Positions 1 through 64,000 of a stretch of DNA of 64,000 bases are shown one piece after another. The stretch is from Bradyrhizobium sp. AZCC 2262 (GTDB lineage: Bacteria; Pseudomonadota; Alphaproteobacteria; Rhizobiales; Xanthobacteraceae): the NCBI RefSeq assembly GCF_036924535.1, contig NZ_JAZHRT010000001.1, positions 7,192,001-7,256,000 of the forward strand, read 5' to 3'. How positions within the stretch are numbered: position 1 is the first letter of the stretch; each line of letters opens with the position of its first letter. Made by a program: the position numbers and the translations under genes. The notes below the pieces were generated by a model. It worked only from the letters and a program-made list of their open reading frames with translations, searched no databases and was not told where the DNA came from.

Positions 1-357
1 TTCCGCCTGCTCGATGCGGAAAACACCGCCGGCGTGAAGCTGACCGAAAGCTTTGCGATGTGGCCGGGCTCGTCGGTGTCGGGGCTCTATTTCTCCCACC
101 CCGAAAGCTTCTATTTCGGCGTTAGCAAGATCGAGCGCGACCAGGTCGAGGATTATGCCGCGCGCAAGGGCATGAGTGTCGCCGAGACCGAACGCTGGCT
201 GGCGCCGGTGCTGAACTATATTCCCTCGCAGGAGCAGGCGGCCGCGAAGGCACCGACGGTGGCCGAGATCATCCCCGCCAACGACGTCGCCTCGCATCCG
301 CCCGGTTGCACCTGCGCCGTGCATCTGGCCTGGCGCAAGAAGGCCGTAGGGGCCTGA
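1..357 (+). CDS. metH: Cobalamin-dependent methionine synthase, C-terminal end (partial)
   Basis: The reading frame is open from the first base, so the gene begins outside the window; 118 residues remain. They match the end of the MetH activation (AdoMet-binding) domain: the segment [20 protein letters not shown] followed by a run containing [15 protein letters not shown] and [10 protein letters not shown] is highly characteristic. MetH transfers a methyl group from methyltetrahydrofolate to homocysteine through cobalamin, and this domain docks during reductive reactivation. A tail of about 40 residues, ending in a Cys-containing stretch ([12 protein letters not shown]), extends beyond the usual MetH end. 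It is followed by a palindromic repeat. Confidence 0.93.
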
Positions 358-367
358 TAGCTACTTT

Positions 368-512
368 CTTCCCTTCTCCCCTTGTGGGAGAAGGTGGCGC
401 GGACGAAGTCCGTGCCGGATGAGGGGTCTCTATCCGCGGAAAGAACCCCTCACCCGTCTCAATCGTGCTTCGCACGATTGATCCACCCTCTCCCACAAGG
501 GGAGAGGGGAAG
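368..512. repeat. Intergenic inverted repeat (CTCCC..ACAAGGGGAG family)
   Basis: The left arm around 368-395 (core CTCCCCTTGTGGGAG) is the inverted complement of the right arm around 483-512 (core CTCCCACAAGGGGAG). About 90 bases lie between, including a smaller hairpin at the sequence TCGTGCTTCGCACGA. The element fills the gap between metH and the GST gene and looks like a dispersed palindromic element. Confidence 0.75.
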
Positions 513-528
513 AAACGTGGAGCCTCCC

Positions 529-1203
529 ATGAAATTCTTCTCTTTCTGGCGATCGCTGGCGAGTTTTCGCGTGCGCATCGCGCTCAATCTGAAAAACGTC
601 GCGGCCGATGTCGTGTTCGTCGACCTCGATGCCAACGCGCATCGCGATCCCGAATACCGCAAGATCAATCCGCAGATGGTGCTGCCGGCGCTGGTCGAGG
701 ATGACGGGACCACGCTGTTCCAGTCGCTCGCCATCCTCGAATATCTCGACGAGAAATACCCCTCCCCGCCGCTGCTGCCCGCCGACATCAACGGCCGCGC
801 CCGCGTCCGCGCGCTGGCGCTGATGGTGGCCTGCGAGGGCCATCCGCTGCTGACGCCGCGGGTGCGGCGCTATCTCGACCACGAACTCAATCTGCGCGAC
901 ACGCAGCAGGCGGCATGGCGGCGGCACTGGACCGTCGAAACGCTGGCCGCGCTGGAAGGGCATCTGGCCGACAACAAGGGCACCGGAAAATTCTGCCATG
1001 GCGATACGCCGACGCTGGCCGATATCTGCATGGTGGGACACGTCACCGTCGCGGTGATGCAGCAGATCGATTTGAAGATCTATCCCACCGTGAAGCGCAT
1101 CTTTGACACGGCAATGGCGCTGCCGGAATTCGCCAAAGCGCATCCGCTGGCGCAGCCGGACACGCCGGAGGCGATGCGGGTGAAGGCCGGAAAGCCAGGC
1201 TGA
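529..1203 (+). CDS. maiA: Zeta-class glutathione S-transferase / maleylacetoacetate isomerase-like
   Basis: The protein has 224 residues, the normal length for the family. The N-terminal thioredoxin-like half has the zeta-GST pattern W-R-S-x-x-S-x-R-V-R-I-A-L-N-L (residues 7-21) and the cis-proline segment NPQMVLPALVEDDG, with the SLAILEYLDEKYP glutathione-contact helix at about 66-78. The C-terminal helical half contains PTLADICMVG. Members isomerise maleylacetoacetate in tyrosine/homogentisate breakdown or act on chlorinated acids. The usual Ser-Ser-(Cys/Ala) active-site triplet reads Ser-Leu-Ala here, so activity may be altered. The ATG at 529 is chosen because it starts the conserved fold; the frame is open further upstream but through repeat DNA. 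No homogentisate genes are adjacent. Confidence 0.82.
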   Translation: MKFFSFWRSLASFRVRIALNLKNVAADVVFVDLDANAHRDPEYRKINPQMVLPALVEDDGTTLFQSLAILEYLDEKYPSPPLLPADINGRARVRALALMVACEGHPLLTPRVRRYLDHELNLRDTQQAAWRRHWTVETLAALEGHLADNKGTGKFCHGDTPTLADICMVGHVTVAVMQQIDLKIYPTVKRIFDTAMALPEFAKAHPLAQPDTPEAMRVKAGKPG

Positions 1204-1371
1204 CCACCCGGCGGCGCGACTCCCCGGACGCGCCGCACCCGGCCTGAAAAAATCGCGAAAACAACCCCATGCAAAGTAGGATTGGGCCTGCGGCTCACGC
1301 CCGCGCGAGCGCAGCGGTCGCAGCAAGACGAAAAGGCTCCGCAGTCGTGGCCCGGCCCGACCCCGCCGAGC

Positions 1372-2004
1372 TCAATCGCCGCTTGGCGGCGCCAGCGGCT
1401 GCACGATTTCCTTGAACGGCGGCAGCGCCTCGCAACGCTCGGAATGCGCCTTCAGCGCGGAATAGCGCGCGTCGAACAGCGCGGGATGCGCTTCGCCGGT
1501 GAAGCGCAGCACGCAGGCGACGGCGATATCGGCGTGGCCGATGTTTTCGCCGGACCAATACGGCGTCTTGATTGCCGCGCGCTCCTTTTCCAGCAGCTCC
1601 AGCACGCCCGCGATCTGCGACTTGCAGCGCTCGACCCACAGATCGAGCTGCTTCTCTTTGCGCAGCACGCGTTCGTACAGCAGGCTGACGCCCTTGTCGC
1701 CGAGCCCCATCGCCAGCGCGCAGATCCGCAAGTGCCGCCGCCGCGTCTCGCCGCTCCGCGCGATCATCGCCTTGTCGGGACCGACGAGGTCGTCGAGATA
1801 ATCCAGGATCATGGCGCTCTCGATCAGCGCCTCGCCGTCATCGAGCACCAGCGTCGGCACCCGCCGCAGCGGATTATACGGCGCGATCTTGTCGGCATCG
1901 CCGAAGGTCGACCACGGCTTGTGCTCGAAAGCTATGCCATAGAACCGCATCGCGATGGCGACGCGGCGGACAAAGGGAGAGTCGAATTGGCCGATCAGGA
2001 TCAT
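1372..2004 (-). CDS. Glutathione S-transferase family protein
   Basis: The protein has 210 residues. The N-terminal thioredoxin fold starts MILIGQFDSPFVRRVAIAM, where Ser9 is the likely glutathione-activating residue. NPLRRVPTLVLDDG carries the cis-proline, and ALIESAMILDYLDD carries the glutathione gamma-Glu contacts (E-S). The C-terminal helical domain includes GHADIAVACVLRF. The substrate cannot be told from sequence. The gene faces the maleylacetoacetate isomerase-like gene tail to tail and is not obviously part of an operon. Confidence 0.85.
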   Translation of the reverse strand: MILIGQFDSPFVRRVAIAMRFYGIAFEHKPWSTFGDADKIAPYNPLRRVPTLVLDDGEALIESAMILDYLDDLVGPDKAMIARSGETRRRHLRICALAMGLGDKGVSLLYERVLRKEKQLDLWVERCKSQIAGVLELLEKERAAIKTPYWSGENIGHADIAVACVLRFTGEAHPALFDARYSALKAHSERCEALPPFKEIVQPLAPPSGD

Positions 2005-2053
2005 TTTAGATCACCACTCTTCGAGGCGGACGAACTAGCCAGTGTAACGGACT

Positions 2054-2171
2054 GTCCTACCCCGCGAAAGCGGGGTATCCAGTACTCTGCCGCCTTGCGG
2101 TTTATCTCTGCTGGCTCTGGAATACTGGATCACCGCCCCAGTGCGCAATTGCGCGCAAGGCGGGTGATGAC
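2054..2171. repeat. Intergenic palindromic repeat (GCGAAAGCGGGGTATCCAGTA family)
   Basis: The left arm contains CCGCGAAAGCGGGGTATCC and AGTA; the right arm reads AATACTGGAT and ends in GGTGATGAC. An internal hairpin is built on TGCGCAATTGCGCG. Related copies lie at 2624-2723 and 8552-8670. It lies in the gap between two divergent genes. Confidence 0.8.
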
Positions 2172-2187
2172 GATGGAGGGCTAACGG

Positions 2188-2595
2188 ATGCCGGCTCTGC
2201 TGATTCTCATTACGTTACTTATGACAACCGCAGCCTACGCCCAATCCAGCCCGACCGGCTTCCAGTCGCCGTCGAAAAACATCACCTGCCAGTATTTCGA
2301 CTACGACAAGCAGAACACGCTGCGCTGCGACATCAGCGTCATGGAAACAAAGCCGCGGCGACCCGCCGATTGCGACCTCGATTACGGCGGCGCCTTCGAG
2401 ATGAACGCCAAGGGCCCCGCCGCCCGCATCTGCCATGGCGACACCGTGATGGACAATTCGCTGCCGGTGCTGGGCTATGGCGAGGTGTGGCAGCGCGGCG
2501 GGTTTACCTGCAAATCGGAGCAGACGGGCATCACCTGCTTCAACGCGGACCGGCGCGGGTTCTCGCTGGCGCGGGCGAAGCAGGAGGTGTTTTGA
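2188..2595 (+). CDS. Small secreted protein, DUF6636-like
   Basis: The protein has 135 residues. An N-terminal signal peptide is clear: a hydrophobic core, PALLILITLLMTT, ending in AAYAQ with probable cleavage after the Ala at about 18. The mature part begins with a segment containing FQSPSKNITCQYFDYD and has six cysteines, suggesting disulphides in the periplasm. The C-terminal block CKSEQTGITCFNADRRGFSLARA is typical of small exported proteins grouped under DUF6636. The function is unknown. It stands alone between two palindromic repeats. Confidence 0.72.
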   Translation: MPALLILITLLMTTAAYAQSSPTGFQSPSKNITCQYFDYDKQNTLRCDISVMETKPRRPADCDLDYGGAFEMNAKGPAARICHGDTVMDNSLPVLGYGEVWQRGGFTCKSEQTGITCFNADRRGFSLARAKQEVF

Positions 2596-2623
2596 TGTAA
2601 AAGACGACGCCCCGACCACACCT

Positions 2624-2723
2624 CGTCATACTCCGCGAAAGCGGAGTATCCAGTACGCCGCGGCGTCTCGGTTCTATCGCAACTGCGCTGGAATACTGGA
2701 TCCCCGCTTTCGCGGGGATGACG
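2624..2723. repeat. Intergenic palindromic repeat (GCGAAAGCGG family, second copy)
   Basis: The left arm CGTCATACTCCGCGAAAGCG with TATCCAGTA is mirrored by the right arm TACTGGATCCCCGC, TTTCGCGGGGATGACG. It is a clean copy of the same family as 2054-2171 and lies between two convergent genes. Confidence 0.8.
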
Positions 2724-2750
2724 GCCGAGAATGAGGACGATCCGTCCCCA

Positions 2751-3344
2751 TCACTCAATCACCGGCACATGCTTCGCGACATCGCGCGGCACTGTGCCAT
2801 CGAGCCGCGGATCGTTGACCACTTCGACCTGCCGCCGAAATGGACGAAAGCCCGAGCGCTGGTAGAAGCCGAGCGCGAAGGGATGATCGAAGGTACAAGT
2901 GTGCAGCCAGACGCGATCGACCGGCCGCGACCATGCGAGCTCCAGCGCGCGATTCATCAGCCAGCGGCCGGCGCCGGTTCCGACGAGCTTTTCGGTGACC
3001 CCGAAAGAGACGATTTCGCATTGCCCGGGCTCGCGAAAATCCAGCTCGAGCAAGCCTTCGTCGCACCCCTCATGCGCCAGTGCGTAGATCTCCATCAGCG
3101 GCGATTGAATGATCGCGGCCAATTCCGCGTCAGGTATCCGTATCCTTGAAATCCACAGCCATTGCTGGCCGACGCGGCCATAGAGATCACGATACCAGTC
3201 GGGCTTGGAAACATCGACCCGCCGGAGCGACCACGCGCCCGCGGGATCGGGACGTGGCGCGGGGCGCGCGGTCATCTCCAGATGCGTGACCACCGCGGCG
3301 ATCTTGCCGGCGGGAACGTCGGAGTAACCATCGGACAGGATCAT
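2751..3344 (-). CDS. GNAT-family N-acetyltransferase
   Basis: The protein has 197 residues. The acetyl-CoA binding motif A is visible as V-G-T-G-A-G-R-W-L-M at about residues 130-139, followed by the C-terminal FYQRSGF block (about 168-174) typical of GNAT enzymes. The substrate is unknown. The ATG at 3344 is used; the frame stays open upstream but through a palindromic repeat (3365-3396), which argues against the longer start. The gene converges on the secreted protein gene. Confidence 0.82.
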   Translation of the reverse strand: MILSDGYSDVPAGKIAAVVTHLEMTARPAPRPDPAGAWSLRRVDVSKPDWYRDLYGRVGQQWLWISRIRIPDAELAAIIQSPLMEIYALAHEGCDEGLLELDFREPGQCEIVSFGVTEKLVGTGAGRWLMNRALELAWSRPVDRVWLHTCTFDHPFALGFYQRSGFRPFRRQVEVVNDPRLDGTVPRDVAKHVPVIE

Positions 3345-3364
3345 CTCGTACGCTTTCTCTCTAT

Positions 3365-3444
3365 CGTCATGGCCGGGCTTGTCCCGGCCATCCACGTTTA
3401 TCCTTGGAGGAAATAAGTAAGGGGTGGATCGCCGGGTCAAGCCC
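3365..3444. repeat. Palindromic repeat pair, left part, interrupted by an insertion sequence
   Basis: A hairpin built on GGCCGGGCTTGTCCCGGCC (about 3371-3389) is followed by a second half, GCCGGGTCAAGCCC (3431-3444), whose continuation GGCGATGACG sits at 4727-4736 on the far side of the IS4 element. Removing the insertion sequence restores a complete GCCGGG..CCCGGC palindrome. Confidence 0.78.
3434..3444. repeat. Target site duplication, left copy
   Basis: GGGTCAAGCCC directly abuts the left end of the insertion sequence and is repeated identically at 4716-4726. Eleven bases fits the 10-13 bp duplications of IS4-family elements. Confidence 0.85.
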
Positions 3445-4715
3445 ACGGCTGTTCCGGTTCATGGGAAGTATAGTCCGAGTTTCAGCTGATTTGAGTTTAT
3501 CGGGATTGGCTGCAGGGGTTCGAGCAAACCGTTGATCGGGCGTCTGTGCATGAGATTGGCGCGGACGAGCCGGGCAAATTCGAGGGGGCTGTGTACCGTT
3601 TTTTGAGCGAGCTGCGCCATGCGCAAGATGAGAAAGGCGATCAGGGCGATGGCGATCTGAATGCGGACTGCATTCTCGGAGATCCCAATGAAGTGCCTGA
3701 TTCGAAGCGTCTGCTTGACCCAGCGGAAGAACAATTCGATCTGCCAGCGCTGTTTATAAAGGTCTGCGATTTCTTCTGCCCGTGCGTCGAGATCATTGGT
3801 CACGATGCGCAACAGCTTTCCGGTGTCGATGATTACGGTGATCTCCCTGACCGGAACTTGCAGTGGATTCTTGCGGCTGTTGGCGAGCCGGGCCGGCAGA
3901 TGACCGATGCGGTCGTTCACAATATTGCCGTTCTTGGGCGTGCGGTTCTCCTTTATCACGCTGAACGGAGTATTCTTCTTCAGCCGTGTCACGAAGCGGC
4001 AGCCGACCTCATCAAGCCCCGCCCACCAGCTATAATCGTAATAACCGAGGTCGTAGACGTAGGTTGCGCCCGGCTCGATCGGCATAGCTTTGGCGGCTGT
4101 GATGTCATTGACGTTGGCCGGCGTCACCGCAAAGTAAACCGGCCGGTCCGCATTAGGATCGTAGACGATATGCGCCTTGGCCCCGAACACATCGGCCGAA
4201 AATGTCGCCCAGTCCTCGCTCAGACTGGAGAGCCGAACACTGGTGGAATCAATGAGCCGGACCGCGTCTGCCGTGGCCCGCCGCAGCCCGCGATGCGCTT
4301 GCGGCAGCATCTGCGCGAACAACTCGCTGAACACTTGCCAAGCACGCTTCGAATTGGCATCCGACATCGTCGAACGCTTCACCGGCGCCGCCCCGACGTG
4401 ATAAAGTCGCGTCTCGTGGCTCGCCATCCCGGTCACGACCTCCCGCAGGCTGGTCGAGCCGCTGAATTGCCCGTACAGCAGAGCTATGAACTGACGCTTC
4501 GTCGTCAACTTGCGCACCAACTGATCGGCTCCGTACTTCTCCACGATATGTTCGAACTTAGACCAAGGAACGTGCTTCGTTAGACTGTGAAATACGCTAT
4601 TCTGATGCCGCATGGCGCGGACCTCCTTCGGTGTCTCGAACGTGTGCGAAGCGCTCAAAACACAGAAGAATCCACGTCATGCACCCTGTCCATAAAAATC
4701 GAACCGGACACCCGT
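3445..4715 (-). mobile_element. IS4-family insertion sequence, complete, about 1271 bp
   Basis: The left end begins ACGGCTGTTCCGGTTC. The right end, read inward on the other strand, begins ACGGGTGTCCGGTTCG. These are imperfect terminal inverted repeats of about 15 bases with one indel. Identical 11-base direct repeats (3434-3444 and 4716-4726) flank them. One transposase gene fills the element. Intact ends and an exact target duplication point to a recent insertion. Confidence 0.88.
3459..4613 (-). CDS. IS4-family transposase
   Basis: The protein has 384 residues. The N-terminal region (about 1-75, MRHQNSVFHSLTKHVPW..) matches the DUF4372-type domain of this group. The catalytic core follows: RLIDSTSVRL (first Asp, DDE), the YVYDLGYYDY block (second Asp), and the YREK-like region YKQRWQIELFFRWVKQTLRI with the third acidic residue. 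It cuts and pastes its own element. The ATG at 4613 is preceded by GGAGG at a good distance, so it is preferred over an upstream in-frame start at 4658. The frame is intact, so the element may be active. Confidence 0.92.
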   Translation of the reverse strand: MRHQNSVFHSLTKHVPWSKFEHIVEKYGADQLVRKLTTKRQFIALLYGQFSGSTSLREVVTGMASHETRLYHVGAAPVKRSTMSDANSKRAWQVFSELFAQMLPQAHRGLRRATADAVRLIDSTSVRLSSLSEDWATFSADVFGAKAHIVYDPNADRPVYFAVTPANVNDITAAKAMPIEPGATYVYDLGYYDYSWWAGLDEVGCRFVTRLKKNTPFSVIKENRTPKNGNIVNDRIGHLPARLANSRKNPLQVPVREITVIIDTGKLLRIVTNDLDARAEEIADLYKQRWQIELFFRWVKQTLRIRHFIGISENAVRIQIAIALIAFLILRMAQLAQKTVHSPLEFARLVRANLMHRRPINGLLEPLQPIPINSNQLKLGLYFP

Positions 4716-4726
4716 GGGTCAAGCCC
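4716..4726. repeat. Target site duplication, right copy
   Basis: GGGTCAAGCCC, identical to 3434-3444, immediately follows the right inverted repeat of the IS4-family element. Confidence 0.85.
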
Positions 4727-4743
4727 GGCGATGACGGATGAGG

Positions 4744-6246
4744 CTACCCTTCCCCCTCGTCACTCGCCAGCACGCCCTTCACCGCCCGCGCCCAGCCCGC
4801 AAGCTTGCGCTCCCGTGTCGCGTTGCTCATGTTCGGCTTGAAGCGATGCTCCAGCCGCCAGTTGTCGGCGAATTTTGCGGGCTCGGGATAGACGCCCGCC
4901 TGTAGCCCCGCAAGATAGGCTGCCCCTAACGCCGTAGTCTCCTGGATCATCGGGCGATCGACGGGAGCATCGAGCAGATCGGCGAGACGTTGCATGGTCC
5001 AGTCCGACGCCGTCATGCCGCCGTCGACGCGCAGCACGTTGGCGGCCTTCTCTCCCGGCCAGTCGGCGCGCATCGCCTCGCGGAGATCTGATGTCTGGTA
5101 GCAGACGCTTTCGAGCGCGGCGTGGGCGAGTTCGGCGGGGCCGGTGTTGCGGGTGAGGCCGAACAGCGCGCCGCGGACACGGGGATTCCAGTAGGGGGCG
5201 CCGAGGCCGACGAAGGCCGGCACCAGATAGACGCTCTGCATCGAATCGGATTTGTCGGCGAGCGGGCCGGTCTCGGACGCCTGCTTGATGATGCCGAGAC
5301 CATCGCGCAGCCATTGCACCGCCGAGCCCGCGACGAAGATCGAGCCTTCGAGTGCGTAGGTGCGCTTACCGTTCAATTGATAGGCGATGGTGGTGAGCAG
5401 CTTGTTCTTCGAGGCGACCGGCGTGGTGCCGGTGTTGAGAAGGGCAAAACAGCCGGTACCGTAGGTCGACTTGATCATGCCGGGCGTGAAGCAGGCCTGG
5501 CCGATGGTGGCGGCCTGCTGGTCGCCGGCGATGCCGGAAATCGCGATCGAGCCGCCGAACAGAGCCGGGTCGCTGTCGCCGAATTTGGTGGAAGAATCTT
5601 TTACCTCCGGCAGCATCGAACGCGGCACCCGCAGCAGCTTTAACAGCTCATCGTCCCACGCGCCGGTGTGGATGTTGAACAGCAGCGTGCGCGAGGCGTT
5701 GGTGGCGTCGGTGGCGTGCACACGGCCAGCGGTCAGCCGCCACAGCAAATAGCAATCGACGGTGCCGAACATCAGCTCGCCACGGCCGGCGCGCTCGCGC
5801 GCGCCCGGCACCTGGTCGAGGATCCATGCCACTTTGGTGCCGGAGAAATAGGGATCGATGATCAGGCCGGTCTTGGCCGAAATCGCGGGCTCGTGGCCTT
5901 CGGCTTTCAATTTGGCGCAGATGTCTGATGTGCGGCGGTCCTGCCAGACGATGGCGCGGTGCACGGCCTGCCCCGTCGCGCGGTCCCACACGACCGTGGT
6001 CTCGCGCTGGTTGGTGATGCCGATCGCGGCGATGTCCTTTGCGGTCAAGCGGGCCTTGTCCAGCGCGGCGCGGCAGACCGTCATCGTCGAGGTCCAGATG
6101 TCCTCCGGCTCGTGCTCGACCCAGCCGGATGCCGGAAAATGCTGCGAGAATTCCTGCTGCGCCGTGGCGGCGATGGAAATGTCGCTGCGAAACACGATGG
6201 CGCGTGAGGACGTGGTGCCCTGATCGATGGCCAGCACAAAGGACAT
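4744..6246 (-). CDS. glpK: Glycerol kinase
   Basis: The protein has 500 residues, full length for the FGGY family. It starts [17 protein letters not shown] (phosphate-1 loop) and has [17 protein letters not shown], the substrate-binding IVWQDRRT block, [12 protein letters not shown], the [12 protein letters not shown] segment and the C-terminal [20 protein letters not shown] (adenosine motif). It phosphorylates glycerol to sn-glycerol 3-phosphate with ATP in the cytoplasm. No glycerol facilitator or glpD gene is adjacent; it sits alone between the insertion sequence and a repeat. Identification is secure. Confidence 0.97.
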
Positions 6247-6322
6247 GACGTTGCTTCCCGAAAGGTTTGTGGTTGCTGCCCAAGGGAGCGGATTGGGCTC
6301 CGTTCGTCAATATCACTCCGCC

Positions 6323-6443
6323 GTCGTCCCTGCGAAAGCAGGGACCCATAGCCACCGGCATCCATTGTTGCGGAAAGCGTCTGCCAACTCGGCTTGAGCC
6401 GAGGGCACAGCGCGGTATGGGTCCCTGCGTTCGCAGGGACGAC
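6323..6443. repeat. Palindromic repeat (GTCGTCCCTGCG..GCAGGGACCCATA family)
   Basis: The left arm GTCGTCCCTGCGAAAGCAGG with GACCCATA is mirrored by TATGGGTCCCTGCG and TTCGCAGGGACGAC. A close relative is at 9934-10050. It separates glpK from the SDR gene. Confidence 0.82.
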
Positions 6444-6446
6444 AGG

Positions 6447-7220
6447 TCACGTCGCCGCGGTTGTCACGCCGCCGTCGACCACAATAGTCTGGCCGGTCAT
6501 GAAGGTCGACGCATCGGAGGCGAGATACGCCACGGCGCCCGCAATTTCGTCGGGCTCGCCGATGCGGCGAAGGGGCGTGCCGGCGGTACGGCGCTTGAGG
6601 TTGTCAGGGTCTTCCCACAGCGCGCGGGCGAAATCGGTTTTCACCAGGCCCGGCGCCACGCAATTGACGCGAACGCCCTTCGGACCCCATTCGCCGGCGA
6701 GGCTGCGGCACAGCGCAAAATCAGCGGCTTTCGAAATGCCGTAGGCGCCGATCACGGTGGAACCGCGCAAGCCGCCGATCGACGAGATGATCACCACCGA
6801 GCCGTTGCCTCGTGCCGCCATCTGCGGGATCGCGAGCGCGCAGAGCCAGATGTTGCTCTTGACGTTGGAGCCCATGATCTTGTCGAAGGCCTCGTCCTTG
6901 ATGTCGAGCAGCGGGCCGTAATACGGATTCACCGCGGCGTTGCAGACGAGGATGTCGACCTTGCCGTAATGTTTTGTCGTGCCCGCGACCAGCGCCTCGA
7001 CTTCCTCCCGGCGCGAAATGTTGCAGGGAATGACATGAGCGTCGCCGCCGGCCTTCTTGATGCTTTCGGCGACTTCGTGGCAGGCGTCCGCCTTGCGGCT
7101 GGAGATCACGACCTTTGCGCCAAGTTTTGCGAGCAGCTCCGCGGAGGAACGGCCGATGCCGCGGCTGGAGCCGGTGATGACCGCAACTTTGCCGGTGAGA
7201 TCGAACGGGGTGTTTTTCAT
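6447..7220 (-). CDS. SDR-family NAD(P)-dependent oxidoreductase
   Basis: The protein has 257 residues, a classical short-chain dehydrogenase. The cofactor loop is TGSSRGIGRSSAELL (residues about 14-28), NAAVNPYYGP is the NNAG-like strand, the catalytic Ser is in VIISSIGG, the Tyr-Lys pair is YGISKAA, and VNCVAPGLVKTDFA follows. The start at 7220 has GGGAGG upstream. It is the last gene of the pim-like operon and could serve as an extra 3-hydroxyacyl-CoA dehydrogenase, but its substrate is an inference from position only. R. palustris pim operons usually carry a thiolase, which is absent here. Confidence 0.88.
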   Translation of the reverse strand: MKNTPFDLTGKVAVITGSSRGIGRSSAELLAKLGAKVVISSRKADACHEVAESIKKAGGDAHVIPCNISRREEVEALVAGTTKHYGKVDILVCNAAVNPYYGPLLDIKDEAFDKIMGSNVKSNIWLCALAIPQMAARGNGSVVIISSIGGLRGSTVIGAYGISKAADFALCRSLAGEWGPKGVRVNCVAPGLVKTDFARALWEDPDNLKRRTAGTPLRRIGEPDEIAGAVAYLASDASTFMTGQTIVVDGGVTTAAT

Positions 7221-7246
7221 TGTTGTTTGCCTCCCTGAAGCTGGCA

Positions 7247-7342
7247 CGTCATTCCGGGATGCGCCGCAAGGCGCAGACCCGGAATCCAGAAGTTGTCGGC
7301 GAGATTCCGGGTTCGATGCTGCGCATCGCCCCGGAATGACGG
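7247..7342. repeat. Palindromic repeat (CGTCATTCCGGG..CCCGGAATGACG family)
   Basis: CGTCATTCCGGGATGCGCCG at the left is mirrored by GCGCATCGCCCCGGAATGAC on the right, with ACCCGGAATC/GATTCCGGGT arms in the middle. Other copies lie at 11781-11866, 27729-27808 and 50842-50943. Confidence 0.85.
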
Positions 7343-7352
7343 AGAGTGCTCT

Positions 7353-8495
7353 CTAGACCAGCCCACCCGCGTCCGTGACGCGGCGGAGGTGGTAGTCGGT
7401 GTCGCCAAAGCTGTTTTCGATCATGGTCAGCCGCTTGAAGTAGTGGCCGATCTTGGCTTCCTGGGTCATGCCGATGCCGCCGTGAAGCTGGATCGACTGC
7501 TGGCCGATGAATTTTCCGGACTTCCCGATCTGAACCTTGGCGGCGGCGACCGCGGTCGCGCGCTCCTTGGCGCTGTCGAAATCGGCCGCCATGGTCGCGA
7601 ACATCGACATGCTGCGGGCCTGTTCGAGCGCCACGAACATGTCGGCGGCGCGATGCTGCAGGGTCTGGAAGCTGCCGATCGGCACGCCGAACTGTTTTCG
7701 GGTCTTGAGATATTCGACCGTGCTCTTCAGCGACTCATCCATCGCGCCAACCGCTTCCGCGCACATCGCGGTGCGGGCTTCATCCACCACGCGCTCGATC
7801 AGCGCCAGGCCGTTCTCGGGATCGCCGATCGCGGCATCGGCGCCGACCTCGACGCCGGTCAGCGTGATGTCGGCAGCGTGCAGGCCGTCCTGGGTCGGAT
7901 AGCCCTTGCGGGTGACGCCCTTGGCGTTCGCCGGCACGAGAAACACGCCGATGCCGCTTCTGTCACGCTGCGCACCTTTGGTGCGCGCGGTCACGATCAG
8001 GGTGTCGGCGTTCTCGCCGTTGAGCACGACGAATTTTTCGCCGTCGATCACCCATCCCGAACCCTTCTTCTTGGCGGTGGTGGCGACATCGCCGAGATCG
8101 TAGCGCGAATTCTTCTCGAGCTGCGCGAACGCAAAGGTCTTGCTGCCGTCGATGATGCCGGGGATGTGCGCGGCCTTCTGCTCGGCTGACGCCCCGTGGC
8201 GCAGGAAGCCGCCGCCGATCACGACAGTGGCGAGATAAGGCTCCAGCACCAGCGCCTTGCCGAGCGCTTCCATCACGATCATGGTTTCGACCGCGCCGGC
8301 GCCAAAGCCGCCATCGGCCTCCGCAAAGGGCAGACCCAGCAAGCCCTGCTCGGCGAGCTTGTCCCAGACGGCCTTGCTCCAGCCCCCCTTCTCCTTCTGG
8401 TACTTCTTGCGCGCATCGAAATCGTAGGAGTCGGTCAAGAGACCGTCGATGCTTTCCTTGAGAAGGCGCTGCTCCTCGGACAAATCAAAATCCAT
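7353..8495 (-). CDS. pimD: Acyl-CoA dehydrogenase, pimeloyl-CoA dehydrogenase small subunit-like
   Basis: The protein has 380 residues. It begins MDFDLSEEQRLLKESIDGLL, has the middle beta-barrel domain (WVIDGEKFVVLNGENADTLIV), and the C-terminal helical bundle with RKQFGVPIGSFQTLQHRAADM and QLHGGIGMTQEAKIGHYFKRL. It transfers electrons from an acyl-CoA to FAD and then ETF. It pairs with the larger dehydrogenase just upstream, the PimC/PimD arrangement known from R. palustris dicarboxylate and fatty acid degradation. The gene symbol rests on this synteny; the substrate range is inferred. Confidence 0.85.
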   Translation of the reverse strand: MDFDLSEEQRLLKESIDGLLTDSYDFDARKKYQKEKGGWSKAVWDKLAEQGLLGLPFAEADGGFGAGAVETMIVMEALGKALVLEPYLATVVIGGGFLRHGASAEQKAAHIPGIIDGSKTFAFAQLEKNSRYDLGDVATTAKKKGSGWVIDGEKFVVLNGENADTLIVTARTKGAQRDRSGIGVFLVPANAKGVTRKGYPTQDGLHAADITLTGVEVGADAAIGDPENGLALIERVVDEARTAMCAEAVGAMDESLKSTVEYLKTRKQFGVPIGSFQTLQHRAADMFVALEQARSMSMFATMAADFDSAKERATAVAAAKVQIGKSGKFIGQQSIQLHGGIGMTQEAKIGHYFKRLTMIENSFGDTDYHLRRVTDAGGLV

Positions 8496-8551
8496 GTTCG
8501 TTACTTTCTCCAGAATTCAAATTCGGGCAACGCCGTTGTTGAGCTTTCGGT

Positions 8552-8670
8552 CGTCATCCCCGCGGAGGCGGGGATCCAGTAATCGCAGGCGCTTGCCGTA
8601 CTCAAAACCGCCGCGGCGTACTGGGTCCCCCGCCCCCCGTGCGCAATTGCGCACTAGGGCGGGGGACGAC
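8552..8670. repeat. Palindromic repeat (GCGGGGATCCAGTA family, third copy)
   Basis: GTCATCCCCGCGGAGGCGGG with ATCCAGTA on the left is mirrored by TACTGGGTCCCCCGCCC and GGGCGGGGGACGAC. An internal TGCGCAATTGCGCA hairpin resembles the copy at 2054-2171. It lies inside the pim-like operon. Confidence 0.8.
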
Positions 8671-8685
8671 ACTGTTGGTGCTGGG

Positions 8686-9876
8686 CTACAGCCCCAGCAC
8701 CGCCTTGGTGATGATGTTGCGCTGGATCTCGTTGGAGCCGCCGTAGATCGAGACCTTGCGGTTGTTGAAGTAGCTCGGCGCGATCTGGGCGGTCCAGTCC
8801 ATGGTCTCGTTGGAGCCGTCATCGCCATGCACGTCGTAGGGCGCTGCGAACGGGCCAATCACTTCCATCAACAGTTCCGTGGTGGTCTGCTGGATTTCCG
8901 AACCCTTGATCTTCAAGACCGACGAAGCCGGGTTGGGCTTGCCCTTGCCGTGCTTGCCTTCGTCGGCGACGACGCGGAGCTGCGTGAGTTCGAGCGCCTT
9001 CAGCTCGATCTCGCAGGCCGCCAGCTTTTCGCGGAAACCCTGGTCCTCGATCACGGGCTTGCCGTTCTGCTCGACCTTGGAGGCGAGGTCCTTGATGCGG
9101 CGCAGCCGCTCCTTGGAGACGCCGACGCGGGCGATGCCGGTGCGCTCGTTGCCGAGCAGGAATTTTGCGTAATCCCAGCCCTTGTTCTCCTCGCCGATCA
9201 GATTCTCGACGGGCACCTCGACGTCGTCGAAGAACACTTCGTTGACCTCATGGCCGCCGTCGATGGTCTCGATCGGGCGCACGGTGACGCCCTTCGACTT
9301 CATGTCGAACACGATGAAAGAGATGCCCATCTGCTTCTTCGCATTGGTATCGGTGCGGCACAGGCAGAAGATCATGTCGGCGTGCTGGGCGAGCGTGGTC
9401 CAGGTCTTCTGGCCGTTGATGATGTACTTGTCGCCCTTGCGCTCGGCCTTGGTCTTGAGCGAAGCGAGGTCCGATCCCGAGCCGGGCTCCGAAAAGCCCT
9501 GGCACCACCAGTCGTCAACATTGGCGATGCGCGGCAGATACTGCTTCTTCTGTTTCTCGTTGCCGAAGGTGTAGATCACAGGCCCGACCATGCTGACGCC
9601 GAAGGCGAGCGGCGCTGGCGCGGGGTGCATCTGCAGCTCTTCGTTGAAGATGTAGTGCTGCACCGAGGTCCAGCCAGTGCCGCCATATTCCTTCGGCCAG
9701 TGCGAGCAGCCCCAGCCCTTCTTGTTGAGGATGCGCCACCAGGTGACCATCTCGTCCTTGGAGAGGTGACGGCCCTCGACCATCTTGCGCCGCGTCTCCG
9801 GCGGCACGTTGTCCCGGAAGAAGGCCCTCACCTCCTCACGAAACGCCATTTCTTCCTTGCTGAAAGCGAGATCCAT
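8686..9876 (-). CDS. pimC: Acyl-CoA dehydrogenase, pimeloyl-CoA dehydrogenase large subunit-like
   Basis: The protein has 396 residues, matching the PimC group. It starts MDLAFSKEEMAFREEVRAFF. It shows GFSEPGSGSDLASLKTKAER (FAD and acyl-CoA contact region, about 125-145), YIINGQKTWTTLAQHADMIF, and near the C-terminus FNNRKVSIYGGSNEIQRNII. The start at 9876 has AAGGAGG upstream; the frame stays open further back only through repeat DNA. It probably forms a complex with the adjacent small-subunit-like protein and feeds ETF. The substrate is inferred to be medium-chain fatty or dicarboxylic acyl-CoAs. Confidence 0.87.
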   Translation of the reverse strand: MDLAFSKEEMAFREEVRAFFRDNVPPETRRKMVEGRHLSKDEMVTWWRILNKKGWGCSHWPKEYGGTGWTSVQHYIFNEELQMHPAPAPLAFGVSMVGPVIYTFGNEKQKKQYLPRIANVDDWWCQGFSEPGSGSDLASLKTKAERKGDKYIINGQKTWTTLAQHADMIFCLCRTDTNAKKQMGISFIVFDMKSKGVTVRPIETIDGGHEVNEVFFDDVEVPVENLIGEENKGWDYAKFLLGNERTGIARVGVSKERLRRIKDLASKVEQNGKPVIEDQGFREKLAACEIELKALELTQLRVVADEGKHGKGKPNPASSVLKIKGSEIQQTTTELLMEVIGPFAAPYDVHGDDGSNETMDWTAQIAPSYFNNRKVSIYGGSNEIQRNIITKAVLGL

Positions 9877-9933
9877 CGGATCCTCCTTGTGAGCGAATGA
9901 ATTACATCCGTAGTAACGCGAACTCTCTGTCTC

Positions 9934-10050
9934 GTCGTCCCTGCGAACGCAGGGACCCATAACCACCGGCGCCAACTATGCGAAAGCCGTCTCCCCATGT
10001 GCCCCAAACGAAGGCCGCGGCGTATGGGTCCCTGCGTTCGCAGGGACGAC
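9934..10050. repeat. Palindromic repeat (GTCGTCCCTGCG family, second copy)
   Basis: GTCGTCCCTGCGAACGCAGG with GACCCATA is mirrored by TATGGGTCCCTGCG and TTCGCAGGGACGAC. It closely resembles 6323-6443 and lies within the pim-like operon. Confidence 0.83.
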
Positions 10051-10059
10051 GGCGGAGTT

Positions 10060-11748
10060 TTAGGAGCGACCTCCTGATGCGGCTTGTTGTTTCGGTAATG
10101 CGGCTGGCGATTGCTGCATGCGCAATTCGTGGCGCGACAACTTTCCGACCGGCGTGCGCGGCAGTTCGTCGACGAAATCGGCCGCTGCAGGAATCTCGTG
10201 CTTGCCGAGTTTGCCGGTGAGGAAGGCGCGCAATTCATCCAGCGTGAACGGCTTTGCGTCCGCTCGCAGCTTGATGAAGGCCTTGGCAGCCTCGCCGCGG
10301 TAATCGTCGGGAATGCCGATCACGATCACTTCCTGCACCGAAGGATGGGTGTAGATCGCCTGCTCGATCATCTGCGGATAGACGTTGAACCCGCCGGAGA
10401 TGATCATGTCCTTCTTGCGGTCGACCAGATAGAAATAGCCGTCGGCGTCCATGTAGCCGATGTCGCCGGTAAGGAAGCGGTCGCCGACGAAAGCTTCGGC
10501 GGTTTCCTTCGGCCTGTTCCAGTAACCCTTGGTGACGTTTGGGCCGCGGATGCGGATTTCGCCAGCCTCGCCCACCGGCATCAACTTGGTCGGGTCTTCC
10601 AGCGACACCACGTCCATCTCGATGCCGGGCAGCATCAGGCCGATCGAACCGGGCTTGTCGGGGCCCTCCTTTGGGTGTGCTGTGCCCGGCGAGCAGGTTT
10701 CGGTCATTCCCCAGCCGCTCTTCAGCTTCATGCCGACCCTGCGTTCCAGGATCCGCGCCACCTCGACCGGCAGTGGTGCGCCACCCGAGCCAACGCTGAC
10801 CAGCGACGACAGGTCGCGCTTGTCGAGATCGGGAAGTGCTGCGATCGCGATCCACATCGTCGGCACGCCCGGGAAGGCGGTCGCGCGCTTCACCTCGATG
10901 TCGCGCATGACAGCCTCGACGTCAAAACGTTGGTGCAGCGAGATCAGATGGCCCCGCCGGATGGCGGAGAGCAGCACCACCGTCAGGGCGTAGATGTGAA
11001 ACAGCGGCAGCACGCAGATTACGCGCTCGATCGGGTCGTTGCGCTCGGCGCGCGCCGGCTTGCCCCAGACGTCGTAGACCGACACGGCCGAGGTCAGATT
11101 GCCGTGGCTGAGCATCGCCGCCTTCGGCAGGCCCGTGGTGCCGCCGGTATATTGCAGCAGCGCGACATCATCGGCCGAGATCGCGGGCCACTCCGAAGGC
11201 TTCGCCGCGCCATCGGTGAATTGTTTGTAAGTGATGATCTTCGGATTATCCGGCAGCGCCGTCTGCAGCGTTCCGACCTTGCCCCAGTGATCATCCTCGC
11301 AAACGATCAGACGATCAAGCAAACCCTTGTCGAAAAACTTCAGCGCGGTCGGCAACAGCGCCGAGAGATTGCTGGTGACCAGCACGCGCGCGCCGGAGTC
11401 CGTGAGCTTGTGCGACAGCGCGATCTCGCCGTCGAGCGGCGAAAGATGCACGACGCGCGCACCCGCCTTCAGAGCGCCGAAGAAATTGACGGGATGATCG
11501 GGCGAGTTGCCGAGGAACAGCGCGACCGAACTGTTCTTGCCGTAGCCGGCGCGAAGGAAGGCGCCGGCGGCCGTCTCCATCAGCGCTTCGAGTTCGGCAA
11601 AACTGATCGGCCGGTCGCGGAATTCGAGCGCCGGCCGCGAGCCGAACTCGGCCGCAGCCTCCGACAAAAGGTCCGGCAGCGTGCCGCGCGCGATCGCATC
11701 GTCCCAGCGGACGCCTTGCGGATAGAACTGTTCGCCGGGATGGGTCAT
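10060..11748 (-). CDS. pimA: AMP-forming acid-CoA ligase (dicarboxylate/fatty acid-CoA ligase), PimA-like
   Basis: The protein has 562 residues in the acyl-adenylate family. The phosphate loop is YTGGTTGLPKAAMLSHGN (about 196-213), the A5 motif is SGWGMTETC, A7 is FLTGDIGYMDADGYF, A8 is the hinge region VDRKKDMIISGGFNVYPQ, and the catalytic Lys near the end is in RTPVGKLSRHEL. It activates a carboxylic acid to its CoA thioester with ATP. Order with the neighbouring genes matches pimF-pimA-(pimB)-pimC-pimD. The ATG at 11748 is preferred over a TTG at 11772. Confidence 0.87.
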   Translation of the reverse strand: MTHPGEQFYPQGVRWDDAIARGTLPDLLSEAAAEFGSRPALEFRDRPISFAELEALMETAAGAFLRAGYGKNSSVALFLGNSPDHPVNFFGALKAGARVVHLSPLDGEIALSHKLTDSGARVLVTSNLSALLPTALKFFDKGLLDRLIVCEDDHWGKVGTLQTALPDNPKIITYKQFTDGAAKPSEWPAISADDVALLQYTGGTTGLPKAAMLSHGNLTSAVSVYDVWGKPARAERNDPIERVICVLPLFHIYALTVVLLSAIRRGHLISLHQRFDVEAVMRDIEVKRATAFPGVPTMWIAIAALPDLDKRDLSSLVSVGSGGAPLPVEVARILERRVGMKLKSGWGMTETCSPGTAHPKEGPDKPGSIGLMLPGIEMDVVSLEDPTKLMPVGEAGEIRIRGPNVTKGYWNRPKETAEAFVGDRFLTGDIGYMDADGYFYLVDRKKDMIISGGFNVYPQMIEQAIYTHPSVQEVIVIGIPDDYRGEAAKAFIKLRADAKPFTLDELRAFLTGKLGKHEIPAAADFVDELPRTPVGKLSRHELRMQQSPAALPKQQAASGGRS

Positions 11749-11780
11749 GGATGCGCTCAGTGCAGCGTGCAAGCCAAGCA

Positions 11781-11866
11781 GTCATTCCGGGACGCTCGCG
11801 CGTAGCGAGCGAACCTGGAATCTCGAGATTCCGGGTCTGGTGCTAACGCACCATCCCGGAATGACG
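11781..11866. repeat. Palindromic repeat (GTCATTCCGGG family)
   Basis: GTCATTCCGGGACGCTCGCG with a GCGCGTAGCGAGCG hairpin, central TCTCGAGA, and right arm CATCCCGGAATGAC. It belongs to the same family as 7247-7342 and separates pimF and pimA. Confidence 0.83.
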
Positions 11867-11887
11867 TGTGGTGAGAGCAGCGCCCCA

Positions 11888-13984
11888 TCAAGCCGCCTTC
11901 GACTGCGCGGCCAACGACGCAAACGTCTTGCCTTCGGCGGCGAGACGCTTGAGCAGCGGGGCCGGTTCGAGCGAGGGATCGTTGGTTTCCTTGGCGTAGT
12001 AGGAAAGACGGTCGGCGATGTGCTTGAGACCGACCTGGTCGGCATAGAACATCGGGCCGCCGCGATAGATCGGCCAGCCGTAACCATAGAGCCAGATCAC
12101 GTCGATGTCGCTCGGACGCGCCGCGATGCCCTCTTCGAGAATGCGCGCACCCTCGTTGATCATCGGGTACATCATGCGCTCGAGGATTTCATCGTCGCTG
12201 ACGACGCGCTTCTTGCGCCCCAGGCGCAACAACGTCTCGTCGATCAGCTTCTCAACATCCGGATCGGGCAGCGCCGCGCGCGAGCCTGCCTCGTACTTGT
12301 AATAGCCCTTGCCGGTCTTCTGGCCGAAGCGCCCGGCCTCGCACAGCGCGTCGGCGATTTCCGATTTGATGCCGCGGTCTTTGCGCGAACGCCAGCCGAT
12401 ATCGAGGCCGGCGAGATCGCTCATCGCGAACGGACCCATCGGCATGCCGAACTTCGTCACGACCGCGTCGACCTGCTGCGGCAATGCGCCTTCTAACAAC
12501 AGCTTTTCCGACTGCTTGCCGCGCTGCGCCAGCATGCGGTTGCCGACAAAGCCGTCGCAGACGCCGACCACGGCCGGCACTTTTGCGATCTTGCGCGCAA
12601 TCGACACGGCTGTCGTCAGCGCATCCGGCGCGGTCTTGTCGGCGCGGACGATCTCGCACAGCTTCATCACGTTGGCCGGCGAGAAGAAGTGCATGCCGAG
12701 CACGTCCTGCGGGCGCTTTGTGACTTTCGCGATCTCGTCGATGTTGAGATACGAGGTGTTGGAAGCGAGCACCGCGCCCGGCTTGGCGTGCTTGTCGAGC
12801 GCCTCGAACACTTCCTTCTTGACCGCCATGGTTTCGAACACCGCTTCGATCACAAGGTCAGCGTCTTTGACGTTCTCGAGGCCGACCACGCCCTTAATCA
12901 GGCCCATGCGCTTGGCCGGCGCATCCGCCGGGATACCGCCGCGCGCCGCGGTGGCCTCGTAATTCTTCTGCATCACGCCCAGGCCGCGCTTGAGCTGCTC
13001 TTCGCCGGTCTCGATCAGCGTCACCGGGATACCGGCATTGGCGAAAGACATCGCGATACCGCCACCCATGGTGCCGGCGCCGATGATGGCAACGCGCTCG
13101 ACCGGCCGCGGCTTGGTGCCCTCAGGCACGCCGGCGATCTTGGCAGCTTCGCGTTCGGAGAAGAACGCATAGCGCTGCGCCTTCGACTGGTCGCTGGATA
13201 CCAGCTTGAGGAAACCTTCGCGCTCCTTCTTCAGGCCTTCGTCGAACGGCAGCTCGATCGCGGCGCGGACGGCATCCGCAGCGGCGAACGGCGCTTCGAG
13301 CCCGCGCGCCTTCTTGGTCAGAGCTGCGACCGCATTGGTGAAGATCGAAATGTCGGCCTTGGCTGCCGCGAGCTTGGCGTCGTCGTCGCGCAGCTTGCGC
13401 AAGGGGCGCTTCTCCGCCAGCACCTTGCGGGCAAAGGCCTCGCCGCCCGAGGCCGGACCTTCGACGATTTCCTCGATCAGGCCATTCTTGAGCGCTTCCG
13501 CCGCGCTGATCGGATCGCCGCTGACGATCATCTTGACCGCGAGTTCAGGGCCCACGGCGCGCGGGAGCCGCTGGGTACCGCCGGCGCCCGGCAACAGTCC
13601 GAGCTTCACTTCGGGCAGGCCGAGCTTGGCTTCCTTGGTCGCCACGCGATAGTGGCATGCCAGAGCGACTTCGAGACCGCCGCCGAGCGCGGTGCCGTGA
13701 ATCGCGGCAATGATCGGCTTCGGCGAGTTCTCCATCAGGACCAGCACTTCGGCGAGACCCGGGGGCTTCGGCGGCTTGCCGAATTCGGTGATGTCGGCGC
13801 CGGCGATGAAGGTGCGTCCGCCGCAGGTCAGCACGATTGCCTTAACTTCCGCATCCGCGATCGCGCTCTTCATGCATTCGAAGATGCCGCCGCGCACGGC
13901 GGCGCTCAGCGCGTTTACAGGGGGGCTGTTGACCGTGACGATGGCGATAGCGTCATTGCGTTCGAGTTTTACGACTTCGTTCAC
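11888..13984 (-). CDS. pimF: Fused enoyl-CoA hydratase / 3-hydroxyacyl-CoA dehydrogenase, PimF/FadJ-like
   Basis: The protein has 698 residues in two parts. Residues 1-180 are a crotonase domain with the oxyanion segment GTALGGGLEVALACHYRVA and LPEVKLGLLPGAGGTQRLPR (first catalytic Glu present); the position of the second hydratase Glu reads Lys (AVKM). From about 300 a dehydrogenase follows, with the NAD loop IGAGTMGGGIAMSFANAG and the catalytic His/Glu segment GMHFFSPANVMKLCEIV. It performs two steps of beta-oxidation. The GTG at 13984 is chosen because GGGAGAG lies just upstream; a further GTG at 14020 lacks this. It is the first gene of the pim-like operon, divergent from the IclR gene. 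Confidence 0.9.
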   Translation of the reverse strand: MNEVVKLERNDAIAIVTVNSPPVNALSAAVRGGIFECMKSAIADAEVKAIVLTCGGRTFIAGADITEFGKPPKPPGLAEVLVLMENSPKPIIAAIHGTALGGGLEVALACHYRVATKEAKLGLPEVKLGLLPGAGGTQRLPRAVGPELAVKMIVSGDPISAAEALKNGLIEEIVEGPASGGEAFARKVLAEKRPLRKLRDDDAKLAAAKADISIFTNAVAALTKKARGLEAPFAAADAVRAAIELPFDEGLKKEREGFLKLVSSDQSKAQRYAFFSEREAAKIAGVPEGTKPRPVERVAIIGAGTMGGGIAMSFANAGIPVTLIETGEEQLKRGLGVMQKNYEATAARGGIPADAPAKRMGLIKGVVGLENVKDADLVIEAVFETMAVKKEVFEALDKHAKPGAVLASNTSYLNIDEIAKVTKRPQDVLGMHFFSPANVMKLCEIVRADKTAPDALTTAVSIARKIAKVPAVVGVCDGFVGNRMLAQRGKQSEKLLLEGALPQQVDAVVTKFGMPMGPFAMSDLAGLDIGWRSRKDRGIKSEIADALCEAGRFGQKTGKGYYKYEAGSRAALPDPDVEKLIDETLLRLGRKKRVVSDDEILERMMYPMINEGARILEEGIAARPSDIDVIWLYGYGWPIYRGGPMFYADQVGLKHIADRLSYYAKETNDPSLEPAPLLKRLAAEGKTFASLAAQSKAA

Positions 13985-14055
13985 GGGACTCTCCCTGGAT
14001 CGTTTGTTCTTGGATGCCACGCAACTTGCGTTGAGTAGCTACGGTCGATTTCGCC

Positions 14056-14074
14056 AATTTCGCACTGCGAAATT
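14056..14074. promoter_or_regulatory. Perfect palindrome, candidate IclR operator
   Basis: AATTTCGCACTGCGAAATT is a perfect inverted repeat with 9-base arms and a single central base. It lies between the divergent pimF-like gene (start 13984) and the iclR gene (start 14150). A TTGACA hexamer at 14087-14092 could be the -35 box of the iclR promoter. Position and symmetry suggest that the IclR protein binds here to control both directions; this is inference. Confidence 0.65.
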
Positions 14075-14149
14075 TAATTCCACATCTTGACAGGGAGGGT
14101 TATTTTGAAGCACGTCCCTTGTCAACGAGCTCATCAGCAGTAGCGGGCA

Positions 14150-15016
14150 ATGAAACGTCCAGGGAAAAAGGTGGCGACCGATCGCAGCTTCGTCGTCGCG
14201 CTTTCCCGCGGACTTGATGTGTTGCGCGCATTTCATCCCAATGACGGGCTTCTCGGCAATCAAGAACTTGCCGCCCGCACTAATTTGCCGAAGCCAACCA
14301 TTTCCCGGCTGACCTACACCCTGACCAAGCTGGGTTATCTTACACCCGTTCCGCGTTTCGAGAAGTATCAGCTCGCGCCATCAGCCATGGCGCTGGGGTA
14401 TGCCGCCCTTGCCAATCTCGGCGTTCGGCATTTGTCCGAACCCTATCGTGAAGAGGTGATGCGCGAGACCGGCGGCGCCGTCGCCGTCGGCGGACGCGAC
14501 CGTCACAGCATGATCTATTTCGGGCAGAGCCGTAACGGGCTGACACTCGGCGTGCAGCTCGACGTCGGTTCGCGCGTACCGATTGCAACTTCGGCGATGG
14601 GACGTGCGTATATCTGGGCACTGCCCGATGACGAACGTGCCGCTTTATTGCGCGAGCTGCGCGACCATTACGGCAGCCGGTGGGCGCGGATGCGCGACGG
14701 CATCGAACGCTCGGGCGAAACGGTGGCGAAGTACGGCTTCGCGATTTCTGCAGGCGAATGGCAGAACGATGTACACGCGGTAGGTGTGGCGCTGAAGCTC
14801 AATGACGGAACTGGGCCGTATGCCTTCAATTGCGGCGCGCCGGCATTCCGCTTCACGGAAGAGCGCCTGATGACCGACATTGGACCTCGCCTGGTCTCGA
14901 TGGTAAGGAAAATCGAGGCAGCGCTGGGCGGCGCAGCACCGCAAATCAAAAAAGCAGACAGCAAGAAACTGAAAGCAGGAGGGAAAGTTGCACGTTTGGC
15001 CGAGGGGATCAGATAG
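14150..15016 (+). CDS. IclR-family transcriptional regulator
   Basis: The protein has 288 residues. The N-terminal winged helix (about 15-80) includes ALSRGLDVLRAFHPNDGLLG, then NLPKPTISRLTYTLTKLGYL as the recognition region. The C-terminal effector-binding domain (about 90-265) contains MIYFGQSRNG and GRAYIWALPDDER. IclR proteins often control uptake or catabolism of organic acids and aromatics. It lies between the divergent pim-like operon and the downstream Liv transporter with four binding proteins and may control either or both. About 70 bases separate it from livG. Confidence 0.9.
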   Translation: MKRPGKKVATDRSFVVALSRGLDVLRAFHPNDGLLGNQELAARTNLPKPTISRLTYTLTKLGYLTPVPRFEKYQLAPSAMALGYAALANLGVRHLSEPYREEVMRETGGAVAVGGRDRHSMIYFGQSRNGLTLGVQLDVGSRVPIATSAMGRAYIWALPDDERAALLRELRDHYGSRWARMRDGIERSGETVAKYGFAISAGEWQNDVHAVGVALKLNDGTGPYAFNCGAPAFRFTEERLMTDIGPRLVSMVRKIEAALGGAAPQIKKADSKKLKAGGKVARLAEGIR

Positions 15017-15085
15017 CCTTCACCATGACCGGCGAAAACATTCGCAAGGTCATTCCCGCTCCGTGATCAGGGCGGGCGAGACGAG

Positions 15086-15883
15086 ATGACGCAGGCACAG
15101 CTCGCGCAGGGACACGCTCCCCTGCTCGCGGTTCGCGACGTCAGCGTCGTGTTCGGCGGCATCATTGCGCTGAATGGCGTATCCTTCGACATGCACAAGG
15201 GCGCGATCCTCGGCCTGATCGGACCGAACGGCGCCGGCAAGACCACGCTGTTCAACTGCCTCTCCAGACTCTATCAGCCGTCTTCCGGCGACATCCTGAT
15301 GGAAGGCGCGAGCATCCTGACGCGTCCGCCGCACCGGATCGCCGAAATCGGCATCGGCCGCACCTTCCAGAATGTCGCGCTGTTTCCCAACCTCTCGGTC
15401 ATGGACAACGTGCGGGTCGGCACCCACGCTCGCACCTCGAGCGACATCATCTCGGACTCGCTGAAGCTCGCCTGGATCCGCCGCAGCGAGGCCGACGTCA
15501 ACAAGAAGGTCCACGAGATCCTCGCCTATCTCGATCTCGAGGACGTCGCGCATACCGTGGTGTCGGGCCTGCCGTTCGGCACCCAGAAGCGCGTCGAGCT
15601 GGCGCGCGCGCTCGCCGCCGATCCAAAAATCCTGCTGCTCGACGAGCCCGCCGGCGGCCTCAACCACGAGGAAGTCTATGTGCTCGGCGATTTGATCCGC
15701 CGGATTCGCGACGAGCGTCACATGACCGTGCTGCTGGTCGAGCATCACATGGGCCTCGTGATGTCGATCGCCGACCACGTCGTTGCCCTCAACTTCGGCC
15801 GCAAGCTTGCCGAGGGAACACCGGCCCAGGTCCAGGCCGACCCGGATGTCATCAAGGCCTATCTGGGGAGCAAGGACCAATGA
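15086..15883 (+). CDS. livG: Branched-chain amino acid-type ABC transporter ATPase LivG
   Basis: The protein has 265 residues. The Walker A is GPNGAGKTTLFNCLSRLY (about 47), the Q-loop region is GIGRTFQNVALFPNLSVMDN, the signature is the LivG-type LPFGTQKRVELARAL, and the Walker B is ILLLDEPAGGLNHEE, followed by LLVEHHMG. It ends in the LivG-typical VIKAYLGS. It energises import through LivH and LivM. Its stop overlaps the livF start by four bases (ATGA), so the two genes are translationally coupled. The true substrate may not be an amino acid; neighbours suggest organic acids. Confidence 0.93.
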   Translation: MTQAQLAQGHAPLLAVRDVSVVFGGIIALNGVSFDMHKGAILGLIGPNGAGKTTLFNCLSRLYQPSSGDILMEGASILTRPPHRIAEIGIGRTFQNVALFPNLSVMDNVRVGTHARTSSDIISDSLKLAWIRRSEADVNKKVHEILAYLDLEDVAHTVVSGLPFGTQKRVELARALAADPKILLLDEPAGGLNHEEVYVLGDLIRRIRDERHMTVLLVEHHMGLVMSIADHVVALNFGRKLAEGTPAQVQADPDVIKAYLGSKDQ

Positions 15884-16593
15884 CCGCGATGCTCAACATC
15901 AAGGATCTCCGCGCCTATTACGGCCAGGTCCAGGCGCTTCATGGCCTGAGCTTCGCCCTCAATGAGGGCTCGCTGACCACCCTGCTCGGCGCCAACGGCG
16001 CCGGCAAGACCACCACCTTGCGCGCGATCTGCAACATGGTGCGTTCGACCGGCGCGATCGAGTTCGAGGGCAAGCCGCTCTCCGGCAAGTCGACCGAAAA
16101 CGTCGTTCGTCTCGGCATCGCGCATGTACCGCAGGGCCGCGGGACCTTCACCACCATGACGGTGGAGGAAAACCTGCAGCTCGGCGCCATCACCCGCACC
16201 GACAAGAAGAGCATCGTCGCCGATATCGAGCGCATGTACGAGCACTTCCCGGTGCTGAAGGAACGGCATACCCAGCAGGCGGGCACGCTGTCAGGCGGCG
16301 AGCAGCAGATGCTCGCGGTCGCGCGCGCGCTGATGCTGCGGCCGCGGCTGATGCTGCTGGATGAGCCGTCGTTCGGCCTGGCGCCTTTGATCGTGCGCGA
16401 GCTGTTCAATATTCTCGGCAAGATCAACCGCGAGGACAAGGTCACCATTCTGGTGGTCGAGCAGAACGCGCAACTGGCGCTGGAACTGGCCGACCAGGCC
16501 TACGTGATCGAAACCGGACGCATTGTGATGTCGGGCAACGCCAAGGACATCGCGAACAACGAAGACGTCCGCAAATCCTATCTCGGCTACTGA
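15880..16593 (+). CDS. livF: Branched-chain amino acid-type ABC transporter ATPase LivF
   Basis: The protein has 237 residues. The Walker A is LLGANGAGKTTTLRAICNM, the signature is GTLSGGEQQMLAVARALM, the Walker B is LMLLDEPSFGLAPLIVREL, and it ends VRKSYLGY as LivF proteins do. It is the second nucleotide-binding subunit of the transporter. It overlaps livG by four bases and lies 11 bases before livH. Confidence 0.94.
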   Translation: MTAMLNIKDLRAYYGQVQALHGLSFALNEGSLTTLLGANGAGKTTTLRAICNMVRSTGAIEFEGKPLSGKSTENVVRLGIAHVPQGRGTFTTMTVEENLQLGAITRTDKKSIVADIERMYEHFPVLKERHTQQAGTLSGGEQQMLAVARALMLRPRLMLLDEPSFGLAPLIVRELFNILGKINREDKVTILVVEQNAQLALELADQAYVIETGRIVMSGNAKDIANNEDVRKSYLGY

Positions 16594-16604
16594 GGAGCAG
16601 GACA

Positions 16605-17483
16605 ATGGAGCTGTTTACCAACCAAGTCCTGGCCGGGATCGCCACGGGCGCGATCTATGCCTGCATGGCGCTCGCCGTTGTGATGATCTACCAGGCGATC
16701 GACCATCTGAATTTCGCCCAGGGCGAAATGGCGATGTTCTCGACCTTCATTTCCTGGCAGCTGATGCAGTGGGGCATCCCCTATTGGTGGGCCTTCCTGA
16801 TCACGCTGATCATCTCCTTTGCCGGCGGTATCCTCATCGAACGGTTGCTGTTCAAGCCGCTCGCCAAGGCCCCGGTGCTGACCAACGTCGCCGGCTTCAT
16901 CGCGCTATACGGGATCATCAACTCGGTCGCCGGCCTGATCTGGGACTTTACCATCAAGCAATATCCGACGCCGTTCGGATCATCGCCGTTCCTCGGCAGC
17001 CAGCTGATCTCGACCCACCAGGCCGGCATGATCGGCGTAACCGTGCTGCTGCTGATCCTGCTGTTCCTGTTCTTCCAGTACACACGGATCGGACTTGCTA
17101 TGCGGGCGGCTGCCGCGCTGCCTGAATCGGCTCGCCTGGTCGGCATCAACACGTCGTGGATGATCGCGTTGGGCTGGGGCATGGCTTCCGCGATCGGGGC
17201 GATCGCCGGCATCCTGATCGCTCCCGTCGTGTTCCTCGAGCCGAACATGATGCTGGGCGTGCTGCTCTACGGCTTCGCCGCGGCCGTGCTCGGGGGCCTG
17301 ACTTCGCCGCTCGGCGCCGTGGTCGGCGGGTTCCTGGTCGGCATCTTTGAGAATCTCGCCGGGACCTACATTCCCGGCGTCGGTAACGAGCTGAAACTGC
17401 CGATCGCGCTTGCGCTGATCATCACCGTCCTGGTCTTCAAACCCGCTGGCCTGTTGGGCCGGCCCATCGTGAAGCGAGTTTGA
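16605..17483 (+). CDS. livH: Branched-chain amino acid-type ABC permease LivH
   Basis: The protein has 292 residues, with about eight hydrophobic segments. Family hallmarks are the N-terminal QVLAGIATGAIYACMALAVV, NFAQGEMAMF, and the cytoplasmic coupling region RAAAALPESARLVGINTSWM followed by GAIAGILIAPVVFLEPNM. It forms the membrane channel with LivM. GAGGAG precedes the ATG. Its stop codon lies just before the livM start. Confidence 0.93.
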   Translation: MELFTNQVLAGIATGAIYACMALAVVMIYQAIDHLNFAQGEMAMFSTFISWQLMQWGIPYWWAFLITLIISFAGGILIERLLFKPLAKAPVLTNVAGFIALYGIINSVAGLIWDFTIKQYPTPFGSSPFLGSQLISTHQAGMIGVTVLLLILLFLFFQYTRIGLAMRAAAALPESARLVGINTSWMIALGWGMASAIGAIAGILIAPVVFLEPNMMLGVLLYGFAAAVLGGLTSPLGAVVGGFLVGIFENLAGTYIPGVGNELKLPIALALIITVLVFKPAGLLGRPIVKRV

Positions 17484-17485
17484 TC

Positions 17486-18499
17486 ATGAGCGCTGTCGAA
17501 GACGTCGTCACAGAAGCACCGGCCGTAGAGGCCGTTCCGAAGCGCGCCATGACGCTCGGCTTGGGCACCTCGCTGGTAGTGCTGGCCGCGCTGGTGCTCG
17601 CACCGCTGTTCGTCAAGAACTTCATCATCTTCCAGATGACGATGCTCCTGATCTACGGCCTTGCGGTTCTGGCGCTCAATATCCTGACCGGTGGAAGCGG
17701 CCAGTTCTCGCTGGGCCAGAGCGCATTTTACGCGGTGGGCGCCTACACGTCGGCGATCCTGATGGAACATGTCGGGATGAACTACGCGCTGACGCTGCCG
17801 ATCGCGGGGCTGATCTGTTTCGGCTTCGGATTCCTGTTCGGCCAGCCGGCGCTGCGGCTTTCCGGCGTCTACCTCGCGCTGGCGACGTTCGCGCTTGCCA
17901 CCGCGATGCCGCAGTTGCTGAAGCTCGGCTTCTTCGAGCACTGGACCGGCGGCGTCCAGGGCCTGGTCGTGACCAAGCCCGACGCGCCGTTCGGCCTGCC
18001 GATGTCGCAGGACATGTGGCTGTACTACTTCACGCTCGTGATCACGATCGGCATCTACATCGCCTCGGTCAACCTGCTGCGGTCGCGTTCGGGCCGCGCC
18101 TTCATGGCGATCCGTGACAACGAGATCGCGGCGTCTGCGATGGGCGTCGACGTCGCGCTGTACAAGACGCTGGCGTTCGGTGTCTCGGCCGGCATCACCG
18201 GCATTGCCGGCGGCCTCGGCGCCATCGCGGTACAGTTCGTCGCCCCGGACGGCTACACCATCGTGCTGTCGATCTCGCTGTTCCTCGGCATGGTGGTCGG
18301 CGGCGTCGGCTGGCTGCCGGGATCGATCGTCGGAAGCGCCTTCATCATCTTCGTGCCGAATATCGCCGAAGGTATCTCCAAGGGCCTCTCCGGTGCCGTA
18401 TTCGGCGTGCTTCTGTTCCTTGTCATCTTCCTGGTACCGCACGGCGCCAGGCAGGTCGCGATCGTTGCCCAGCAACTGATCGGCAAACTGAAGAAGTAA
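17486..18499 (+). CDS. livM: Branched-chain amino acid-type ABC permease LivM
   Basis: The protein has 337 residues. The N-terminal cytosolic stretch of about 30 residues is followed by multiple membrane segments. NILTGGSGQFSLGQSAFYAVGAYTSA is the LivM signature near the start, and AIRDNEIAASAMGVDVALYKTLAFGVSA is the coupling helix. The ATG at 17486 is used; a TTG six bases upstream overlaps the livH stop. It is the last permease gene before the binding-protein array. Confidence 0.93.
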   Translation: MSAVEDVVTEAPAVEAVPKRAMTLGLGTSLVVLAALVLAPLFVKNFIIFQMTMLLIYGLAVLALNILTGGSGQFSLGQSAFYAVGAYTSAILMEHVGMNYALTLPIAGLICFGFGFLFGQPALRLSGVYLALATFALATAMPQLLKLGFFEHWTGGVQGLVVTKPDAPFGLPMSQDMWLYYFTLVITIGIYIASVNLLRSRSGRAFMAIRDNEIAASAMGVDVALYKTLAFGVSAGITGIAGGLGAIAVQFVAPDGYTIVLSISLFLGMVVGGVGWLPGSIVGSAFIIFVPNIAEGISKGLSGAVFGVLLFLVIFLVPHGARQVAIVAQQLIGKLKK

Positions 18500-18517
18500 A
18501 CCAGCTCAGGAGAAAAA

Positions 18518-19744
18518 ATGCGTTCGGCAACAATAAGAAGCGCCGCCTTCTGGACGGCGCTCATCACTTTCGCTGCCGCAAACGGCAGTGCACTCGCCCA
18601 AAAGAAGTACGACACCGGTGCGACCGATACCGAAATCAAGATCGGTCACATCGTGCCCTACAGCGGCCCTGCCTCCGCCTATGGCATCATCGGCAAGACC
18701 GAAGAAGCGTACTTCAAGATGATCAATGAGAACGGCGGCATCAAGGGCCGGAAGATCAAGTTCATCTCGTATGACGACGCCTACAGCCCGCCAAAGGCCG
18801 TCGAACAGGTGCGCAAACTCGTCGAGAGCGACGAGGTGCTGCTGGTCTTCAATGCCCTCGGCACGCCGTCCAACACCGCGATCCAGAAATATCTGAACTC
18901 CAAGAAGGTGCCGCAACTGTTCGTCGCCACCGGCGCGACCAAGTGGAACGATCCGACGCACTTTCCGTGGACCATCGGATGGCAGCCGAGCTATCAGAGC
19001 GAAGCGCGCATCTACGCCAAGTTCCTGATGAAGGAAAAGCCCGACGCCAAGGTCGCCGTGCTCTACCAGAACGACGATTTCGGCAAGGACTACCTCAAGG
19101 GCCTGAAGGATGGCTTTGCCGGTAAGGCATCGGCGATCATCGCCGAGGAAAGCTACGAGGTCTCGGAGCCGACGATCGACAACCATATCGTCAAGCTCAA
19201 AGCCAGCGGCGCGGACGTCCTGATCAGCATCACCACGCCGAAATTCGCAGCGCAGACCATCAAGAAGATGGCCGAGGTCGACTGGAAGGCGCTCCAGATC
19301 GTGGCCAACGTCTCGACCTCGGTCGGCGCTGTCATGAAACCGGCGGGCTTCGAGAACGGACAAGGCGTGCTGTCGGCGCATTACGCCAAGGACGCCGGCG
19401 ATGCGCAGTGGAAAGACGATCCCGGGATGAAGAAGTTTCTCGCCTTCCTGGACAAGCACTATCCGGACGCCGACCGCACCAACAGCCAGGTGATCTATGG
19501 TTATGGCGCAGCCCAGACCCTCACCAAGATCCTCGAGATGAGCGGTGACGACCTGACCCGCGCCAACATCATGAAACAGGCGGCGAACCTGAAGGACTTC
19601 ACGCCCGACACGCTGTTGCCCGGCGTCAAGATCAACACATCCGCCACTGACTTCGCGCCGATCGAGCAGCTTCAGATGATGCGCTTCAAGGGCGAGAAGT
19701 GGGAGATGTTCGGAGAGGTCATCAGCGGCGAAGTCGAGCATTAA
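18518..19744 (+). CDS. Liv-type periplasmic substrate-binding protein, paralog 1 of 4
   Basis: The protein has 408 residues. A Sec signal peptide ends ANGSALA before QKKYDTGATDTEIKIGH. It is a type I periplasmic binding fold (Peripla_BP_6): IVPYSGPASAYGIIGKTEEA, ISYDDAYSPPKAVEQVRKLV, PQLFVATGATKWNDP and VLYQNDDFGKDYLKGLKDGF. It delivers a solute to the LivHMGF machinery encoded directly upstream, from which it is separated by only 18 bases including AGGAG. Three closely related copies follow. The substrate is unknown; related proteins bind amino acids, aromatic acids or short organic acids. A strong terminator follows. Confidence 0.92.
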   Translation: MRSATIRSAAFWTALITFAAANGSALAQKKYDTGATDTEIKIGHIVPYSGPASAYGIIGKTEEAYFKMINENGGIKGRKIKFISYDDAYSPPKAVEQVRKLVESDEVLLVFNALGTPSNTAIQKYLNSKKVPQLFVATGATKWNDPTHFPWTIGWQPSYQSEARIYAKFLMKEKPDAKVAVLYQNDDFGKDYLKGLKDGFAGKASAIIAEESYEVSEPTIDNHIVKLKASGADVLISITTPKFAAQTIKKMAEVDWKALQIVANVSTSVGAVMKPAGFENGQGVLSAHYAKDAGDAQWKDDPGMKKFLAFLDKHYPDADRTNSQVIYGYGAAQTLTKILEMSGDDLTRANIMKQAANLKDFTPDTLLPGVKINTSATDFAPIEQLQMMRFKGEKWEMFGEVISGEVEH

Positions 19745-19793
19745 TTAATATTCCGTCCCGCGGGCAGCTTCCCGCGGCATCCGACTAAATACC

Positions 19794-19825
19794 GCCCCCC
19801 GCGACCTCGTCGCGGGGGGCTTTTT
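19794..19825 (+). terminator. Rho-independent terminator after binding protein 1
   Basis: A perfect 12-base stem, GCCCCCCGCGAC / GTCGCGGGGGGC, with the 3-base loop CTC is followed by TTTTTGTT. It should end most transcripts coming from the livGFHM operon after the first binding-protein gene. Confidence 0.92.
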
Positions 19826-19925
19826 GTTGCTGGACACGACCGAAAGGTATTCAATGCTGCCAAGAGCCGCCAAGCGCTCCAATCAAAAACAATGACACAG
19901 TCATCGATCCCAGGGAGATCAAAAA

Positions 19926-21155
19926 ATGTCCGTTATCAACTTGCGACTGGGAGCCTTTGCGGCTGCCCTCGCATTGCTCGCCGCGACCAGCAGCGGTGCA
20001 TTGGCACAAAAGAAATACGACACCGGCGCGAGCGACGCTGAAATCAAGATCGGCAACATCATGCCTTACAGCGGGCCGGCCTCGGCCTACGGCGTGATCG
20101 GAAAAACGTCAGAGGCCTATTTCAGGAAAATCAATGCCGAGGGCGGCATCAATGGCCGCAAGATCAACTTCATCAGCTATGACGACGCCTACAGCCCGCC
20201 GAAGACGGTGGAGCAGGCACGCAAGCTGGTAGAAAGCGACGAAGTCCTGCTCATCTTCAATCCGCTGGGCACGCCGCCGAATACCGCGATCCAGAAATAC
20301 CTCAACACGAAGAAGGTGCCGCAACTGTTCGTCGCCACCGGCGCCACCAAGTGGAACGATCCGAAGGACTTCCCCTGGACCATGGGATGGCAGCCGAATT
20401 ACCAGAGCGAATCCCGGATCTATGCGAAGTACATTCTGAAGAACAAACCGGACGCGAAGATCGCGGTGCTCTACCAGAACGACGACTACGGCAAGGACTA
20501 TCTGAAGGGATTCAGGGATGGCCTCGGCGACAAGGCCGCCTCGATGATCGCCATCGAGGAAAGCTACGAGGTTTCCGAACCGACCATCGACTCTCACATC
20601 GTCAAGATGAAAGCGACCGGCGCCGACGTCTTCTTCAACATCACCACGCCGAAATTCGCAGCACAGGCGATCAAGAAGAACTCCGAGATCGGCTGGAAGC
20701 CGCTGCACTTCCTCAACGGCGTCTCTTCCTCGATCGGCAGCGTTATCAAGCCTGCGGGCTTTGAGAATTCGCAAGGCATCATCTCCTCAAACTACCTGAA
20801 GGATCCGACGGACATCGAGTGGAAGAACGATGCCGGCATGAAGGCCTGGAACGAGTTCCTGGACAAGTATTACCCGGAAGCCAATCGTGCCGACATCTTC
20901 GTGATGTATGCATATACCGTGGCACAAGGCCTCGAGCGTGTGTTGAGGGCGAGCGGCGACGATCTCACACGCGCCAACGTCATGAAGCAGGCCGCGAGCA
21001 TCAAGGATCTCCAGCTCGGCGGCTTGCTGCCGGGCATCAAGGTCAACACGTCCGCCACCGATTTTGCTCCCATCTCGCAGGTGCAACTGATGCGGCTAAA
21101 GGGCGAGACCTGGGAACGCTTCGGCGAAATTCTCTCGGATGACGTCGGCGGCTAG
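19926..21155 (+). CDS. Liv-type periplasmic substrate-binding protein, paralog 2 of 4
   Basis: The protein has 409 residues with a signal peptide ending SSGALA before QKKYDTGASDAEIKIGN. It shares long identical blocks with paralog 1, including PQLFVATGATKWNDP, EESYEVSEPTIDSHIVK and LLPGIKVNTSATDFAPISQ. AGGGAGATC precedes the ATG. It has a 181-base leader that starts with the terminator of the previous gene, so it probably has its own promoter or relies on read-through. It closely resembles paralog 3. Confidence 0.92.
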   Translation: MSVINLRLGAFAAALALLAATSSGALAQKKYDTGASDAEIKIGNIMPYSGPASAYGVIGKTSEAYFRKINAEGGINGRKINFISYDDAYSPPKTVEQARKLVESDEVLLIFNPLGTPPNTAIQKYLNTKKVPQLFVATGATKWNDPKDFPWTMGWQPNYQSESRIYAKYILKNKPDAKIAVLYQNDDYGKDYLKGFRDGLGDKAASMIAIEESYEVSEPTIDSHIVKMKATGADVFFNITTPKFAAQAIKKNSEIGWKPLHFLNGVSSSIGSVIKPAGFENSQGIISSNYLKDPTDIEWKNDAGMKAWNEFLDKYYPEANRADIFVMYAYTVAQGLERVLRASGDDLTRANVMKQAASIKDLQLGGLLPGIKVNTSATDFAPISQVQLMRLKGETWERFGEILSDDVGG

Positions 21156-21181
21156 CACCCGGGTTCGCCCATCAAAGAAGC

Positions 21182-21212
21182 AGCCTCTGCGGCTTTGTCG
21201 CAGGGGCTTTTT
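21182..21212 (+). terminator. Rho-independent terminator after binding protein 2
   Basis: The stem AGCCTCTGCG / CGCAGGGGCT, with one G-U pair, has a 7-base loop and is followed by a short T run. It lies about 25 bases after the stop codon. Confidence 0.85.
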
Positions 21213-21313
21213 GTTGTGAGGTTACCGGCAAGATGCTAATCACGGCACGTCAAAGAGCTTCATCGAAGGAGCCTGGCAACTATCATTTGTTAAATGAAAA
21301 GGGAGAGACAAAA

Positions 21314-22540
21314 ATGTCCGCATTAAAAAAACTGGCGGTTCTTTCAGCCACGTTTGGATTGCTTGCTGCATCGTCAAGCAGCGTTCTCGCACAGAAGAAA
21401 TACGATGCCGGCGCAACCGACACCGAAATCAAGGTCGGCAACATCATGCCTTACAGCGGCCCCGCATCCGCTTATGGCGTGATCGCAAAGACCGAAGAAG
21501 CCTATTTCCGGAAGGTCAACGCCGAGGGTGGTATCAACGGACGCAAGATCAATTTCATCAGTTACGACGATGCCTACAGCCCGCCGAAGACTGTGGAGCA
21601 GGCGCGCAAGCTGGTCGAGAGCGACGAGGCATTGGTTGTCTTCAATCCGCTGGGTACCCCGCCGAACACGGCTATCCAGAAATACCTCAACTCGAAGAAG
21701 GTGCCGCAACTGTTCGTCGCTACCGGCGCCACCAAATGGAACGATCCGAAGAACTTCCCCTGGACCATGGGCTGGCAGCCCAACTACCAGAGCGAAACGC
21801 AGATCTATGCGAAGTATGTCCTGAAGAACAAGCCGGACGCCAAGATCGGGATTCTCTACCAGAACGACGATTACGGTAAGGATTACCTGAAGGGCTTCAA
21901 GGACGGACTCGGCGCCAAGGGGGCATCGATGATCGTCCTGGAGGAAAGCTATGAAGTCTCCGAACCGACCATCGACTCCCACATCGTCAAGCTGAAGTCG
22001 ACCGGAGCCGACGTGTTCGTCAACATCACCACGCCGAAATTCGCCGCGCAGGCGATCAAGAAGAACGCCGAGCTCGGCTGGAAGCCCCTCCACTTCCTCA
22101 ACAGCGTCTCGGGCTCAATCGGCAGCGTCATAAAGCCGGCCGGCTTTGAGAACGCGCAAGAGATTATCTCTTCGCAATACCTCAAGGATCCTGCTGATAC
22201 GGAGTGGAAGAATGATGCTGGCATGAAGGCCTGGAACGAATTCCTGGACAAGTATTACCCCGAGGCCAACCGCGCCGATTCATTCGTCATGTACGGGTAC
22301 ACGGTGGCACAAACTCTGGAGCATGTGCTGAAGTCTAGCGGCGACAACCTGACGAGGGAAAACGTGATGAAGCAGGCCGCAAGCTTGAAGGACCTCGAAC
22401 TCGGGGGACTGTTGCCGGGCGTCAAGATCAATACGTCAGCAACCGATTTTGCACCAATTTCGCAGATGCAACTGGTGAAATTCAAAGGCGAGACCTGGGA
22501 GCGCTTCGGCGAAGTTCTCTCCGGCGACGCCGGCGGCTAG
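21314..22540 (+). CDS. Liv-type periplasmic substrate-binding protein, paralog 3 of 4
   Basis: The protein has 408 residues with a signal peptide ending SSSVLA before QKKYDAGATDTEIKVGN. It is very close to paralog 2 throughout (GGINGRKINFISYDDAYSPP, KTVEQARKLVESDEA, FLDKYYPEANRADSFVMYGY). The ATG at 21314 has GGGAGAGAC upstream; the frame is open back to 21233 but those residues do not look like a signal sequence. The leader is distinct from that of paralog 2, so each copy may be separately controlled. Confidence 0.92.
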   Translation: MSALKKLAVLSATFGLLAASSSSVLAQKKYDAGATDTEIKVGNIMPYSGPASAYGVIAKTEEAYFRKVNAEGGINGRKINFISYDDAYSPPKTVEQARKLVESDEALVVFNPLGTPPNTAIQKYLNSKKVPQLFVATGATKWNDPKNFPWTMGWQPNYQSETQIYAKYVLKNKPDAKIGILYQNDDYGKDYLKGFKDGLGAKGASMIVLEESYEVSEPTIDSHIVKLKSTGADVFVNITTPKFAAQAIKKNAELGWKPLHFLNSVSGSIGSVIKPAGFENAQEIISSQYLKDPADTEWKNDAGMKAWNEFLDKYYPEANRADSFVMYGYTVAQTLEHVLKSSGDNLTRENVMKQAASLKDLELGGLLPGVKINTSATDFAPISQMQLVKFKGETWERFGEVLSGDAGG

Positions 22541-22569
22541 CCTCGTCTCCACAATCGACAACCGCATCA

Positions 22570-22602
22570 GGCCCCCTGCAACACCGTTGCGGGGGGCCTT
22601 TT
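22570..22602 (+). terminator. Rho-independent terminator after binding protein 3
   Basis: The stem GGCCCCCTGCAA / TTGCGGGGGGCC has a 5-base loop and one weak pair and is followed by TTTT. It lies 30 bases after the stop codon of paralog 3. Confidence 0.88.
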
Positions 22603-22759
22603 CGTGAGCCTTCTGCTATCGCCCGATCGGAAAAGCCGATTGGCCCGCCAAACCGCTTACACTTCGGCGGATCATGCGCTAGGTATCGGCCCGGCACTCC
22701 CCACAAGAAGCCGCAGCGCCTATTCCCCTTGGGCGCGGAAGAACAAGGAGCTTTGCGAA

Positions 22760-23983
22760 ATGCCCCTGCTGACCCGACGCCGTATCGCGACCACCCTGCT
22801 CGGCCTCGCGATGGCCATGAGCGCAACCGCCGCACTGGCGCAGAAGTACGACACCGGCGCCAGCGACACCGAGATCAAAATCGGCAACATCGTGCCCTAT
22901 AGCGGTCCGGCATCGGCCTATGGTGTGGTCGGCAGGGCGATGGGCGCGGTGTTCAAGAAGGTCAATGACGAGGGCGGCATCAATGGCCGCAAGATCAATT
23001 TCATCTCCTATGACGACGCCTATTCACCGCCGAAGGCCGTCGAGCAGGCGCGCAAGCTGATCGAGAGCGACGAGGTTCTGCTGCTGTTCGGCACGCTCGG
23101 CACCCCCTCCAACACCGCGATCCAGAAATACGTCAACAGCAAGAAGGTGCCGCAGCTGTTCGTCGCCACTGGCGCCACCAAGTGGAACGACCCGAAGGCG
23201 TTTCCCTGGACCATGGGCTGGCTGCCGAGCTACCAGAGCGAGTCGCGCATCTACGCGAAGTATCTCACGAAGGAGAAGCCGGCGACCAAGATCGCCGTGC
23301 TCTACCAGAACGACGACATGGGCAAGGACTATCTGAAGGGCCTGAAGGACGGCTTCGCCAAGGATACCTCCCGCATCGTTGCGGAGGAAAGCTACGAGGT
23401 GTCGGAGCCGACCATCGACTCGCATGTGGTGCGGATCAAGTCGTCCAATCCGGATGTCGTGGTGTTCTTCACCACGCCGAAGTTCGGCGCGCAGGCGATC
23501 AAGAAGCTCGGCGAGATGAGCTGGAAGCCGGTCACCATCATCTCCAATGTCAGCGCATCCACCGCGACCGTGATGCGGCCCGCGGGGCTGGAGAATTCGC
23601 AGGGCGTGATCTCGGCCGCCTACGCCAAGGACGCCAGCGATCCACAGTGGGAGGGCGATGCCGGCATCAAGGCGTTCGACGCGCTGCTGACCAAATATTT
23701 GCCGGAGGTCAATCGCGTCGATTCCTCGGCCATGACCGGCTACAACATGGCGACCACCATGGTCGAAGTGTTGAAGCGTTGCGGCGACAATCTGACCCGC
23801 GAGAACGTGATGAAGCAGGCTGCGAGCCTGAAGCAGTTTCCGCAAGGCGGGCTGCTGCCGGGCGTCACCCTCTCCACCGGGCCGGACGACTTCCAGCCGA
23901 TCGAGCAATTGCAATTGATGCAGTTCAAGGACGGGCGCTGGCAGTTGTTCGGCGACGTCATCAGCGGCGAACTCGGCCACTAG
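22760..23983 (+). CDS. Liv-type periplasmic substrate-binding protein, paralog 4 of 4
   Basis: The protein has 407 residues with a signal peptide (PLLTRRRIATTLLGLAMAMS) ending TAALA before QKYDTGASDTEIKIGN. It is the most divergent copy: the region corresponding to EEAYFRKVNAEGG reads MGAVFKKVNDEGG, and it has DVVVFFTTPKFGAQAIKKLGEMSW. AAGGAG lies nine bases before the ATG. Coding DNA here is richer in GC at third positions than in paralogs 2 and 3. No hairpin terminator is seen after it; a palindromic repeat follows. Confidence 0.92.
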   Translation: MPLLTRRRIATTLLGLAMAMSATAALAQKYDTGASDTEIKIGNIVPYSGPASAYGVVGRAMGAVFKKVNDEGGINGRKINFISYDDAYSPPKAVEQARKLIESDEVLLLFGTLGTPSNTAIQKYVNSKKVPQLFVATGATKWNDPKAFPWTMGWLPSYQSESRIYAKYLTKEKPATKIAVLYQNDDMGKDYLKGLKDGFAKDTSRIVAEESYEVSEPTIDSHVVRIKSSNPDVVVFFTTPKFGAQAIKKLGEMSWKPVTIISNVSASTATVMRPAGLENSQGVISAAYAKDASDPQWEGDAGIKAFDALLTKYLPEVNRVDSSAMTGYNMATTMVEVLKRCGDNLTRENVMKQAASLKQFPQGGLLPGVTLSTGPDDFQPIEQLQLMQFKDGRWQLFGDVISGELGH

Positions 23984-24033
23984 CGCGTGATGACTTTTCT
24001 TCGAAACGTCATCCCGCTCTATCTCTTTGATTT

Positions 24034-24082
24034 GAGCATGATCTTTTCGGAAAACCGGTATCCACTTTTCCGGATCATGCTC
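24034..24082. repeat. Palindromic repeat (GAGCATGATC..GATCATGCTC family)
   Basis: GAGCATGATC at the left and GATCATGCTC at the right enclose CGGAAAACCGG and CTTTTCCG, which pair as inner arms. A sister copy lies at 41512-41560. Confidence 0.88.
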
Positions 24083-24097
24083 TAGGACAGGATTGCC

Positions 24098-25387
24098 ATG
24101 ACCGACCGACGCCCCTTCCTGCGTTCAATCTTCGATGCGGCCGTTGCGGCCGCGCATCCCGACGTCGTGCTGTCGGCGCATCTGCGCCCGGTGCCGAAGG
24201 GTAGGGTGATCTGCCTTGCCGCTGGCAAGGGCGCGGCAGCGATGGCGGCTGCGGCCGAACGGCACTATCTTGATGCGCTGGGGCTCGATCCCGCGCGACT
24301 GACCGGCATTGCCACCACGCGCCACGGCCACGGCGTGCCGACGCGGCGGATCAAAGTGATCGAGGCCGGCCATCCCGTGCCCGATGAAGCCGGGCTGAAA
24401 GCCGCCGACGAAACGCTGCGCCTCGCCGCTGAGGCAACCGCTGACGATCTGATGCTGGTGCTGTTGTCTGGCGGCGGCTCCGCGAACTGGATCGCGCCAG
24501 CCGAGGGTGTTTCGTTCGCGCAGAAGCAGCAGGTGAACCGCGCGCTGTTGCGGTCGGGCGCGCCGATCGGCGAGATGAATATCGTCCGCAAGCATCTGTC
24601 GCGGATCAAGGGCGGACGGCTGGCCCGCGCCGGACAGCGCGCCGCCGAAATCGTTACGCTGGCGATCTCCGACGTGCCGCATGACGATCCGTCCGCGATC
24701 GCATCGGGACCGACGGTGCCGGATCCGAGTACGCTGGCGGACGCCCGCGCGCTGGTGGCACGGTATAATCTCACGGTCGACGATGCTGTCAGGCGCGCGC
24801 TCGAAGATCCCAGGAATGAGAGCTGCAAGCCCGGCGATGCCGCGTTTGCCCGCGCACAATTCGAGATGATTGCCAAGCCGAAAGCTTCGCTCGACGCGGC
24901 CATCAAGGTCGCAAAGGACGCCGGCTATGAGGTCATCGGCCTCGGCGCCGATCTGGAAGGCGAAGCCCGCGACGTTGCGGCCGATCATGCGCGGCTGGCG
25001 CTGAAGGCACGCAGCGAGGGTAAACGCATCGCGATCCTTTCGGGCGGCGAACTCACGGTGACCGTACGCGGCAATGGTCGTGGTGGCCCCAATCAGGAAT
25101 ATGCGCTGGCGCTGGCGGATCTGCTGAAGGACACGTCAGGCATTGTGGCGCTGGCCGCGGACACCGACGGCGCCGACGGCGGCGCCGGCAGCGCAACCGA
25201 TCCGGCCGGCGCGGTGATCGATCAGGCGACGTTTGCGAAGATGAAGTCGCTCGGCCTCTCACCTGCGGCCTACCTCGCCAACAATGACGCCACCGCGTTC
25301 TTTTCGGCCACCGGCGATCTGTTGCTGACGGGCCCGACACTCACCAACGTCAATGACGTCAGGGTGATTTTGGTAGACCCCGCCTAG
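24098..25387 (+). CDS. ttuD: Glycerate 2-kinase (MOFRL family; older name hydroxypyruvate reductase TtuD)
   Basis: The protein has 429 residues. The N-terminal DUF4147/GckA domain has CLAAGKGAAAMAAAAE, IEAGHPVPDEAGLKA, LLSGGGSANWIAP and MNIVRKHLSRIKGGRLA. The C-terminal MOFRL domain has GGELTVTVRGNGRGGPNQEY, ALAADTDGADGG and LLLTGPTLTNVNDVRVI. It phosphorylates D-glycerate to 2-phosphoglycerate in glyoxylate, serine or tartrate metabolism. It stands as a single gene between the binding-protein array and a c-di-GMP gene. Confidence 0.92.
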   Translation: MTDRRPFLRSIFDAAVAAAHPDVVLSAHLRPVPKGRVICLAAGKGAAAMAAAAERHYLDALGLDPARLTGIATTRHGHGVPTRRIKVIEAGHPVPDEAGLKAADETLRLAAEATADDLMLVLLSGGGSANWIAPAEGVSFAQKQQVNRALLRSGAPIGEMNIVRKHLSRIKGGRLARAGQRAAEIVTLAISDVPHDDPSAIASGPTVPDPSTLADARALVARYNLTVDDAVRRALEDPRNESCKPGDAAFARAQFEMIAKPKASLDAAIKVAKDAGYEVIGLGADLEGEARDVAADHARLALKARSEGKRIAILSGGELTVTVRGNGRGGPNQEYALALADLLKDTSGIVALAADTDGADGGAGSATDPAGAVIDQATFAKMKSLGLSPAAYLANNDATAFFSATGDLLLTGPTLTNVNDVRVILVDPA

Positions 25388-25569
25388 GTTTTCCGAACCG
25401 CCGCCCGGCATCCTGTACGCGCCAAAACGTCGTTAACGCTTTGTTGAGCAAGTTGCGAAGAAACGGCACGCATTTGCCGGCCTCGAAGGTGCAATTCACC
25501 AGCTTGGGCTTCTAATGGCCGCTCTCCTGGAGGGAGGAGAGCCGCCGATGGCGGCTGGGGAAACGCCAT

Positions 25570-27717
25570 ATGAGCGATCACGGCCAGATTACCGCCCCGC
25601 GGTCAGCGCCCTTGAGTGCGCGGCTCGAAGAGGCGATCAACCATTTGTCGCTCGGGATCGTCATTTTCGACGAGAAACGCGAAGTCGTTTTCTGCAACGA
25701 GCGTTACAGGGAAATGTACGGGCTGTCGCCTGAGCAGGTGAAGCCGGGCACACCGACCAGTGAACTGATCCGGCATCGGCTGGATCTCGGCCTCAAGGTG
25801 CCGCTCGCCCCCGATGATTACATCCGTGCACGCGTCGGCCGCGACATCGCACTCGACACCACGGTGCAGGAGTTCGCCGACGGCCGGATCATCGCCTACA
25901 CCGTCTACCCGGTGCCCGGCGGCGGCGGGATGGCGACCCACGAGGACGTCACCGGGCGCGAAGAGCTCAATGCCCGGCTGAAGAAACAATACGAACTCGG
26001 CAGGGAGCAGGAAGAGACGCTACGCGTCAGAAACTTCCAGTTCGACACCGCGATCAACAACATGTCGCAGGGGCTTTGCTTCTTCGATGCCGACCACTGC
26101 CTGATCGTCTGCAACGATCGCTTCGTCGAGATGTATGATATTGCGCCCGAGCGCGTCAGCCCCGGCATGTCGCTGATCGAGATCGTCGACCTGCGCTTCG
26201 AGGCCGGCAGCTTCCCCGCCATGACGCGGGACGAATATCTTCAGTGGCGCACCAACGTGGCGGTTTCCAACGAGGCAAAGGACAGCATCGTCGAATTGAT
26301 GAACGGACGCACCTTCAAGATCCGGCACCGGCCGATGCCCGGCGGTGGTTGGGTCGCCACGCATGAAGACATCACCGAGCAGCGGCAGTCCGAGGTCAAG
26401 ATCGAATACATGGCGCACCACGATGCGCTGACCGATCTGGCCAACCGGGTGCTGTTGAACGATCGGCTCGAATACGCGCTGGGCAGGGTTCAGCGTGGCG
26501 AAATGCTGGCCGTCCACCACCTCGACCTCGATCAGTTCAAGGCCGTCAACGATACCTTTGGCCATCCCTGCGGCGACAAGCTGCTCAGGATCGTCGCCGA
26601 TCGGCTGCGCGGGCTCGTTGGCGAGGCCGACACGATCGCGCGGATGGGAGGCGATGAATTCGTGATCGTGCAGGCCACGGTCGCGGACCCCGCCGAGGCC
26701 ACCTCGCTGGCGCAGCGCGTCATCGACGCGCTGACCGAGCCCTATGACATCGACGGCCAGCAGGCCGTGATCGGCGTCAGCATCGGCATTTCGGTCGGCC
26801 CCGGTGACGGATCGAACCCCGACAAATTATTGCGCAACGCCGACCTCGCACTCTACCGCGCCAAGAGCGACGGACGCGGCACGTTCCGCTTCTTTGAACC
26901 CGTGATGGACCTGCAGATGCAGACCCGCCGCATCATGGAACAGGACCTGCGCAAGGCGCTGCCGGCAGGAGAATTCGAGCTGCATTACCAGCCGGTCGTC
27001 AACCTCGCGAGCAAGGAAATCAGCGGCTTCGAGGCCCTGATACGCTGGAATCATCCGGGCAAGGGGATGATCTCGCCGGCCGACTTCATTCCATTGGCCG
27101 AAGAGATCGGCTTTATCGTCCCGATGGGCGAGTGGGTGATCCGGCAGGCCTGCGCCACCGCCGCGCAATGGCCCGACAACCTTCACGTCGCCGTCAATAT
27201 CTCGGCGATCCAGTTTCGCAGCCCCGGCCTGATGCAGGTAATCGTCAGCGCGCTCGCGGCTTCCGGTCTCGCGCCCACGCGGCTGGAGATCGAGATCACC
27301 GAGTCCGTCCTGCTCCACAACAAGGAGGCGACGCTGGCCGTGCTGCATCAGTTGCGCGCGCTCGGGATCCGGATCGCCATGGACGATTTCGGCACCGGAT
27401 ATTCGTCGCTGACCTACCTGCAGAGCTTTCCGTTCGACAAGATCAAGATCGACCGCTCGTTCGTCAAGAACATCACCGAGGATTCGAGCTCGCTCACCAT
27501 CGTGCGTGCGGTCGCCGCGCTCGCGAATGGAATGGGCATGACGGCTACCGCCGAGGGCGTGGAAACCGCGGAGCAGCTCCACAGCATCGCTTCCGAAGGA
27601 TGCACGGAGATGCAGGGTTTTCTGTTCAGCCGGCCGCTTCCCGCCGCCGAGATCGAGCGGCAATTCCTGTCGGGCCGTGGCCAGCGAGATATTCAGGGCC
27701 GTATCGTCGCGGCCTGA
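25570..27717 (+). CDS. PAS-PAS-GGDEF-EAL cyclic di-GMP enzyme
   Basis: The protein has 715 residues. Two PAS-7 type sensor domains occupy about 12-130 (IVIFDEKREVVFCNERYREMYG) and 155-275 (LCFFDADHCLIVCNDRFVEMYD), both ending in a THEDxT block. A GGDEF domain follows (about 285-445) with an intact MGGDEF active site, then an EAL domain (about 460-705) with EALIRW, VNISAIQF, IEITES, MDDFGTGYSS, KIDRSF and AEGVETAEQ, all catalytic residues present. It has no transmembrane segment, so it is cytoplasmic. It can in principle both make and degrade c-di-GMP; the sensed signal is unknown. It is a single gene. Confidence 0.93.
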   Translation: MSDHGQITAPRSAPLSARLEEAINHLSLGIVIFDEKREVVFCNERYREMYGLSPEQVKPGTPTSELIRHRLDLGLKVPLAPDDYIRARVGRDIALDTTVQEFADGRIIAYTVYPVPGGGGMATHEDVTGREELNARLKKQYELGREQEETLRVRNFQFDTAINNMSQGLCFFDADHCLIVCNDRFVEMYDIAPERVSPGMSLIEIVDLRFEAGSFPAMTRDEYLQWRTNVAVSNEAKDSIVELMNGRTFKIRHRPMPGGGWVATHEDITEQRQSEVKIEYMAHHDALTDLANRVLLNDRLEYALGRVQRGEMLAVHHLDLDQFKAVNDTFGHPCGDKLLRIVADRLRGLVGEADTIARMGGDEFVIVQATVADPAEATSLAQRVIDALTEPYDIDGQQAVIGVSIGISVGPGDGSNPDKLLRNADLALYRAKSDGRGTFRFFEPVMDLQMQTRRIMEQDLRKALPAGEFELHYQPVVNLASKEISGFEALIRWNHPGKGMISPADFIPLAEEIGFIVPMGEWVIRQACATAAQWPDNLHVAVNISAIQFRSPGLMQVIVSALAASGLAPTRLEIEITESVLLHNKEATLAVLHQLRALGIRIAMDDFGTGYSSLTYLQSFPFDKIKIDRSFVKNITEDSSSLTIVRAVAALANGMGMTATAEGVETAEQLHSIASEGCTEMQGFLFSRPLPAAEIERQFLSGRGQRDIQGRIVAA

Positions 27718-27728
27718 TTGATCTACAC

Positions 27729-27808
27729 CGTCATTCCGGGGCGGCGCGTAGCGACGAACCCGGAATCTCGAGATTCCGGGTTCGTGCTCCGCACGCCCCG
27801 GAATGACG
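27729..27808. repeat. Palindromic repeat (CGTCATTCCGGGG family)
   Basis: CGTCATTCCGGGGCGGCGCG is mirrored by CACGCCCCGGAATGACG, with the central ACCCGGAATCTCGAGATTCC continuing to GGGT. It lies between convergent genes. Confidence 0.86.
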
Positions 27809-27813
27809 GGCCT

Positions 27814-28341
27814 TCAGAACTCCGCCGCGATCTTCGACAGCATTTCGAGCAGCGCTACGCGGTTGGCCGGGCCCAGCAATTCGTTGAGACGCGCCTCGTG
27901 CTTGCTGGCGACCAGCTTCTTGGCGCGCGCCAGCACTGCCCTGCCCTTGTCGGTCAGAACCAGGATGTGCGAGCGGCGATCGTGGGTCGAGCGCATCCGG
28001 GCGCAGAGGCCGCGGCTCTCCAGCGCATCCAGCATCGATACGAAATTCGGCCTGAGGATGCCGAGCGTGTTGGCGATTTCGGTCTGGTTGCGTCCGGGGT
28101 TCCGGTCGAGCAGCAGCAGCACCGAGAATTGCGCCGGCGTCAGTTGCAGCGGCGCGACGCAGCGCAGGAAGTCCTCGAACACCTTGAGCTGCGCGCGCTT
28201 GAGCGAGTAGCCGAGCAGGTCGGCCAGTTCGCCCAGTTGCAGCCCGGCATTGTCAGCGGCGCCATCCGCAGCGCCCGCAATTTCCTTGCCGCTGTTGCGC
28301 GGCGGCTTGACGGCATCGGTCGCTGCCTTGGAAACTGTCAT
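27814..28341 (-). CDS. MarR-family transcriptional regulator
   Basis: The protein has 175 residues. A poorly conserved N-terminal tail of about 35 residues precedes a MarR winged helix: LQLTPAQFSVLLLLDRNPG, NQTEIANTLGILRPNFVSML as the recognition helix, and the wing RSTHDRRSHILVLTDKGRAV. Such repressors typically respond to aromatic acids or their CoA esters. It is divergent from the LivH gene at 28516 and a strong inverted repeat lies between them (28396-28429), so it probably represses itself and the transporter. The ATG at 28341 is chosen; upstream codons run into the operator region. Confidence 0.9.
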   Translation of the reverse strand: MTVSKAATDAVKPPRNSGKEIAGAADGAADNAGLQLGELADLLGYSLKRAQLKVFEDFLRCVAPLQLTPAQFSVLLLLDRNPGRNQTEIANTLGILRPNFVSMLDALESRGLCARMRSTHDRRSHILVLTDKGRAVLARAKKLVASKHEARLNELLGPANRVALLEMLSKIAAEF

Positions 28342-28395
28342 GGCGTGAGGCTCGCACCCGAAAAGGGCCTGGCCGGTGGCCGGGCCCTTGATGTT

Positions 28396-28429
28396 ATATT
28401 TGATAATTGTTATTGAATATATCAAATAT
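28396..28429. promoter_or_regulatory. Inverted repeat, candidate MarR operator
   Basis: ATATTTGATA (28396-28405) and TATCAAATAT (28420-28429) are exact inverted complements separated by 14 bases. The site is AT-rich against a GC-rich background and lies between the divergent marR and livH genes. Confidence 0.68.
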
Positions 28430-28515
28430 CGACGGCTTTCAACTGCCGAGATATGGAACGGCCGGCGGACCGCGCGAGGTCAGGACCGGCGACGCTTTTA
28501 GGGGGAGCGCCAGTC

Positions 28516-29556
28516 TTGAACACGACGATCATGCTGTTCCTGCTGCAGGACGGCATCACCAATGGCGCGATCTATGCGCTGCTCGGGCTGGCGCTGGTGC
28601 TGGTGTTTGCCGTCACCCGCGTCATCCTGATCCCGCAGGGCGAGTTCGTCACGTTCGGCGCACTGAGCTACGCCGTGCTGGCGACCGGCAAGGTGCCGGG
28701 CACCGCGTGGCTGGCGATGGCGATGGGCTTGGTCGCCTTTGCTCTCGACTTGTTTGACGCGCGGCGGTCGCTGCGGCTCAAGCGGACATTGCGCTCCCTT
28801 GCCCTCAACATCGTCCTGCCCGCCGCCATCCTGGCCCTGACCTACGGTCTAGCCGGGCCCAGGACACCGATCGCGGTCAATATCGCGCTCTCGCTTTTGA
28901 TCGTCACGGCGATCGGACTATTCCTCTACCGCATCGCATTCCAGCCGATCGCCCATACCTCGGTGCTGGTGCTGCTGATTGCCTCCGTCGGCTGCCATCT
29001 CGCGCTGCAGGGCCTGGGCCTGGTGTTCTTCGGCGCCGAGGGCCTGCGCGGACCGGCGCTGTCCAACACGGCATTGACGATCGGCCCGCTGCGCTTCACC
29101 GGCCAGAGCCTTGCGGTCTATGGGCTAACGATTGCCTTCATCATAGCACTCTGGCTGTTCTTCGGCTTCACGCGGATGGGCAAGGCGCTGCGCGCCACGG
29201 CGGTCAACCGGCTCGGGGCGCGCCTCGTCGGCATCCGCACCACGCTGTCGGGACAGATCGCATTCCTGCTGGCGTCCCTGATCGGCGCGATTTCCGGCAT
29301 CCTGATCGTGCCGATCACGACGCTCTATTACGACACCGGTTTCCTGATCGGCCTGAAAGGTTTCATTGCCGCGATCATCGGCGGGCTCGTGAGCTATCCG
29401 CTGACCGCGGTGGCGGCCCTGATCGTCGGCAGCGTCGAGGCCTTCTCCTCGTTCTACGCCAGCAATTACAAGGAGGTCATCGTCTTCACGCTGATCCTTC
29501 CCGTGCTCGTGCTGCGTTCGCTCGCAGCGCCCGCCGTCGAGGAAGAGAAGGACTAA
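28516..29556 (+). CDS. ABC transporter permease, LivH-type (second system)
   Basis: The protein has 346 residues, longer than the LivH at 16605 because of an extra loop around residues 75-115 (DLFDARRSLRLKRTLRS). Hallmarks are LLQDGITNGAIYALLGLALV, LIPQGEFVTFGA, and RLGARLVGIRTTLSGQIAFLLA, followed by IGAISGILIVPITTLYYD. A TTG at 28516 preceded by AGGGGGAG is the likely start; an ATG at 28531 is the alternative. It is the first gene of a three-gene Liv-like operon and is divergent from the MarR gene. Confidence 0.85.
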   Translation: MNTTIMLFLLQDGITNGAIYALLGLALVLVFAVTRVILIPQGEFVTFGALSYAVLATGKVPGTAWLAMAMGLVAFALDLFDARRSLRLKRTLRSLALNIVLPAAILALTYGLAGPRTPIAVNIALSLLIVTAIGLFLYRIAFQPIAHTSVLVLLIASVGCHLALQGLGLVFFGAEGLRGPALSNTALTIGPLRFTGQSLAVYGLTIAFIIALWLFFGFTRMGKALRATAVNRLGARLVGIRTTLSGQIAFLLASLIGAISGILIVPITTLYYDTGFLIGLKGFIAAIIGGLVSYPLTAVAALIVGSVEAFSSFYASNYKEVIVFTLILPVLVLRSLAAPAVEEEKD

Positions 29557-29561
29557 CGGCG

Positions 29562-31331
29562 ATGACGCAGCGAACCCCCGTCCTCATCTTCGCGCTCGTG
29601 ATGGCGGCGATCCCGTTCCTTCCGGGTGTGCCGCCGTTCTGGATCGTGCTGCTCAACAATATCGGCCTCGCCGCGCTGGTGGCGATGGGGCTGGTGCTCC
29701 TGACCGGCGTCGGTGGCCTGACGTCATTCGGCCAGGCCGCCTTCTGCGGCTTCGGCGCTTACACCACAGCGGTGCTGACGACCGCCTACGGGTTTTCGCC
29801 GTGGCTCACGCTGCCGCTCTCGCTGCTGGTCAGTGGCGTGGCCGCCGTCCTGCTCGGCATCGTCACGGTGCGGCTATCAGGCCATTACTTGCCGCTCGGC
29901 ACCATCGCCTGGGGCATCGGGCTGTTTTATCTGTTCAGCAAGCTGGAATTCCTCGGCCGCAATGACGGCATCTCGGGCATTCCGCCGCTCTCGATCGGCA
30001 ATTTCAAAATGCTCGATCCCGGCACGATCTATTTCGCGATCTGGATCGCGGTGCTGGTCTCGGCATTGCTGACCATGAACCTGCTGGACTCCCGCACCGG
30101 CCGCGCGATCCGCGCGCTGCGGCGCGGGCACATCGCCGGCGAGGCGTTCGGCGTCCAGACTCCGCGCGCCAAGCTTCTGGTGTTCATTTATGCGGCGGTT
30201 CTCGCGGGCCTGTCCGGCTGGCTCTATGCGCATTTCCAGCGCGCCGCCAATCCGACGCCGTTCGGCGCGCAGGCCGGCATCGAATATCTGTTCATCGCCG
30301 TGGTCGGCGGCGCCGGCTATGTCTGGGGCGCGGTGCTCGGCGCCGGCATCGTCGTGATCCTGAAAGAGATCCTGCAGAGCTATCTGCCGTATGTCTTTGG
30401 CGGCCAGAGCCAGCTCGAGACCATCGTGTTCGGCATCCTGCTGGTCGTTTTGCTGCAACTGGCGCCGACCGGCGTCTGGCCGTGGCTGATGGCGCGATTG
30501 CCGCTCAAGCCAGGCCGCAAGATGCCCGACACGTCGCTCCCCCTCGCCAAGCGCGAGCGCGCGCCGGCTTCCGCTGCCGCGCTGCTGCAGATCGAGGAAG
30601 CACGAAAACAGTTCGGCGGCGTGATCGCCGTCAACGACGTCTCCTTCGACGTCCAGGCCCGCGAGATCGTCGCGCTTATTGGTCCCAATGGTGCCGGCAA
30701 GAGCACGACCTTCAACCTGATCACGGGCGTGCTGACGACCACCGGCGGCACCATCTCGGTGCTCGGCCACAAGGTCGACAATGCGCCTCCGCAGGAAGTG
30801 GTAAAACTCGGCGTCGCGCGCACCTTCCAGCACGTCAAGCTGGTGCCCGACATGACCGTGCTGGAGAACGTCGCGATCGGCGCGCATCTGCGCGGGTCTT
30901 CGGGCGCGATATCAAGCATGTTCCGGCTCGACCGGGCCGATGAGGCAAAGCTGCTGGCGGAAGCCGCGCGCCAGATCGAACGTGTCGGCCTCGGCGACCA
31001 GATCAACCAGTTGGCGGGAAGCCTGTCGCTCGGCCAGCAGCGCATCGTCGAGATCGCACGCGCGCTGTGTGTCGATCCGTTGCTGCTCTTGCTCGACGAA
31101 CCGGCCGCGGGATTGCGCCACATGGAGAAGCAGCGGCTCGCTGCGCTGCTCCGTCAATTGCGCGACGGCGGCATGTCGGTGCTCCTGGTCGAGCACGATA
31201 TGGGTTTTGTGATGGATCTGGCCGACCGCGTCGTGGTGCTCGATTTCGGCACCAAGATCGCGGAGGGCACGCCGGCCGCGATCAAGACCAACCCCGATGT
31301 GATCAAGGCCTATCTCGGAGCCACCGCATGA
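29562..31331 (+). CDS. Fused LivM permease - LivG ATPase
   Basis: The protein has 589 residues and fuses two Liv subunits. Residues 1 to about 315 are a LivM permease ([20 protein letters not shown] near 46-65, coupling helix [20 protein letters not shown]). A linker of about 25 residues leads to a LivG ATPase from about 345: Walker [19 protein letters not shown] near 373, signature [17 protein letters not shown] near 486, Walker [17 protein letters not shown], and the end DVIKAYLGA. The frame is continuous, so the fusion is real. Such MG fusions are known in rhizobia. The next gene overlaps by four bases. Confidence 0.92.
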
Positions 31332-32059
31332 GCGCGCTGTTATCGGTCTCCGACGCCCATGTCTCCTACGGCAAGGTCGAGGCCGTGCGTTCGGTTTCGC
31401 TCGACGTCGCCGACAACGAGATCGTCACTATCATCGGCGCCAACGGTGCCGGCAAGACCACGCTGCTGAACGCCATCATGGGCGTGCTGCCGCTCAAGGG
31501 CGCCACCGCCTTCGCTGGCGCCGACATGGCGCCGCTCGACATCGAGGATCGCGTCGCGGCGGGCTTGTGTCTGGTGCCCGAACACCGCGAATTGTTCGGC
31601 ACCATGAATGTCGAAGACAATCTGGAGCTCGGCGCCTTCCGGATTCCGAAGGCTACCGCAGCAAAATCGTTCGAGCGCGTCTATACGCTGTTTCCGCGGC
31701 TGAAGGAGCGGCGCAAGCAGCTGGCCGGGACGCTGTCGGGTGGCGAGCAGCAGATGCTGGCGATGGGCCGCGCGTTGATGGGCGCGCCAAAACTGTTGAT
31801 GCTGGACGAACCGAGCCTCGGGCTGGCGCCGATCATCGTTGCCGACATCTTCCGCACCATCGTCGAACTGCGCGCCGCCGGCGTCTCGGTGCTGCTGGTC
31901 GAGCAGAACGCGCAAGCCGCCCTGCAAATCGCCGACCGCGCCTACGTCATGGAACTCGGCGAATTCATCCTGTCCGGATCGGCAAAGGATATTGCTAACA
32001 ACCAGCGCGTCGCGGCGAGCTATCTCGGCTTCCAGCACGAGGGCGCGAGCGGGATCTAG
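31328..32059 (+). CDS. ABC transporter ATPase, LivF-type (second system)
   Basis: The protein has 243 residues. The Walker A is GANGAGKTTLLNAIMGVL, the signature is GTLSGGEQQMLAMGRALM, the Walker B is LMLDEPSLGLAPIIV, and SYLGF is near the end. The ATG at 31328 overlaps the fused LivM-LivG stop (ATGA); the frame is open upstream but inside the previous gene. It completes a transporter that has no binding protein in its operon. Confidence 0.92.
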   Translation: MSALLSVSDAHVSYGKVEAVRSVSLDVADNEIVTIIGANGAGKTTLLNAIMGVLPLKGATAFAGADMAPLDIEDRVAAGLCLVPEHRELFGTMNVEDNLELGAFRIPKATAAKSFERVYTLFPRLKERRKQLAGTLSGGEQQMLAMGRALMGAPKLLMLDEPSLGLAPIIVADIFRTIVELRAAGVSVLLVEQNAQAALQIADRAYVMELGEFILSGSAKDIANNQRVAASYLGFQHEGASGI

Positions 32060-32223
32060 GGCGCGTGAATCTAAAGTTCGCCACATAAAGTCTGCTGAGC
32101 TTTGTGACAGAAGCGTTTGACAGAAGCCGATGCGACGCGCAATTGGGACTGCAGATACCCGGCGCAGCGAACCGCGCGCCCCCTCCGGCGTGAGCCGGCG
32201 GGCTTCGCCATGCCCTTCCGAAG

Positions 32224-32427
32224 TCACCCGACCCTCAAATTCTCCGCCGAAGTCTTCCCTTTGTTGGGCACTTCCTCATAGCTGACCTTTGCACCCTCAT
32301 TGAGTGTGCTGAGCCCAGCTTTCTCGACCGCGGAGATGTGCACGAACACATCCTTGCTGCCGTTATCGGGCTGAATGAATCCATAGCCCTTTGTCGCGTT
32401 GAACCACTTCACCGTTCCGGTTGCCAC
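32224..32427 (-). CDS. Cold-shock domain protein (CspA family)
   Basis: The protein has 67 residues, a single five-stranded cold-shock domain. The RNA-binding motifs are KGYGFIQ (RNP1) and VFVHIS (RNP2), preceded by TVKWFN. It probably acts as an RNA chaperone. The GTG at 32427 is the likely start because it opens the canonical (V/M)ATGTVKWFN and GGAGACGACC lies just upstream; the frame is open further but that part is not cold-shock like. About 200 bases before it could hold a long leader, as in other csp genes. Confidence 0.92.
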
Positions 32428-32667
32428 CTTGGTCGTCTCCCATATCCGATAGGACCTCAAGACAACCTCATGCCGATTTGGAAGGCAAGCAAAACCCGCC
32501 AGGGTGTGCCGGCAGGTCCGGCGTATGGGCTGGTGCCTTCCAAATATCCGCGAATTAACTCGCTTTTGAGATCCCTGGAGGCGCATACTAGGACAATCAT
32601 CGCTCCGCCTCCTGGGCATTACCGGTGACAGAGAGTGTTGCGCTCCCGCCTATTCGAGGGAAGCATC

Positions 32668-32913
32668 ATGCCCCAGTCTCAACGGCTGTCGTCCGTCATT
32701 CCATTCGTTGCAATTGAGCGCCCCGTTTGTCCGAAGTGCAAGGCCCCGATGATGCTCGTCAGTATCGAGCTCGCACGCCCGGGCATCGACTTGCATACCT
32801 TTGAATGCGCCATCTGCAACCACGTACATACGACCCTTGCCGCGTATGAAGACCCGATGAAGTCCAAGTCCCTCGGACGATGGCTTCAAGGCGATTTGCA
32901 CCCACCCAGGTAA
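32668..32913 (+). CDS. Small zinc-ribbon-like hypothetical protein
   Basis: The protein has 81 residues. Two cysteine pairs, C-P-K-C (about 22-25) and C-A-I-C (about 47-50), are spaced like a zinc ribbon, the second followed by NHVHTT. The function is not recognised. The ATG at 32668 has GAGGGAAGC upstream, so it is preferred over an in-frame start at 32635. It is divergent from the cold-shock gene. Confidence 0.65.
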   Translation: MPQSQRLSSVIPFVAIERPVCPKCKAPMMLVSIELARPGIDLHTFECAICNHVHTTLAAYEDPMKSKSLGRWLQGDLHPPR

Positions 32914-33160
32914 GGCGCGCCCGGAGTGAACCGGCGGATTTTGTACTTGAAGGGCTAGCGCCGCGCAAAGCGCCCCCTGATTGATATCGCAATGTCCGCG
33001 ATCGCGGCGCCAACAATACCCTGTATGTTCGGCAATGCCGCGAAGGGAATTGCCGAAGTCCGGAACGACGGCAAACTAAACTTGCCACTAGAGATGGATC
33101 TTTCGCCGCAGCCGCTCCTGTTTTTGACAGGTTAAGCCACTCATGCCGGCATCAAGCGCC

Positions 33161-33322
33161 TTAGTCCTTTCCGGGCGGCGGTTCGTTCGCTACTTCCTCT
33201 GCCAGTAGCTTTAAAAAGTTCTCCTGCCGCGCGTCAGCTTTCGCTGCCGCCGCTTCCGATGCAGCCACGAGACTGCGATAGAGCTTAAGGTTTTGCTGGC
33301 GAATGAAAAATTGATGTTCCAT
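33161..33322 (-). CDS. Very small hypothetical protein
   Basis: The protein has 53 residues starting MEHQFFIRQQNLKLYRSLVA and ending in a proline-glycine-lysine tail. It looks like one or two helices rich in Ala, Glu and Lys. A strong GAGGAGG lies six bases before the ATG at 33322, which is the main support. No family is recognised. Confidence 0.5.
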   Translation of the reverse strand: MEHQFFIRQQNLKLYRSLVAASEAAAAKADARQENFLKLLAEEVANEPPPGKD

Positions 33323-33377
33323 AGCTACCTCCTCTGAGGGCATGGACCGAAGCGCATCGTGCGCTTAAGAATGGTGG

Positions 33378-33812
33378 ATGGGAAGTGTCGAGCACGTATT
33401 GTCTGCCGGAGCGATCGAGGAAGACGACGACAAGCTGGGGCAAGCCGTCACCAACGTGGCACTGACATCGCTCAAGCGGTTAGTTGGGCGGCAAGTAATC
33501 ATTAAGACGGGCACAAGCCGGGATGCCGTCTGGCTTGCCGACGCTTACGGCGTTGTAAATACGGTCAGCCTTTACGTCGAGCACGGACAGGAGACTTTTC
33601 ATGCCATTCACGTCGAAGCGAGCAATTCGTTTTCGTTAGCGTTGCGGATCTCTTTGTTAGCCGCCGCTCTGCTGGCCGCTCTGGTTTGGATTTTGCGTCT
33701 GTTGGTCAGGCGTCTGATTCGGGTTCTGGCCGGACTTGGCGGACTAATCGCCCTGTCGATTCTGCTGACCATACTTGTTGGGATCATTCTGTTGGTCATC
33801 CCGTCTCCTTAA
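33378..33812 (+). CDS. Hypothetical membrane protein
   Basis: The protein has 144 residues. The N-terminal half is soluble (acidic EEDDDKLGQAV, then LTSLKRLVGRQVIIKTGTSR and EHGQETFHAIHVEAS). The C-terminal half holds two hydrophobic segments, about 88-108 (LLAAALLAALVWILRLLV) and 115-142 (LAGLGGLIALSILLTILVGI). No family is recognised. The start is uncertain because no clear ribosome binding site precedes 33378. It lies in a patch of small ORFs with lower GC than the surroundings. Confidence 0.5.
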   Translation: MGSVEHVLSAGAIEEDDDKLGQAVTNVALTSLKRLVGRQVIIKTGTSRDAVWLADAYGVVNTVSLYVEHGQETFHAIHVEASNSFSLALRISLLAAALLAALVWILRLLVRRLIRVLAGLGGLIALSILLTILVGIILLVIPSP

Positions 33813-33825
33813 TGGTCGGGAACAT

Positions 33826-34086
33826 ATGACAACCGAGCCTACGGAGGTTCGTTCCGACAAATCAAAAAGAAAGCCGTTCAATTCAAATGTGGCAGACCAC
33901 TTGCTAATTATCGCGACCTTTGCCTTCAGTTACCCCCTCGTGCTGAGCGACGCGTCCAACATATGCATATGCGCTTCTGCTGTTGTCGTACCCGGGGGTG
34001 CGATTCAATGCCTTTGCGATTTTCGTAGCGCCGGCGTTAATGCAGCCGGAAGACTCCGTCCACGGCGCGTAGTTCGGCAGGCTTGA
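33826..34086 (+). CDS. Possible small ORF, uncertain
   Basis: This is an open frame of 86 codons just after the hypothetical membrane protein. The first 55 residues include a basic stretch (DKSKRKPFNSN) and a hydrophobic segment (HLLIIATFAFSYPLVL). The last third overlaps the Usg-like gene on the other strand and reads like shadow sequence, so the frame may be a decayed or shifted membrane protein. The ribosome binding site is weak. Confidence 0.22.
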   Translation: MTTEPTEVRSDKSKRKPFNSNVADHLLIIATFAFSYPLVLSDASNICICASAVVVPGGAIQCLCDFRSAGVNAAGRLRPRRVVRQA

Positions 34087-34321
34087 TCAGTTTGGAGTGC
34101 ACCACGGTGACCGCAAACAGCGGGCCTTCGAGCTTTGCTTCCCAGAACGCGAGGAAATCCTTCAACGCCGGGAAATCCGGAAACATGTCGTAGTCCTGCC
34201 AGACGTAAGTTTGCAGCAGCCAGCGCCGATCCGGACGGCGATAAACGATCTCCGCTGTTGTCAGCCCGTAGCCTAAGACCTGCTTCCTGAAATCCTTGGA
34301 AACCGCATCTTTCTCGACCAT
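34037..34321 (-). CDS. usg: Usg-like family protein
   Basis: The protein has 94 residues with the strongly conserved core GYGLTTAEIVYRRPDRRWLL then QTYVWQDYDMFPDFPALKDF, which marks the Usg family of alphaproteobacteria (first noted near tryptophan genes). The biochemical function is unknown. The ATG at 34321 has GGAGG upstream. It is transcribed away from groESL. Confidence 0.85.
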   Translation of the reverse strand: MVEKDAVSKDFRKQVLGYGLTTAEIVYRRPDRRWLLQTYVWQDYDMFPDFPALKDFLAFWEAKLEGPLFAVTVVHSKLIKPAELRAVDGVFRLH

Positions 34322-34527
34322 GCCAACCTCCAGCCGGACTGAAGAGTAATGCGTGATTCTCAATTCGCCAAAAAGGAAAACGTTCAATAGGTCATAGCAA
34401 TCAACGCGCTAGCAGCATGTTACGTCACCTGCTAGCAGTCGCCCATCCTCCAGAAACTCAAGTCGCAGTCAAACATCGTGGGCCGAAGCCCTTGCGCCCC
34501 AGCGTCACAAGCTTATGTGAAGAGCGG

Positions 34528-34554
34528 CTAGCACTCGCTCATTGCGACTGCCAA
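34528..34554 (+). promoter_or_regulatory. Degenerate CIRCE element (HrcA operator)
   Basis: CTAGCACTC (34528-34536), nine bases, then GACTGCCAA (34546-34554) resembles TTAGCACTC-N9-GAGTGCTAA. The left arm has one mismatch and the right arm two. It lies 32 bases before the groES start, where CIRCE works as the HrcA operator. Confidence 0.6.
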
Positions 34555-34586
34555 TCCAGAAAATCGCAAAAGCCAAGGAGGACCGC

Positions 34587-34904
34587 ATGAAATTCCGTCC
34601 GCTCCACGACCGTGTCGTGGTCAAACGCATCGATGCCGAAGATAAAACCGCAGGCGGCATCATCATTCCGGACAGTGCCAAGGAAAAGCCCTCGCAGGGC
34701 GAAATCGTCGCCGTGGGCCCGGGTGGCCGCGACGAAGCTGGTAAACTGATCCCGATCGACCTCAAGGTTGGCGACCGCGTGCTGTTCGGCAAATGGTCCG
34801 GCACCGAAGTCAAGATCGACGGCCAGGAGCTGTTGATCATGAAGGAAAGCGACGTCATGGGCGTCCTAACCGACGTTCCGGCTACCAAGAAGAAGGCCGC
34901 CTAA
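34587..34904 (+). CDS. groES: Co-chaperonin GroES
   Basis: The protein has 105 residues. It starts [15 protein letters not shown] and has the mobile loop [40 protein letters not shown] and the end ESDVMGVL. It forms the heptameric lid of the GroEL chamber. AAGGAGGACC precedes the ATG at 34587. It is followed by groEL after 136 bases that contain a palindromic repeat. Confidence 0.97.
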
Positions 34905-34917
34905 CCGCACCCGCTCC

Positions 34918-36690
<1,773 letters not shown>

Positions 36691-36716
36691 CTCCAACCGT
36701 TCAGCGCACAACGATA

Positions 36717-36748
36717 AGAAAGGCCCGGCAGCATTGCTGGGCCTTTCT
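36717..36748 (+). terminator. Terminator after groEL
   Basis: AGAAAGGCCCGGCA (36717-36730) pairs with TGCTGGGCCTTTCT (36735-36748) around a 4-base loop, with one G-U pair. The A-rich left arm and T-rich right arm suggest a bidirectional rho-independent terminator. Confidence 0.85.
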
Positions 36749-37146
36749 GCACACAAGGCCACCGCCGCAGGGAGAAGTGGGTAGCAATTGAGGCTCGTCC
36801 AGTGAGCGCGTCTATTGGCGATATCTGACCGCCAGAATTTTTGCCGAGTTGCTGCGAGGAAATGTCCGGTTTGGGCGTATTCTCCTCAATGCCGATTGTC
36901 TGAAGACGATCGCAAAAAACCCTAGCTGCTTCGGCGCTATCTGCACCGCGCGCCGGTGGCGCCTTGGTGCGCCACAGCCCTCTCCTTTCACTAACGAAAT
37001 CTTAAGCATGATCCGAATTCCGCCGGTTCCCAGTGAGTTGCACAACTTCCTGATCACGCACGGCCTTCTAACTTTGCGGTGCAGCAACCATTTTCCGTCC
37101 AACGCCGGGCGGCGTCGACGATCGCTGCCGGTCACAAGGTCAGACG
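36749..37146. other. Intergenic stretch, no gene recognised
   Basis: About 400 bases between the groEL terminator and the PAS-GGDEF-EAL gene. Open frames here lack ribosome binding sites and protein-like composition. I see no clear palindrome or RNA gene; the promoter of the downstream gene must lie here. Confidence 0.5.
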
Positions 37147-39729
37147 ATGCACGCCTCCGATTGCCCTACGGTCGACACGACAGAATTCCTGCTGGCGGCG
37201 CTTGAGCAGGCGAGCGAGGCCGTCGTCATCATCGACGGTGACCTGCATATAAGCCATTTCAACGCTGCGGCGGAATCGATCTGGGGCGTACCGCGCACGG
37301 AGGTTCTCGGCTGCGATGCACGCGGCCTCGGCTTCGATGACCTGCAAAATGGCGCTGATTACGAGATCACGATCCGCCGCAACGACGGCAGCCGGATCCG
37401 GGCTCAGCTATCGGTATCGCGTGTCGAGATCGGGGGCCGAGCCAACTACATGGTCTTCGTTCGTGACACCACCGCGGAGGTCGAGCGACGCGAGAGGATC
37501 GCGTTGCTCAATCTGGTGGCCGACAAGACCAACCGCGCGGTCGTCGTCACCGATCGGAGGCTGCAGGTCGTCTACACCAACGCCGCGTTCTCCCGACTGT
37601 TCGGATACTCGCCTGAAGAAGCGCAAGGACGACAGGCGCACCGCTTGATCGGCAGCCGATTCACCGATCGCACGACGCTGGCGAAGCTGCCCCGCAAAAT
37701 CTTCGATGACAGCGGCGCTGAAGAGGAAATCCTGGGCTACGACAAGAACGGCGATGAAATCTGGGTCTCGGCCATGGTCAAGCCGTTCCGCAACGCCCGC
37801 GGACGGGTCAAGTACATCTTCGCCCTGTTGACCGATATCTCCGAAAACAAGCAGCTGAGGTCGTTGCAGCAGCTGATCATGGCGGCGCTCGCCGACGAAC
37901 TCCCGCTCACCGAGATCGCCGACCAGCTGTGCCGGCGCGTCGAAACCATCGCACCCGATGTCGTAGCTTCAGTGCTGCACGTCGATTCCGACGGGCTGGT
38001 GCACCCGCTGGGCGGACCCAGCCTGCCCGATGACTACTCCCGCGCGCTCGAAGGCGTCGCCATTGGTCCGGACGTCGGCTCGTGCGGGTCGGCGGCATAT
38101 TTCGGCAAGCCGGTGCTGGCCGAAGATCTCGACACCGACCCGCGCTGGCAGCCGTACAAGACGCGGCCGCTCGAGATCGGCCTGAAGGCCTGCTGGTCGA
38201 CGCCGATCAAGGCCAAGGACGGCCGCGTGATCGGGACCTTCGCGTTCTATTTCAGGGAATCCCGCGCGCCGAGCCGCTGGCACCAGCGGATCGTCGACGC
38301 CTGCGTTCACCTCGGTGCGCTGGCGATCGAGCGCAAGGAAGCGCGAGCCCAGATCGCCCGCCTCGCCTACCATGACATGCTGACCGGGCTGCCGAACCGC
38401 GCGCAATTGCGTGAGCTGATCGACCAGGCCATTGCGGACTGTCCCGCGGAAAAACAGCTCGCCCTGATATTTCTCGACCTCGACCATTTCAAGGACGTCA
38501 ACGACACGCTGGGACATTCGGCGGGCGACGCCCTGCTGATCGAGTTTACAAAACGGCTCCGCACCCGCATCCAGCCGTCCGATCTGCTGGGACGCCTGAG
38601 CGGCGACGAATTCGTCATCGTGTTGCCGAACTGCGATCCCGCCCGCGCCTCGCTGGTCGCCTCCAACATCACTGACGCGCTGGCGTCGCCGCTATGGATC
38701 GACAACAGGCAGGTGCCGATTTCCGCCAGCATGGGCATCAGCATCTATCCCGACAACGCGACCGATATCGATACGCTGATACAGCAGGCCGATGCCGCGA
38801 TGTACAAGGCCAAGCAGGCGGGCCGCTCCACCCACCGCTTCTTCAGCGCCGACATGAACCGGCTCGCCGAGCAGCGGCTCGTCTTCAGCGCGGCGCTCCG
38901 CCAGGCCATCGCCAATGACAGGCTGAGGCTCGTCTATCAACCGCAGACCCGAACCGTCGACGGCGCCCTCTACGGCGTTGAAGCGCTGGCGCGCTGGCAT
39001 GATCCCGATCTTGGCGAAGTGCCGCCTTCGAAATTCATCCCGCTGGCCGAGGAAGTCGGCCTGATCGAACAGATCGGCCTGTGGTCGATCCGCGAGGCAT
39101 GCCGGCAAATGGGCGCGTGGCGCCATGCCGGGCTGGACGTCCCCTGCGTGGCGGTCAACCTGTCCCCGCTCAATTTCCAGAATGCGAAGCTCGCGGCCGT
39201 GGTGGCGGAGACCCTCGCGGCGAACGGCCTTCCGCCTGAGACATTGATGCTCGAGATCACCGAAGGCGTGCTGGTGAACGAGCGTTCGGCCGCGATCGAA
39301 ACCATGAATGCGATACGCAGGCTCGGCGTCGGCCTGTCGCTGGACGATTTCGGGACCGGCTATTCAAGCCTGAGCCGGCTGGCGCACTTGCCGATCCGCG
39401 AATTGAAGATCGATCGCAGCTTCATGCGCAACATCGAGCGCGACGCCAGCGCGCTCGCGATCGCCACTGCCGTCGTCCGCGTCGGCCAGAGCCTGAAAAT
39501 GGCTGTTGTCGCCGAGGGCGTCGAAACCGAGGGCCAGCGCAAGCTGCTGGCCGGGCTCGGCTGCGACGTCGTGCAGGGATACCTCTGCGCGCCTGGGATG
39601 TCGCCCGAAGCGTTCGAGCGATGGCTGCTCGACCATGTCGCTGAGCAAGCCCGCGCGATGCGCAAGAGCATCGAGGAGGCCCGTTCGCAACCGACGCCGT
39701 CGTTGCTGATCGCTTCCACCGGCGGTTGA
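37147..39729 (+). CDS. DosP-like PAS-PAS-GAF-GGDEF-EAL phosphodiesterase
   Basis: The protein has 860 residues: PAS-A about 15-115, PAS-B about 125-235, GAF about 250-400, GGDEF about 410-560, EAL about 575-835. The architecture and sequence follow E. coli DosP closely, notably YGVEALARWHDPDLGEVPPS and FIPLAEEVGLIEQIG. The cyclase site reads SGDEF, degenerate at the first Gly. The EAL residues are complete (EALARW, VNLSPLNF, LEITEG, LDDFGTGYSS, KIDRSF, AEGVETEGQ), so c-di-GMP hydrolysis is the likely activity. In PAS-A the only histidines (HISHF) precede the region carrying the DosP haem ligand, so haem binding is doubtful. Cytoplasmic, single gene. Confidence 0.92.
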   Translation: MHASDCPTVDTTEFLLAALEQASEAVVIIDGDLHISHFNAAAESIWGVPRTEVLGCDARGLGFDDLQNGADYEITIRRNDGSRIRAQLSVSRVEIGGRANYMVFVRDTTAEVERRERIALLNLVADKTNRAVVVTDRRLQVVYTNAAFSRLFGYSPEEAQGRQAHRLIGSRFTDRTTLAKLPRKIFDDSGAEEEILGYDKNGDEIWVSAMVKPFRNARGRVKYIFALLTDISENKQLRSLQQLIMAALADELPLTEIADQLCRRVETIAPDVVASVLHVDSDGLVHPLGGPSLPDDYSRALEGVAIGPDVGSCGSAAYFGKPVLAEDLDTDPRWQPYKTRPLEIGLKACWSTPIKAKDGRVIGTFAFYFRESRAPSRWHQRIVDACVHLGALAIERKEARAQIARLAYHDMLTGLPNRAQLRELIDQAIADCPAEKQLALIFLDLDHFKDVNDTLGHSAGDALLIEFTKRLRTRIQPSDLLGRLSGDEFVIVLPNCDPARASLVASNITDALASPLWIDNRQVPISASMGISIYPDNATDIDTLIQQADAAMYKAKQAGRSTHRFFSADMNRLAEQRLVFSAALRQAIANDRLRLVYQPQTRTVDGALYGVEALARWHDPDLGEVPPSKFIPLAEEVGLIEQIGLWSIREACRQMGAWRHAGLDVPCVAVNLSPLNFQNAKLAAVVAETLAANGLPPETLMLEITEGVLVNERSAAIETMNAIRRLGVGLSLDDFGTGYSSLSRLAHLPIRELKIDRSFMRNIERDASALAIATAVVRVGQSLKMAVVAEGVETEGQRKLLAGLGCDVVQGYLCAPGMSPEAFERWLLDHVAEQARAMRKSIEEARSQPTPSLLIASTGG

Positions 39730-39732
39730 CCG

Positions 39733-39800
39733 AAGGGTAGGCACGCTTCCGCCTTCGCTCGTTGAGCTGCGGCGAGACAAGTCGCTTTGCCCACCCTACA
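39733..39800. repeat. Short inverted repeat (GGGTAGGCA..TGCCCACCCTA)
   Basis: GAAGGGTAGGCACGC and GCTTTGCCCACCCTAC pair imperfectly across about 35 bases. It lies between convergent genes and may act as a terminator or a minor dispersed repeat. Confidence 0.5.
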
Positions 39801-39810
39801 GACCGACCCC

Positions 39811-40962
39811 TTACTTCGCCGGGGTGTACTTGCCGTCCTTCACGGTCAAAATGATGCGCGAGCGGTCGTCGAGGCCGTAGCGATCCTTTTCGGTGAAGTT
39901 GTAGACACCCTGGCTTGCCGCGATGTCCTTCTCGGTCATCATGGCCTGGCGGAGCGCCTCGCGGAATTCCGGCGTACCCGGCTTCGCCGTCTTCAACGCC
40001 ACCGGCACGATCCGCTTGAGCACCTCGAAGGCGTCGTAGGAATGTCCGGCGAACTGGCTGCGGCTGTTGGCGCCGTATTTTGCCTCGTAGGCGGTGTTGA
40101 GCGCGAGACCCGGCTTCTTCGTCATTGCGCTGTCGGGCTGGGATTCCGGCGACATCACCGGACCCGACGCCATGATCACGCCTTCCGCCGCAGGACCCGC
40201 GATACGGATGAAGTCCATGCTGGCGGCCCCGTGGGTCTGATAGATGAGCCCCTTGTAGCCGCGCTCGCGCAGCGTGCTCTGCGGCAACGCTGCCGCGGTG
40301 CCGGAAGCGCCGACGAGAACCGCGTCGGGATTGGCGGCGACGAGTTTCAGCACCTGTCCGGCGACCGAGGTATCCGGCCGGGCAAAGCGCTCTTCGGTGG
40401 CCATGGTCAGGCCCATCGGAACGGCCTGAGCCTTGAAGTCGTTGACCCAGAGGTCGCCATAGGAATCGGAGTACCCGATATAGCCGACGGTCTTGATGCC
40501 ATGCGCCTTCATGTGCTCGTACAGCACTTTGCCCATGATCGGGATTGGCTGCGGCATGGCTACCGACCACTTCATGCGCGCTTCGTTGATCGGGAACGGC
40601 GCGAGGCCGAAATGCGGGATCCCCGCCTCATTTGCAACGGTGGAGACCGCGACCGTCGGCGGTGTCGTCGAAGAGCCCATAATGATATCGGCTTTGGATT
40701 CAGTCACGAAGCGCCGCGCATTGGTGGTCGCGGCCGTGGGATCGCCACCATCGTCGAGCACGATGACCTTGACCGGCACGCCGCCGATTTCCTTCGGCAC
40801 GAAGTCGAGTGCGTTGCGCTCGGGAATACCAAGGGCTGCCGCAGGCCCCGTCGTGGTGACGGAAATGCCGATCGTGATCTCGTTGGTCTGGGCGACAGCA
40901 GGCGCGCCCGCCAGTGCGAGGGCTGCTACGACAGACGCAGCGGACAGAAAACCCTTCTTCAT
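39811..40962 (-). CDS. Liv-type periplasmic substrate-binding protein (orphan)
   Basis: The protein has 383 residues with a signal peptide ending AGAPAVA before QTNEITIGISVTTTGPAAALG. The Peripla_BP_6 fold is shown by IVLDDGGDPTAATTNARRFV, IPHFGLAPFP and GYIGYSDSYGDLWVND. It is unlike the four paralogs at 18.5-24 kb. GGGAGG precedes the ATG. No permease or ATPase lies beside it. It follows the hydroxycinnamate-type genes on the same strand, as binding-protein genes do in the Agrobacterium hydroxycinnamate locus, so an aromatic ligand is plausible. It could partner the SBP-less Liv operon at 28.5-32 kb. Confidence 0.9.
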   Translation of the reverse strand: MKKGFLSAASVVAALALAGAPAVAQTNEITIGISVTTTGPAAALGIPERNALDFVPKEIGGVPVKVIVLDDGGDPTAATTNARRFVTESKADIIMGSSTTPPTVAVSTVANEAGIPHFGLAPFPINEARMKWSVAMPQPIPIMGKVLYEHMKAHGIKTVGYIGYSDSYGDLWVNDFKAQAVPMGLTMATEERFARPDTSVAGQVLKLVAANPDAVLVGASGTAAALPQSTLRERGYKGLIYQTHGAASMDFIRIAGPAAEGVIMASGPVMSPESQPDSAMTKKPGLALNTAYEAKYGANSRSQFAGHSYDAFEVLKRIVPVALKTAKPGTPEFREALRQAMMTEKDIAASQGVYNFTEKDRYGLDDRSRIILTVKDGKYTPAK

Positions 40963-41049
40963 TCATTCCTCCCTTGATTATCTATTTATCGTTTAAGCAA
41001 AATCCTGTGAGCTGTTCAGCCCCTTCTTTAGGTCATGCAGGGGGCTGAG

Positions 41050-41487
41050 TCAGCCCCGGGGACTGAGTGAGCCCTGCATGAACCGCTCGATGATCTCCTG
41101 CGGCATCGGAGCCGATTTCAGCCGTGCGGGGTCATCCGGATGCTTGCCGACCAGCACGCGGGTCTCGAACGCTTCGATGGCCAGAGCCTCGCCCTTGAAC
41201 ACATTGTGGACCACCTCGAAGGAGGATCGCTTGAAACTCTCGATCCGGCTTTCGATTCTGATCCAGTCGCCATGGGTGGAGGGGATGTGGAATTTCGCCC
41301 GCGTGTCCACCATCGGTATGCCGACCAGGCCGTATTTGTGGATGATGTCCTGTTTCGAAAAACCGGCGGCTTCGAACATGATCGAGGTCGAATCGTCGAA
41401 CATCGCGAAGTAACGCGGGTAGTAGACGATGTTGGCGGGGTCGCAGTCGCCCCACTGGATCTGTACGTCGCGCGAATGGACGAACAT
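41050..41487 (-). CDS. 4-hydroxybenzoyl-CoA thioesterase-type hotdog protein
   Basis: The protein has 145 residues. The 4HBT hotdog motif is clear: QIQWGDCDPANIVYYPRYFA, with the catalytic Asp in G-D-C-D-P, followed by VDTRAKFHIPSTHGDWIRIE. It hydrolyses aromatic or short acyl-CoA thioesters. Here it could release 4-hydroxybenzoate or vanillate at the end of a CoA-dependent side-chain shortening pathway. No ribosome binding site is seen before the ATG; instead AGATATATCT (41489-41498) abuts the start. Confidence 0.86.
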   Translation of the reverse strand: MFVHSRDVQIQWGDCDPANIVYYPRYFAMFDDSTSIMFEAAGFSKQDIIHKYGLVGIPMVDTRAKFHIPSTHGDWIRIESRIESFKRSSFEVVHNVFKGEALAIEAFETRVLVGKHPDDPARLKSAPMPQEIIERFMQGSLSPRG

Positions 41488-41488
41488 G

Positions 41489-41498
41489 AGATATATCT
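41489..41498. promoter_or_regulatory. Small palindrome next to the thioesterase start
   Basis: AGATATATCT is a perfect 10-base palindrome directly upstream of the minus-strand start codon at 41487, replacing the expected ribosome binding site. It may be a regulatory site; evidence is thin. Confidence 0.3.
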
Positions 41499-41511
41499 AA
41501 TTTCTTTGTTG

Positions 41512-41560
41512 GAGCATGATCTACACGGAAAACCGCTTCGCACTTTTCCGGATCATGCTC
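41512..41560. repeat. Palindromic repeat (GAGCATGATC family, second copy)
   Basis: GAGCATGATC and GATCATGCTC enclose CGGAAAACCG and CTTTTCCG, matching 24034-24082 in arms and length. It separates the SDR and thioesterase genes. Confidence 0.88.
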
Positions 41561-42321
41561 TAGCGCGGCGCCATGCGAAGCGCGGCATCGAGCCGCACCA
41601 CTTCGCCGTTCAAATACGGGTTGTCGATCATGTGCAGCGCCAGCGACGCGAACTCGTCGGCCTGGCCGAGCCTACGCGGGAACGGGATCGAGGCGGCGAG
41701 CGAATCCTGCGCCTCCTGCGGCAAATTGGCGAGCAAGGGCGTGAGGAACAGGCCGGGTGCGATCGTCAGCACGCGAATGCCGAACTGCGCCAGTTCGCGC
41801 GCGATCGGCAACGTCATGGCGACGATGCCGCCCTTGGAAGCCGAATAGGCTGATTGACCGATCTGTCCGTCATAGGCCGCGACCGAGGCGGTGGAGATCA
41901 CGACGCCGCGCTCGCCGGTCGCAAGCGGCTCCAGCTTCGACATGCCAGCCGTCGCCAGCCGCAGCATGTTGAAGGAGCCGATCAGGTTGACCTTGATCAC
42001 CTTGTCGAAATCGCCGAGCGCCATCGGGCCTTCCTTGCCGATCACGCGCTTGGCGACGCCAATGCCGGCGCAGTTTACGAGAACGCGCGCCGGGCCGTGG
42101 GCCGCCGCAGCCTTGGCGATCGCGACTTCCGCCGAGGCGGCGTCGGAGACGTCGCAGATCACGGCTGTGCCGCCGATTTCAGCGGCAACGGTTTCCGCCA
42201 GCTTGGCGTTGAGATCGCAGACCGCGACCTTGGCGCCCTGCGCCGCGAGCCGGCGCGCGGTCGCCGCGCCCAATCCCGATGCGCCGCCGGTGACGATGGC
42301 GGCCTGGTCCTTCAACTGCAT
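41560..42321 (-). CDS. SDR-family dehydrogenase, 3-hydroxyacyl-CoA dehydrogenase type
   Basis: The protein has 253 residues. The cofactor loop is VTGGASGLGAATARRLAAQG (about 10-29) with VAVCDLN after it, whose Asp favours NAD. NCAGIG, VVISTASVAAYDG (Ser) and QSAYSASKGG (Tyr-Lys) complete the active site. It resembles type II 3-hydroxyacyl-CoA dehydrogenases (HSD10). In context it would oxidise the 3-hydroxy-phenylpropionyl-CoA made by the upstream ligase and hydratase. GGGAGAATATC precedes the ATG. Confidence 0.89.
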   Translation of the reverse strand: MQLKDQAAIVTGGASGLGAATARRLAAQGAKVAVCDLNAKLAETVAAEIGGTAVICDVSDAASAEVAIAKAAAAHGPARVLVNCAGIGVAKRVIGKEGPMALGDFDKVIKVNLIGSFNMLRLATAGMSKLEPLATGERGVVISTASVAAYDGQIGQSAYSASKGGIVAMTLPIARELAQFGIRVLTIAPGLFLTPLLANLPQEAQDSLAASIPFPRRLGQADEFASLALHMIDNPYLNGEVVRLDAALRMAPR

Positions 42322-42356
42322 GATATTCTCCCTGACGAGCTCTTGTTCGAATTTTG

Positions 42357-44243
42357 CTAAAGCGTAATCACCTGCGCCGGCGGCGCGGGCGAATAAATCT
42401 CCTCGATCAGCGCGTTGCGATTTTCCAACACCGCGCGCTGGTTGATCGAGCCCTTGTCGGTGACCTCGCCGCGATCGATCGACAGCGGCGTATCGAGCAG
42501 CACCGCGCGCACGATCCGGGTCGACGAGCCTGTCGCGCCCGCGACAAGCGCCTGAAAGCGTTCGCGGAAGGCCGCAACGATCAGCGGGTCGGACGCCGCA
42601 GTGGCCAGATCGTCTGATGGAAGCGTCGGATTGATCAGGCGGCAGCCGTCGAGATCGAGCACGACGAGCGCCGATATTTCGTCGCGGTTGATGCCGGCAA
42701 TGACAACGTCGCGTACCAGCGGCGCGCAGGCCGCAACGAAGCGCGCGCGCAACGGACCAACGCTGACCCAGGTCCCGCTGGCGAGCTTGAAGTCTTCGCC
42801 GGTGCGGCCGTCGAAATCGAACCCGGCGCCGAAATTATCGGGGTCGACCGGCTTCAGCGCATCGCCCATTTTGTAGAAGCCTTCCTCGTCGAAGGCCTTC
42901 GCGGTCATATCAGGCTGACGCCAATAGCCCGGCATGACGTTCGGCCCCTTGGCGCGAACCTCGAGCTTGCCGTTGTTGGGCACGAGCTTGGCATCATTGC
43001 CCAGCACCGGCAGCCCGACGTGGCCGGAGCGGCTGGTGTGCGGATTGACCGACATGAAGAACGGCGCGGTCTCGGTGGCGCCGAGACCGGTCAGCATCGG
43101 CACACGATAGCCGGTTTCCTGCACGGAAAGTTCGTCGAGACTGTTCCAGACGAAGGCCGACAGCGCCGCGCCCGAGAAGAACATCGCATGGAGGCGGCCG
43201 AAGAATTTTTTGCGCAAGGCTGAGTCATCGCGCAAGTATGGCAGCAGCGATTCATAACCCTTGGGCACGTTGAAATAGACCGTCGGCGAAATCTCCTGGA
43301 GATTGCGCACGGTCTCCTCGATGCCGCCGGGCATCGGCTTGCCCTCGTCGAGATACATCGAGCCGCCATTGTAGAGCGTGAGCCCGATATTGTGATTGCC
43401 GCCAAAGGTGTGATTCCACGGCAGCCAGTCGACGATAACCGGCGGCTCGTCCTTCAGGAACGCCAGCGTCTCGCGCAGCATCACCTGGTTGGCGCAGATC
43501 ATGCGCTGGGTATTGATGACCGCCTTCGGGTTGCCGGTCGAGCCCGACGTCAGCAGGAATTTTGCGATCGTCTCCGGGCCGATGGCCTCGTGCACCGCGT
43601 CGAGACGCGGGTGCAACGGCGCAGCCATCAGGTCCGCCAGCGTGGTGACGTCGCGGCCGGGCACGGCGCCACGCGATGCCGCGATTTCAGTACCGGCGGA
43701 CACATTGGCAACCAGCGCATCGGCGAATTTCGTGGCGTCGTCCGCGAAAACGAGGCCCGGCGTCAACAGCTTCATCAGATAGCTGAGCTTGCCGTAGTCC
43801 CGCGACACCAGCGAATAGGCCGCCGATACCGGACAGACGGGAATGCCGGCATAGAGCGCGCCAAACGCCATCAATGCATGATCGATCGAATTGCCGGACA
43901 GGATGACGACCGGCTTCTCGGCCGAAAGGCCGCGCGCCAGCAACGCAGAGGCGATGTGCCGCGAGGAGGCGAGCAGCTCCGCATAGGTGATCTGCCGCCA
44001 GCCCCGTGCGGTGTTGCGCTCCGCCATGAAGACCCGATCGGGCGCGGCCGCGGCCCAATGATGCAAGCGGTCGGTGAGCCGCACCGGATAGTCGCGCAGC
44101 TGGGTTTTCGGACGCAGATAGATGGTGCCGTTGTCGCGGCGCTCGACATGCACCGCGGGCGTGCCGAAAGAGATCGGGCGCAGCGGACGATCGGCGCGCG
44201 CGGCGGATTCGGTCGAGGCGGACATGCTGGGCTTGGCGCTCAT
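42357..44243 (-). CDS. fcs: Feruloyl-CoA synthase-like acid-CoA ligase
   Basis: The protein has 628 residues, the length of the feruloyl-CoA synthase group and longer than ordinary ligases. Motifs are LLTSGSTGNPKAVINTQRM (phosphate loop), VDWLPWNHTFGGNHNIG (typical of this group), GLGATETAPFF (A5), YKMGDALKPVD and the late RTGEDFKLASGTWVSVGPLR (A8 hinge). It activates a hydroxycinnamate such as ferulate or p-coumarate to its CoA ester using ATP. It starts one base after the stop of the hydratase gene, so the two are cotranscribed. Substrate assignment rests on family and neighbours. Confidence 0.86.
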   Translation of the reverse strand: MSAKPSMSASTESAARADRPLRPISFGTPAVHVERRDNGTIYLRPKTQLRDYPVRLTDRLHHWAAAAPDRVFMAERNTARGWRQITYAELLASSRHIASALLARGLSAEKPVVILSGNSIDHALMAFGALYAGIPVCPVSAAYSLVSRDYGKLSYLMKLLTPGLVFADDATKFADALVANVSAGTEIAASRGAVPGRDVTTLADLMAAPLHPRLDAVHEAIGPETIAKFLLTSGSTGNPKAVINTQRMICANQVMLRETLAFLKDEPPVIVDWLPWNHTFGGNHNIGLTLYNGGSMYLDEGKPMPGGIEETVRNLQEISPTVYFNVPKGYESLLPYLRDDSALRKKFFGRLHAMFFSGAALSAFVWNSLDELSVQETGYRVPMLTGLGATETAPFFMSVNPHTSRSGHVGLPVLGNDAKLVPNNGKLEVRAKGPNVMPGYWRQPDMTAKAFDEEGFYKMGDALKPVDPDNFGAGFDFDGRTGEDFKLASGTWVSVGPLRARFVAACAPLVRDVVIAGINRDEISALVVLDLDGCRLINPTLPSDDLATAASDPLIVAAFRERFQALVAGATGSSTRIVRAVLLDTPLSIDRGEVTDKGSINQRAVLENRNALIEEIYSPAPPAQVITL

Positions 44244-44244
44244 G

Positions 44245-45045
44245 TCAGGTCGGCTTCACCTTTGCGGTCTTGTGGTCGAGAAACGCGCGAATGCGGCGCT
44301 TTGCCTCTTTGTCGCTCTGCGCCACCGTCGCCATCAGCGATTCCATCAACAGGCCGGTCTGCGGATTGGCTTCCGCGATCATCGGCAACGCCTGCAGCAC
44401 CGCGAAATTGGTCAGCGGCGCGTTCGCAGCGACGCGTTCGGCCAGCTCCAGCGCCTTCGGCAGCGCGCCGCCGGCATCCGTGAGGTATTGCGAGAAGCCA
44501 TAGGCCGAGCCTTCAGTGGCCGAATAGACCCGGCCCGTCAGCATCATGTCGATCATCCGCGCCACCCCGATCAGCCGCGGCAGCCGCACCGATCCGCCGC
44601 CGCCGACGAAAATGCCGCGCTGGCCCTCAGGCAGCGCAAAATAGGCTGACGGTTCGGCGACGCGGATATGCGCCGCGCAGGCCAGTTCCAGGCCGCCGCC
44701 GATCACCGCGCCCTTCAGCGCCGCGATCACGGGGATGCGGCTATACTGGATACGGTCGAACACCCGGTGCCACATCTGGGAGTGCCGCAGGCCTTCGGTC
44801 GCGTCATGCTCGGTCAGTTCGGACAGGTCGAGGCCGGAGGAGAAATGGTCACCGATGCCATGGATCACCACCGCGCCGACGTCATCAGGAAGATTGGAGA
44901 AACAATCCTGGATCGCCAGGATGATGCCGTCGTTCAGCGCATTGCGCTTGGCCGGGCGGTTGAGGCCCACGGTCAGCACCGCGCCCGTCTGCTCGATCTT
45001 GAGCAGGCCGGATTGACCCGCAGCGGCGGTGGAGGCGTTTCCCAT
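44245..45045 (-). CDS. Enoyl-CoA hydratase/crotonase of the hydroxycinnamate-type operon
   Basis: The protein has 266 residues. The oxyanion loop is IGGGLELACAAHIRVAEPSA and the first catalytic Glu is in FALPEGQRGIFVGGGGSVR. The position of the second crotonase Glu reads Asp (MIDMM). GIGDHFSSGLDLSEL is the CoA-binding block. It should hydrate feruloyl- or coumaroyl-CoA; whether it also cleaves to an aldehyde (lyase) or passes the product to the SDR is open, but no vanillin dehydrogenase gene is nearby. It is the first gene of the operon. Its promoter overlaps a perfect palindrome (45070-45092). Confidence 0.86.
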   Translation of the reverse strand: MGNASTAAAGQSGLLKIEQTGAVLTVGLNRPAKRNALNDGIILAIQDCFSNLPDDVGAVVIHGIGDHFSSGLDLSELTEHDATEGLRHSQMWHRVFDRIQYSRIPVIAALKGAVIGGGLELACAAHIRVAEPSAYFALPEGQRGIFVGGGGSVRLPRLIGVARMIDMMLTGRVYSATEGSAYGFSQYLTDAGGALPKALELAERVAANAPLTNFAVLQALPMIAEANPQTGLLMESLMATVAQSDKEAKRRIRAFLDHKTAKVKPT

Positions 45046-45069
45046 GGGCGTATGTTACTTCCTGTGCAG

Positions 45070-45092
45070 AATCGTTATATTTTATAACGATT
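45070..45092 (-). promoter_or_regulatory. Perfect palindrome overlapping the hydratase promoter
   Basis: AATCGTTATA and TATAACGATT are exact inverted complements around TTT. On the minus strand a TTGACT (45101-45106 on the plus strand as AGTCAA) stands at -35 distance from the AT-rich core, so the palindrome covers the -10 region. This fits an operator for a MarR-type repressor such as those that control hydroxycinnamate operons; the binding protein is not identified. Confidence 0.68.
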
Positions 45093-45120
45093 TTGGCAGG
45101 AGTCAATGAGGGAAGTTTAC

Positions 45121-45315
45121 CCTCCCCTGGAGGGTCGAGACGAGCGAAGCTCGCTCCTGGGTCGACGCGAAGCGGCGGGGCGGGGTGACGGTCTCACCTC
45201 ACGATCAGTGCCCGAGTGGAGAGATCACCCCGCCCCATCTCACATTTCGCTGCGCTCAATGTGAGCCGACCCCAAGAGCGAGCTTCGCTCGTCTCGACCC
45301 CTCCAGGAGAGGGTG
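45121..45315. repeat. Large imperfect inverted repeat
   Basis: Left part: CCCTGGAGGGTCGAGACGAG, CGAAGCTCGCTC. Right part: GAGCGAGCTTCGCTCG, TCTCGACCCCTCCAGGAG. Inner arms GGCGGGGCGGGGTGA and TCACCCCGCCCC also pair. It fills the gap between the DUF3237 gene and the hydratase operon and resembles the dispersed GGGAGAGGG-type elements. Confidence 0.78.
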
Positions 45316-45330
45316 AGAGAAGCGCGTGCT

Positions 45331-45792
45331 TCACAGCACCTGATGCACGTCGATCACCACGCGGTCGGCGTGGCGGGCGGCGGAGCCGATGAAGAGGTTT
45401 TCCATCAGCCAGCGGTATTTCGGAGCCCCGGTCTCGAACCGCGGCACTGTGCGGCAATAGATCAGTTTGGGATCGACCGGCTCGCCGCGCTTGAGCTTCT
45501 GCAACAGGTCGACCGGGCCGAAGCGCAGGCCCTTGTTCTCGACATAGACCACCGCGCCGTCATCGGTCTCGAAGGCATATTTCGCCTCGAGTTCGATCAG
45601 TTCGTTCGGGCGGATGATCTGGAAGTCGGCGCCAAAGGGGCAGACCTTGCCGTTGATCCCCTCGCCTTTTACTTCTCCGCCGATGATCGGAATGATCCGG
45701 CGCACGCCGGTGCCGATCTCCCCGGCCGAGGTCACCTCGCCGATCCGGGCGGTGATGGTGAAGACATATTTGGTCGAAAGCTGCGGGGTCAT
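45331..45792 (-). CDS. DUF3237 domain protein
   Basis: The protein has 153 residues and matches the DUF3237 (UPF0311) family: VFTITARIGEVTSAGEIGTG, RIIPIIGGEVKGEGINGKV and the C-terminal YRWLMENLFIGSAARHADRV. The family forms a lipocalin-like barrel of unknown function and often sits in aromatic or organic acid catabolic clusters. It starts nine bases after dctM and is probably the last gene of the TRAP operon. Confidence 0.87.
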   Translation of the reverse strand: MTPQLSTKYVFTITARIGEVTSAGEIGTGVRRIIPIIGGEVKGEGINGKVCPFGADFQIIRPNELIELEAKYAFETDDGAVVYVENKGLRFGPVDLLQKLKRGEPVDPKLIYCRTVPRFETGAPKYRWLMENLFIGSAARHADRVVIDVHQVL

Positions 45793-45801
45793 CGGGCTAT
45801 T

Positions 45802-47118
45802 CTATCCGGCCATCCGTTGCGGCAGCCACAGCGCCAGCATCGGAAATGCGATCAGGATCACCAGCCGGATCAGGTCGGTCGCAACGAACGGGATCACGCC
45901 GCGGAAGATGGTCGAGAACGACACGTCCTTCACCACGCTCTTGATCACGAACACGTTCATGCCAACAGGCGGATGGATCAGGCCGAGTTCGACCGTCATC
46001 ACGATGATGACGCCGAACCAGATCGGATCGAAGCCAAGGTGGATGATAACAGGGAAGATGATCGGCACCGTCAGGATGATCATGGCCATCGCATCCATCA
46101 GGCAGCCCAGCACCAGATACATCACCATGATCAGCGCGAGGATGCCGTAGGGGCCGAGACCGAGGCCGGTGAGCAGCTCCGTTACCTTCTGCGGGGTCTG
46201 CGTCACCGTCAAGAAGTAGCCGAAGATCAGCGCGCCGATCAGCACCGTGAATACCGCGGCCGCGGTGCGGGTCGCCTGCAAGAGCGAGTTCAGGATTTTT
46301 TCCTTGTCGAGCCGCCCGGTGAGCACGCCGATCAGGAACGCGCCGGTGGCGCCGACGCCGCCCGCTTCGGTCGGCGTAAAGCGCGGCAGGAACGGCAAAC
46401 CATAGAGCCCGCCGATGACGAAGATGAACAGCAGCACCGGCGCCCAGATATCCTTCAGGCCAGCAAAGCGCTCGCGCCATGTGGTGTGGGTTCCCTTTGG
46501 CAGAAAACCGGGGCGGAAATACCCGATCAGTGCGATGGTGATCATGTACATGGTCATCGCCAGCAGGCCCGGAATGATGCCGGCAATGAACAGTTTTCCG
46601 ATGTCCTGCTCGGTGATGATGCCGTAGACCGCGAGCACGGTCGACGGCGGCAGCATGGCGCCGAGCGTGCCGCCGGCGGCGATGACGCCGGTGGCAAAGG
46701 ATTGCGGATAGCCGAAGCGTCGCATTTCCGGATAGGCGACTGCAGAGAAGGTCGCCGCTGTCGCCACCGACGAGCCGCAGATCGCCGCGAAGCCGCCGCA
46801 GGCAGCCACAGTGGCAATCCCGAGTCCGCCGCGCAGATGGCCGACAAACCCGTTGGCGGCGCGGAACAGCTCGCGGCTCATGCCGGAATTGCTGACCAGC
46901 GTGCCCATCAACAGGAACATCGGAATCACACCGAACGTGTAGTCGGTCACCGTGCGCATCGAGGTCTGGCCGACCAGCTTCAGCGCCGGCGTGAAGCCCG
47001 TGAGATAGCCGAAGCCACAGACGCCGACGAGACCCATTGCCATGCCGACCGGAACGCGCAGCAGCATCAGCGCAAACAGCGCGACAAATCCCAGGACGGC
47101 GACCACATCGGTGCTCAT
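45802..47118 (-). CDS. dctM: TRAP transporter large permease DctM
   Basis: The protein has 438 residues with about twelve hydrophobic segments. Family features: FALMLLRVPVGMAMGLVGVC at the N-terminus, YTFGVIPMFLLMGTLVSNSG, GGTLGAMLPPSTVLAVYGII and LGLIHPPVGMNVFVIKSV. It is the main channel of a tripartite ATP-independent transporter driven by a sodium or proton gradient. It starts six bases after dctQ. Substrate unknown; an aromatic or organic acid is likely from context. Confidence 0.94.
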   Translation of the reverse strand: MSTDVVAVLGFVALFALMLLRVPVGMAMGLVGVCGFGYLTGFTPALKLVGQTSMRTVTDYTFGVIPMFLLMGTLVSNSGMSRELFRAANGFVGHLRGGLGIATVAACGGFAAICGSSVATAATFSAVAYPEMRRFGYPQSFATGVIAAGGTLGAMLPPSTVLAVYGIITEQDIGKLFIAGIIPGLLAMTMYMITIALIGYFRPGFLPKGTHTTWRERFAGLKDIWAPVLLFIFVIGGLYGLPFLPRFTPTEAGGVGATGAFLIGVLTGRLDKEKILNSLLQATRTAAAVFTVLIGALIFGYFLTVTQTPQKVTELLTGLGLGPYGILALIMVMYLVLGCLMDAMAMIILTVPIIFPVIIHLGFDPIWFGVIIVMTVELGLIHPPVGMNVFVIKSVVKDVSFSTIFRGVIPFVATDLIRLVILIAFPMLALWLPQRMAG

Positions 47119-47123
47119 ACGTC

Positions 47124-47633
47124 CTACTCCACCGTCTTCACTTTGGCATCATGGATATCTTCCGGGTGGAAGATCAGCCGGTAGGTCCTGATCGCGATCA
47201 AGAGCACGGCGGAAACGTCGCCGGCCCAGGCGACGGCGAAGAATGGCCAGGTCGGCATGTGCATTTCAAAGGTGAGAACGTTGTCGTAATAGGTGCCGCG
47301 CACCTTGTCGAACAACGTCCAGGTCTGCACCGCCACCACGAACAGCAGCACCAGGGTTGCGAACACGTCGATCCAGCGCTGGTATCTCGGACCGACATTG
47401 GCCCAGACCAGGTCGACGGTGATGTGGCCGCCGCGATAGCTGGTGGCCGCGATGCCCCAGAAGATCAGGATGCCGAGCAGCATGCGTCCGATATCGAACG
47501 AATCCGGAATCGCATAGTTCAGCGTGTTGCGCAGGATGACCGCGACGAAGATGTTGAGGGCAACGATGCCGACAAAGGCGGCGGCAATCCATTCGATCGT
47601 ATCGATGAAACGATCCATAGACGCGCGATTCAT
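47124..47633 (-). CDS. dctQ: TRAP transporter small permease DctQ
   Basis: The protein has 169 residues with four hydrophobic segments (for example IEWIAAAFVGIVALNIFVAV). WGIAATSYRGGHITVDLVW is the conserved DctQ block. The ATG at 47633 has GGAG nearby and is preferred to an in-frame upstream start. It lies between dctP and dctM. Confidence 0.9.
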   Translation of the reverse strand: MNRASMDRFIDTIEWIAAAFVGIVALNIFVAVILRNTLNYAIPDSFDIGRMLLGILIFWGIAATSYRGGHITVDLVWANVGPRYQRWIDVFATLVLLFVVAVQTWTLFDKVRGTYYDNVLTFEMHMPTWPFFAVAWAGDVSAVLLIAIRTYRLIFHPEDIHDAKVKTVE

Positions 47634-47710
47634 GTCCGCTCCGAACGGCTGGCAATGGTGAGGGAGAGCGCGGCGGCAGATATTGCTGCCGCCGCGCATG
47701 TGTCAGGGTT

Positions 47711-48727
47711 CTATTGCGCCAGCGCGTTGTACTTGGTGAGTGCGGCACGCAGCTCGGTCATTGCGGTGTCCGGATCGACGCCGGTCTTCTTGACGCCATC
47801 GGCCCAGTTCTTGACCAGCGGCTCGGCCGCCTTCTTCCACTGCGCCGTCTGCTCCGGCGTCAGCTTGTAGACTTCGTGACCGGCCTCCGCCCTGATCTTT
47901 TCGATGCCGGCGTCCTCGAACTTGCCCCAGGGCTCGCCGACGCGGCCGGCGGCTTCCGTGTTGCAATTGTTGTCGATCGCCTTCTTCTGGCGATCGGACA
48001 TCTGGTTGTACTTGTCCTTGTTCATGACGAAGGCGAACGTCGTCACGTAGAGCGGCGCCTCCATGTGGTACTTCGTCACCTTGTCGATGCCGAACAGCAC
48101 CAGGGATCCCCAGGGGAAGGTGACGGCGTCGGCGACGCCGCGTTCGATGATGTCGCGAACCTCGGGTGCGGAGGATTGCACATTGGTGCCGCCGAGCTGG
48201 GTGATGAAGGTCGCCATGGTGGCGTGGGCGGGGCGCACCTTCATGCCCTTGACGTCTTCAGGCACCACGACCTTCTTCAGACGCGCATGGAACGAAGACG
48301 GCGAATGGATAAAGGCGAGGCAGAACTTGACGTCCTTCATCTCCTTCTCGGCATATTTGCGGTACCAGGCGTCAAGCGCCATCGAGCCGCCCTTGGCATC
48401 CGACATCAGGAACGGGAGTTCGCCGGCGCCGATGATCGGGAAGCGGCCGGGCTGATAGCCCGGATTGATGTAGGTGACGTCGGCGATGCCGTCGCGCGCC
48501 ATGTCGTAATGGTCGAACGCCTTGCCGAGCTGCTGGGCCGGGAAAACCTTGGATTTGACGGTGCCGCCGGTTTCCTTCTCCACCGCGGCGCCCCACTCTT
48601 CCAGCGCCTTTTGCAGCGGATGCGAAGCCGGCACCCAGTGCGACAATTTCAGTTCGAAGTTTTTTTCCTGCGCCATCGCAGGCGTCACAGCGGCGGCCAA
48701 CAGCAGCGCCAACAACGCTTTCCTCAT
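47711..48727 (-). CDS. dctP: TRAP transporter substrate-binding protein DctP
   Basis: The protein has 338 residues with a signal peptide MRKALLALLLAAAVTPAMAQ. DctP features include LKLSHWVPASHPLQKALEEW, VFPAQQLGKAFDHYDMARDG, KGMKVRPAHATMATFITQLG (containing the conserved carboxylate-binding Arg) and DAVTFPWGSL. It binds an organic acid in the periplasm. GGGAGAG precedes the ATG at 48727. It is the first gene of the TRAP operon, divergent from pobA, with a TTGAAA/TAACAT promoter candidate upstream. Confidence 0.92.
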   Translation of the reverse strand: MRKALLALLLAAAVTPAMAQEKNFELKLSHWVPASHPLQKALEEWGAAVEKETGGTVKSKVFPAQQLGKAFDHYDMARDGIADVTYINPGYQPGRFPIIGAGELPFLMSDAKGGSMALDAWYRKYAEKEMKDVKFCLAFIHSPSSFHARLKKVVVPEDVKGMKVRPAHATMATFITQLGGTNVQSSAPEVRDIIERGVADAVTFPWGSLVLFGIDKVTKYHMEAPLYVTTFAFVMNKDKYNQMSDRQKKAIDNNCNTEAAGRVGEPWGKFEDAGIEKIRAEAGHEVYKLTPEQTAQWKKAAEPLVKNWADGVKKTGVDPDTAMTELRAALTKYNALAQ

Positions 48728-48780
48728 GGACAATCTCTCCCTTGGCATGACAGGCCTTTTTGATGCGCGGCCCCGTTAAT

Positions 48781-48812
48781 TAACATGTTATCTAACTCGC
48801 CCGCTTTTTCAA
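48781..48812 (-). promoter_or_regulatory. Promoter with palindrome before dctP
   Basis: On the minus strand TTGAAA (complement of 48807-48812), 16 bases and TAACAT (complement of 48785-48790) form a promoter-like pair. The -10 box lies inside the palindrome TAACATGTTA (48781-48790). Confidence 0.5.
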
Positions 48813-48894
48813 GGCGGACATCCGGTCGCACCGTTTTTGCGGTGCGGCGAACGGCGCTTCACGGTTTTTGCGCCAACGTGCTTTGCTAAGACTG

Positions 48895-50135
<1,241 letters not shown>

Positions 50136-50150
50136 GCGAGAGCCCACACC

Positions 50151-50297
50151 GTCATTGCCTGCGACAAACGCGAAGCGTTTGCGCAAGGGAGCGAAGCGAC
50201 GAAGCAATCCATCGTCCCGCATGCTCGGAAGCATGGATTGCTTCGCGGAGCCTGTCATCGGGCGCGCATTCGCGCGACCCGTTGGCTCGCAATGACG
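50151..50297. repeat. Palindromic repeat (GTCATTGCCTGCGACAAACG family)
   Basis: GTCATTGCCTGCGA.. at the left and TGGCTCGCAATGACG at the right bracket inner arms GAAGCAATCCAT and ATGGATTGCTTC, plus a hairpin AACGCGAAGCGTT. It follows pobA. Confidence 0.82.
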
Positions 50298-50420
50298 AAA
50301 GGTGAGAGTGCGGGCATTTTCAAACACCCGTCGTAACGCCGTTTAAAACTTTGTAGGCGGTGACTTCGACAGCCGCCGTGCGTTCAATGACGACAAACAT
50401 CGTCACGACGCGAGTTGCAC

Positions 50421-50840
50421 ATGACCACTACCGACATTCCCGAAGGTTTCGAACGCCGCACCCGCAGGAGCCCGCTCACCGACCCCTGGGAGCCGCTGTA
50501 TTCGAAGACGACCGACAAGGCCGTCATTATCGGGCTGCGTCTTGCAAAACCGCACACCAACGGCCGCGGCCTGATCCATGGCGGGCTGATCGCAGCATTG
50601 GCCGACAACGCCATGGGCCATAGCTGCGCGCATGTCATGGGCGGGCTGTCCTCGCTGGTGACGATCTCGCTCGCGGTCGATTTCGTCGGCAACGCCGAGG
50701 TCGGGCAATGGCTCGCGGTCGAGAGCGACGTCGTCAAGACCGGCAGAACGATCTGTTTTGTGCAGAGCCTGGTCAAGGCCGACGACGTCGTGATCGCACG
50801 GGCGAATGCGACGTTCCGCGTGGTGCCGAAGAAGGAGTGA
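50421..50840 (+). CDS. PaaI-family hotdog thioesterase
   Basis: The protein has 139 residues. Hotdog features: PHTNGRGLIHGGLIAALADN with the HGG catalytic region, and LAVDFVGNAEVGQWLAVESD. The family hydrolyses phenylacetyl- or other aryl-CoA esters. The ATG at 50421 is preferred over a TTG six bases upstream. It may serve the nearby aromatic-acid genes, but a repeat separates it from pobA. Confidence 0.86.
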   Translation: MTTTDIPEGFERRTRRSPLTDPWEPLYSKTTDKAVIIGLRLAKPHTNGRGLIHGGLIAALADNAMGHSCAHVMGGLSSLVTISLAVDFVGNAEVGQWLAVESDVVKTGRTICFVQSLVKADDVVIARANATFRVVPKKE

Positions 50841-50841
50841 T

Positions 50842-50943
50842 GTCATTCCGGGATGGTGCGCCAGCACCAGACCCGGAATCTCGAGATTCTCAGGTGCGCA
50901 ATTGCGCACCGTAGTTCGATGCTGCGCATCGCCCCGGAATGAC
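50842..50943. repeat. Palindromic repeat (GTCATTCCGGG family)
   Basis: GTCATTCCGGGATGGTGCGC at the left is mirrored by GCGCATCGCCCCGGAATGAC. It contains TCTCGAGA and a GTGCGCAATTGCGCAC hairpin. It separates two convergent genes. Confidence 0.85.
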
Positions 50944-50946
50944 GGT

Positions 50947-51840
50947 CTAACCGAAATGCCAGTCGGCCATCTCGGTCACGAGATCGATGAAGGTGCGCAC
51001 CTTGGCCGACAATAGCCGTGACGTCGGATAGACGATGTGGATCGGCATCGCCGGCTGTTCGAACGGCGCCAATACGATCCGGAGCCGCCCCGTTTTGAGC
51101 GATTCGGCGGCCTGATAGGCCATCACCCGCGTCAGCCCACCGTCCGCTTCCGCATATTGGATCGCGGCATCGGAGCTGTTGGTGGCGAATCGCGGCGTGC
51201 TGGCGACGCGGATCTCGCGGCCATCCTCGACGAATCGCCAGTCGGGCGCCGCCGCCATGGCCCCGAACTGGATGGTGTCATGCGCGGAAATCTCCCGCGG
51301 CCGCTTCGGCTCGCCGCGTGCTTTGAGATATCCGGGCGAGGCCACCACGACCCGCCGCATCTCGCCGACATGGCGGGCCACCAGCGTCGAGTCCGGCAGG
51401 TGGCCGATCCGGACCGCGAGATCGACACCGTCCTCGACGAGGTTGATCATGCGGTCGGACAAACGAAGGTCGACGCCAACGTCGTCGTAGCGCTTCAGAT
51501 AGGCGGTCACGATCCCGCTGACATGGAGCCGGCCAAATCCGACCGGCGCCGAGATGACGAGCTGCCCTTCGGGGCGGGTGCGCTCGCCCTCGATGGCTCC
51601 CTCCGCCTCCCCGATATCGGCCAAAATCCGCCGTGCGCGCTCCAGGTAACGTGAGCCGGCATCGGTCAGCGTCACCTGCCGCGTGGTCCGCTGCAAAAGC
51701 CGCACGCCCAGCCGCTCCTCCAGCGCCGCGATCAGCCGCGTGACAGCAGACGGCGACAGGCGGAGCTTGCGGGCCGCGGCGGCAAAACCCTGCAGGTCGG
51801 CGACGGCGACAAAAGCCTGCATGGCATCGATCCGGTCCAT
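50947..51840 (-). CDS. LysR-family transcriptional regulator
   Basis: The protein has 297 residues. The N-terminal helix-turn-helix is DAMQAFVAVADLQGFAAAAR, KLRLSPSAVTRLIAALEERL, typical of LysR. The effector domain follows (about 90-295: GQLVISAPVGFGRLHVSGIV). It is divergent from a flavin-binding split-barrel gene; a clear palindrome lies in the shared promoter, so that gene is its probable target. The ATG at 51840 matches the family start. Confidence 0.92.
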   Translation of the reverse strand: MDRIDAMQAFVAVADLQGFAAAARKLRLSPSAVTRLIAALEERLGVRLLQRTTRQVTLTDAGSRYLERARRILADIGEAEGAIEGERTRPEGQLVISAPVGFGRLHVSGIVTAYLKRYDDVGVDLRLSDRMINLVEDGVDLAVRIGHLPDSTLVARHVGEMRRVVVASPGYLKARGEPKRPREISAHDTIQFGAMAAAPDWRFVEDGREIRVASTPRFATNSSDAAIQYAEADGGLTRVMAYQAAESLKTGRLRIVLAPFEQPAMPIHIVYPTSRLLSAKVRTFIDLVTEMADWHFG

Positions 51841-51843
51841 TGG

Positions 51844-51866
51844 ACTATTGCATAATCCGCAATAGT
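51844..51866. promoter_or_regulatory. Inverted repeat, candidate LysR operator
   Basis: ACTATTGC and GCAATAGT are exact inverted complements separated by seven bases, immediately upstream of the lysR start and 93 bases before the divergent gene. ATTGC/GCAAT with a T-N11-A spacing fits LysR-type sites. Confidence 0.65.
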
Positions 51867-51958
51867 GAAGTGTCAACACGCCAGATTGTTTACATTGTAG
51901 AAATATCTACGTTGAAGGGCCGGGACGACCGTTTTGGCGCCCCGTGGCGGAGGCTCGG

Positions 51959-52591
51959 ATGTCAGACACTCACACCTATTCCAGCGACGTCGCCTTCACT
52001 CCGGCGGTGAAGGCGATCCAGAGCCGCAAGGGGTCACGCGATGCCTATGCGAGCGTCGAAGAGCGCGGCGGGTGGCGCACGGAGATCGACGAAAACCTCG
52101 CGGGCTTCCTGGCGGAGACCAACAGCTTCTTCTTTGCGACCGCCTCGGCGGACGGCCAGCCTTATATCCAGCACCGCGGCGGGCCGAAGGGCTTTGTCAA
52201 AATACTCGACAAGAACACCATCGCGTTCGCCGACTACAGCGGCAACCGGCAATACATCACGCAAGGCAATCTCTCAGAGAATCCGAAGGCGCATATTTTC
52301 GTGATGGACTATGCGCATCGCCGCCGCGTGAAGATCTGGGGCGAGGCGCGCGTGGTGGAAGACGATCCCGCGCTGACGAAATCGCTGATGCCGCAGGGCT
52401 ACAAGGCACGGCCCGAACAGGTTATCCTGTTCAAGATCTCGGCGTGGGACACCAATTGCCCGCAACATATCCCGCAGAAGTTCGACGCTGCGGATGTTGC
52501 CCAAGCTCTCGCAGTGCGCGATGCCCGAATCGCCGAACTCGAAGCAGAGCTGGCCGCATTGCAGGGCCAGCCCGCGTCAGCAAGGCCGTAA
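51959..52591 (+). CDS. Pyridoxamine 5'-phosphate oxidase-like flavin split-barrel protein
   Basis: The protein has 210 residues. The split-barrel core is FFFATASADGQPYIQHRGGP, FVKILDKNTIAFADYSGNRQ and MDYAHRRRVKIWGEARVVED. Members bind FMN, and this subgroup is annotated only as PNPOx-like. The C-terminal tail (RDARIAELEAELAALQ) is coiled-coil like. CGGAGG lies six bases before the ATG at 51959. It is divergently transcribed from a LysR gene and probably controlled by it. Confidence 0.86.
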   Translation: MSDTHTYSSDVAFTPAVKAIQSRKGSRDAYASVEERGGWRTEIDENLAGFLAETNSFFFATASADGQPYIQHRGGPKGFVKILDKNTIAFADYSGNRQYITQGNLSENPKAHIFVMDYAHRRRVKIWGEARVVEDDPALTKSLMPQGYKARPEQVILFKISAWDTNCPQHIPQKFDAADVAQALAVRDARIAELEAELAALQGQPASARP

Positions 52592-53320
52592 TCACGCAGC
52601 TTGCTGCACGGGCGCCCAGGCGAATTCCGGATAATACAGCAGCATCATGCGGTCGACATAGGCGGTGAGGTTTGCGAACTGCTCCGTCCGGTGCCGCAGC
52701 GCGGACTCGAAGAACGGCGTCAAAATTCCGGCGAGCGCACCGAAGGCGGTAGCGTCCATGCCGCAGGGGGTCTCGCCCATCAGAAAGGGCTTGTCGCCGA
52801 GCTGGACCGACAACGCAAACAGCGAGCGCACGGCAAGATCGATATCTTCCTCGGGCGCGTGGCGGCCGAGGCCGCTGAGCAGGTAGTTCTCGGCGACGCG
52901 AAATTGCGCGTCCTCGCGCATCTTCTCACGCAGATGGACCGGCGCGCTGTCGAAGAAATGCGCAGGGCCCTTGGCAAAATTGTCGCCATCGACCCAGCGC
53001 GCGCCGACCAGCGCCCAATAGACATGGTGCTCGATCATCCGCTCGAACGCCCAGGCCTGCGCACGCGCCTGCAGGCTGAGCGGCGCGTCGAAATCGAAAC
53101 CGTATTTGGCTTCCAGATGCGCGCGAATGAAGGTGGAATCGGCGATCGTCTCGGCCTCATCAACGATGTAGGGCAGCTGCCCCTTCGGCGAGGCCGGCGG
53201 CTTGGCCTTCTCCTTGCGATAGGCAAGACCGGCCATCTTCAGCTGAACCTCGGTTTTGGTCACAAAGGGGCTGATCTCCGGCAGGCCGAAACCGGCGCCG
53301 AAGCCATAAAGCGTAATCAT
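52592..53320 (-). CDS. Glutathione S-transferase, Fax/Tom37-like
   Basis: The protein has 242 residues. The N-terminal thioredoxin-like region reads LYGFGAGFGLPEISPFVTKT, SPKGQLPYIVDEAETIADST; the C-terminal helical part has LGDKPFLMGETPCGMDATAF. This corresponds to the Fax (failed axon connections)-like GST group of bacteria. The function is unclear. It starts 46 bases from a palindrome (53366-53389) that is repeated upstream of a WYL regulator, so it is a likely target of that regulator. Confidence 0.85.
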   Translation of the reverse strand: MITLYGFGAGFGLPEISPFVTKTEVQLKMAGLAYRKEKAKPPASPKGQLPYIVDEAETIADSTFIRAHLEAKYGFDFDAPLSLQARAQAWAFERMIEHHVYWALVGARWVDGDNFAKGPAHFFDSAPVHLREKMREDAQFRVAENYLLSGLGRHAPEEDIDLAVRSLFALSVQLGDKPFLMGETPCGMDATAFGALAGILTPFFESALRHRTEQFANLTAYVDRMMLLYYPEFAWAPVQQAA

Positions 53321-53365
53321 GCAGGTCTCCCGATCTCTTAAAACGTGCCCGAAGCTAGCGCCCCC

Positions 53366-53389
53366 CTGCTGCCACCATGGTGTCAGCAG
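53366..53389. promoter_or_regulatory. Operator-like palindrome, copy 1 (upstream of the Fax-like GST)
   Basis: TGCTGCCACCATGGTGTCAG followed by CAG is nearly symmetric about CATG (two mismatched positions). It shares 21 of 24 bases with 53678-53701. It lies 46 bases upstream of the minus-strand GST start. Confidence 0.66.
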
Positions 53390-53631
53390 CAACAATGCCG
53401 GCCGCGGCCCTCGTCGGCCCGCGGCGTCCGGGCCCTGCGCGCCCACGAGACAAGCCGCTCTTGCGCAAAGGCGCACATTGCTGTGAATGAGCGCCACGCC
53501 AGTTCAACCATCGCCCAGCGCAGGTCTGACGTGACGCACTGGATGGAAACCAGCTGTTCCAGTGCAAATCCCTGGGCATTTTCGAGAGGTCCGTGGCTTC
53601 CCCCGAAGCCGAATTCGCTGAAAATCGTCAT
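53383..53631 (-). CDS. Possible small protein between two operator-like sites
   Basis: An open frame of 82 residues starts MTIFSEFGFGGSHGPLENAQ, with GAAGGGA upstream at a good distance. The middle looks helical (LRWAMVELAWRSFTAMCAF); the end is basic and Cys-rich and runs into copy 1 of the operator palindrome. No family is recognised. Copy 2 of the palindrome lies 47 bases upstream of its start, as expected if the WYL regulator controls it. Confidence 0.4.
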   Translation of the reverse strand: MTIFSEFGFGGSHGPLENAQGFALEQLVSIQCVTSDLRWAMVELAWRSFTAMCAFAQERLVSWARRARTPRADEGRGRHCCC

Positions 53632-53677
53632 GGACAAATTCCCTTCACTTGAGGTGTTGTCCCGATATACCCACCCC

Positions 53678-53701
53678 CTGCTGCCAACATGCTGTCAGCA
53701 T
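53678..53701. promoter_or_regulatory. Operator-like palindrome, copy 2 (upstream of the WYL regulator)
   Basis: TGCTGCCAACATGCTGTCAG followed by CA matches copy 1 at 53366-53389 in all but three of 24 bases. The shared pattern is TGCTGCCA-n-CATG-n-TGTCAGCA. It lies 34 bases before the regulator start. Confidence 0.66.
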
Positions 53702-53734
53702 CCGACGGGGCCTTTTTGGAAAAGAGAACGAGCC

Positions 53735-54433
53735 ATGCGACGGGCCGACCGGCTGTTCCAGATCATTCAGGTGCTTCGGCGTACCCGCAAACCGCTGACG
53801 GCGGATGCCATCGCCGCCGAGCTGGAGACTTCGAAGCGAACCATCTATCGCGATATAACGACGTTGATCGAACAGCGGGTGCCGATCCGCGGCGAAGCCG
53901 GCGTGGGCTACATCCTGGAAAAGGGATTCGACCTGCCGCCCTTGATGCTCACGCCTGATGAGATCGAGGCTTGCGTGCTTGGTGCGCAATGGGTGGTCGG
54001 CCACGCCGATCCCGCGCTGGCACGCGCAGCCCAGGATCTGATGGCGAAAGTCGCCGACACCGTGCCGGAGCGCCTGCGGCCCTTCGTGCTGGAGCCGGCC
54101 AGCCGCGCCCGATCGGCCTGGAACCGGGAGCCTGACCGTATCGACATGGTGCGGACACGGACGCAAATCCACGAGGGCAAAAAGATCACGCTGAACTATC
54201 GCGACGAGCATGGCCGCGGCAGCCAGCGCACGATCTGGCCGATCGCGGTCGGCTATCACGAGGCGGTACGGATACTGGCGGCGTGGTGCGAACTGCGGAA
54301 GGATTTCCGCAGTTTCCGCACCGACCGCGTCGTCGACGCGGTCTACCACGACGAAAAATATCCGGAGCGGCGCGACATCCTGCGGGCGAAATGGCGGCGC
54401 AGCCTAGTCTGGGAAGCACCCAAAGACACTTAA
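53735..54433 (+). CDS. YafY-type HTH/WYL-domain transcriptional regulator
   Basis: The protein has 232 residues. The N-terminal HTH (RADRLFQIIQVLRRTRKPLT, SKRTIYRDITTLIEQRVPI) is of the DeoR/HTH_11 type; the WYL domain (about 135-210) contains KITLNYRDEHGRGSQRTIWP, IAVGYHEAVRILAAWCELR (WYL is degenerate) and RTDRVVDAVY. Such regulators bind small ligands through WYL. The ATG at 53735 begins the conserved HTH; longer in-frame starts cross the operator palindrome. Two matching palindromes nearby suggest autoregulation and control of the GST gene. Confidence 0.88.
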   Translation: MRRADRLFQIIQVLRRTRKPLTADAIAAELETSKRTIYRDITTLIEQRVPIRGEAGVGYILEKGFDLPPLMLTPDEIEACVLGAQWVVGHADPALARAAQDLMAKVADTVPERLRPFVLEPASRARSAWNREPDRIDMVRTRTQIHEGKKITLNYRDEHGRGSQRTIWPIAVGYHEAVRILAAWCELRKDFRSFRTDRVVDAVYHDEKYPERRDILRAKWRRSLVWEAPKDT

Positions 54434-54504
54434 AACGGACACTTGAAACAGATAGCTGACGCCGCTGGCTGGCCGCGGCCGTCATTCCGGGCTAAACGCT
54501 GGGC

Positions 54505-54819
54505 ATGCAAGGAATCGCCGCCGAGAATGAAAGCCCCTGCCAGACCTGCGGCGCCTGCTGCAGCTACTCGCAGAATTGGCCGCGTTTCACCACCGAGGAC
54601 GATGCGGCGCTCGACCTGATCCCGGAAAGATTCGTCAACGAAAGATTGTCGGGAATGCGCTGCGACGGCGACCGCTGTTCGGCGCTGTCAGGCAAGGTCG
54701 GTAAGGCGACGGCGTGCCAGATCTACACGATGCGGCCCGAAGTGTGCCGCACCTGCATGCCCGGTGATGTCGAATGCGCGATGGCGCGGAAACGGCACGG
54801 ATTGCCGGTGCTGGCGTGA
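54505..54819 (+). CDS. YkgJ-family cysteine cluster protein
   Basis: The protein has 104 residues. The cysteine pattern CQTCGACC (about 12-19), then C at CDGDRC, ACQIYTMRPEVCRTC and a last Cys, fits the YkgJ/UPF0153 Fe-S or zinc cluster family. The function is unknown. No operon partner is visible; a palindromic repeat follows. Confidence 0.85.
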   Translation: MQGIAAENESPCQTCGACCSYSQNWPRFTTEDDAALDLIPERFVNERLSGMRCDGDRCSALSGKVGKATACQIYTMRPEVCRTCMPGDVECAMARKRHGLPVLA

Positions 54820-54822
54820 GCG

Positions 54823-54912
54823 GTAGCCCGGATGAAGCGAAGCGCAATCCGGAGACAAGTCTAGCCGATTGCGAGAGAATCCCGGGTTACGCTGCGCTCC
54901 ACCCGGGCTACG
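54823..54912. repeat. Palindromic repeat (GTAGCCCGGATGAAGCGAAG family)
   Basis: GTAGCCCGGATGAAGCGAAG and CTGCGCTCCACCCGGGCTAC pair end to end; inner arms GCAATCCGG and CCCGGGTTACG are imperfect. It lies between convergent genes. Confidence 0.8.
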
Positions 54913-54924
54913 ACAATGGAGAGT

Positions 54925-55329
54925 TTACGCGGTCACCGCTTCGGCAAAATCTTCGTCGTCGATCTCATCCTCGATCGGCTTGAAGGTCGAGAGCGGCTTG
55001 GTCGAAAGCGTGATCGGCTTGCGGCCGCCGTGGGATGACGACGAGGCGGAACGCGCGGTCGGTTCGCGCGACAGCGCATAGAGCGTGGAACCGACCCGGC
55101 CACCGAAATGGACCAGTTCGCGTTCGGTACAGCTTGCTGCGATGGCAACGGCCAGCGCGTGCAGATGGCTGCGGCGGTAGCAGAATAGCGCCAGCATGGC
55201 GCGGACCTCGGACGAAACGCTCTCCACCAGAAGCGGCAGGCCATTGGCGTTGGCCCGATACATCTCGCCGAGCAACTCGTCGCGGACCGGACAAAAATCG
55301 TTCTCGAATGCGTCACGGCTTGAAAACAT
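54925..55329 (-). CDS. Hypothetical protein
   Basis: The protein has 134 residues. The first 85 residues look globular and helical (FCPVRDELLGEMYRANANGL, VSSEVRAMLALFCYRRSHLH); the rest is low-complexity, ser/pro-rich and acidic, ending EDEIDDEDFAEAVTA. No family is recognised. The ATG at 55329 has GGGAGAA upstream; a longer in-frame start lacks one. Confidence 0.65.
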   Translation of the reverse strand: MFSSRDAFENDFCPVRDELLGEMYRANANGLPLLVESVSSEVRAMLALFCYRRSHLHALAVAIAASCTERELVHFGGRVGSTLYALSREPTARSASSSSHGGRKPITLSTKPLSTFKPIEDEIDDEDFAEAVTA

Positions 55330-55524
55330 TGCGGGTTCTCCCTTTGCGGAAGATGCAGTGCAATACTCTAATGAAAGGTTAACCACGCCTATCAGTAGTG
55401 TTCCGGATGACTTGTCAGCCACATCCGAATCGGAAATCGGAACATGATTCGCACCGGAGCGGATGCGCGCCTTCCGAAGCCGGAGCAGGATTGAAACAAG
55501 CGGGCCGATGCCATCGGCCGCGGA

Positions 55525-55917
55525 TCAGTTCGCCGCCATGAAGATCGACAGGCCGAAACCGGTGAGATGGTGCAGCGCCTGGTCGACGCCGATCAGCGTC
55601 CAGAACCACGGATGCTCGTTCTCCAGCGTCACGCCGAACCGGGAAGCGATGATCCCCTTGACGCGGTCGACGGTGATGTGAATGGCGAAGTCGATGAAGG
55701 CGACGAACCAGAATCGCGGCGCGACGATCAGGATCAGCGCCAATGATACCGCGAGGTGCACGAGGCAATGCGCCAATAGCGGCAAGGCCCAGCCGGTCTT
55801 TTGATCCTTGCCGATCGCCATCCAGGAGTTCTGCAGCATGAAATCGGCGATGACGTGCTTCACGGTGAGAAGCAGCATCCATCCTACCAGCGCACCTACC
55901 GGGACCGCGGACGACAT
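55525..55917 (-). CDS. DUF3307 family membrane protein
   Basis: The protein has 130 residues with about four hydrophobic segments. Conserved polar-membrane motifs VKHVIADFMLQNSWMAIGKD, HCLVHL and FIDFAIHITVDRVKG, ending DQALHHLTG, match DUF3307. The histidines and aspartates within the membrane region suggest a metal site, but the function is unknown. The ATG at 55917 is chosen; a TTG at 55932 is possible. Ribosome binding sites are weak for both. Confidence 0.82.
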   Translation of the reverse strand: MSSAVPVGALVGWMLLLTVKHVIADFMLQNSWMAIGKDQKTGWALPLLAHCLVHLAVSLALILIVAPRFWFVAFIDFAIHITVDRVKGIIASRFGVTLENEHPWFWTLIGVDQALHHLTGFGLSIFMAAN

Positions 55918-56296
55918 CGAAGGAAACAACAAAGCTGACGCCCTTTGCTGGGACTGGAGAGGTGACGAAAAACCGGGACCTAGGCTGTCAGCGCAATGTT
56001 GTTGTCAAACCCGGACTGTTCGAACGTTGCCTTTATTTATGACACCTCCCGCGCCGGAATGCACCTGTGGGTAGTCTGAAAATCGCACGGTGTGGCGGAA
56101 CTGCGATATTGCGGCACCGCCGCGAACGTGCCACGCGGGGTAACGTTACCGGCGGGCGCGGTTTGCAATCCCATACTAGCGGACTATTATCGGCCGGCGG
56201 TCAAATTATCGTTCTTTTCTAGGCATTTACGAATTCATTCGGACGGCCTGCGGCGCCAGTGCGGCTGCGACACGTCCTGACCTCCGGATACGAGCC
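55918..56296. other. Intergenic stretch, no gene recognised
   Basis: About 380 bases between divergent genes, with the promoters of both presumably inside. Short open frames are not protein-like. No strong palindrome or terminator is seen. Confidence 0.5.
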
Positions 56297-57697
56297 ATGA
56301 GTGCTGAAGCCCCAACGCCGCATCCGGAAATGCCGCGTCGCCGTCCGCGGACCGTCAGGAGCAACCGGACCCAGATCCTGCTGTTTTCCCTCCTGACCCT
56401 GGTCCTGACCATCGCCGTGGTGTGGGGTGGCCGGACTTGGCTGCGCAATTCGGAAACGCTGGTATTTGCGGTCGGTGATACCAACGGTCCCGAAGCGCGC
56501 TTCGCCGCCCGGCTGGCGACGGTGCTGAAGAATAATTCCTCGCGGCTGCAACTCAGGATCGTGCCCAACAGCGACAATACAAAAGCGCTGTCGCAGTTCG
56601 ACCGCAAGGAAGCCAATCTTGCGATATTGCGCACCGACGCCAGGATACCGCCCCGCGCCCGCGCGCTGGCGATCCTCGAACACGACGTGCTTCTGCTGAT
56701 CAGCCCGAACGGCAAGAAAATCAAATCCATCGCCGAGCTGAAGAAAAAGAAGATCGCGGTCATCGCCGACAGCGAGAGCGGCGGTGCGCTGGTGCGCAAT
56801 ATCCTCGAACTCTCCGATACCCCGGAGGCGGCGGCACGGGTCCAGATGGCGCCGCCGGCCGCAACCTTCGACCAGCTGTTCGCCGCAGGATTCGGCGCCG
56901 TGATCAAGATCGCGCACGCTTCGCAGATCGTGAAGGACAAGAGCTACGAGCAATATACCAGGCGCGGCGGCTTCACCCTGAACGCGATCGATTCGGCGAA
57001 AGCGATCGCCAGGAAGCACCCGGCGCTATCAGAGGAAACGGTGGCGACCGGAATGCTGTCCGCCTCGCCCGCTGTCCCTGCGGAAGACGTCGACACGATC
57101 GGGCTCGAATGGCTGCTGGTCGCCCAATCCAGGCTATCGAACACGACCGTGGGCGACCTGGCGCGGATCATTTACGAGAACAAGGCCGAGCTCGCGCTCG
57201 CCGACGGCTTCGCCTCCAAGATCGAGCCGGCAGCGACCGACAAGGACGCCTTCATCGTGGCGCATCCCGGCGCCGCCGAATACATCAATGACGAGGTCAA
57301 GTCCTTTGTCGAGCGCTACAGCGACTTGATGTATGTCGCCCTGGCGGCGCTCAGCATCATCGGCACGATCTTTGCCGCCATCTACACCAAGGTCACCCGG
57401 ATCGCGCCGGAGAAAGCCAGCCAGCTCGCAACCGCCATTCTCGATATCGGCGAGCGCATGGAATACGCCACGAGCCTCGACGCGCTCGATGAACTCCAGG
57501 ATGAACTCGAGACGATCCTGCGCGGCGTGGTGATAGGCTTGCGCGACGGGACCATCTCCAGCGACGGGCTGGACACTTTCAAGCTCGGCTATGAATTCGT
57601 GCGCGACGAGATCGGCATGCGCCGCGAACATATCAAGCGGCACCCGCCGTCCCAGGACGACAAGGTGGTCGCCGTGAAAACCGCGCAGAGCGCGTAA
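56297..57697 (+). CDS. TAXI-family TRAP solute-binding-like protein, membrane anchored
   Basis: The protein has 466 residues. An N-terminal membrane anchor (ILLFSLLTLVLTIAVVWGG, about 27-45) is followed by a NMT1/TAXI-type binding domain (about 52-330: NLAILRTDARIPPRARALAI, KKIAVIADSESGGALVRNIL, LWLL-like ends). A second membrane segment (YVALAALSIIGTIFAAIYT, about 350-368) is followed by a cytoplasmic helical tail of about 95 residues. No TRAP permease gene is nearby. The tail makes it look more like a signalling or scaffold protein than a free binding protein; this is inference. Confidence 0.85.
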   Translation: MSAEAPTPHPEMPRRRPRTVRSNRTQILLFSLLTLVLTIAVVWGGRTWLRNSETLVFAVGDTNGPEARFAARLATVLKNNSSRLQLRIVPNSDNTKALSQFDRKEANLAILRTDARIPPRARALAILEHDVLLLISPNGKKIKSIAELKKKKIAVIADSESGGALVRNILELSDTPEAAARVQMAPPAATFDQLFAAGFGAVIKIAHASQIVKDKSYEQYTRRGGFTLNAIDSAKAIARKHPALSEETVATGMLSASPAVPAEDVDTIGLEWLLVAQSRLSNTTVGDLARIIYENKAELALADGFASKIEPAATDKDAFIVAHPGAAEYINDEVKSFVERYSDLMYVALAALSIIGTIFAAIYTKVTRIAPEKASQLATAILDIGERMEYATSLDALDELQDELETILRGVVIGLRDGTISSDGLDTFKLGYEFVRDEIGMRREHIKRHPPSQDDKVVAVKTAQSA

Positions 57698-57720
57698 ACT
57701 TAAGCCATTCGAATTGACTG

Positions 57721-59212
57721 GTGTGATCCGTCACCCTGAGAGCTTGTGACGCTTTTGGCCGCTGCGGAGCTTTGGAGCGAGGTGGCGGCTGCTCGTCGGG
57801 GCAAATGGCGGTTTTGGGGTTTGAGTTTGTCGATGAGCTCTCGTTTATGCACTGCAGAGGCGGTTGCCTTGCAGGATGTTGTTGGTGAGGGCGTACCAGA
57901 GCACGACGGCGCGGACCTTTTCGATGCCGCGCACGGTTAATTGCCGCAGGTCCCAGTTGCGCCAGCGGGCATGGATGCACTCGCAAATCGAACGGGGCTT
58001 GTACCGGGCCTTGCCCGCTTCGCTCGCCATTCGCGCGCGCCAGGCCAGTACCCCCGGGCCGTCGCCGCGCCGCGGCAGGTACGGATCGGTGCCGTGCTTG
58101 GATTGAGTGGGCGGACAAAAGACCTCGACGCCCTCGGCATGCGCCCATTCGATGTCCTCCGCGCTGCCAAAGCCGCCATCGACGAGATGGTCTTTGGGCA
58201 GACCGCCAGGGCGCGTGCGCTGCCGCTCCAGCATGGGACGCATCAGGCCGCGGTCGGACCCGGTGTTGCAAATCCTGGTGTCAACGACGATCTGCTGGCC
58301 GGCCGCACTCGTTACCTGCACGTTGTAAGCTGGGCGGAAGCCGCCGTCGGCCATCTTCATGACCCGTGCATCGGCGTCCGTCGTGGATGCGCGCGGCTCC
58401 TTCGGCTTCTTGCCATTGCCGCGCTTTTCTTCGCGCTCCTTGCGCTGCTGCTTGATCTCGGCCAGCGCCGTCTGCGCCGCTTTCACGCGCGCGCGGCGCT
58501 CCCGCGCGGCTCGCTCCTTGGCCGCCCGGGTGCGCTGATTGCTGGCGTCCGAGCGTGTATCGACCTCGCGCTTGAGATCTTCCACCGCTGCCTCAGCCTG
58601 TGCCAGGTGCCGGTCGAGTGTCGCCTCGCGCCGGAACGAGGCGGCTCCCGCGCTGGCCCGGACCCGCACCCCATCCTGCGCCAGCGTCTCCAGATTGACG
58701 AGGCCAGCCTTCGCCAGCGCCGCCAGATGCTCGCTGAGCAGCCGGTCCAGCAGATCGGCGCAACCGACCCGGAAGTCCGCCAGCATGTGATAGTTCACCG
58801 ACACGCCACCGCACAGCCAACGATAGGCATCGTGGCTCTCGCACAGCCGCTCCAAGGCGCGTGCGCTGCCAACGCCCTCGCTGGTGGCATAGAGCCACAG
58901 CGCCAGCAAAAGCCGCGGCGATGTCGCGGGGTGACCGGGGCGGTCGCCCCTGGCTTTGATCCGGTTCTCCAGTTCACTCAGATCAAGCTCTTCGACATAA
59001 GACCAGATCAGGCGCACCGGATGGTCTTCCCCGATCAGGCTCTCGATATCCACCGCGCGCAACGCGATCTGGTCGCGTTGCGGTTCACGCAGCCGCGGCG
59101 CGCCGAGCGGCGCCGCTTCGGCTTGCGGCTTCGCCTGATCCGGCAGGTCTCCAAACAATTCATCGGCAGCCATCATCGCCTCCCGCGAATCCATATCGCC
59201 AGAGAATCACAC
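57721..59212 (-). mobile_element. IS1182-type insertion sequence (ends approximate)
   Basis: One full-length IS1182-type transposase gene fills this stretch. GTGTGAT at 57721 and its inverted complement ATCACAC ending at 59212 are candidate terminal repeats but are short; no convincing target duplication was found. A further ATCACAC (about 59257) leaves the right end open. Confidence 0.55.
57845..59194 (-). CDS. IS1182-family transposase
   Basis: The protein has 449 residues. The N-terminal domain (about 35-110: IALRAVDIESLIGEDHPVRL, ATSPRLLLALWLYATSEGVG) and CESHDAYRWLCGGVSVNYHM are the IS1182/IS5-like DUF772 region. A basic coiled stretch (about 190-260) precedes the catalytic core: DADARVMKMADGGFRPAYNV, HLVDGGFGSAEDIEWAHAEG and a C-terminal CECIHARWRNWDLRQLTVRG. 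An ATG at 59173 with GGGAGG upstream is an alternative start. The frame is intact. Confidence 0.9.
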   Translation of the reverse strand: MDSREAMMAADELFGDLPDQAKPQAEAAPLGAPRLREPQRDQIALRAVDIESLIGEDHPVRLIWSYVEELDLSELENRIKARGDRPGHPATSPRLLLALWLYATSEGVGSARALERLCESHDAYRWLCGGVSVNYHMLADFRVGCADLLDRLLSEHLAALAKAGLVNLETLAQDGVRVRASAGAASFRREATLDRHLAQAEAAVEDLKREVDTRSDASNQRTRAAKERAARERRARVKAAQTALAEIKQQRKEREEKRGNGKKPKEPRASTTDADARVMKMADGGFRPAYNVQVTSAAGQQIVVDTRICNTGSDRGLMRPMLERQRTRPGGLPKDHLVDGGFGSAEDIEWAHAEGVEVFCPPTQSKHGTDPYLPRRGDGPGVLAWRARMASEAGKARYKPRSICECIHARWRNWDLRQLTVRGIEKVRAVVLWYALTNNILQGNRLCSA

Positions 59213-59322
59213 TGCATTAGCTATCGGCTAGACTGGCTTGCCCGACGTCAAAAAAATCACACTCTCTGAGGTGGCCGTGCGCAGCATGGCCCTCGAAGGG
59301 CGACGGCCACGGACGGGGCCGC

Positions 59323-59361
59323 TCATCCTTCGAGGCTCGCTTTGCTCGCACCTCAGGATGA
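59323..59361. repeat. Palindromic repeat (TCATCCTTCGAGG..CCTCAGGATGA)
   Basis: TCATCCTTCGAGG and CCTCAGGATGA pair imperfectly around CTCGCTTTGCTCGC. It resembles half of the groES-groEL spacer element. Confidence 0.72.
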
Positions 59362-60237
59362 CGGAACTGCCGCATTGGACCCGGCGGGAACCCTCGCGCG
59401 GATCTCGGCGATTCTGCGCTTGAGCGCCGCCTGCCGTGGGTCCGGCATCGCGGCGGCGCGCGCTTCGACCACCGCGGTCCCGAGATCAGGCAGCGCCAGC
59501 ACGCCATCGAAGGTCGGCTTGACCAGGCCGTCGATGATCGCATTCCAGTCCGCCAGGCCCTGACGGTAGACGTCGCCATAGCCCTCGATCATGGTCGCGG
59601 TCTGCACGATCGCGGGTGCGGCCCGGGGCTGCTTGGTCAGGCTGCGGTCGATCATGTGCAACCAGCGTTCGACCCAGACCCGCTCCTTGGCATAGCGCAC
59701 CGAGAGCAGCCGCCATCGCCGCAGCCCCGCCTCTATTTTCAGGCGGCGGATACCGAACCGGCTGGCCGTGCTGAAGCGGATGGAGACCCGCTTGTGCATC
59801 CAGCCTGCCCATTCGAGTGCGTCGAGTACATACTCGGCGAGGACAGCGGGAAGCGCGCCGATCAATTCCTCGATTCGGAATTTCTTCACGTCGACGGATC
59901 CGGCGGACGCGCCGGGCCGGCCGTCAAGTTCGAAGAGCTTGAGCTGTGCGATCCGGATCGGGTCCTCATAGCTCATACGTACCGCCATCAGCCGCGCAAT
60001 GTCGGTCAGCATCGCATCGTCGACGCCTCGTTTGCCGATGAACCGGCGCAACCGGTCGACATAGAGGTGGGCGTAGCTCGGACCCTGATAGTCGATCAGA
60101 AGATGGATGCCGTCGCTCGCCACCGCCATCACCGGCTCCGGCAAGCCCTCGGGCAAAAACGGCGGTGTTTCATCATCGTCGCCGATGACATCGGCGAGCA
60201 GATAACGCAGCGACGACAGGATACCGCGATCTACCAC
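59353..60237 (-). CDS. Indolepyruvate oxidoreductase IorB-like C-terminal domain (DUF6537), lacking the catalytic N-terminus
   Basis: The protein has 294 residues. LLIDYQGPSYAHLYVDRLRR, DIARLMAVRMSYEDPIRIAQ, SIRFSTASRFGIRRLKIEAG and IEGYGDVYRQGLADWNAIID match the DUF6537 half of large alphaproteobacterial IorB proteins. The usual gamma-type oxidoreductase domain of about 200 residues before it is missing; instead the gene starts (GTG, with GGAG close by) 17 bases after a cyclic-nucleotide-binding protein gene. No iorA is present. It may be a deletion remnant or a stand-alone domain. An in-frame stop lies upstream, so the missing part is not hidden in the same frame. Confidence 0.72.
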   Translation of the reverse strand: MVDRGILSSLRYLLADVIGDDDETPPFLPEGLPEPVMAVASDGIHLLIDYQGPSYAHLYVDRLRRFIGKRGVDDAMLTDIARLMAVRMSYEDPIRIAQLKLFELDGRPGASAGSVDVKKFRIEELIGALPAVLAEYVLDALEWAGWMHKRVSIRFSTASRFGIRRLKIEAGLRRWRLLSVRYAKERVWVERWLHMIDRSLTKQPRAAPAIVQTATMIEGYGDVYRQGLADWNAIIDGLVKPTFDGVLALPDLGTAVVEARAAAMPDPRQAALKRRIAEIRARVPAGSNAAVPSS

Positions 60238-60254
60238 TCTCCGTGCTCCGGCCT

Positions 60255-60920
60255 CTACGCGGGCTTCGGCTCAGCCGCGGACGCCATGTGCTGGGCCAGC
60301 CGCTTTTCCGCCGCGTCCAGGTTCTGGAACAGACGAGCGCTGGCAAGACGAAGGAAGTAGAAGCCAAAAGCGGGGTTCTGCACGTAGAGTTCCTCGACCT
60401 TGCTGTAGCTGACGCTCAGGATGAGGCCGGCCTCGACACATTCCAGCGTCTGGGTTCGCGTGTTCGAAGGCGACAGCATGCCGAGTTCGCCGACGATGGC
60501 GCCGACCGGCAGCACGATGCCGGACTCGACCAGCTTGAACCTGCCGCTGACGATATAGAGCATGTCCTCGGCTTTTTCGTCCTTGTAGAACAGGATCTCG
60601 CCGGCGGCGCATTGACGCTCGGTCATGAACGGCTTCAGCCATTCCATCGAGAGGTCGCTGTTGACCGATTTCTTCACGTCGCGCACCAGCTGCAGCATCT
60701 GGTGCAGGCGATAGGAATTGACCAGCAGCATGACCAGCTGCACCCCCATCACCAGGAAATTATGGGTCGGGATCGCGGTCACGATCAGAACGACGTTGGC
60801 GAGGATGCCGAAGACCCGCAGCGGGATCATGGTCCGCATCGTGGTGGTGGCGACCACGAAGATCGATGCGAACAGCGCGCCCGCGGTTCCTGCGTGTTGT
60901 ACCAGATGAGACGTATCCAT
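60255..60920 (-). CDS. Membrane protein with C-terminal cyclic nucleotide-binding domain
   Basis: The protein has 221 residues. Three hydrophobic helices occupy about 12-75 (AGALFASIFVVATTTM, VFGILANVVLIVTAIPTHNF, GVQLVMLLVNSY). A cNMP-binding domain follows (about 95-200): CAAGEILFYKDEKAEDMLYI, VSGRFKLVESGIVLPVGAIV, GELGMLSPSNTRTQTLEC. The phosphate cassette position is GELGMLSPSNTRT. No DNA-binding domain is present, so it is not a Crp regulator; its layout resembles Popeye-type proteins. It is divergent from an MloK1-like channel gene. Confidence 0.85.
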   Translation of the reverse strand: MDTSHLVQHAGTAGALFASIFVVATTTMRTMIPLRVFGILANVVLIVTAIPTHNFLVMGVQLVMLLVNSYRLHQMLQLVRDVKKSVNSDLSMEWLKPFMTERQCAAGEILFYKDEKAEDMLYIVSGRFKLVESGIVLPVGAIVGELGMLSPSNTRTQTLECVEAGLILSVSYSKVEELYVQNPAFGFYFLRLASARLFQNLDAAEKRLAQHMASAAEPKPA

Positions 60921-61228
60921 CGGAAACCAGCCAATATCTAAACGTTCACGATTCTGTTGCAGCGCCCGCTATCGTAATGTCCGCGAGGCCATTTTGATAT
61001 ACGAGGAAAGAACGACGATTTGTCGGGTTTCTCACCATTCCCGAGTAAATTCGGCCTCAAGCCGGTGGCCGGCCGCGGGGCCGGACCGGCCGCCCCGGGG
61101 ACACGTCGCGCAGTGTGAAGGCCGTCGTTGACGGCCTCGCCGCAGGCGGGCACTTTGCAGGCATTGGTCACGCTGCGGCTTGACCGTGATCCGGCTTTTA
61201 TTGCACCCGTCAGGCCCCTCCTTATCCG
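60921..61228. other. Divergent intergenic stretch with one hairpin
   Basis: About 308 bases between two divergent cyclic-nucleotide-binding genes. A perfect hairpin, AGGCCGTC / GACGGCCT with a 3-base loop, lies at 61119-61137 but has no T run. No other structure or gene is seen; both promoters should lie here. Confidence 0.5.
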
Positions 61229-62341
61229 ATGTCCAAGCGGCTCGTTCTCTCGGCACTGGCCCAGTTCACCGCCAAGACGGCCGGCCGCAACATGACCAAA
61301 GCGGCCTATGTCGCCGTCGCGGCCGGCGTCGCGGCGATGGTGGTGCTCACCGTGCCCCCCGCCTACGAGGTGGCGCACCATTGGGTCGAAGCGGTGCTGT
61401 TGACGTGCCTCGTCTATTTCGTGTTCGAATGGCTGGTGCGGCTGCGCCATATGGGGCAGCAAGGGCGGCTATCGCTCTACGCGCTTTCCAGCAGCGGGAT
61501 CGTCGACGCGATCGGCGCCCTTGCCGTGCCGGTCGCGCTGCTCTCGGGCATTGAGCCCAGGACGGCGTGGCTGTTCAGCATCCTCTGGGTACTCAAGGTC
61601 GTTCCGGGCATCCCTGGGCTGCGGCAGCTGCGGCGCGTGCTGGTGCTGGAATCAGGGCCGCTGCTCAGCGTGCTCGTGATCTTCCTGATGGTGGTATTCC
61701 TGGCGTCGGTCGCGGAATATTTCCTGGAGCGCGACGTGCAGCCGGCGACGTTCGGCAGCGTGCCGGCGGCGCTGTGGTGGGCGGTGGTGACGCTGACCAC
61801 CACCGGCTATGGCGACGTGGTGCCGATCACGCCGCTCGGCCGCATCGTCGCGGCGATGGTCATGATCTCCGGCCTCGGCGTGTTCGGGCTCTGGACCGGC
61901 ATTCTGGCGACCGGCTTTGCCGCCGAGACCCGCCGCGACAATTTCCTGAAGACGTGGGAGACCGTCAGCAAGGTGCCGTTCTTCGCTACCCTCGGCCCGG
62001 CCGCGATCGCCGACGTCACGCACATGCTGCGAACGATGGACCTGCCGGCGCGCACCATGATCATCCGCAAGGGCCAGCAGGGCGACTGCATGTATTTCAT
62101 CGCCGCCGGCGAGGCCGAGGTCGAATTGCCCGGCAAGAAGGTAGCGCTCGGCGAAGGCGCGTTCTTCGGCGAGATGGCCCTGCTCGGCAACAATGTGCGC
62201 GGCGCCAATGTCACGACCACCAAGGTGACGCGGCTCTTGGTGCTCGACCTCGTGGATTTTCGCCTGCTGATGGCGCGGCATCCCGATCTGGCCGAAACCA
62301 TCGACGCCGAGGCCCAGCGGCGCGCGCAAGAAAACAAATAG
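61229..62341 (+). CDS. Cyclic nucleotide-gated potassium channel, MloK1-like
   Basis: The protein has 370 residues. Six membrane segments are followed by a cNMP-binding domain. The pore helix and filter WWAVVTLTTTGYGDVVPITP (about 170-189) carry the K+ selectivity sequence TTGYGD. After S6 (SGLGVFGLWTGILATGF) comes ETRRDNFLKTWETVSKVPFF, as in MloK1 of Mesorhizobium loti, then the cNMP domain with RKGQQGDCMYFIAAGEAEVE and GEGAFFGEMALLGNNVRGAN. The cassette has Gly-Glu-Met-Ala-Leu and a following Arg. It should pass potassium in response to cAMP. Confidence 0.93.
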   Translation: MSKRLVLSALAQFTAKTAGRNMTKAAYVAVAAGVAAMVVLTVPPAYEVAHHWVEAVLLTCLVYFVFEWLVRLRHMGQQGRLSLYALSSSGIVDAIGALAVPVALLSGIEPRTAWLFSILWVLKVVPGIPGLRQLRRVLVLESGPLLSVLVIFLMVVFLASVAEYFLERDVQPATFGSVPAALWWAVVTLTTTGYGDVVPITPLGRIVAAMVMISGLGVFGLWTGILATGFAAETRRDNFLKTWETVSKVPFFATLGPAAIADVTHMLRTMDLPARTMIIRKGQQGDCMYFIAAGEAEVELPGKKVALGEGAFFGEMALLGNNVRGANVTTTKVTRLLVLDLVDFRLLMARHPDLAETIDAEAQRRAQENK

Positions 62342-62371
62342 ATCAAACAAGCAAGAACAATGGAGAAAGAC

Positions 62372-63157
62372 ATGCGTGAAGCAGCCGAGGCGGCAAGCGC
62401 GCCCATACTCGAGATCAACGGCGCGCGCGCCACCATCCGCCTCAACCGGCCGAAACACCTGAACCGGCTGCAGAGCGAGGATCTCGGCGATCTCATCAAA
62501 CTGTTCGACCGGATCGAGGCTGATCCCGCGATCCGCGTGCTGGTGCTCACCGGCACCGGCCGCGCCTTCAGCGCCGGTTACGATCTCAATTCGGTGGCGG
62601 ACCGCGCCACCAGCGCGACGGCGCAACCGAGCGCGGGATCGGCGTTCGAAGCGGTGGTCGACCGCCTGGAAGATCTCGGCGTACCGACGATCTGCCGGCT
62701 CAATGGCGGCGTCTATGGCGGTTCGACCGACCTGGCGCTGGCCTGCGATTTCCGCATCGGCGTCGATACGGCTGAAATGTTCATGCCGGCGGCGCGGCTC
62801 GGCCTGCACTATTACAAGAGCGGCATCGCCCGCTACGTGTCGCGGCTCGGCGTCGACAACGCCAAAATGCTGTTTCTCACCGCGCAGAAGATCACGGCGC
62901 CGGAAATGCTGCGGATCGGCTACCTCACCGTCATGGTGCCCGAGGAAGCGCTGGATGAGGAAGTCGACCGGCTCGCCAATATCCTGGCCGGCAACGCGCC
63001 TTCGGCGATGCGCGGCATGAAGCGCGCCATCAATGAATTCGCCCGCGGCAAGCTCGACGAAGAAGCCGCCGACCTCCGCCACCGCGAGAGCATGCGCAGC
63101 GCCGAGATCAAGGAAGGCATCAATGCCTTTGCGGAAAAGCGCGCGCCGAAGTTCTAA
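62372..63157 (+). CDS. Crotonase-fold (enoyl-CoA hydratase/isomerase) protein, atypical active site
   Basis: The protein has 261 residues. Crotonase features: ATIRLNRPKHLNRLQSEDLG, VLTGTGRAFSAGYDLNSVAD and LNGGVYGGSTDLALACDFRI (oxyanion hole). Where classical hydratases have the first catalytic Glu, the sequence is MPAARLGLHYYKSG, with Ala; the second Glu position reads Lys (NAKML). It may therefore catalyse isomerisation, hydrolysis or another CoA-ester reaction. GGAGAAAG lies just before the ATG at 62372, which is preferred to 62360. It follows the channel gene by 30 bases. Confidence 0.87.
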   Translation: MREAAEAASAPILEINGARATIRLNRPKHLNRLQSEDLGDLIKLFDRIEADPAIRVLVLTGTGRAFSAGYDLNSVADRATSATAQPSAGSAFEAVVDRLEDLGVPTICRLNGGVYGGSTDLALACDFRIGVDTAEMFMPAARLGLHYYKSGIARYVSRLGVDNAKMLFLTAQKITAPEMLRIGYLTVMVPEEALDEEVDRLANILAGNAPSAMRGMKRAINEFARGKLDEEAADLRHRESMRSAEIKEGINAFAEKRAPKF

Positions 63158-63167
63158 CGGGAAAAAC

Positions 63168-63602
63168 TCAGGCTCGCCTGGTCCTCATCGCCCGGACCTG
63201 CTTGATATCGGGATCCCGCGCAAGCGTCTGGTAGCGCTTGCTGTCGACCGCATAGATCGCGACGCGCCCCTCCGCATCGGCATGCACGCCCCAGCCGAAG
63301 CGCTTGCCAAGCCCTGATGCCCTCAGACACGCCTGCCCCTTGGAGAAGAATTCATCACGGGCAAGACTTCGCTCCTTCTTCGTCGCCTTGGCATCGAGCT
63401 GCCGGCCGCTGGCGGAGGTCGCGAATACGACATCGTCCGACGTGTACTTGTAGGGCGCTTCCACGATCATCCTGTATTGCAGGCCCGCTACCGTCGGATT
63501 CCCCGCGCGGGCCGGCGGCTCCTCGCCGGCCCGCGCGGGACAATCTTCCGCGACCTGGATGAAGGTGTCGAAACAATTGGTGGTGTAAACAGTCTTTGCC
63601 AT
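63168..63602 (-). CDS. DUF6157 family protein
   Basis: The protein has 144 residues. The family pattern is clear: TNCFDTFIQVAEDCPARAGE, GLQYRMIVEAPYKYTSDDVV, FFSKGQACLRASGLGKRFGW and GVHADAEGRVAIYAVDSKRY. The function is unknown. It lies 21 bases downstream of the partial GST gene on the same strand and may be cotranscribed. Confidence 0.86.
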   Translation of the reverse strand: MAKTVYTTNCFDTFIQVAEDCPARAGEEPPARAGNPTVAGLQYRMIVEAPYKYTSDDVVFATSASGRQLDAKATKKERSLARDEFFSKGQACLRASGLGKRFGWGVHADAEGRVAIYAVDSKRYQTLARDPDIKQVRAMRTRRA

Positions 63603-63623
63603 TCAGAACTCTCGTGACACCGC

Positions 63624-64000
63624 TCACCCGCCGCAAGCCGCGGCGTGCTGCGCCGCCATCTCGGCATCGGCGGCGGTGATCCGCTGGAAGGCAGGACGCG
63701 ACGTCATGCGCTCGGCATAGGCCACAAATACGTCCTTTCGCGGCACAAGGCCAAACATCATCGTCCAACTGAACGCCACGCCCCAGAGAATGTCGGCTGC
63801 CGTCATGCGTTCTCCGAGCAGATAGGGTCCTTTGGAAAGCTGCGCCTCCAATGCGCCGAGCATGGAGTCGTAATCGGAATATGGCGACTGCGTCACAGGG
63901 GCCGGTTCGCGCTTCATGAATTTATCGATCAAGGCAGGTTCGAAGGACGAACCGTAATAGGTGATCCAGCGCAGATACGGACCTCGGTCGGGATCGTCGA
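63624..64000 (-). CDS. Glutathione S-transferase family protein, C-terminal part (partial)
   Basis: The frame is open to the window end, so the N-terminus is missing. The visible part is the helical GST domain: YLRWITYYGSSFEPAL, then YDSMLGALEAQLSKGPYLLG, ERMTAADILWGVAFSW (the ADI/L helix contact motif), and SRPAFQRI near the end. The substrate is unknown. It is upstream of the DUF6157 gene. Confidence 0.86.
   Translation of the reverse strand, partial: DDPDRGPYLRWITYYGSSFEPALIDKFMKREPAPVTQSPYSDYDSMLGALEAQLSKGPYLLGERMTAADILWGVAFSWTMMFGLVPRKDVFVAYAERMTSRPAFQRITAADAEMAAQHAAACGG

Follow-up and report, generated by a model that had tools for sequence, protein, structure and literature searches.

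In Escherichia coli, two substrate-binding proteins (SBPs), LivJ and LivK, serve one LivHMGF core for branched-chain amino acids. The locus described here likewise has several SBPs per core, but the E. coli system differs in its two copies and its amino acid substrates. The closest described relative is found in Rhodopseudomonas palustris, where RPA3723, RPA3724, and RPA3725, together with ABC genes, adjoin pimFABCDE (PMC3223731, Giuliani et al. 2011). In the SBP screen of that study, as far as its accessible text goes, RPA3723 and RPA3724 bound fatty and dicarboxylic acids with differing profiles and RPA3725 bound nothing tested. The authors propose broad-range uptake via the pim-linked transporter; the several-receptor idea is already in print for this three-copy form (PMC3223731). 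The same account counts 61 R. palustris transporters with one SBP, nine with two, and one with three, which agrees with the remark in an initial annotation of our locus that Liv systems usually have one or two binding proteins. A neural network that selected twenty genes for growth on products of lignin breakdown included rpa3725 (PMC12844201), so RPA3725 may have a use despite its empty screen; a literature search for the RPA3723–RPA3725 locus tags gave no papers other than these two. Pseudomonas aeruginosa DppA1–5 resembles the array in that five paralogous SBPs with distinct reported ligand profiles, one of them without a detectable ligand, share one permease, but this is a peptide permease and the SBPs are of a different family (PMC12728205). 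Rhizobial Bra is reported as a Liv/HAAT-type permease with more than one SBP, one of them the orphan BraC3, but its substrates are amino acids and the accessible parts of the account describe no tandem array (PMC2978685). We recognized no account of Bradyrhizobium arrays in the literature searched, where most subscription journals were out of reach.

The window analyzed here is a 64-kb part of the genome of the soil bacterium Bradyrhizobium sp. AZCC 2262, which comprises 9.48 Mb in a single contig. On its plus strand, LivG (15086–15883), LivF (15880–16593), LivH (16605–17483), and LivM (17480–18499), with ABC_tran, BCA_ABC_TP_C, and BPD_transp_2 Pfam matches across the set, precede four intact open reading frames for binding proteins on the same strand (18518–23983), which we call c1 to c4. 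The first, c1 (18518–19744), starts 18 nt past livM, and c2 (19926–21155), c3 (21314–22540, with an ATG start codon preceded by gggagag), and c4 (22760–23983) follow. All exceed the Pfam gathering score for PF13458 (Peripla_BP_6; 31.7 bits) by a wide margin, with 194.6, 184.0, 195.7, and 211.2 bits, respectively, and all carry putative signal peptides, judged by eye from a hydrophobic N-terminus ending in A-L-A-Q or V-L-A-Q. Over the mature parts, c2 and c3 are 86% identical, c1 is 70% identical to both, and c4 is 65%–67% identical to the other three. The initial annotation had described four complete binding proteins behind LivGFHM, with c2 and c3 the closest pair and c4 the most divergent, and both descriptions hold. 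Among the 93 PF13458 matches in the genome, c1–c4 form the only run of more than two at a spacing below 2.2 kb. Twelve comparisons of copies with their counterparts at other loci gave dN/dS values of 0.04–0.16, as functional genes would give, and the receptors are under purifying selection.

The surrounding genes are those of a pim-linked cluster. An IclR-family regulator (14150–15016, plus strand; PF09339 and PF01614) diverges from pim-like beta-oxidation genes on the minus strand, which encode a FadB-like fusion (11888–14020; ECH_1 and 3HCDH_N/3HCDH) and an acyl-CoA ligase (10060–11772; AMP-binding); two acyl-CoA dehydrogenase genes (about 7353–9975; Acyl-CoA_dh) lie beyond the ligase on the same strand. 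The FadB and ligase genes adjoin the Liv genes in relatives too, and the five genomes searched with the IclR protein gave one match apiece at E ≤ 1e-60. Downstream, the array is bounded by a glycerate-2-kinase-like gene (24098–25387, plus strand; DUF4147/MOFRL) that scores 184 bits against the NCBIfam model GlyK_Thmprot, under its cut-off of 550. Between c4 and this gene lies a palindromic repeat (24034–24082), of which the 25-base part at 24034–24058 is found at 30 places in the genome when as many as two mismatches are allowed (reversed control, 0). An Rfam scan of 14000–26000 gave no match.

We think this locus probably encodes a broad fatty/dicarboxylic-acid ABC importer in which one LivGFHM core works with several differently tuned receptors. 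The substrates would be fatty and dicarboxylic acids of medium and long chain length, for example those released from cutin and suberin, which would feed the adjoining pim-like beta-oxidation genes after import. Four periplasmic receptors would compete for the one core; as old paralogue types, each with its own residue set and under purifying selection, they would be expected to have overlapping but different ligand ranges. Linkage supports the earlier suggestion that one permease is served by several receptors, and the suggested organic acid ligands gain support by analogy from the binding reported for RPA3723 and RPA3724 (PMC3223731). The array is real and old, a richer variant of the R. palustris system, and its substrates are most likely organic acids.

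As in the R. palustris cluster, pim-like genes adjoin a single ABC core, here LivGFHM, and at least two paralogous SBPs of the same subfamily stand in a row behind livM. Three closed genomes of a genus that we take to be Rhodopseudomonas also carry a trio of copies behind livM, in which identity is 71%–75% between copies 2 and 3, 59%–62% between copies 1 and 3, and 59%–60% between copies 1 and 2. The published values are 71% for RPA3725/RPA3724 and 60% for RPA3725/RPA3723 (PMC3223731), which fits a correspondence of copies 1, 2, and 3 to RPA3723, RPA3724, and RPA3725, not the reverse. Copy 2 is nearest to c1 (75%–76%) and copy 3 to c2 and c3 (76%–77%); in two more genomes of that genus (L093 and L099), the corresponding copies cluster with the types designated A and D below. 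By this mapping, c1 alone has a near relative of measured ligand class. Two points weigh against our preferred reading: RPA3725, the likely relative of c2 and c3, is the protein that bound nothing, and c4 shares at most 68% identity with any protein of the three trios. The R. palustris cluster also differs in its set of copies (by our mapping a type absent here, A, and D, rather than A, C, C′, and E), and copy types, conserved order, and terminators are not described in the accessible text of its account (PMC3223731).

About six old paralogue types make up the same-genus arrays, which hold two to six copies. In a tree of 108 rows (SH-aLRT support in brackets), c1 belongs to type A (96), clustering with the first copies of loci L116, L010, and L027, c2 and c3 to types C and C′ (98), and c4 to type E (97); two further types, D (99) and the less well supported B (93), are absent from the window. 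Weak support for several deep branches leaves the relations between types unsure. A six-copy locus (L124) reads A, B, C, a second C, D, and E. Typing covered 283 copies at 92 same-genus loci by best identity to hand-picked references, with copies aligned over 330 residues or fewer left out of both trees and typing; it is rough for basal loci (L071, L072, L074, and L112), some of whose first copies stand apart in the tree. The order A-B-C-C′-D-E was unbroken in all 84 same-genus loci with at least two typed copies, and the most frequent set was A-B-C-D (30 loci). Given this fixed order, species seem to differ in what each has retained or lost of an ancestral array, with a younger C/C′ split added. 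That split, between c2 and c3, is the only younger one and is common to other loci of the window's subclade. We rejected a recent genome-specific duplication, which the initial annotation had named as a finding that would speak against specialization, because typed relatives share the old ordered array.

Arrays of one to six copies in fixed order are widespread in the genus and present in related genera too. A profile of the four proteins had matches, counted anywhere in a genome rather than as arrays, in 97 of 98 genomes of the genus, our own included (E ≤ 1e-195), and in 36 of 80 genomes from a family-wide set that contains four of the genus (E ≤ 1e-180). An unbroken array between livM and the kinase gene was present in 71 loci among the window and 120 fetched loci, with one copy in one, two in 22, three in 22, four in 24, five in one, and six in one. 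The fetched loci include 80 named loci, the best 80 of 253 found via the IclR protein, whose 10-kb flank undercounts arrays of at least five copies, and 20 same-genus and 20 other-genus regions hand-picked from match listings. Seven wider regions (L143–L149) from strong same-genus matches had five copies each, one with a broken first copy; five of these extend named loci (L048, L056, L065, L039, and L044) and are not additional genomes. The 20 other-genus regions had one copy (four regions, one of which, L095, is not at a Liv locus), two (six), three (eight), four (one), or five (one, L092, without adjoining LivGFHM). The genome of this last region (G153; L092, L141, and L151) has a split array, with five receptors, the kinase gene, and a second Liv set at 1.93 Mb and a LivGFHM core with two receptors at 5.03 Mb, 3.1 Mb away. 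One or more broken receptor copies were seen in L016, L039 (on the same contig as L148), L042, and L060, so array copies do decay.

Single members can also move between lineages, and c4 was recently exchanged. It has 96.2% DNA identity to its counterpart in the B. lablabi locus L027, compared with 85.7%–86.2% for c1–c3 and 82.4%–91.6% for neighboring genes, and the dS values are 0.11 for c4 versus 0.59, 0.65, and 0.67 for c1–c3. In 150-nt windows, the exchanged segment, with 93%–98% identity, spans about 22650–24000 on the plus strand. Loci L116 and L010, among the nearest by backbone genes, have three array copies and no type E. The contrast in identity and dS, together with this absence, indicates a recent gain or replacement of a single module. 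Species would thus retain different subsets of the ancestral array and could exchange its members.

Each receptor gene after the first sits behind a strong predicted intrinsic terminator on the plus strand, a G+C-rich hairpin of 12–14 pairs followed by T's. These lie at 19794–19825 after c1 (12-pair stem with 11 G-C pairs, then a T run), 21182–21212 after c2 (12 pairs), and 22569–22603 after c3 (14 pairs). By one rule applied to the window and related arrays, 180 of 231 between-copy gaps held a strong terminator and 51 did not, compared with none of 1,155 equal-length control segments from receptor genes; the gap count covers gaps of at least 30 nt at loci where every copy ahead of the final one is intact. 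Terminators followed the last copy, before the kinase gene, in 57 of 73 gaps and lay between livM and the first copy in 16 of 112, of which 73 were shorter than 60 nt. The array is therefore not a plain operon. A scan for sigma-70-like promoters over 14000–24200 found none (3.1 expected from shuffles), so it is the terminators that argue for separate transcription: the first receptor is probably co-transcribed with the permease, and the remaining genes, behind terminators, are probably transcribed or dosed separately rather than as one even operon.

The likely binding clefts share some residues and differ in others by type. AlphaFold2 models of c1 and c4 (pLDDT 85.3 and 84.3) match many type I binding-protein structures, and in our re-examination of Foldseek's own top 1000, 4n03, a structure titled as a fatty acid SBP, headed the list for both, level with valine-bound 3lkb; this tie between fatty acid and amino acid binders counts against our preferred reading. 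In E. coli LBP, we take W18, S79, T102, and Y150 to be contact residues, with Ser79 and Thr102 binding the carboxylate, and presume that Glu226 binds the amino group; our alignment to LBP stops at its residue 198, short of Glu226. Thr116, aligned to Ser79, is invariant, and Thr141, aligned to Thr102, is Thr in every type except B. Position 188, aligned to Tyr150, is F, Y, Y, and M in c1–c4 and, by type, F in nearly all A and B, Y in C and D, and M in E. Type-dependent residues also occur at 112, 113, 156, 237, 238, 263, 269, 270, 327, and 330. The initial annotation had named identical pockets as grounds for doubting specialization, but c1–c4 differ at the probable cleft positions 188, 112–113, 237–238, 263, 327, and 330, with ligand contacts predicted by alignment. 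The distribution of type-specific residues speaks against a simple explanation by the pocket, as they were not enriched in ten hand-chosen cleft segments (one of ten type pairs at uncorrected p < 0.05: B/C, p = 0.008; the other nine, p > 0.15). Overall, c1–c4 are likely to be differently tuned.

This spread of type-specific residues over the protein would also be expected if the copies were redundant and several terminated units only raised the amount of receptor relative to permease, which we think unlikely. Cells usually make more binding protein than permease. The 86% identity of c2 and c3, and copy numbers that vary from one to six while the locus is kept, would fit redundancy as well. Against it, the types stay distinct and in fixed order, where redundancy would favor concerted evolution or loss, and two members of the R. 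palustris trio are reported to differ in ligand profile (PMC3223731).

The initial annotation spoke of one Liv transporter, which is right for the single LivGFHM set ahead of the array, but a second Liv set begins 4.5 kb past it. This set (LivH2, a 589-aa LivM-LivG fusion, and LivF2; 28453–32059, or 27814–32059 with the MarR gene ahead) has no adjoining SBP gene here, and there is no PF13458 match from c4 to position 39895 of the window. The array might then serve both Liv sets, and parts of the second set do follow the array in many relatives; in the split genome G153, the five-copy array adjoins the second set, 3.1 Mb from LivGFHM. We nevertheless consider a shared array highly improbable, because a different type of SBP lies beside the second set in several relatives. 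The protein corresponding to that at 39811–40962 (minus strand), the likely LivF2 receptor, which in the window lies 7.8 kb from LivF2, past groESL, is within 300 nt of LivF2 in four of ten regions (L151, L153, L157, and L160, from L151–L160), at 3–4 kb in three, and at 12 kb in one; it was unseen in two, one of which had only 2.4 kb in view. The second set thus probably has its own receptor.

That the array is a branched-chain amino acid system of the LivJ/LivK type, as automatic annotation labels it, is scarcely credible: the fold and gene set are the same and near homologues of c1 are named "branched-chain amino acid transport system substrate-binding protein", but c1 and c4, the two scanned, score 52.3 and 64.6 bits against the NCBIfam LivJ/K model NF011933 (cut-off 477), the genes sit in a pim-like setting, and the R. 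palustris screen is reported to include 22 COG0683 proteins that mismatch their annotation, with very few shifted by leucine, isoleucine, or valine (PMC3223731).

Receptors of the array subfamily also occur away from any permease. In our genome, the four-protein profile picks out 26 proteins at E ≤ 1e-60; even the weakest of them scores 409 bits, which makes this a clearly separated group. Outside the array, one of 22 members lies within 10 kb of a PF02653 permease match, compared with 43 of the 67 other PF13458 matches (Fisher p = 6.5e-7); this share (4.5%) is no nearer than chance, as 8.7% of the genome lies that close. Four other genomes gave three of 47 members near a permease and 44 without PF02653 within 10 kb, counting the five split-array copies of G153 as array. 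Across the five genomes, the pim-linked LivGFHM is the only permease regularly linked to this coherent subfamily of 13–26 members; our genome has 42 permease loci. A tentative extension, which we consider possible rather than probable, is that LivGFHM acts as a hub that imports what the array receptors bind and, in addition, the ligands of many scattered orphan receptors. The orphans may use the core in trans, by analogy with the reported use of Bra by BraC3 (PMC2978685), or they may instead use other permeases or act as sensors. The neighbors of five orphan loci, viewed in part (18 proteins and the L129 open reading frames), showed no common theme. Elsewhere in our genome (L133, 7333–9780 and 10064–12499), two tandem fusions of about 810 aa join an array-subfamily Peripla_BP_6 domain to NMT1_3 (PF16868) as double receptors, near a weakly GntP-like permease, an FMN oxidoreductase, and a CoA-transferase.

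Four points go beyond the initial annotation: the between-gene terminators, the exchange of c4 with another lineage, the R. palustris counterpart in print, and the orphan relatives. The locus also puts the automatic branched-chain amino acid label of the array proteins in doubt. The substrate of an ABC importer is usually read off a single binding protein; here, one core has a modular, terminator-punctuated set of receptors, which are lost, kept, and swapped by species. Arrays of one to six copies, of about six types in known order, form a natural series for studying receptor tuning and permease sharing. The core may also serve a large orphan family and, if the hub reading is true, the gain of a single receptor gene could widen the diet that a genome supports.
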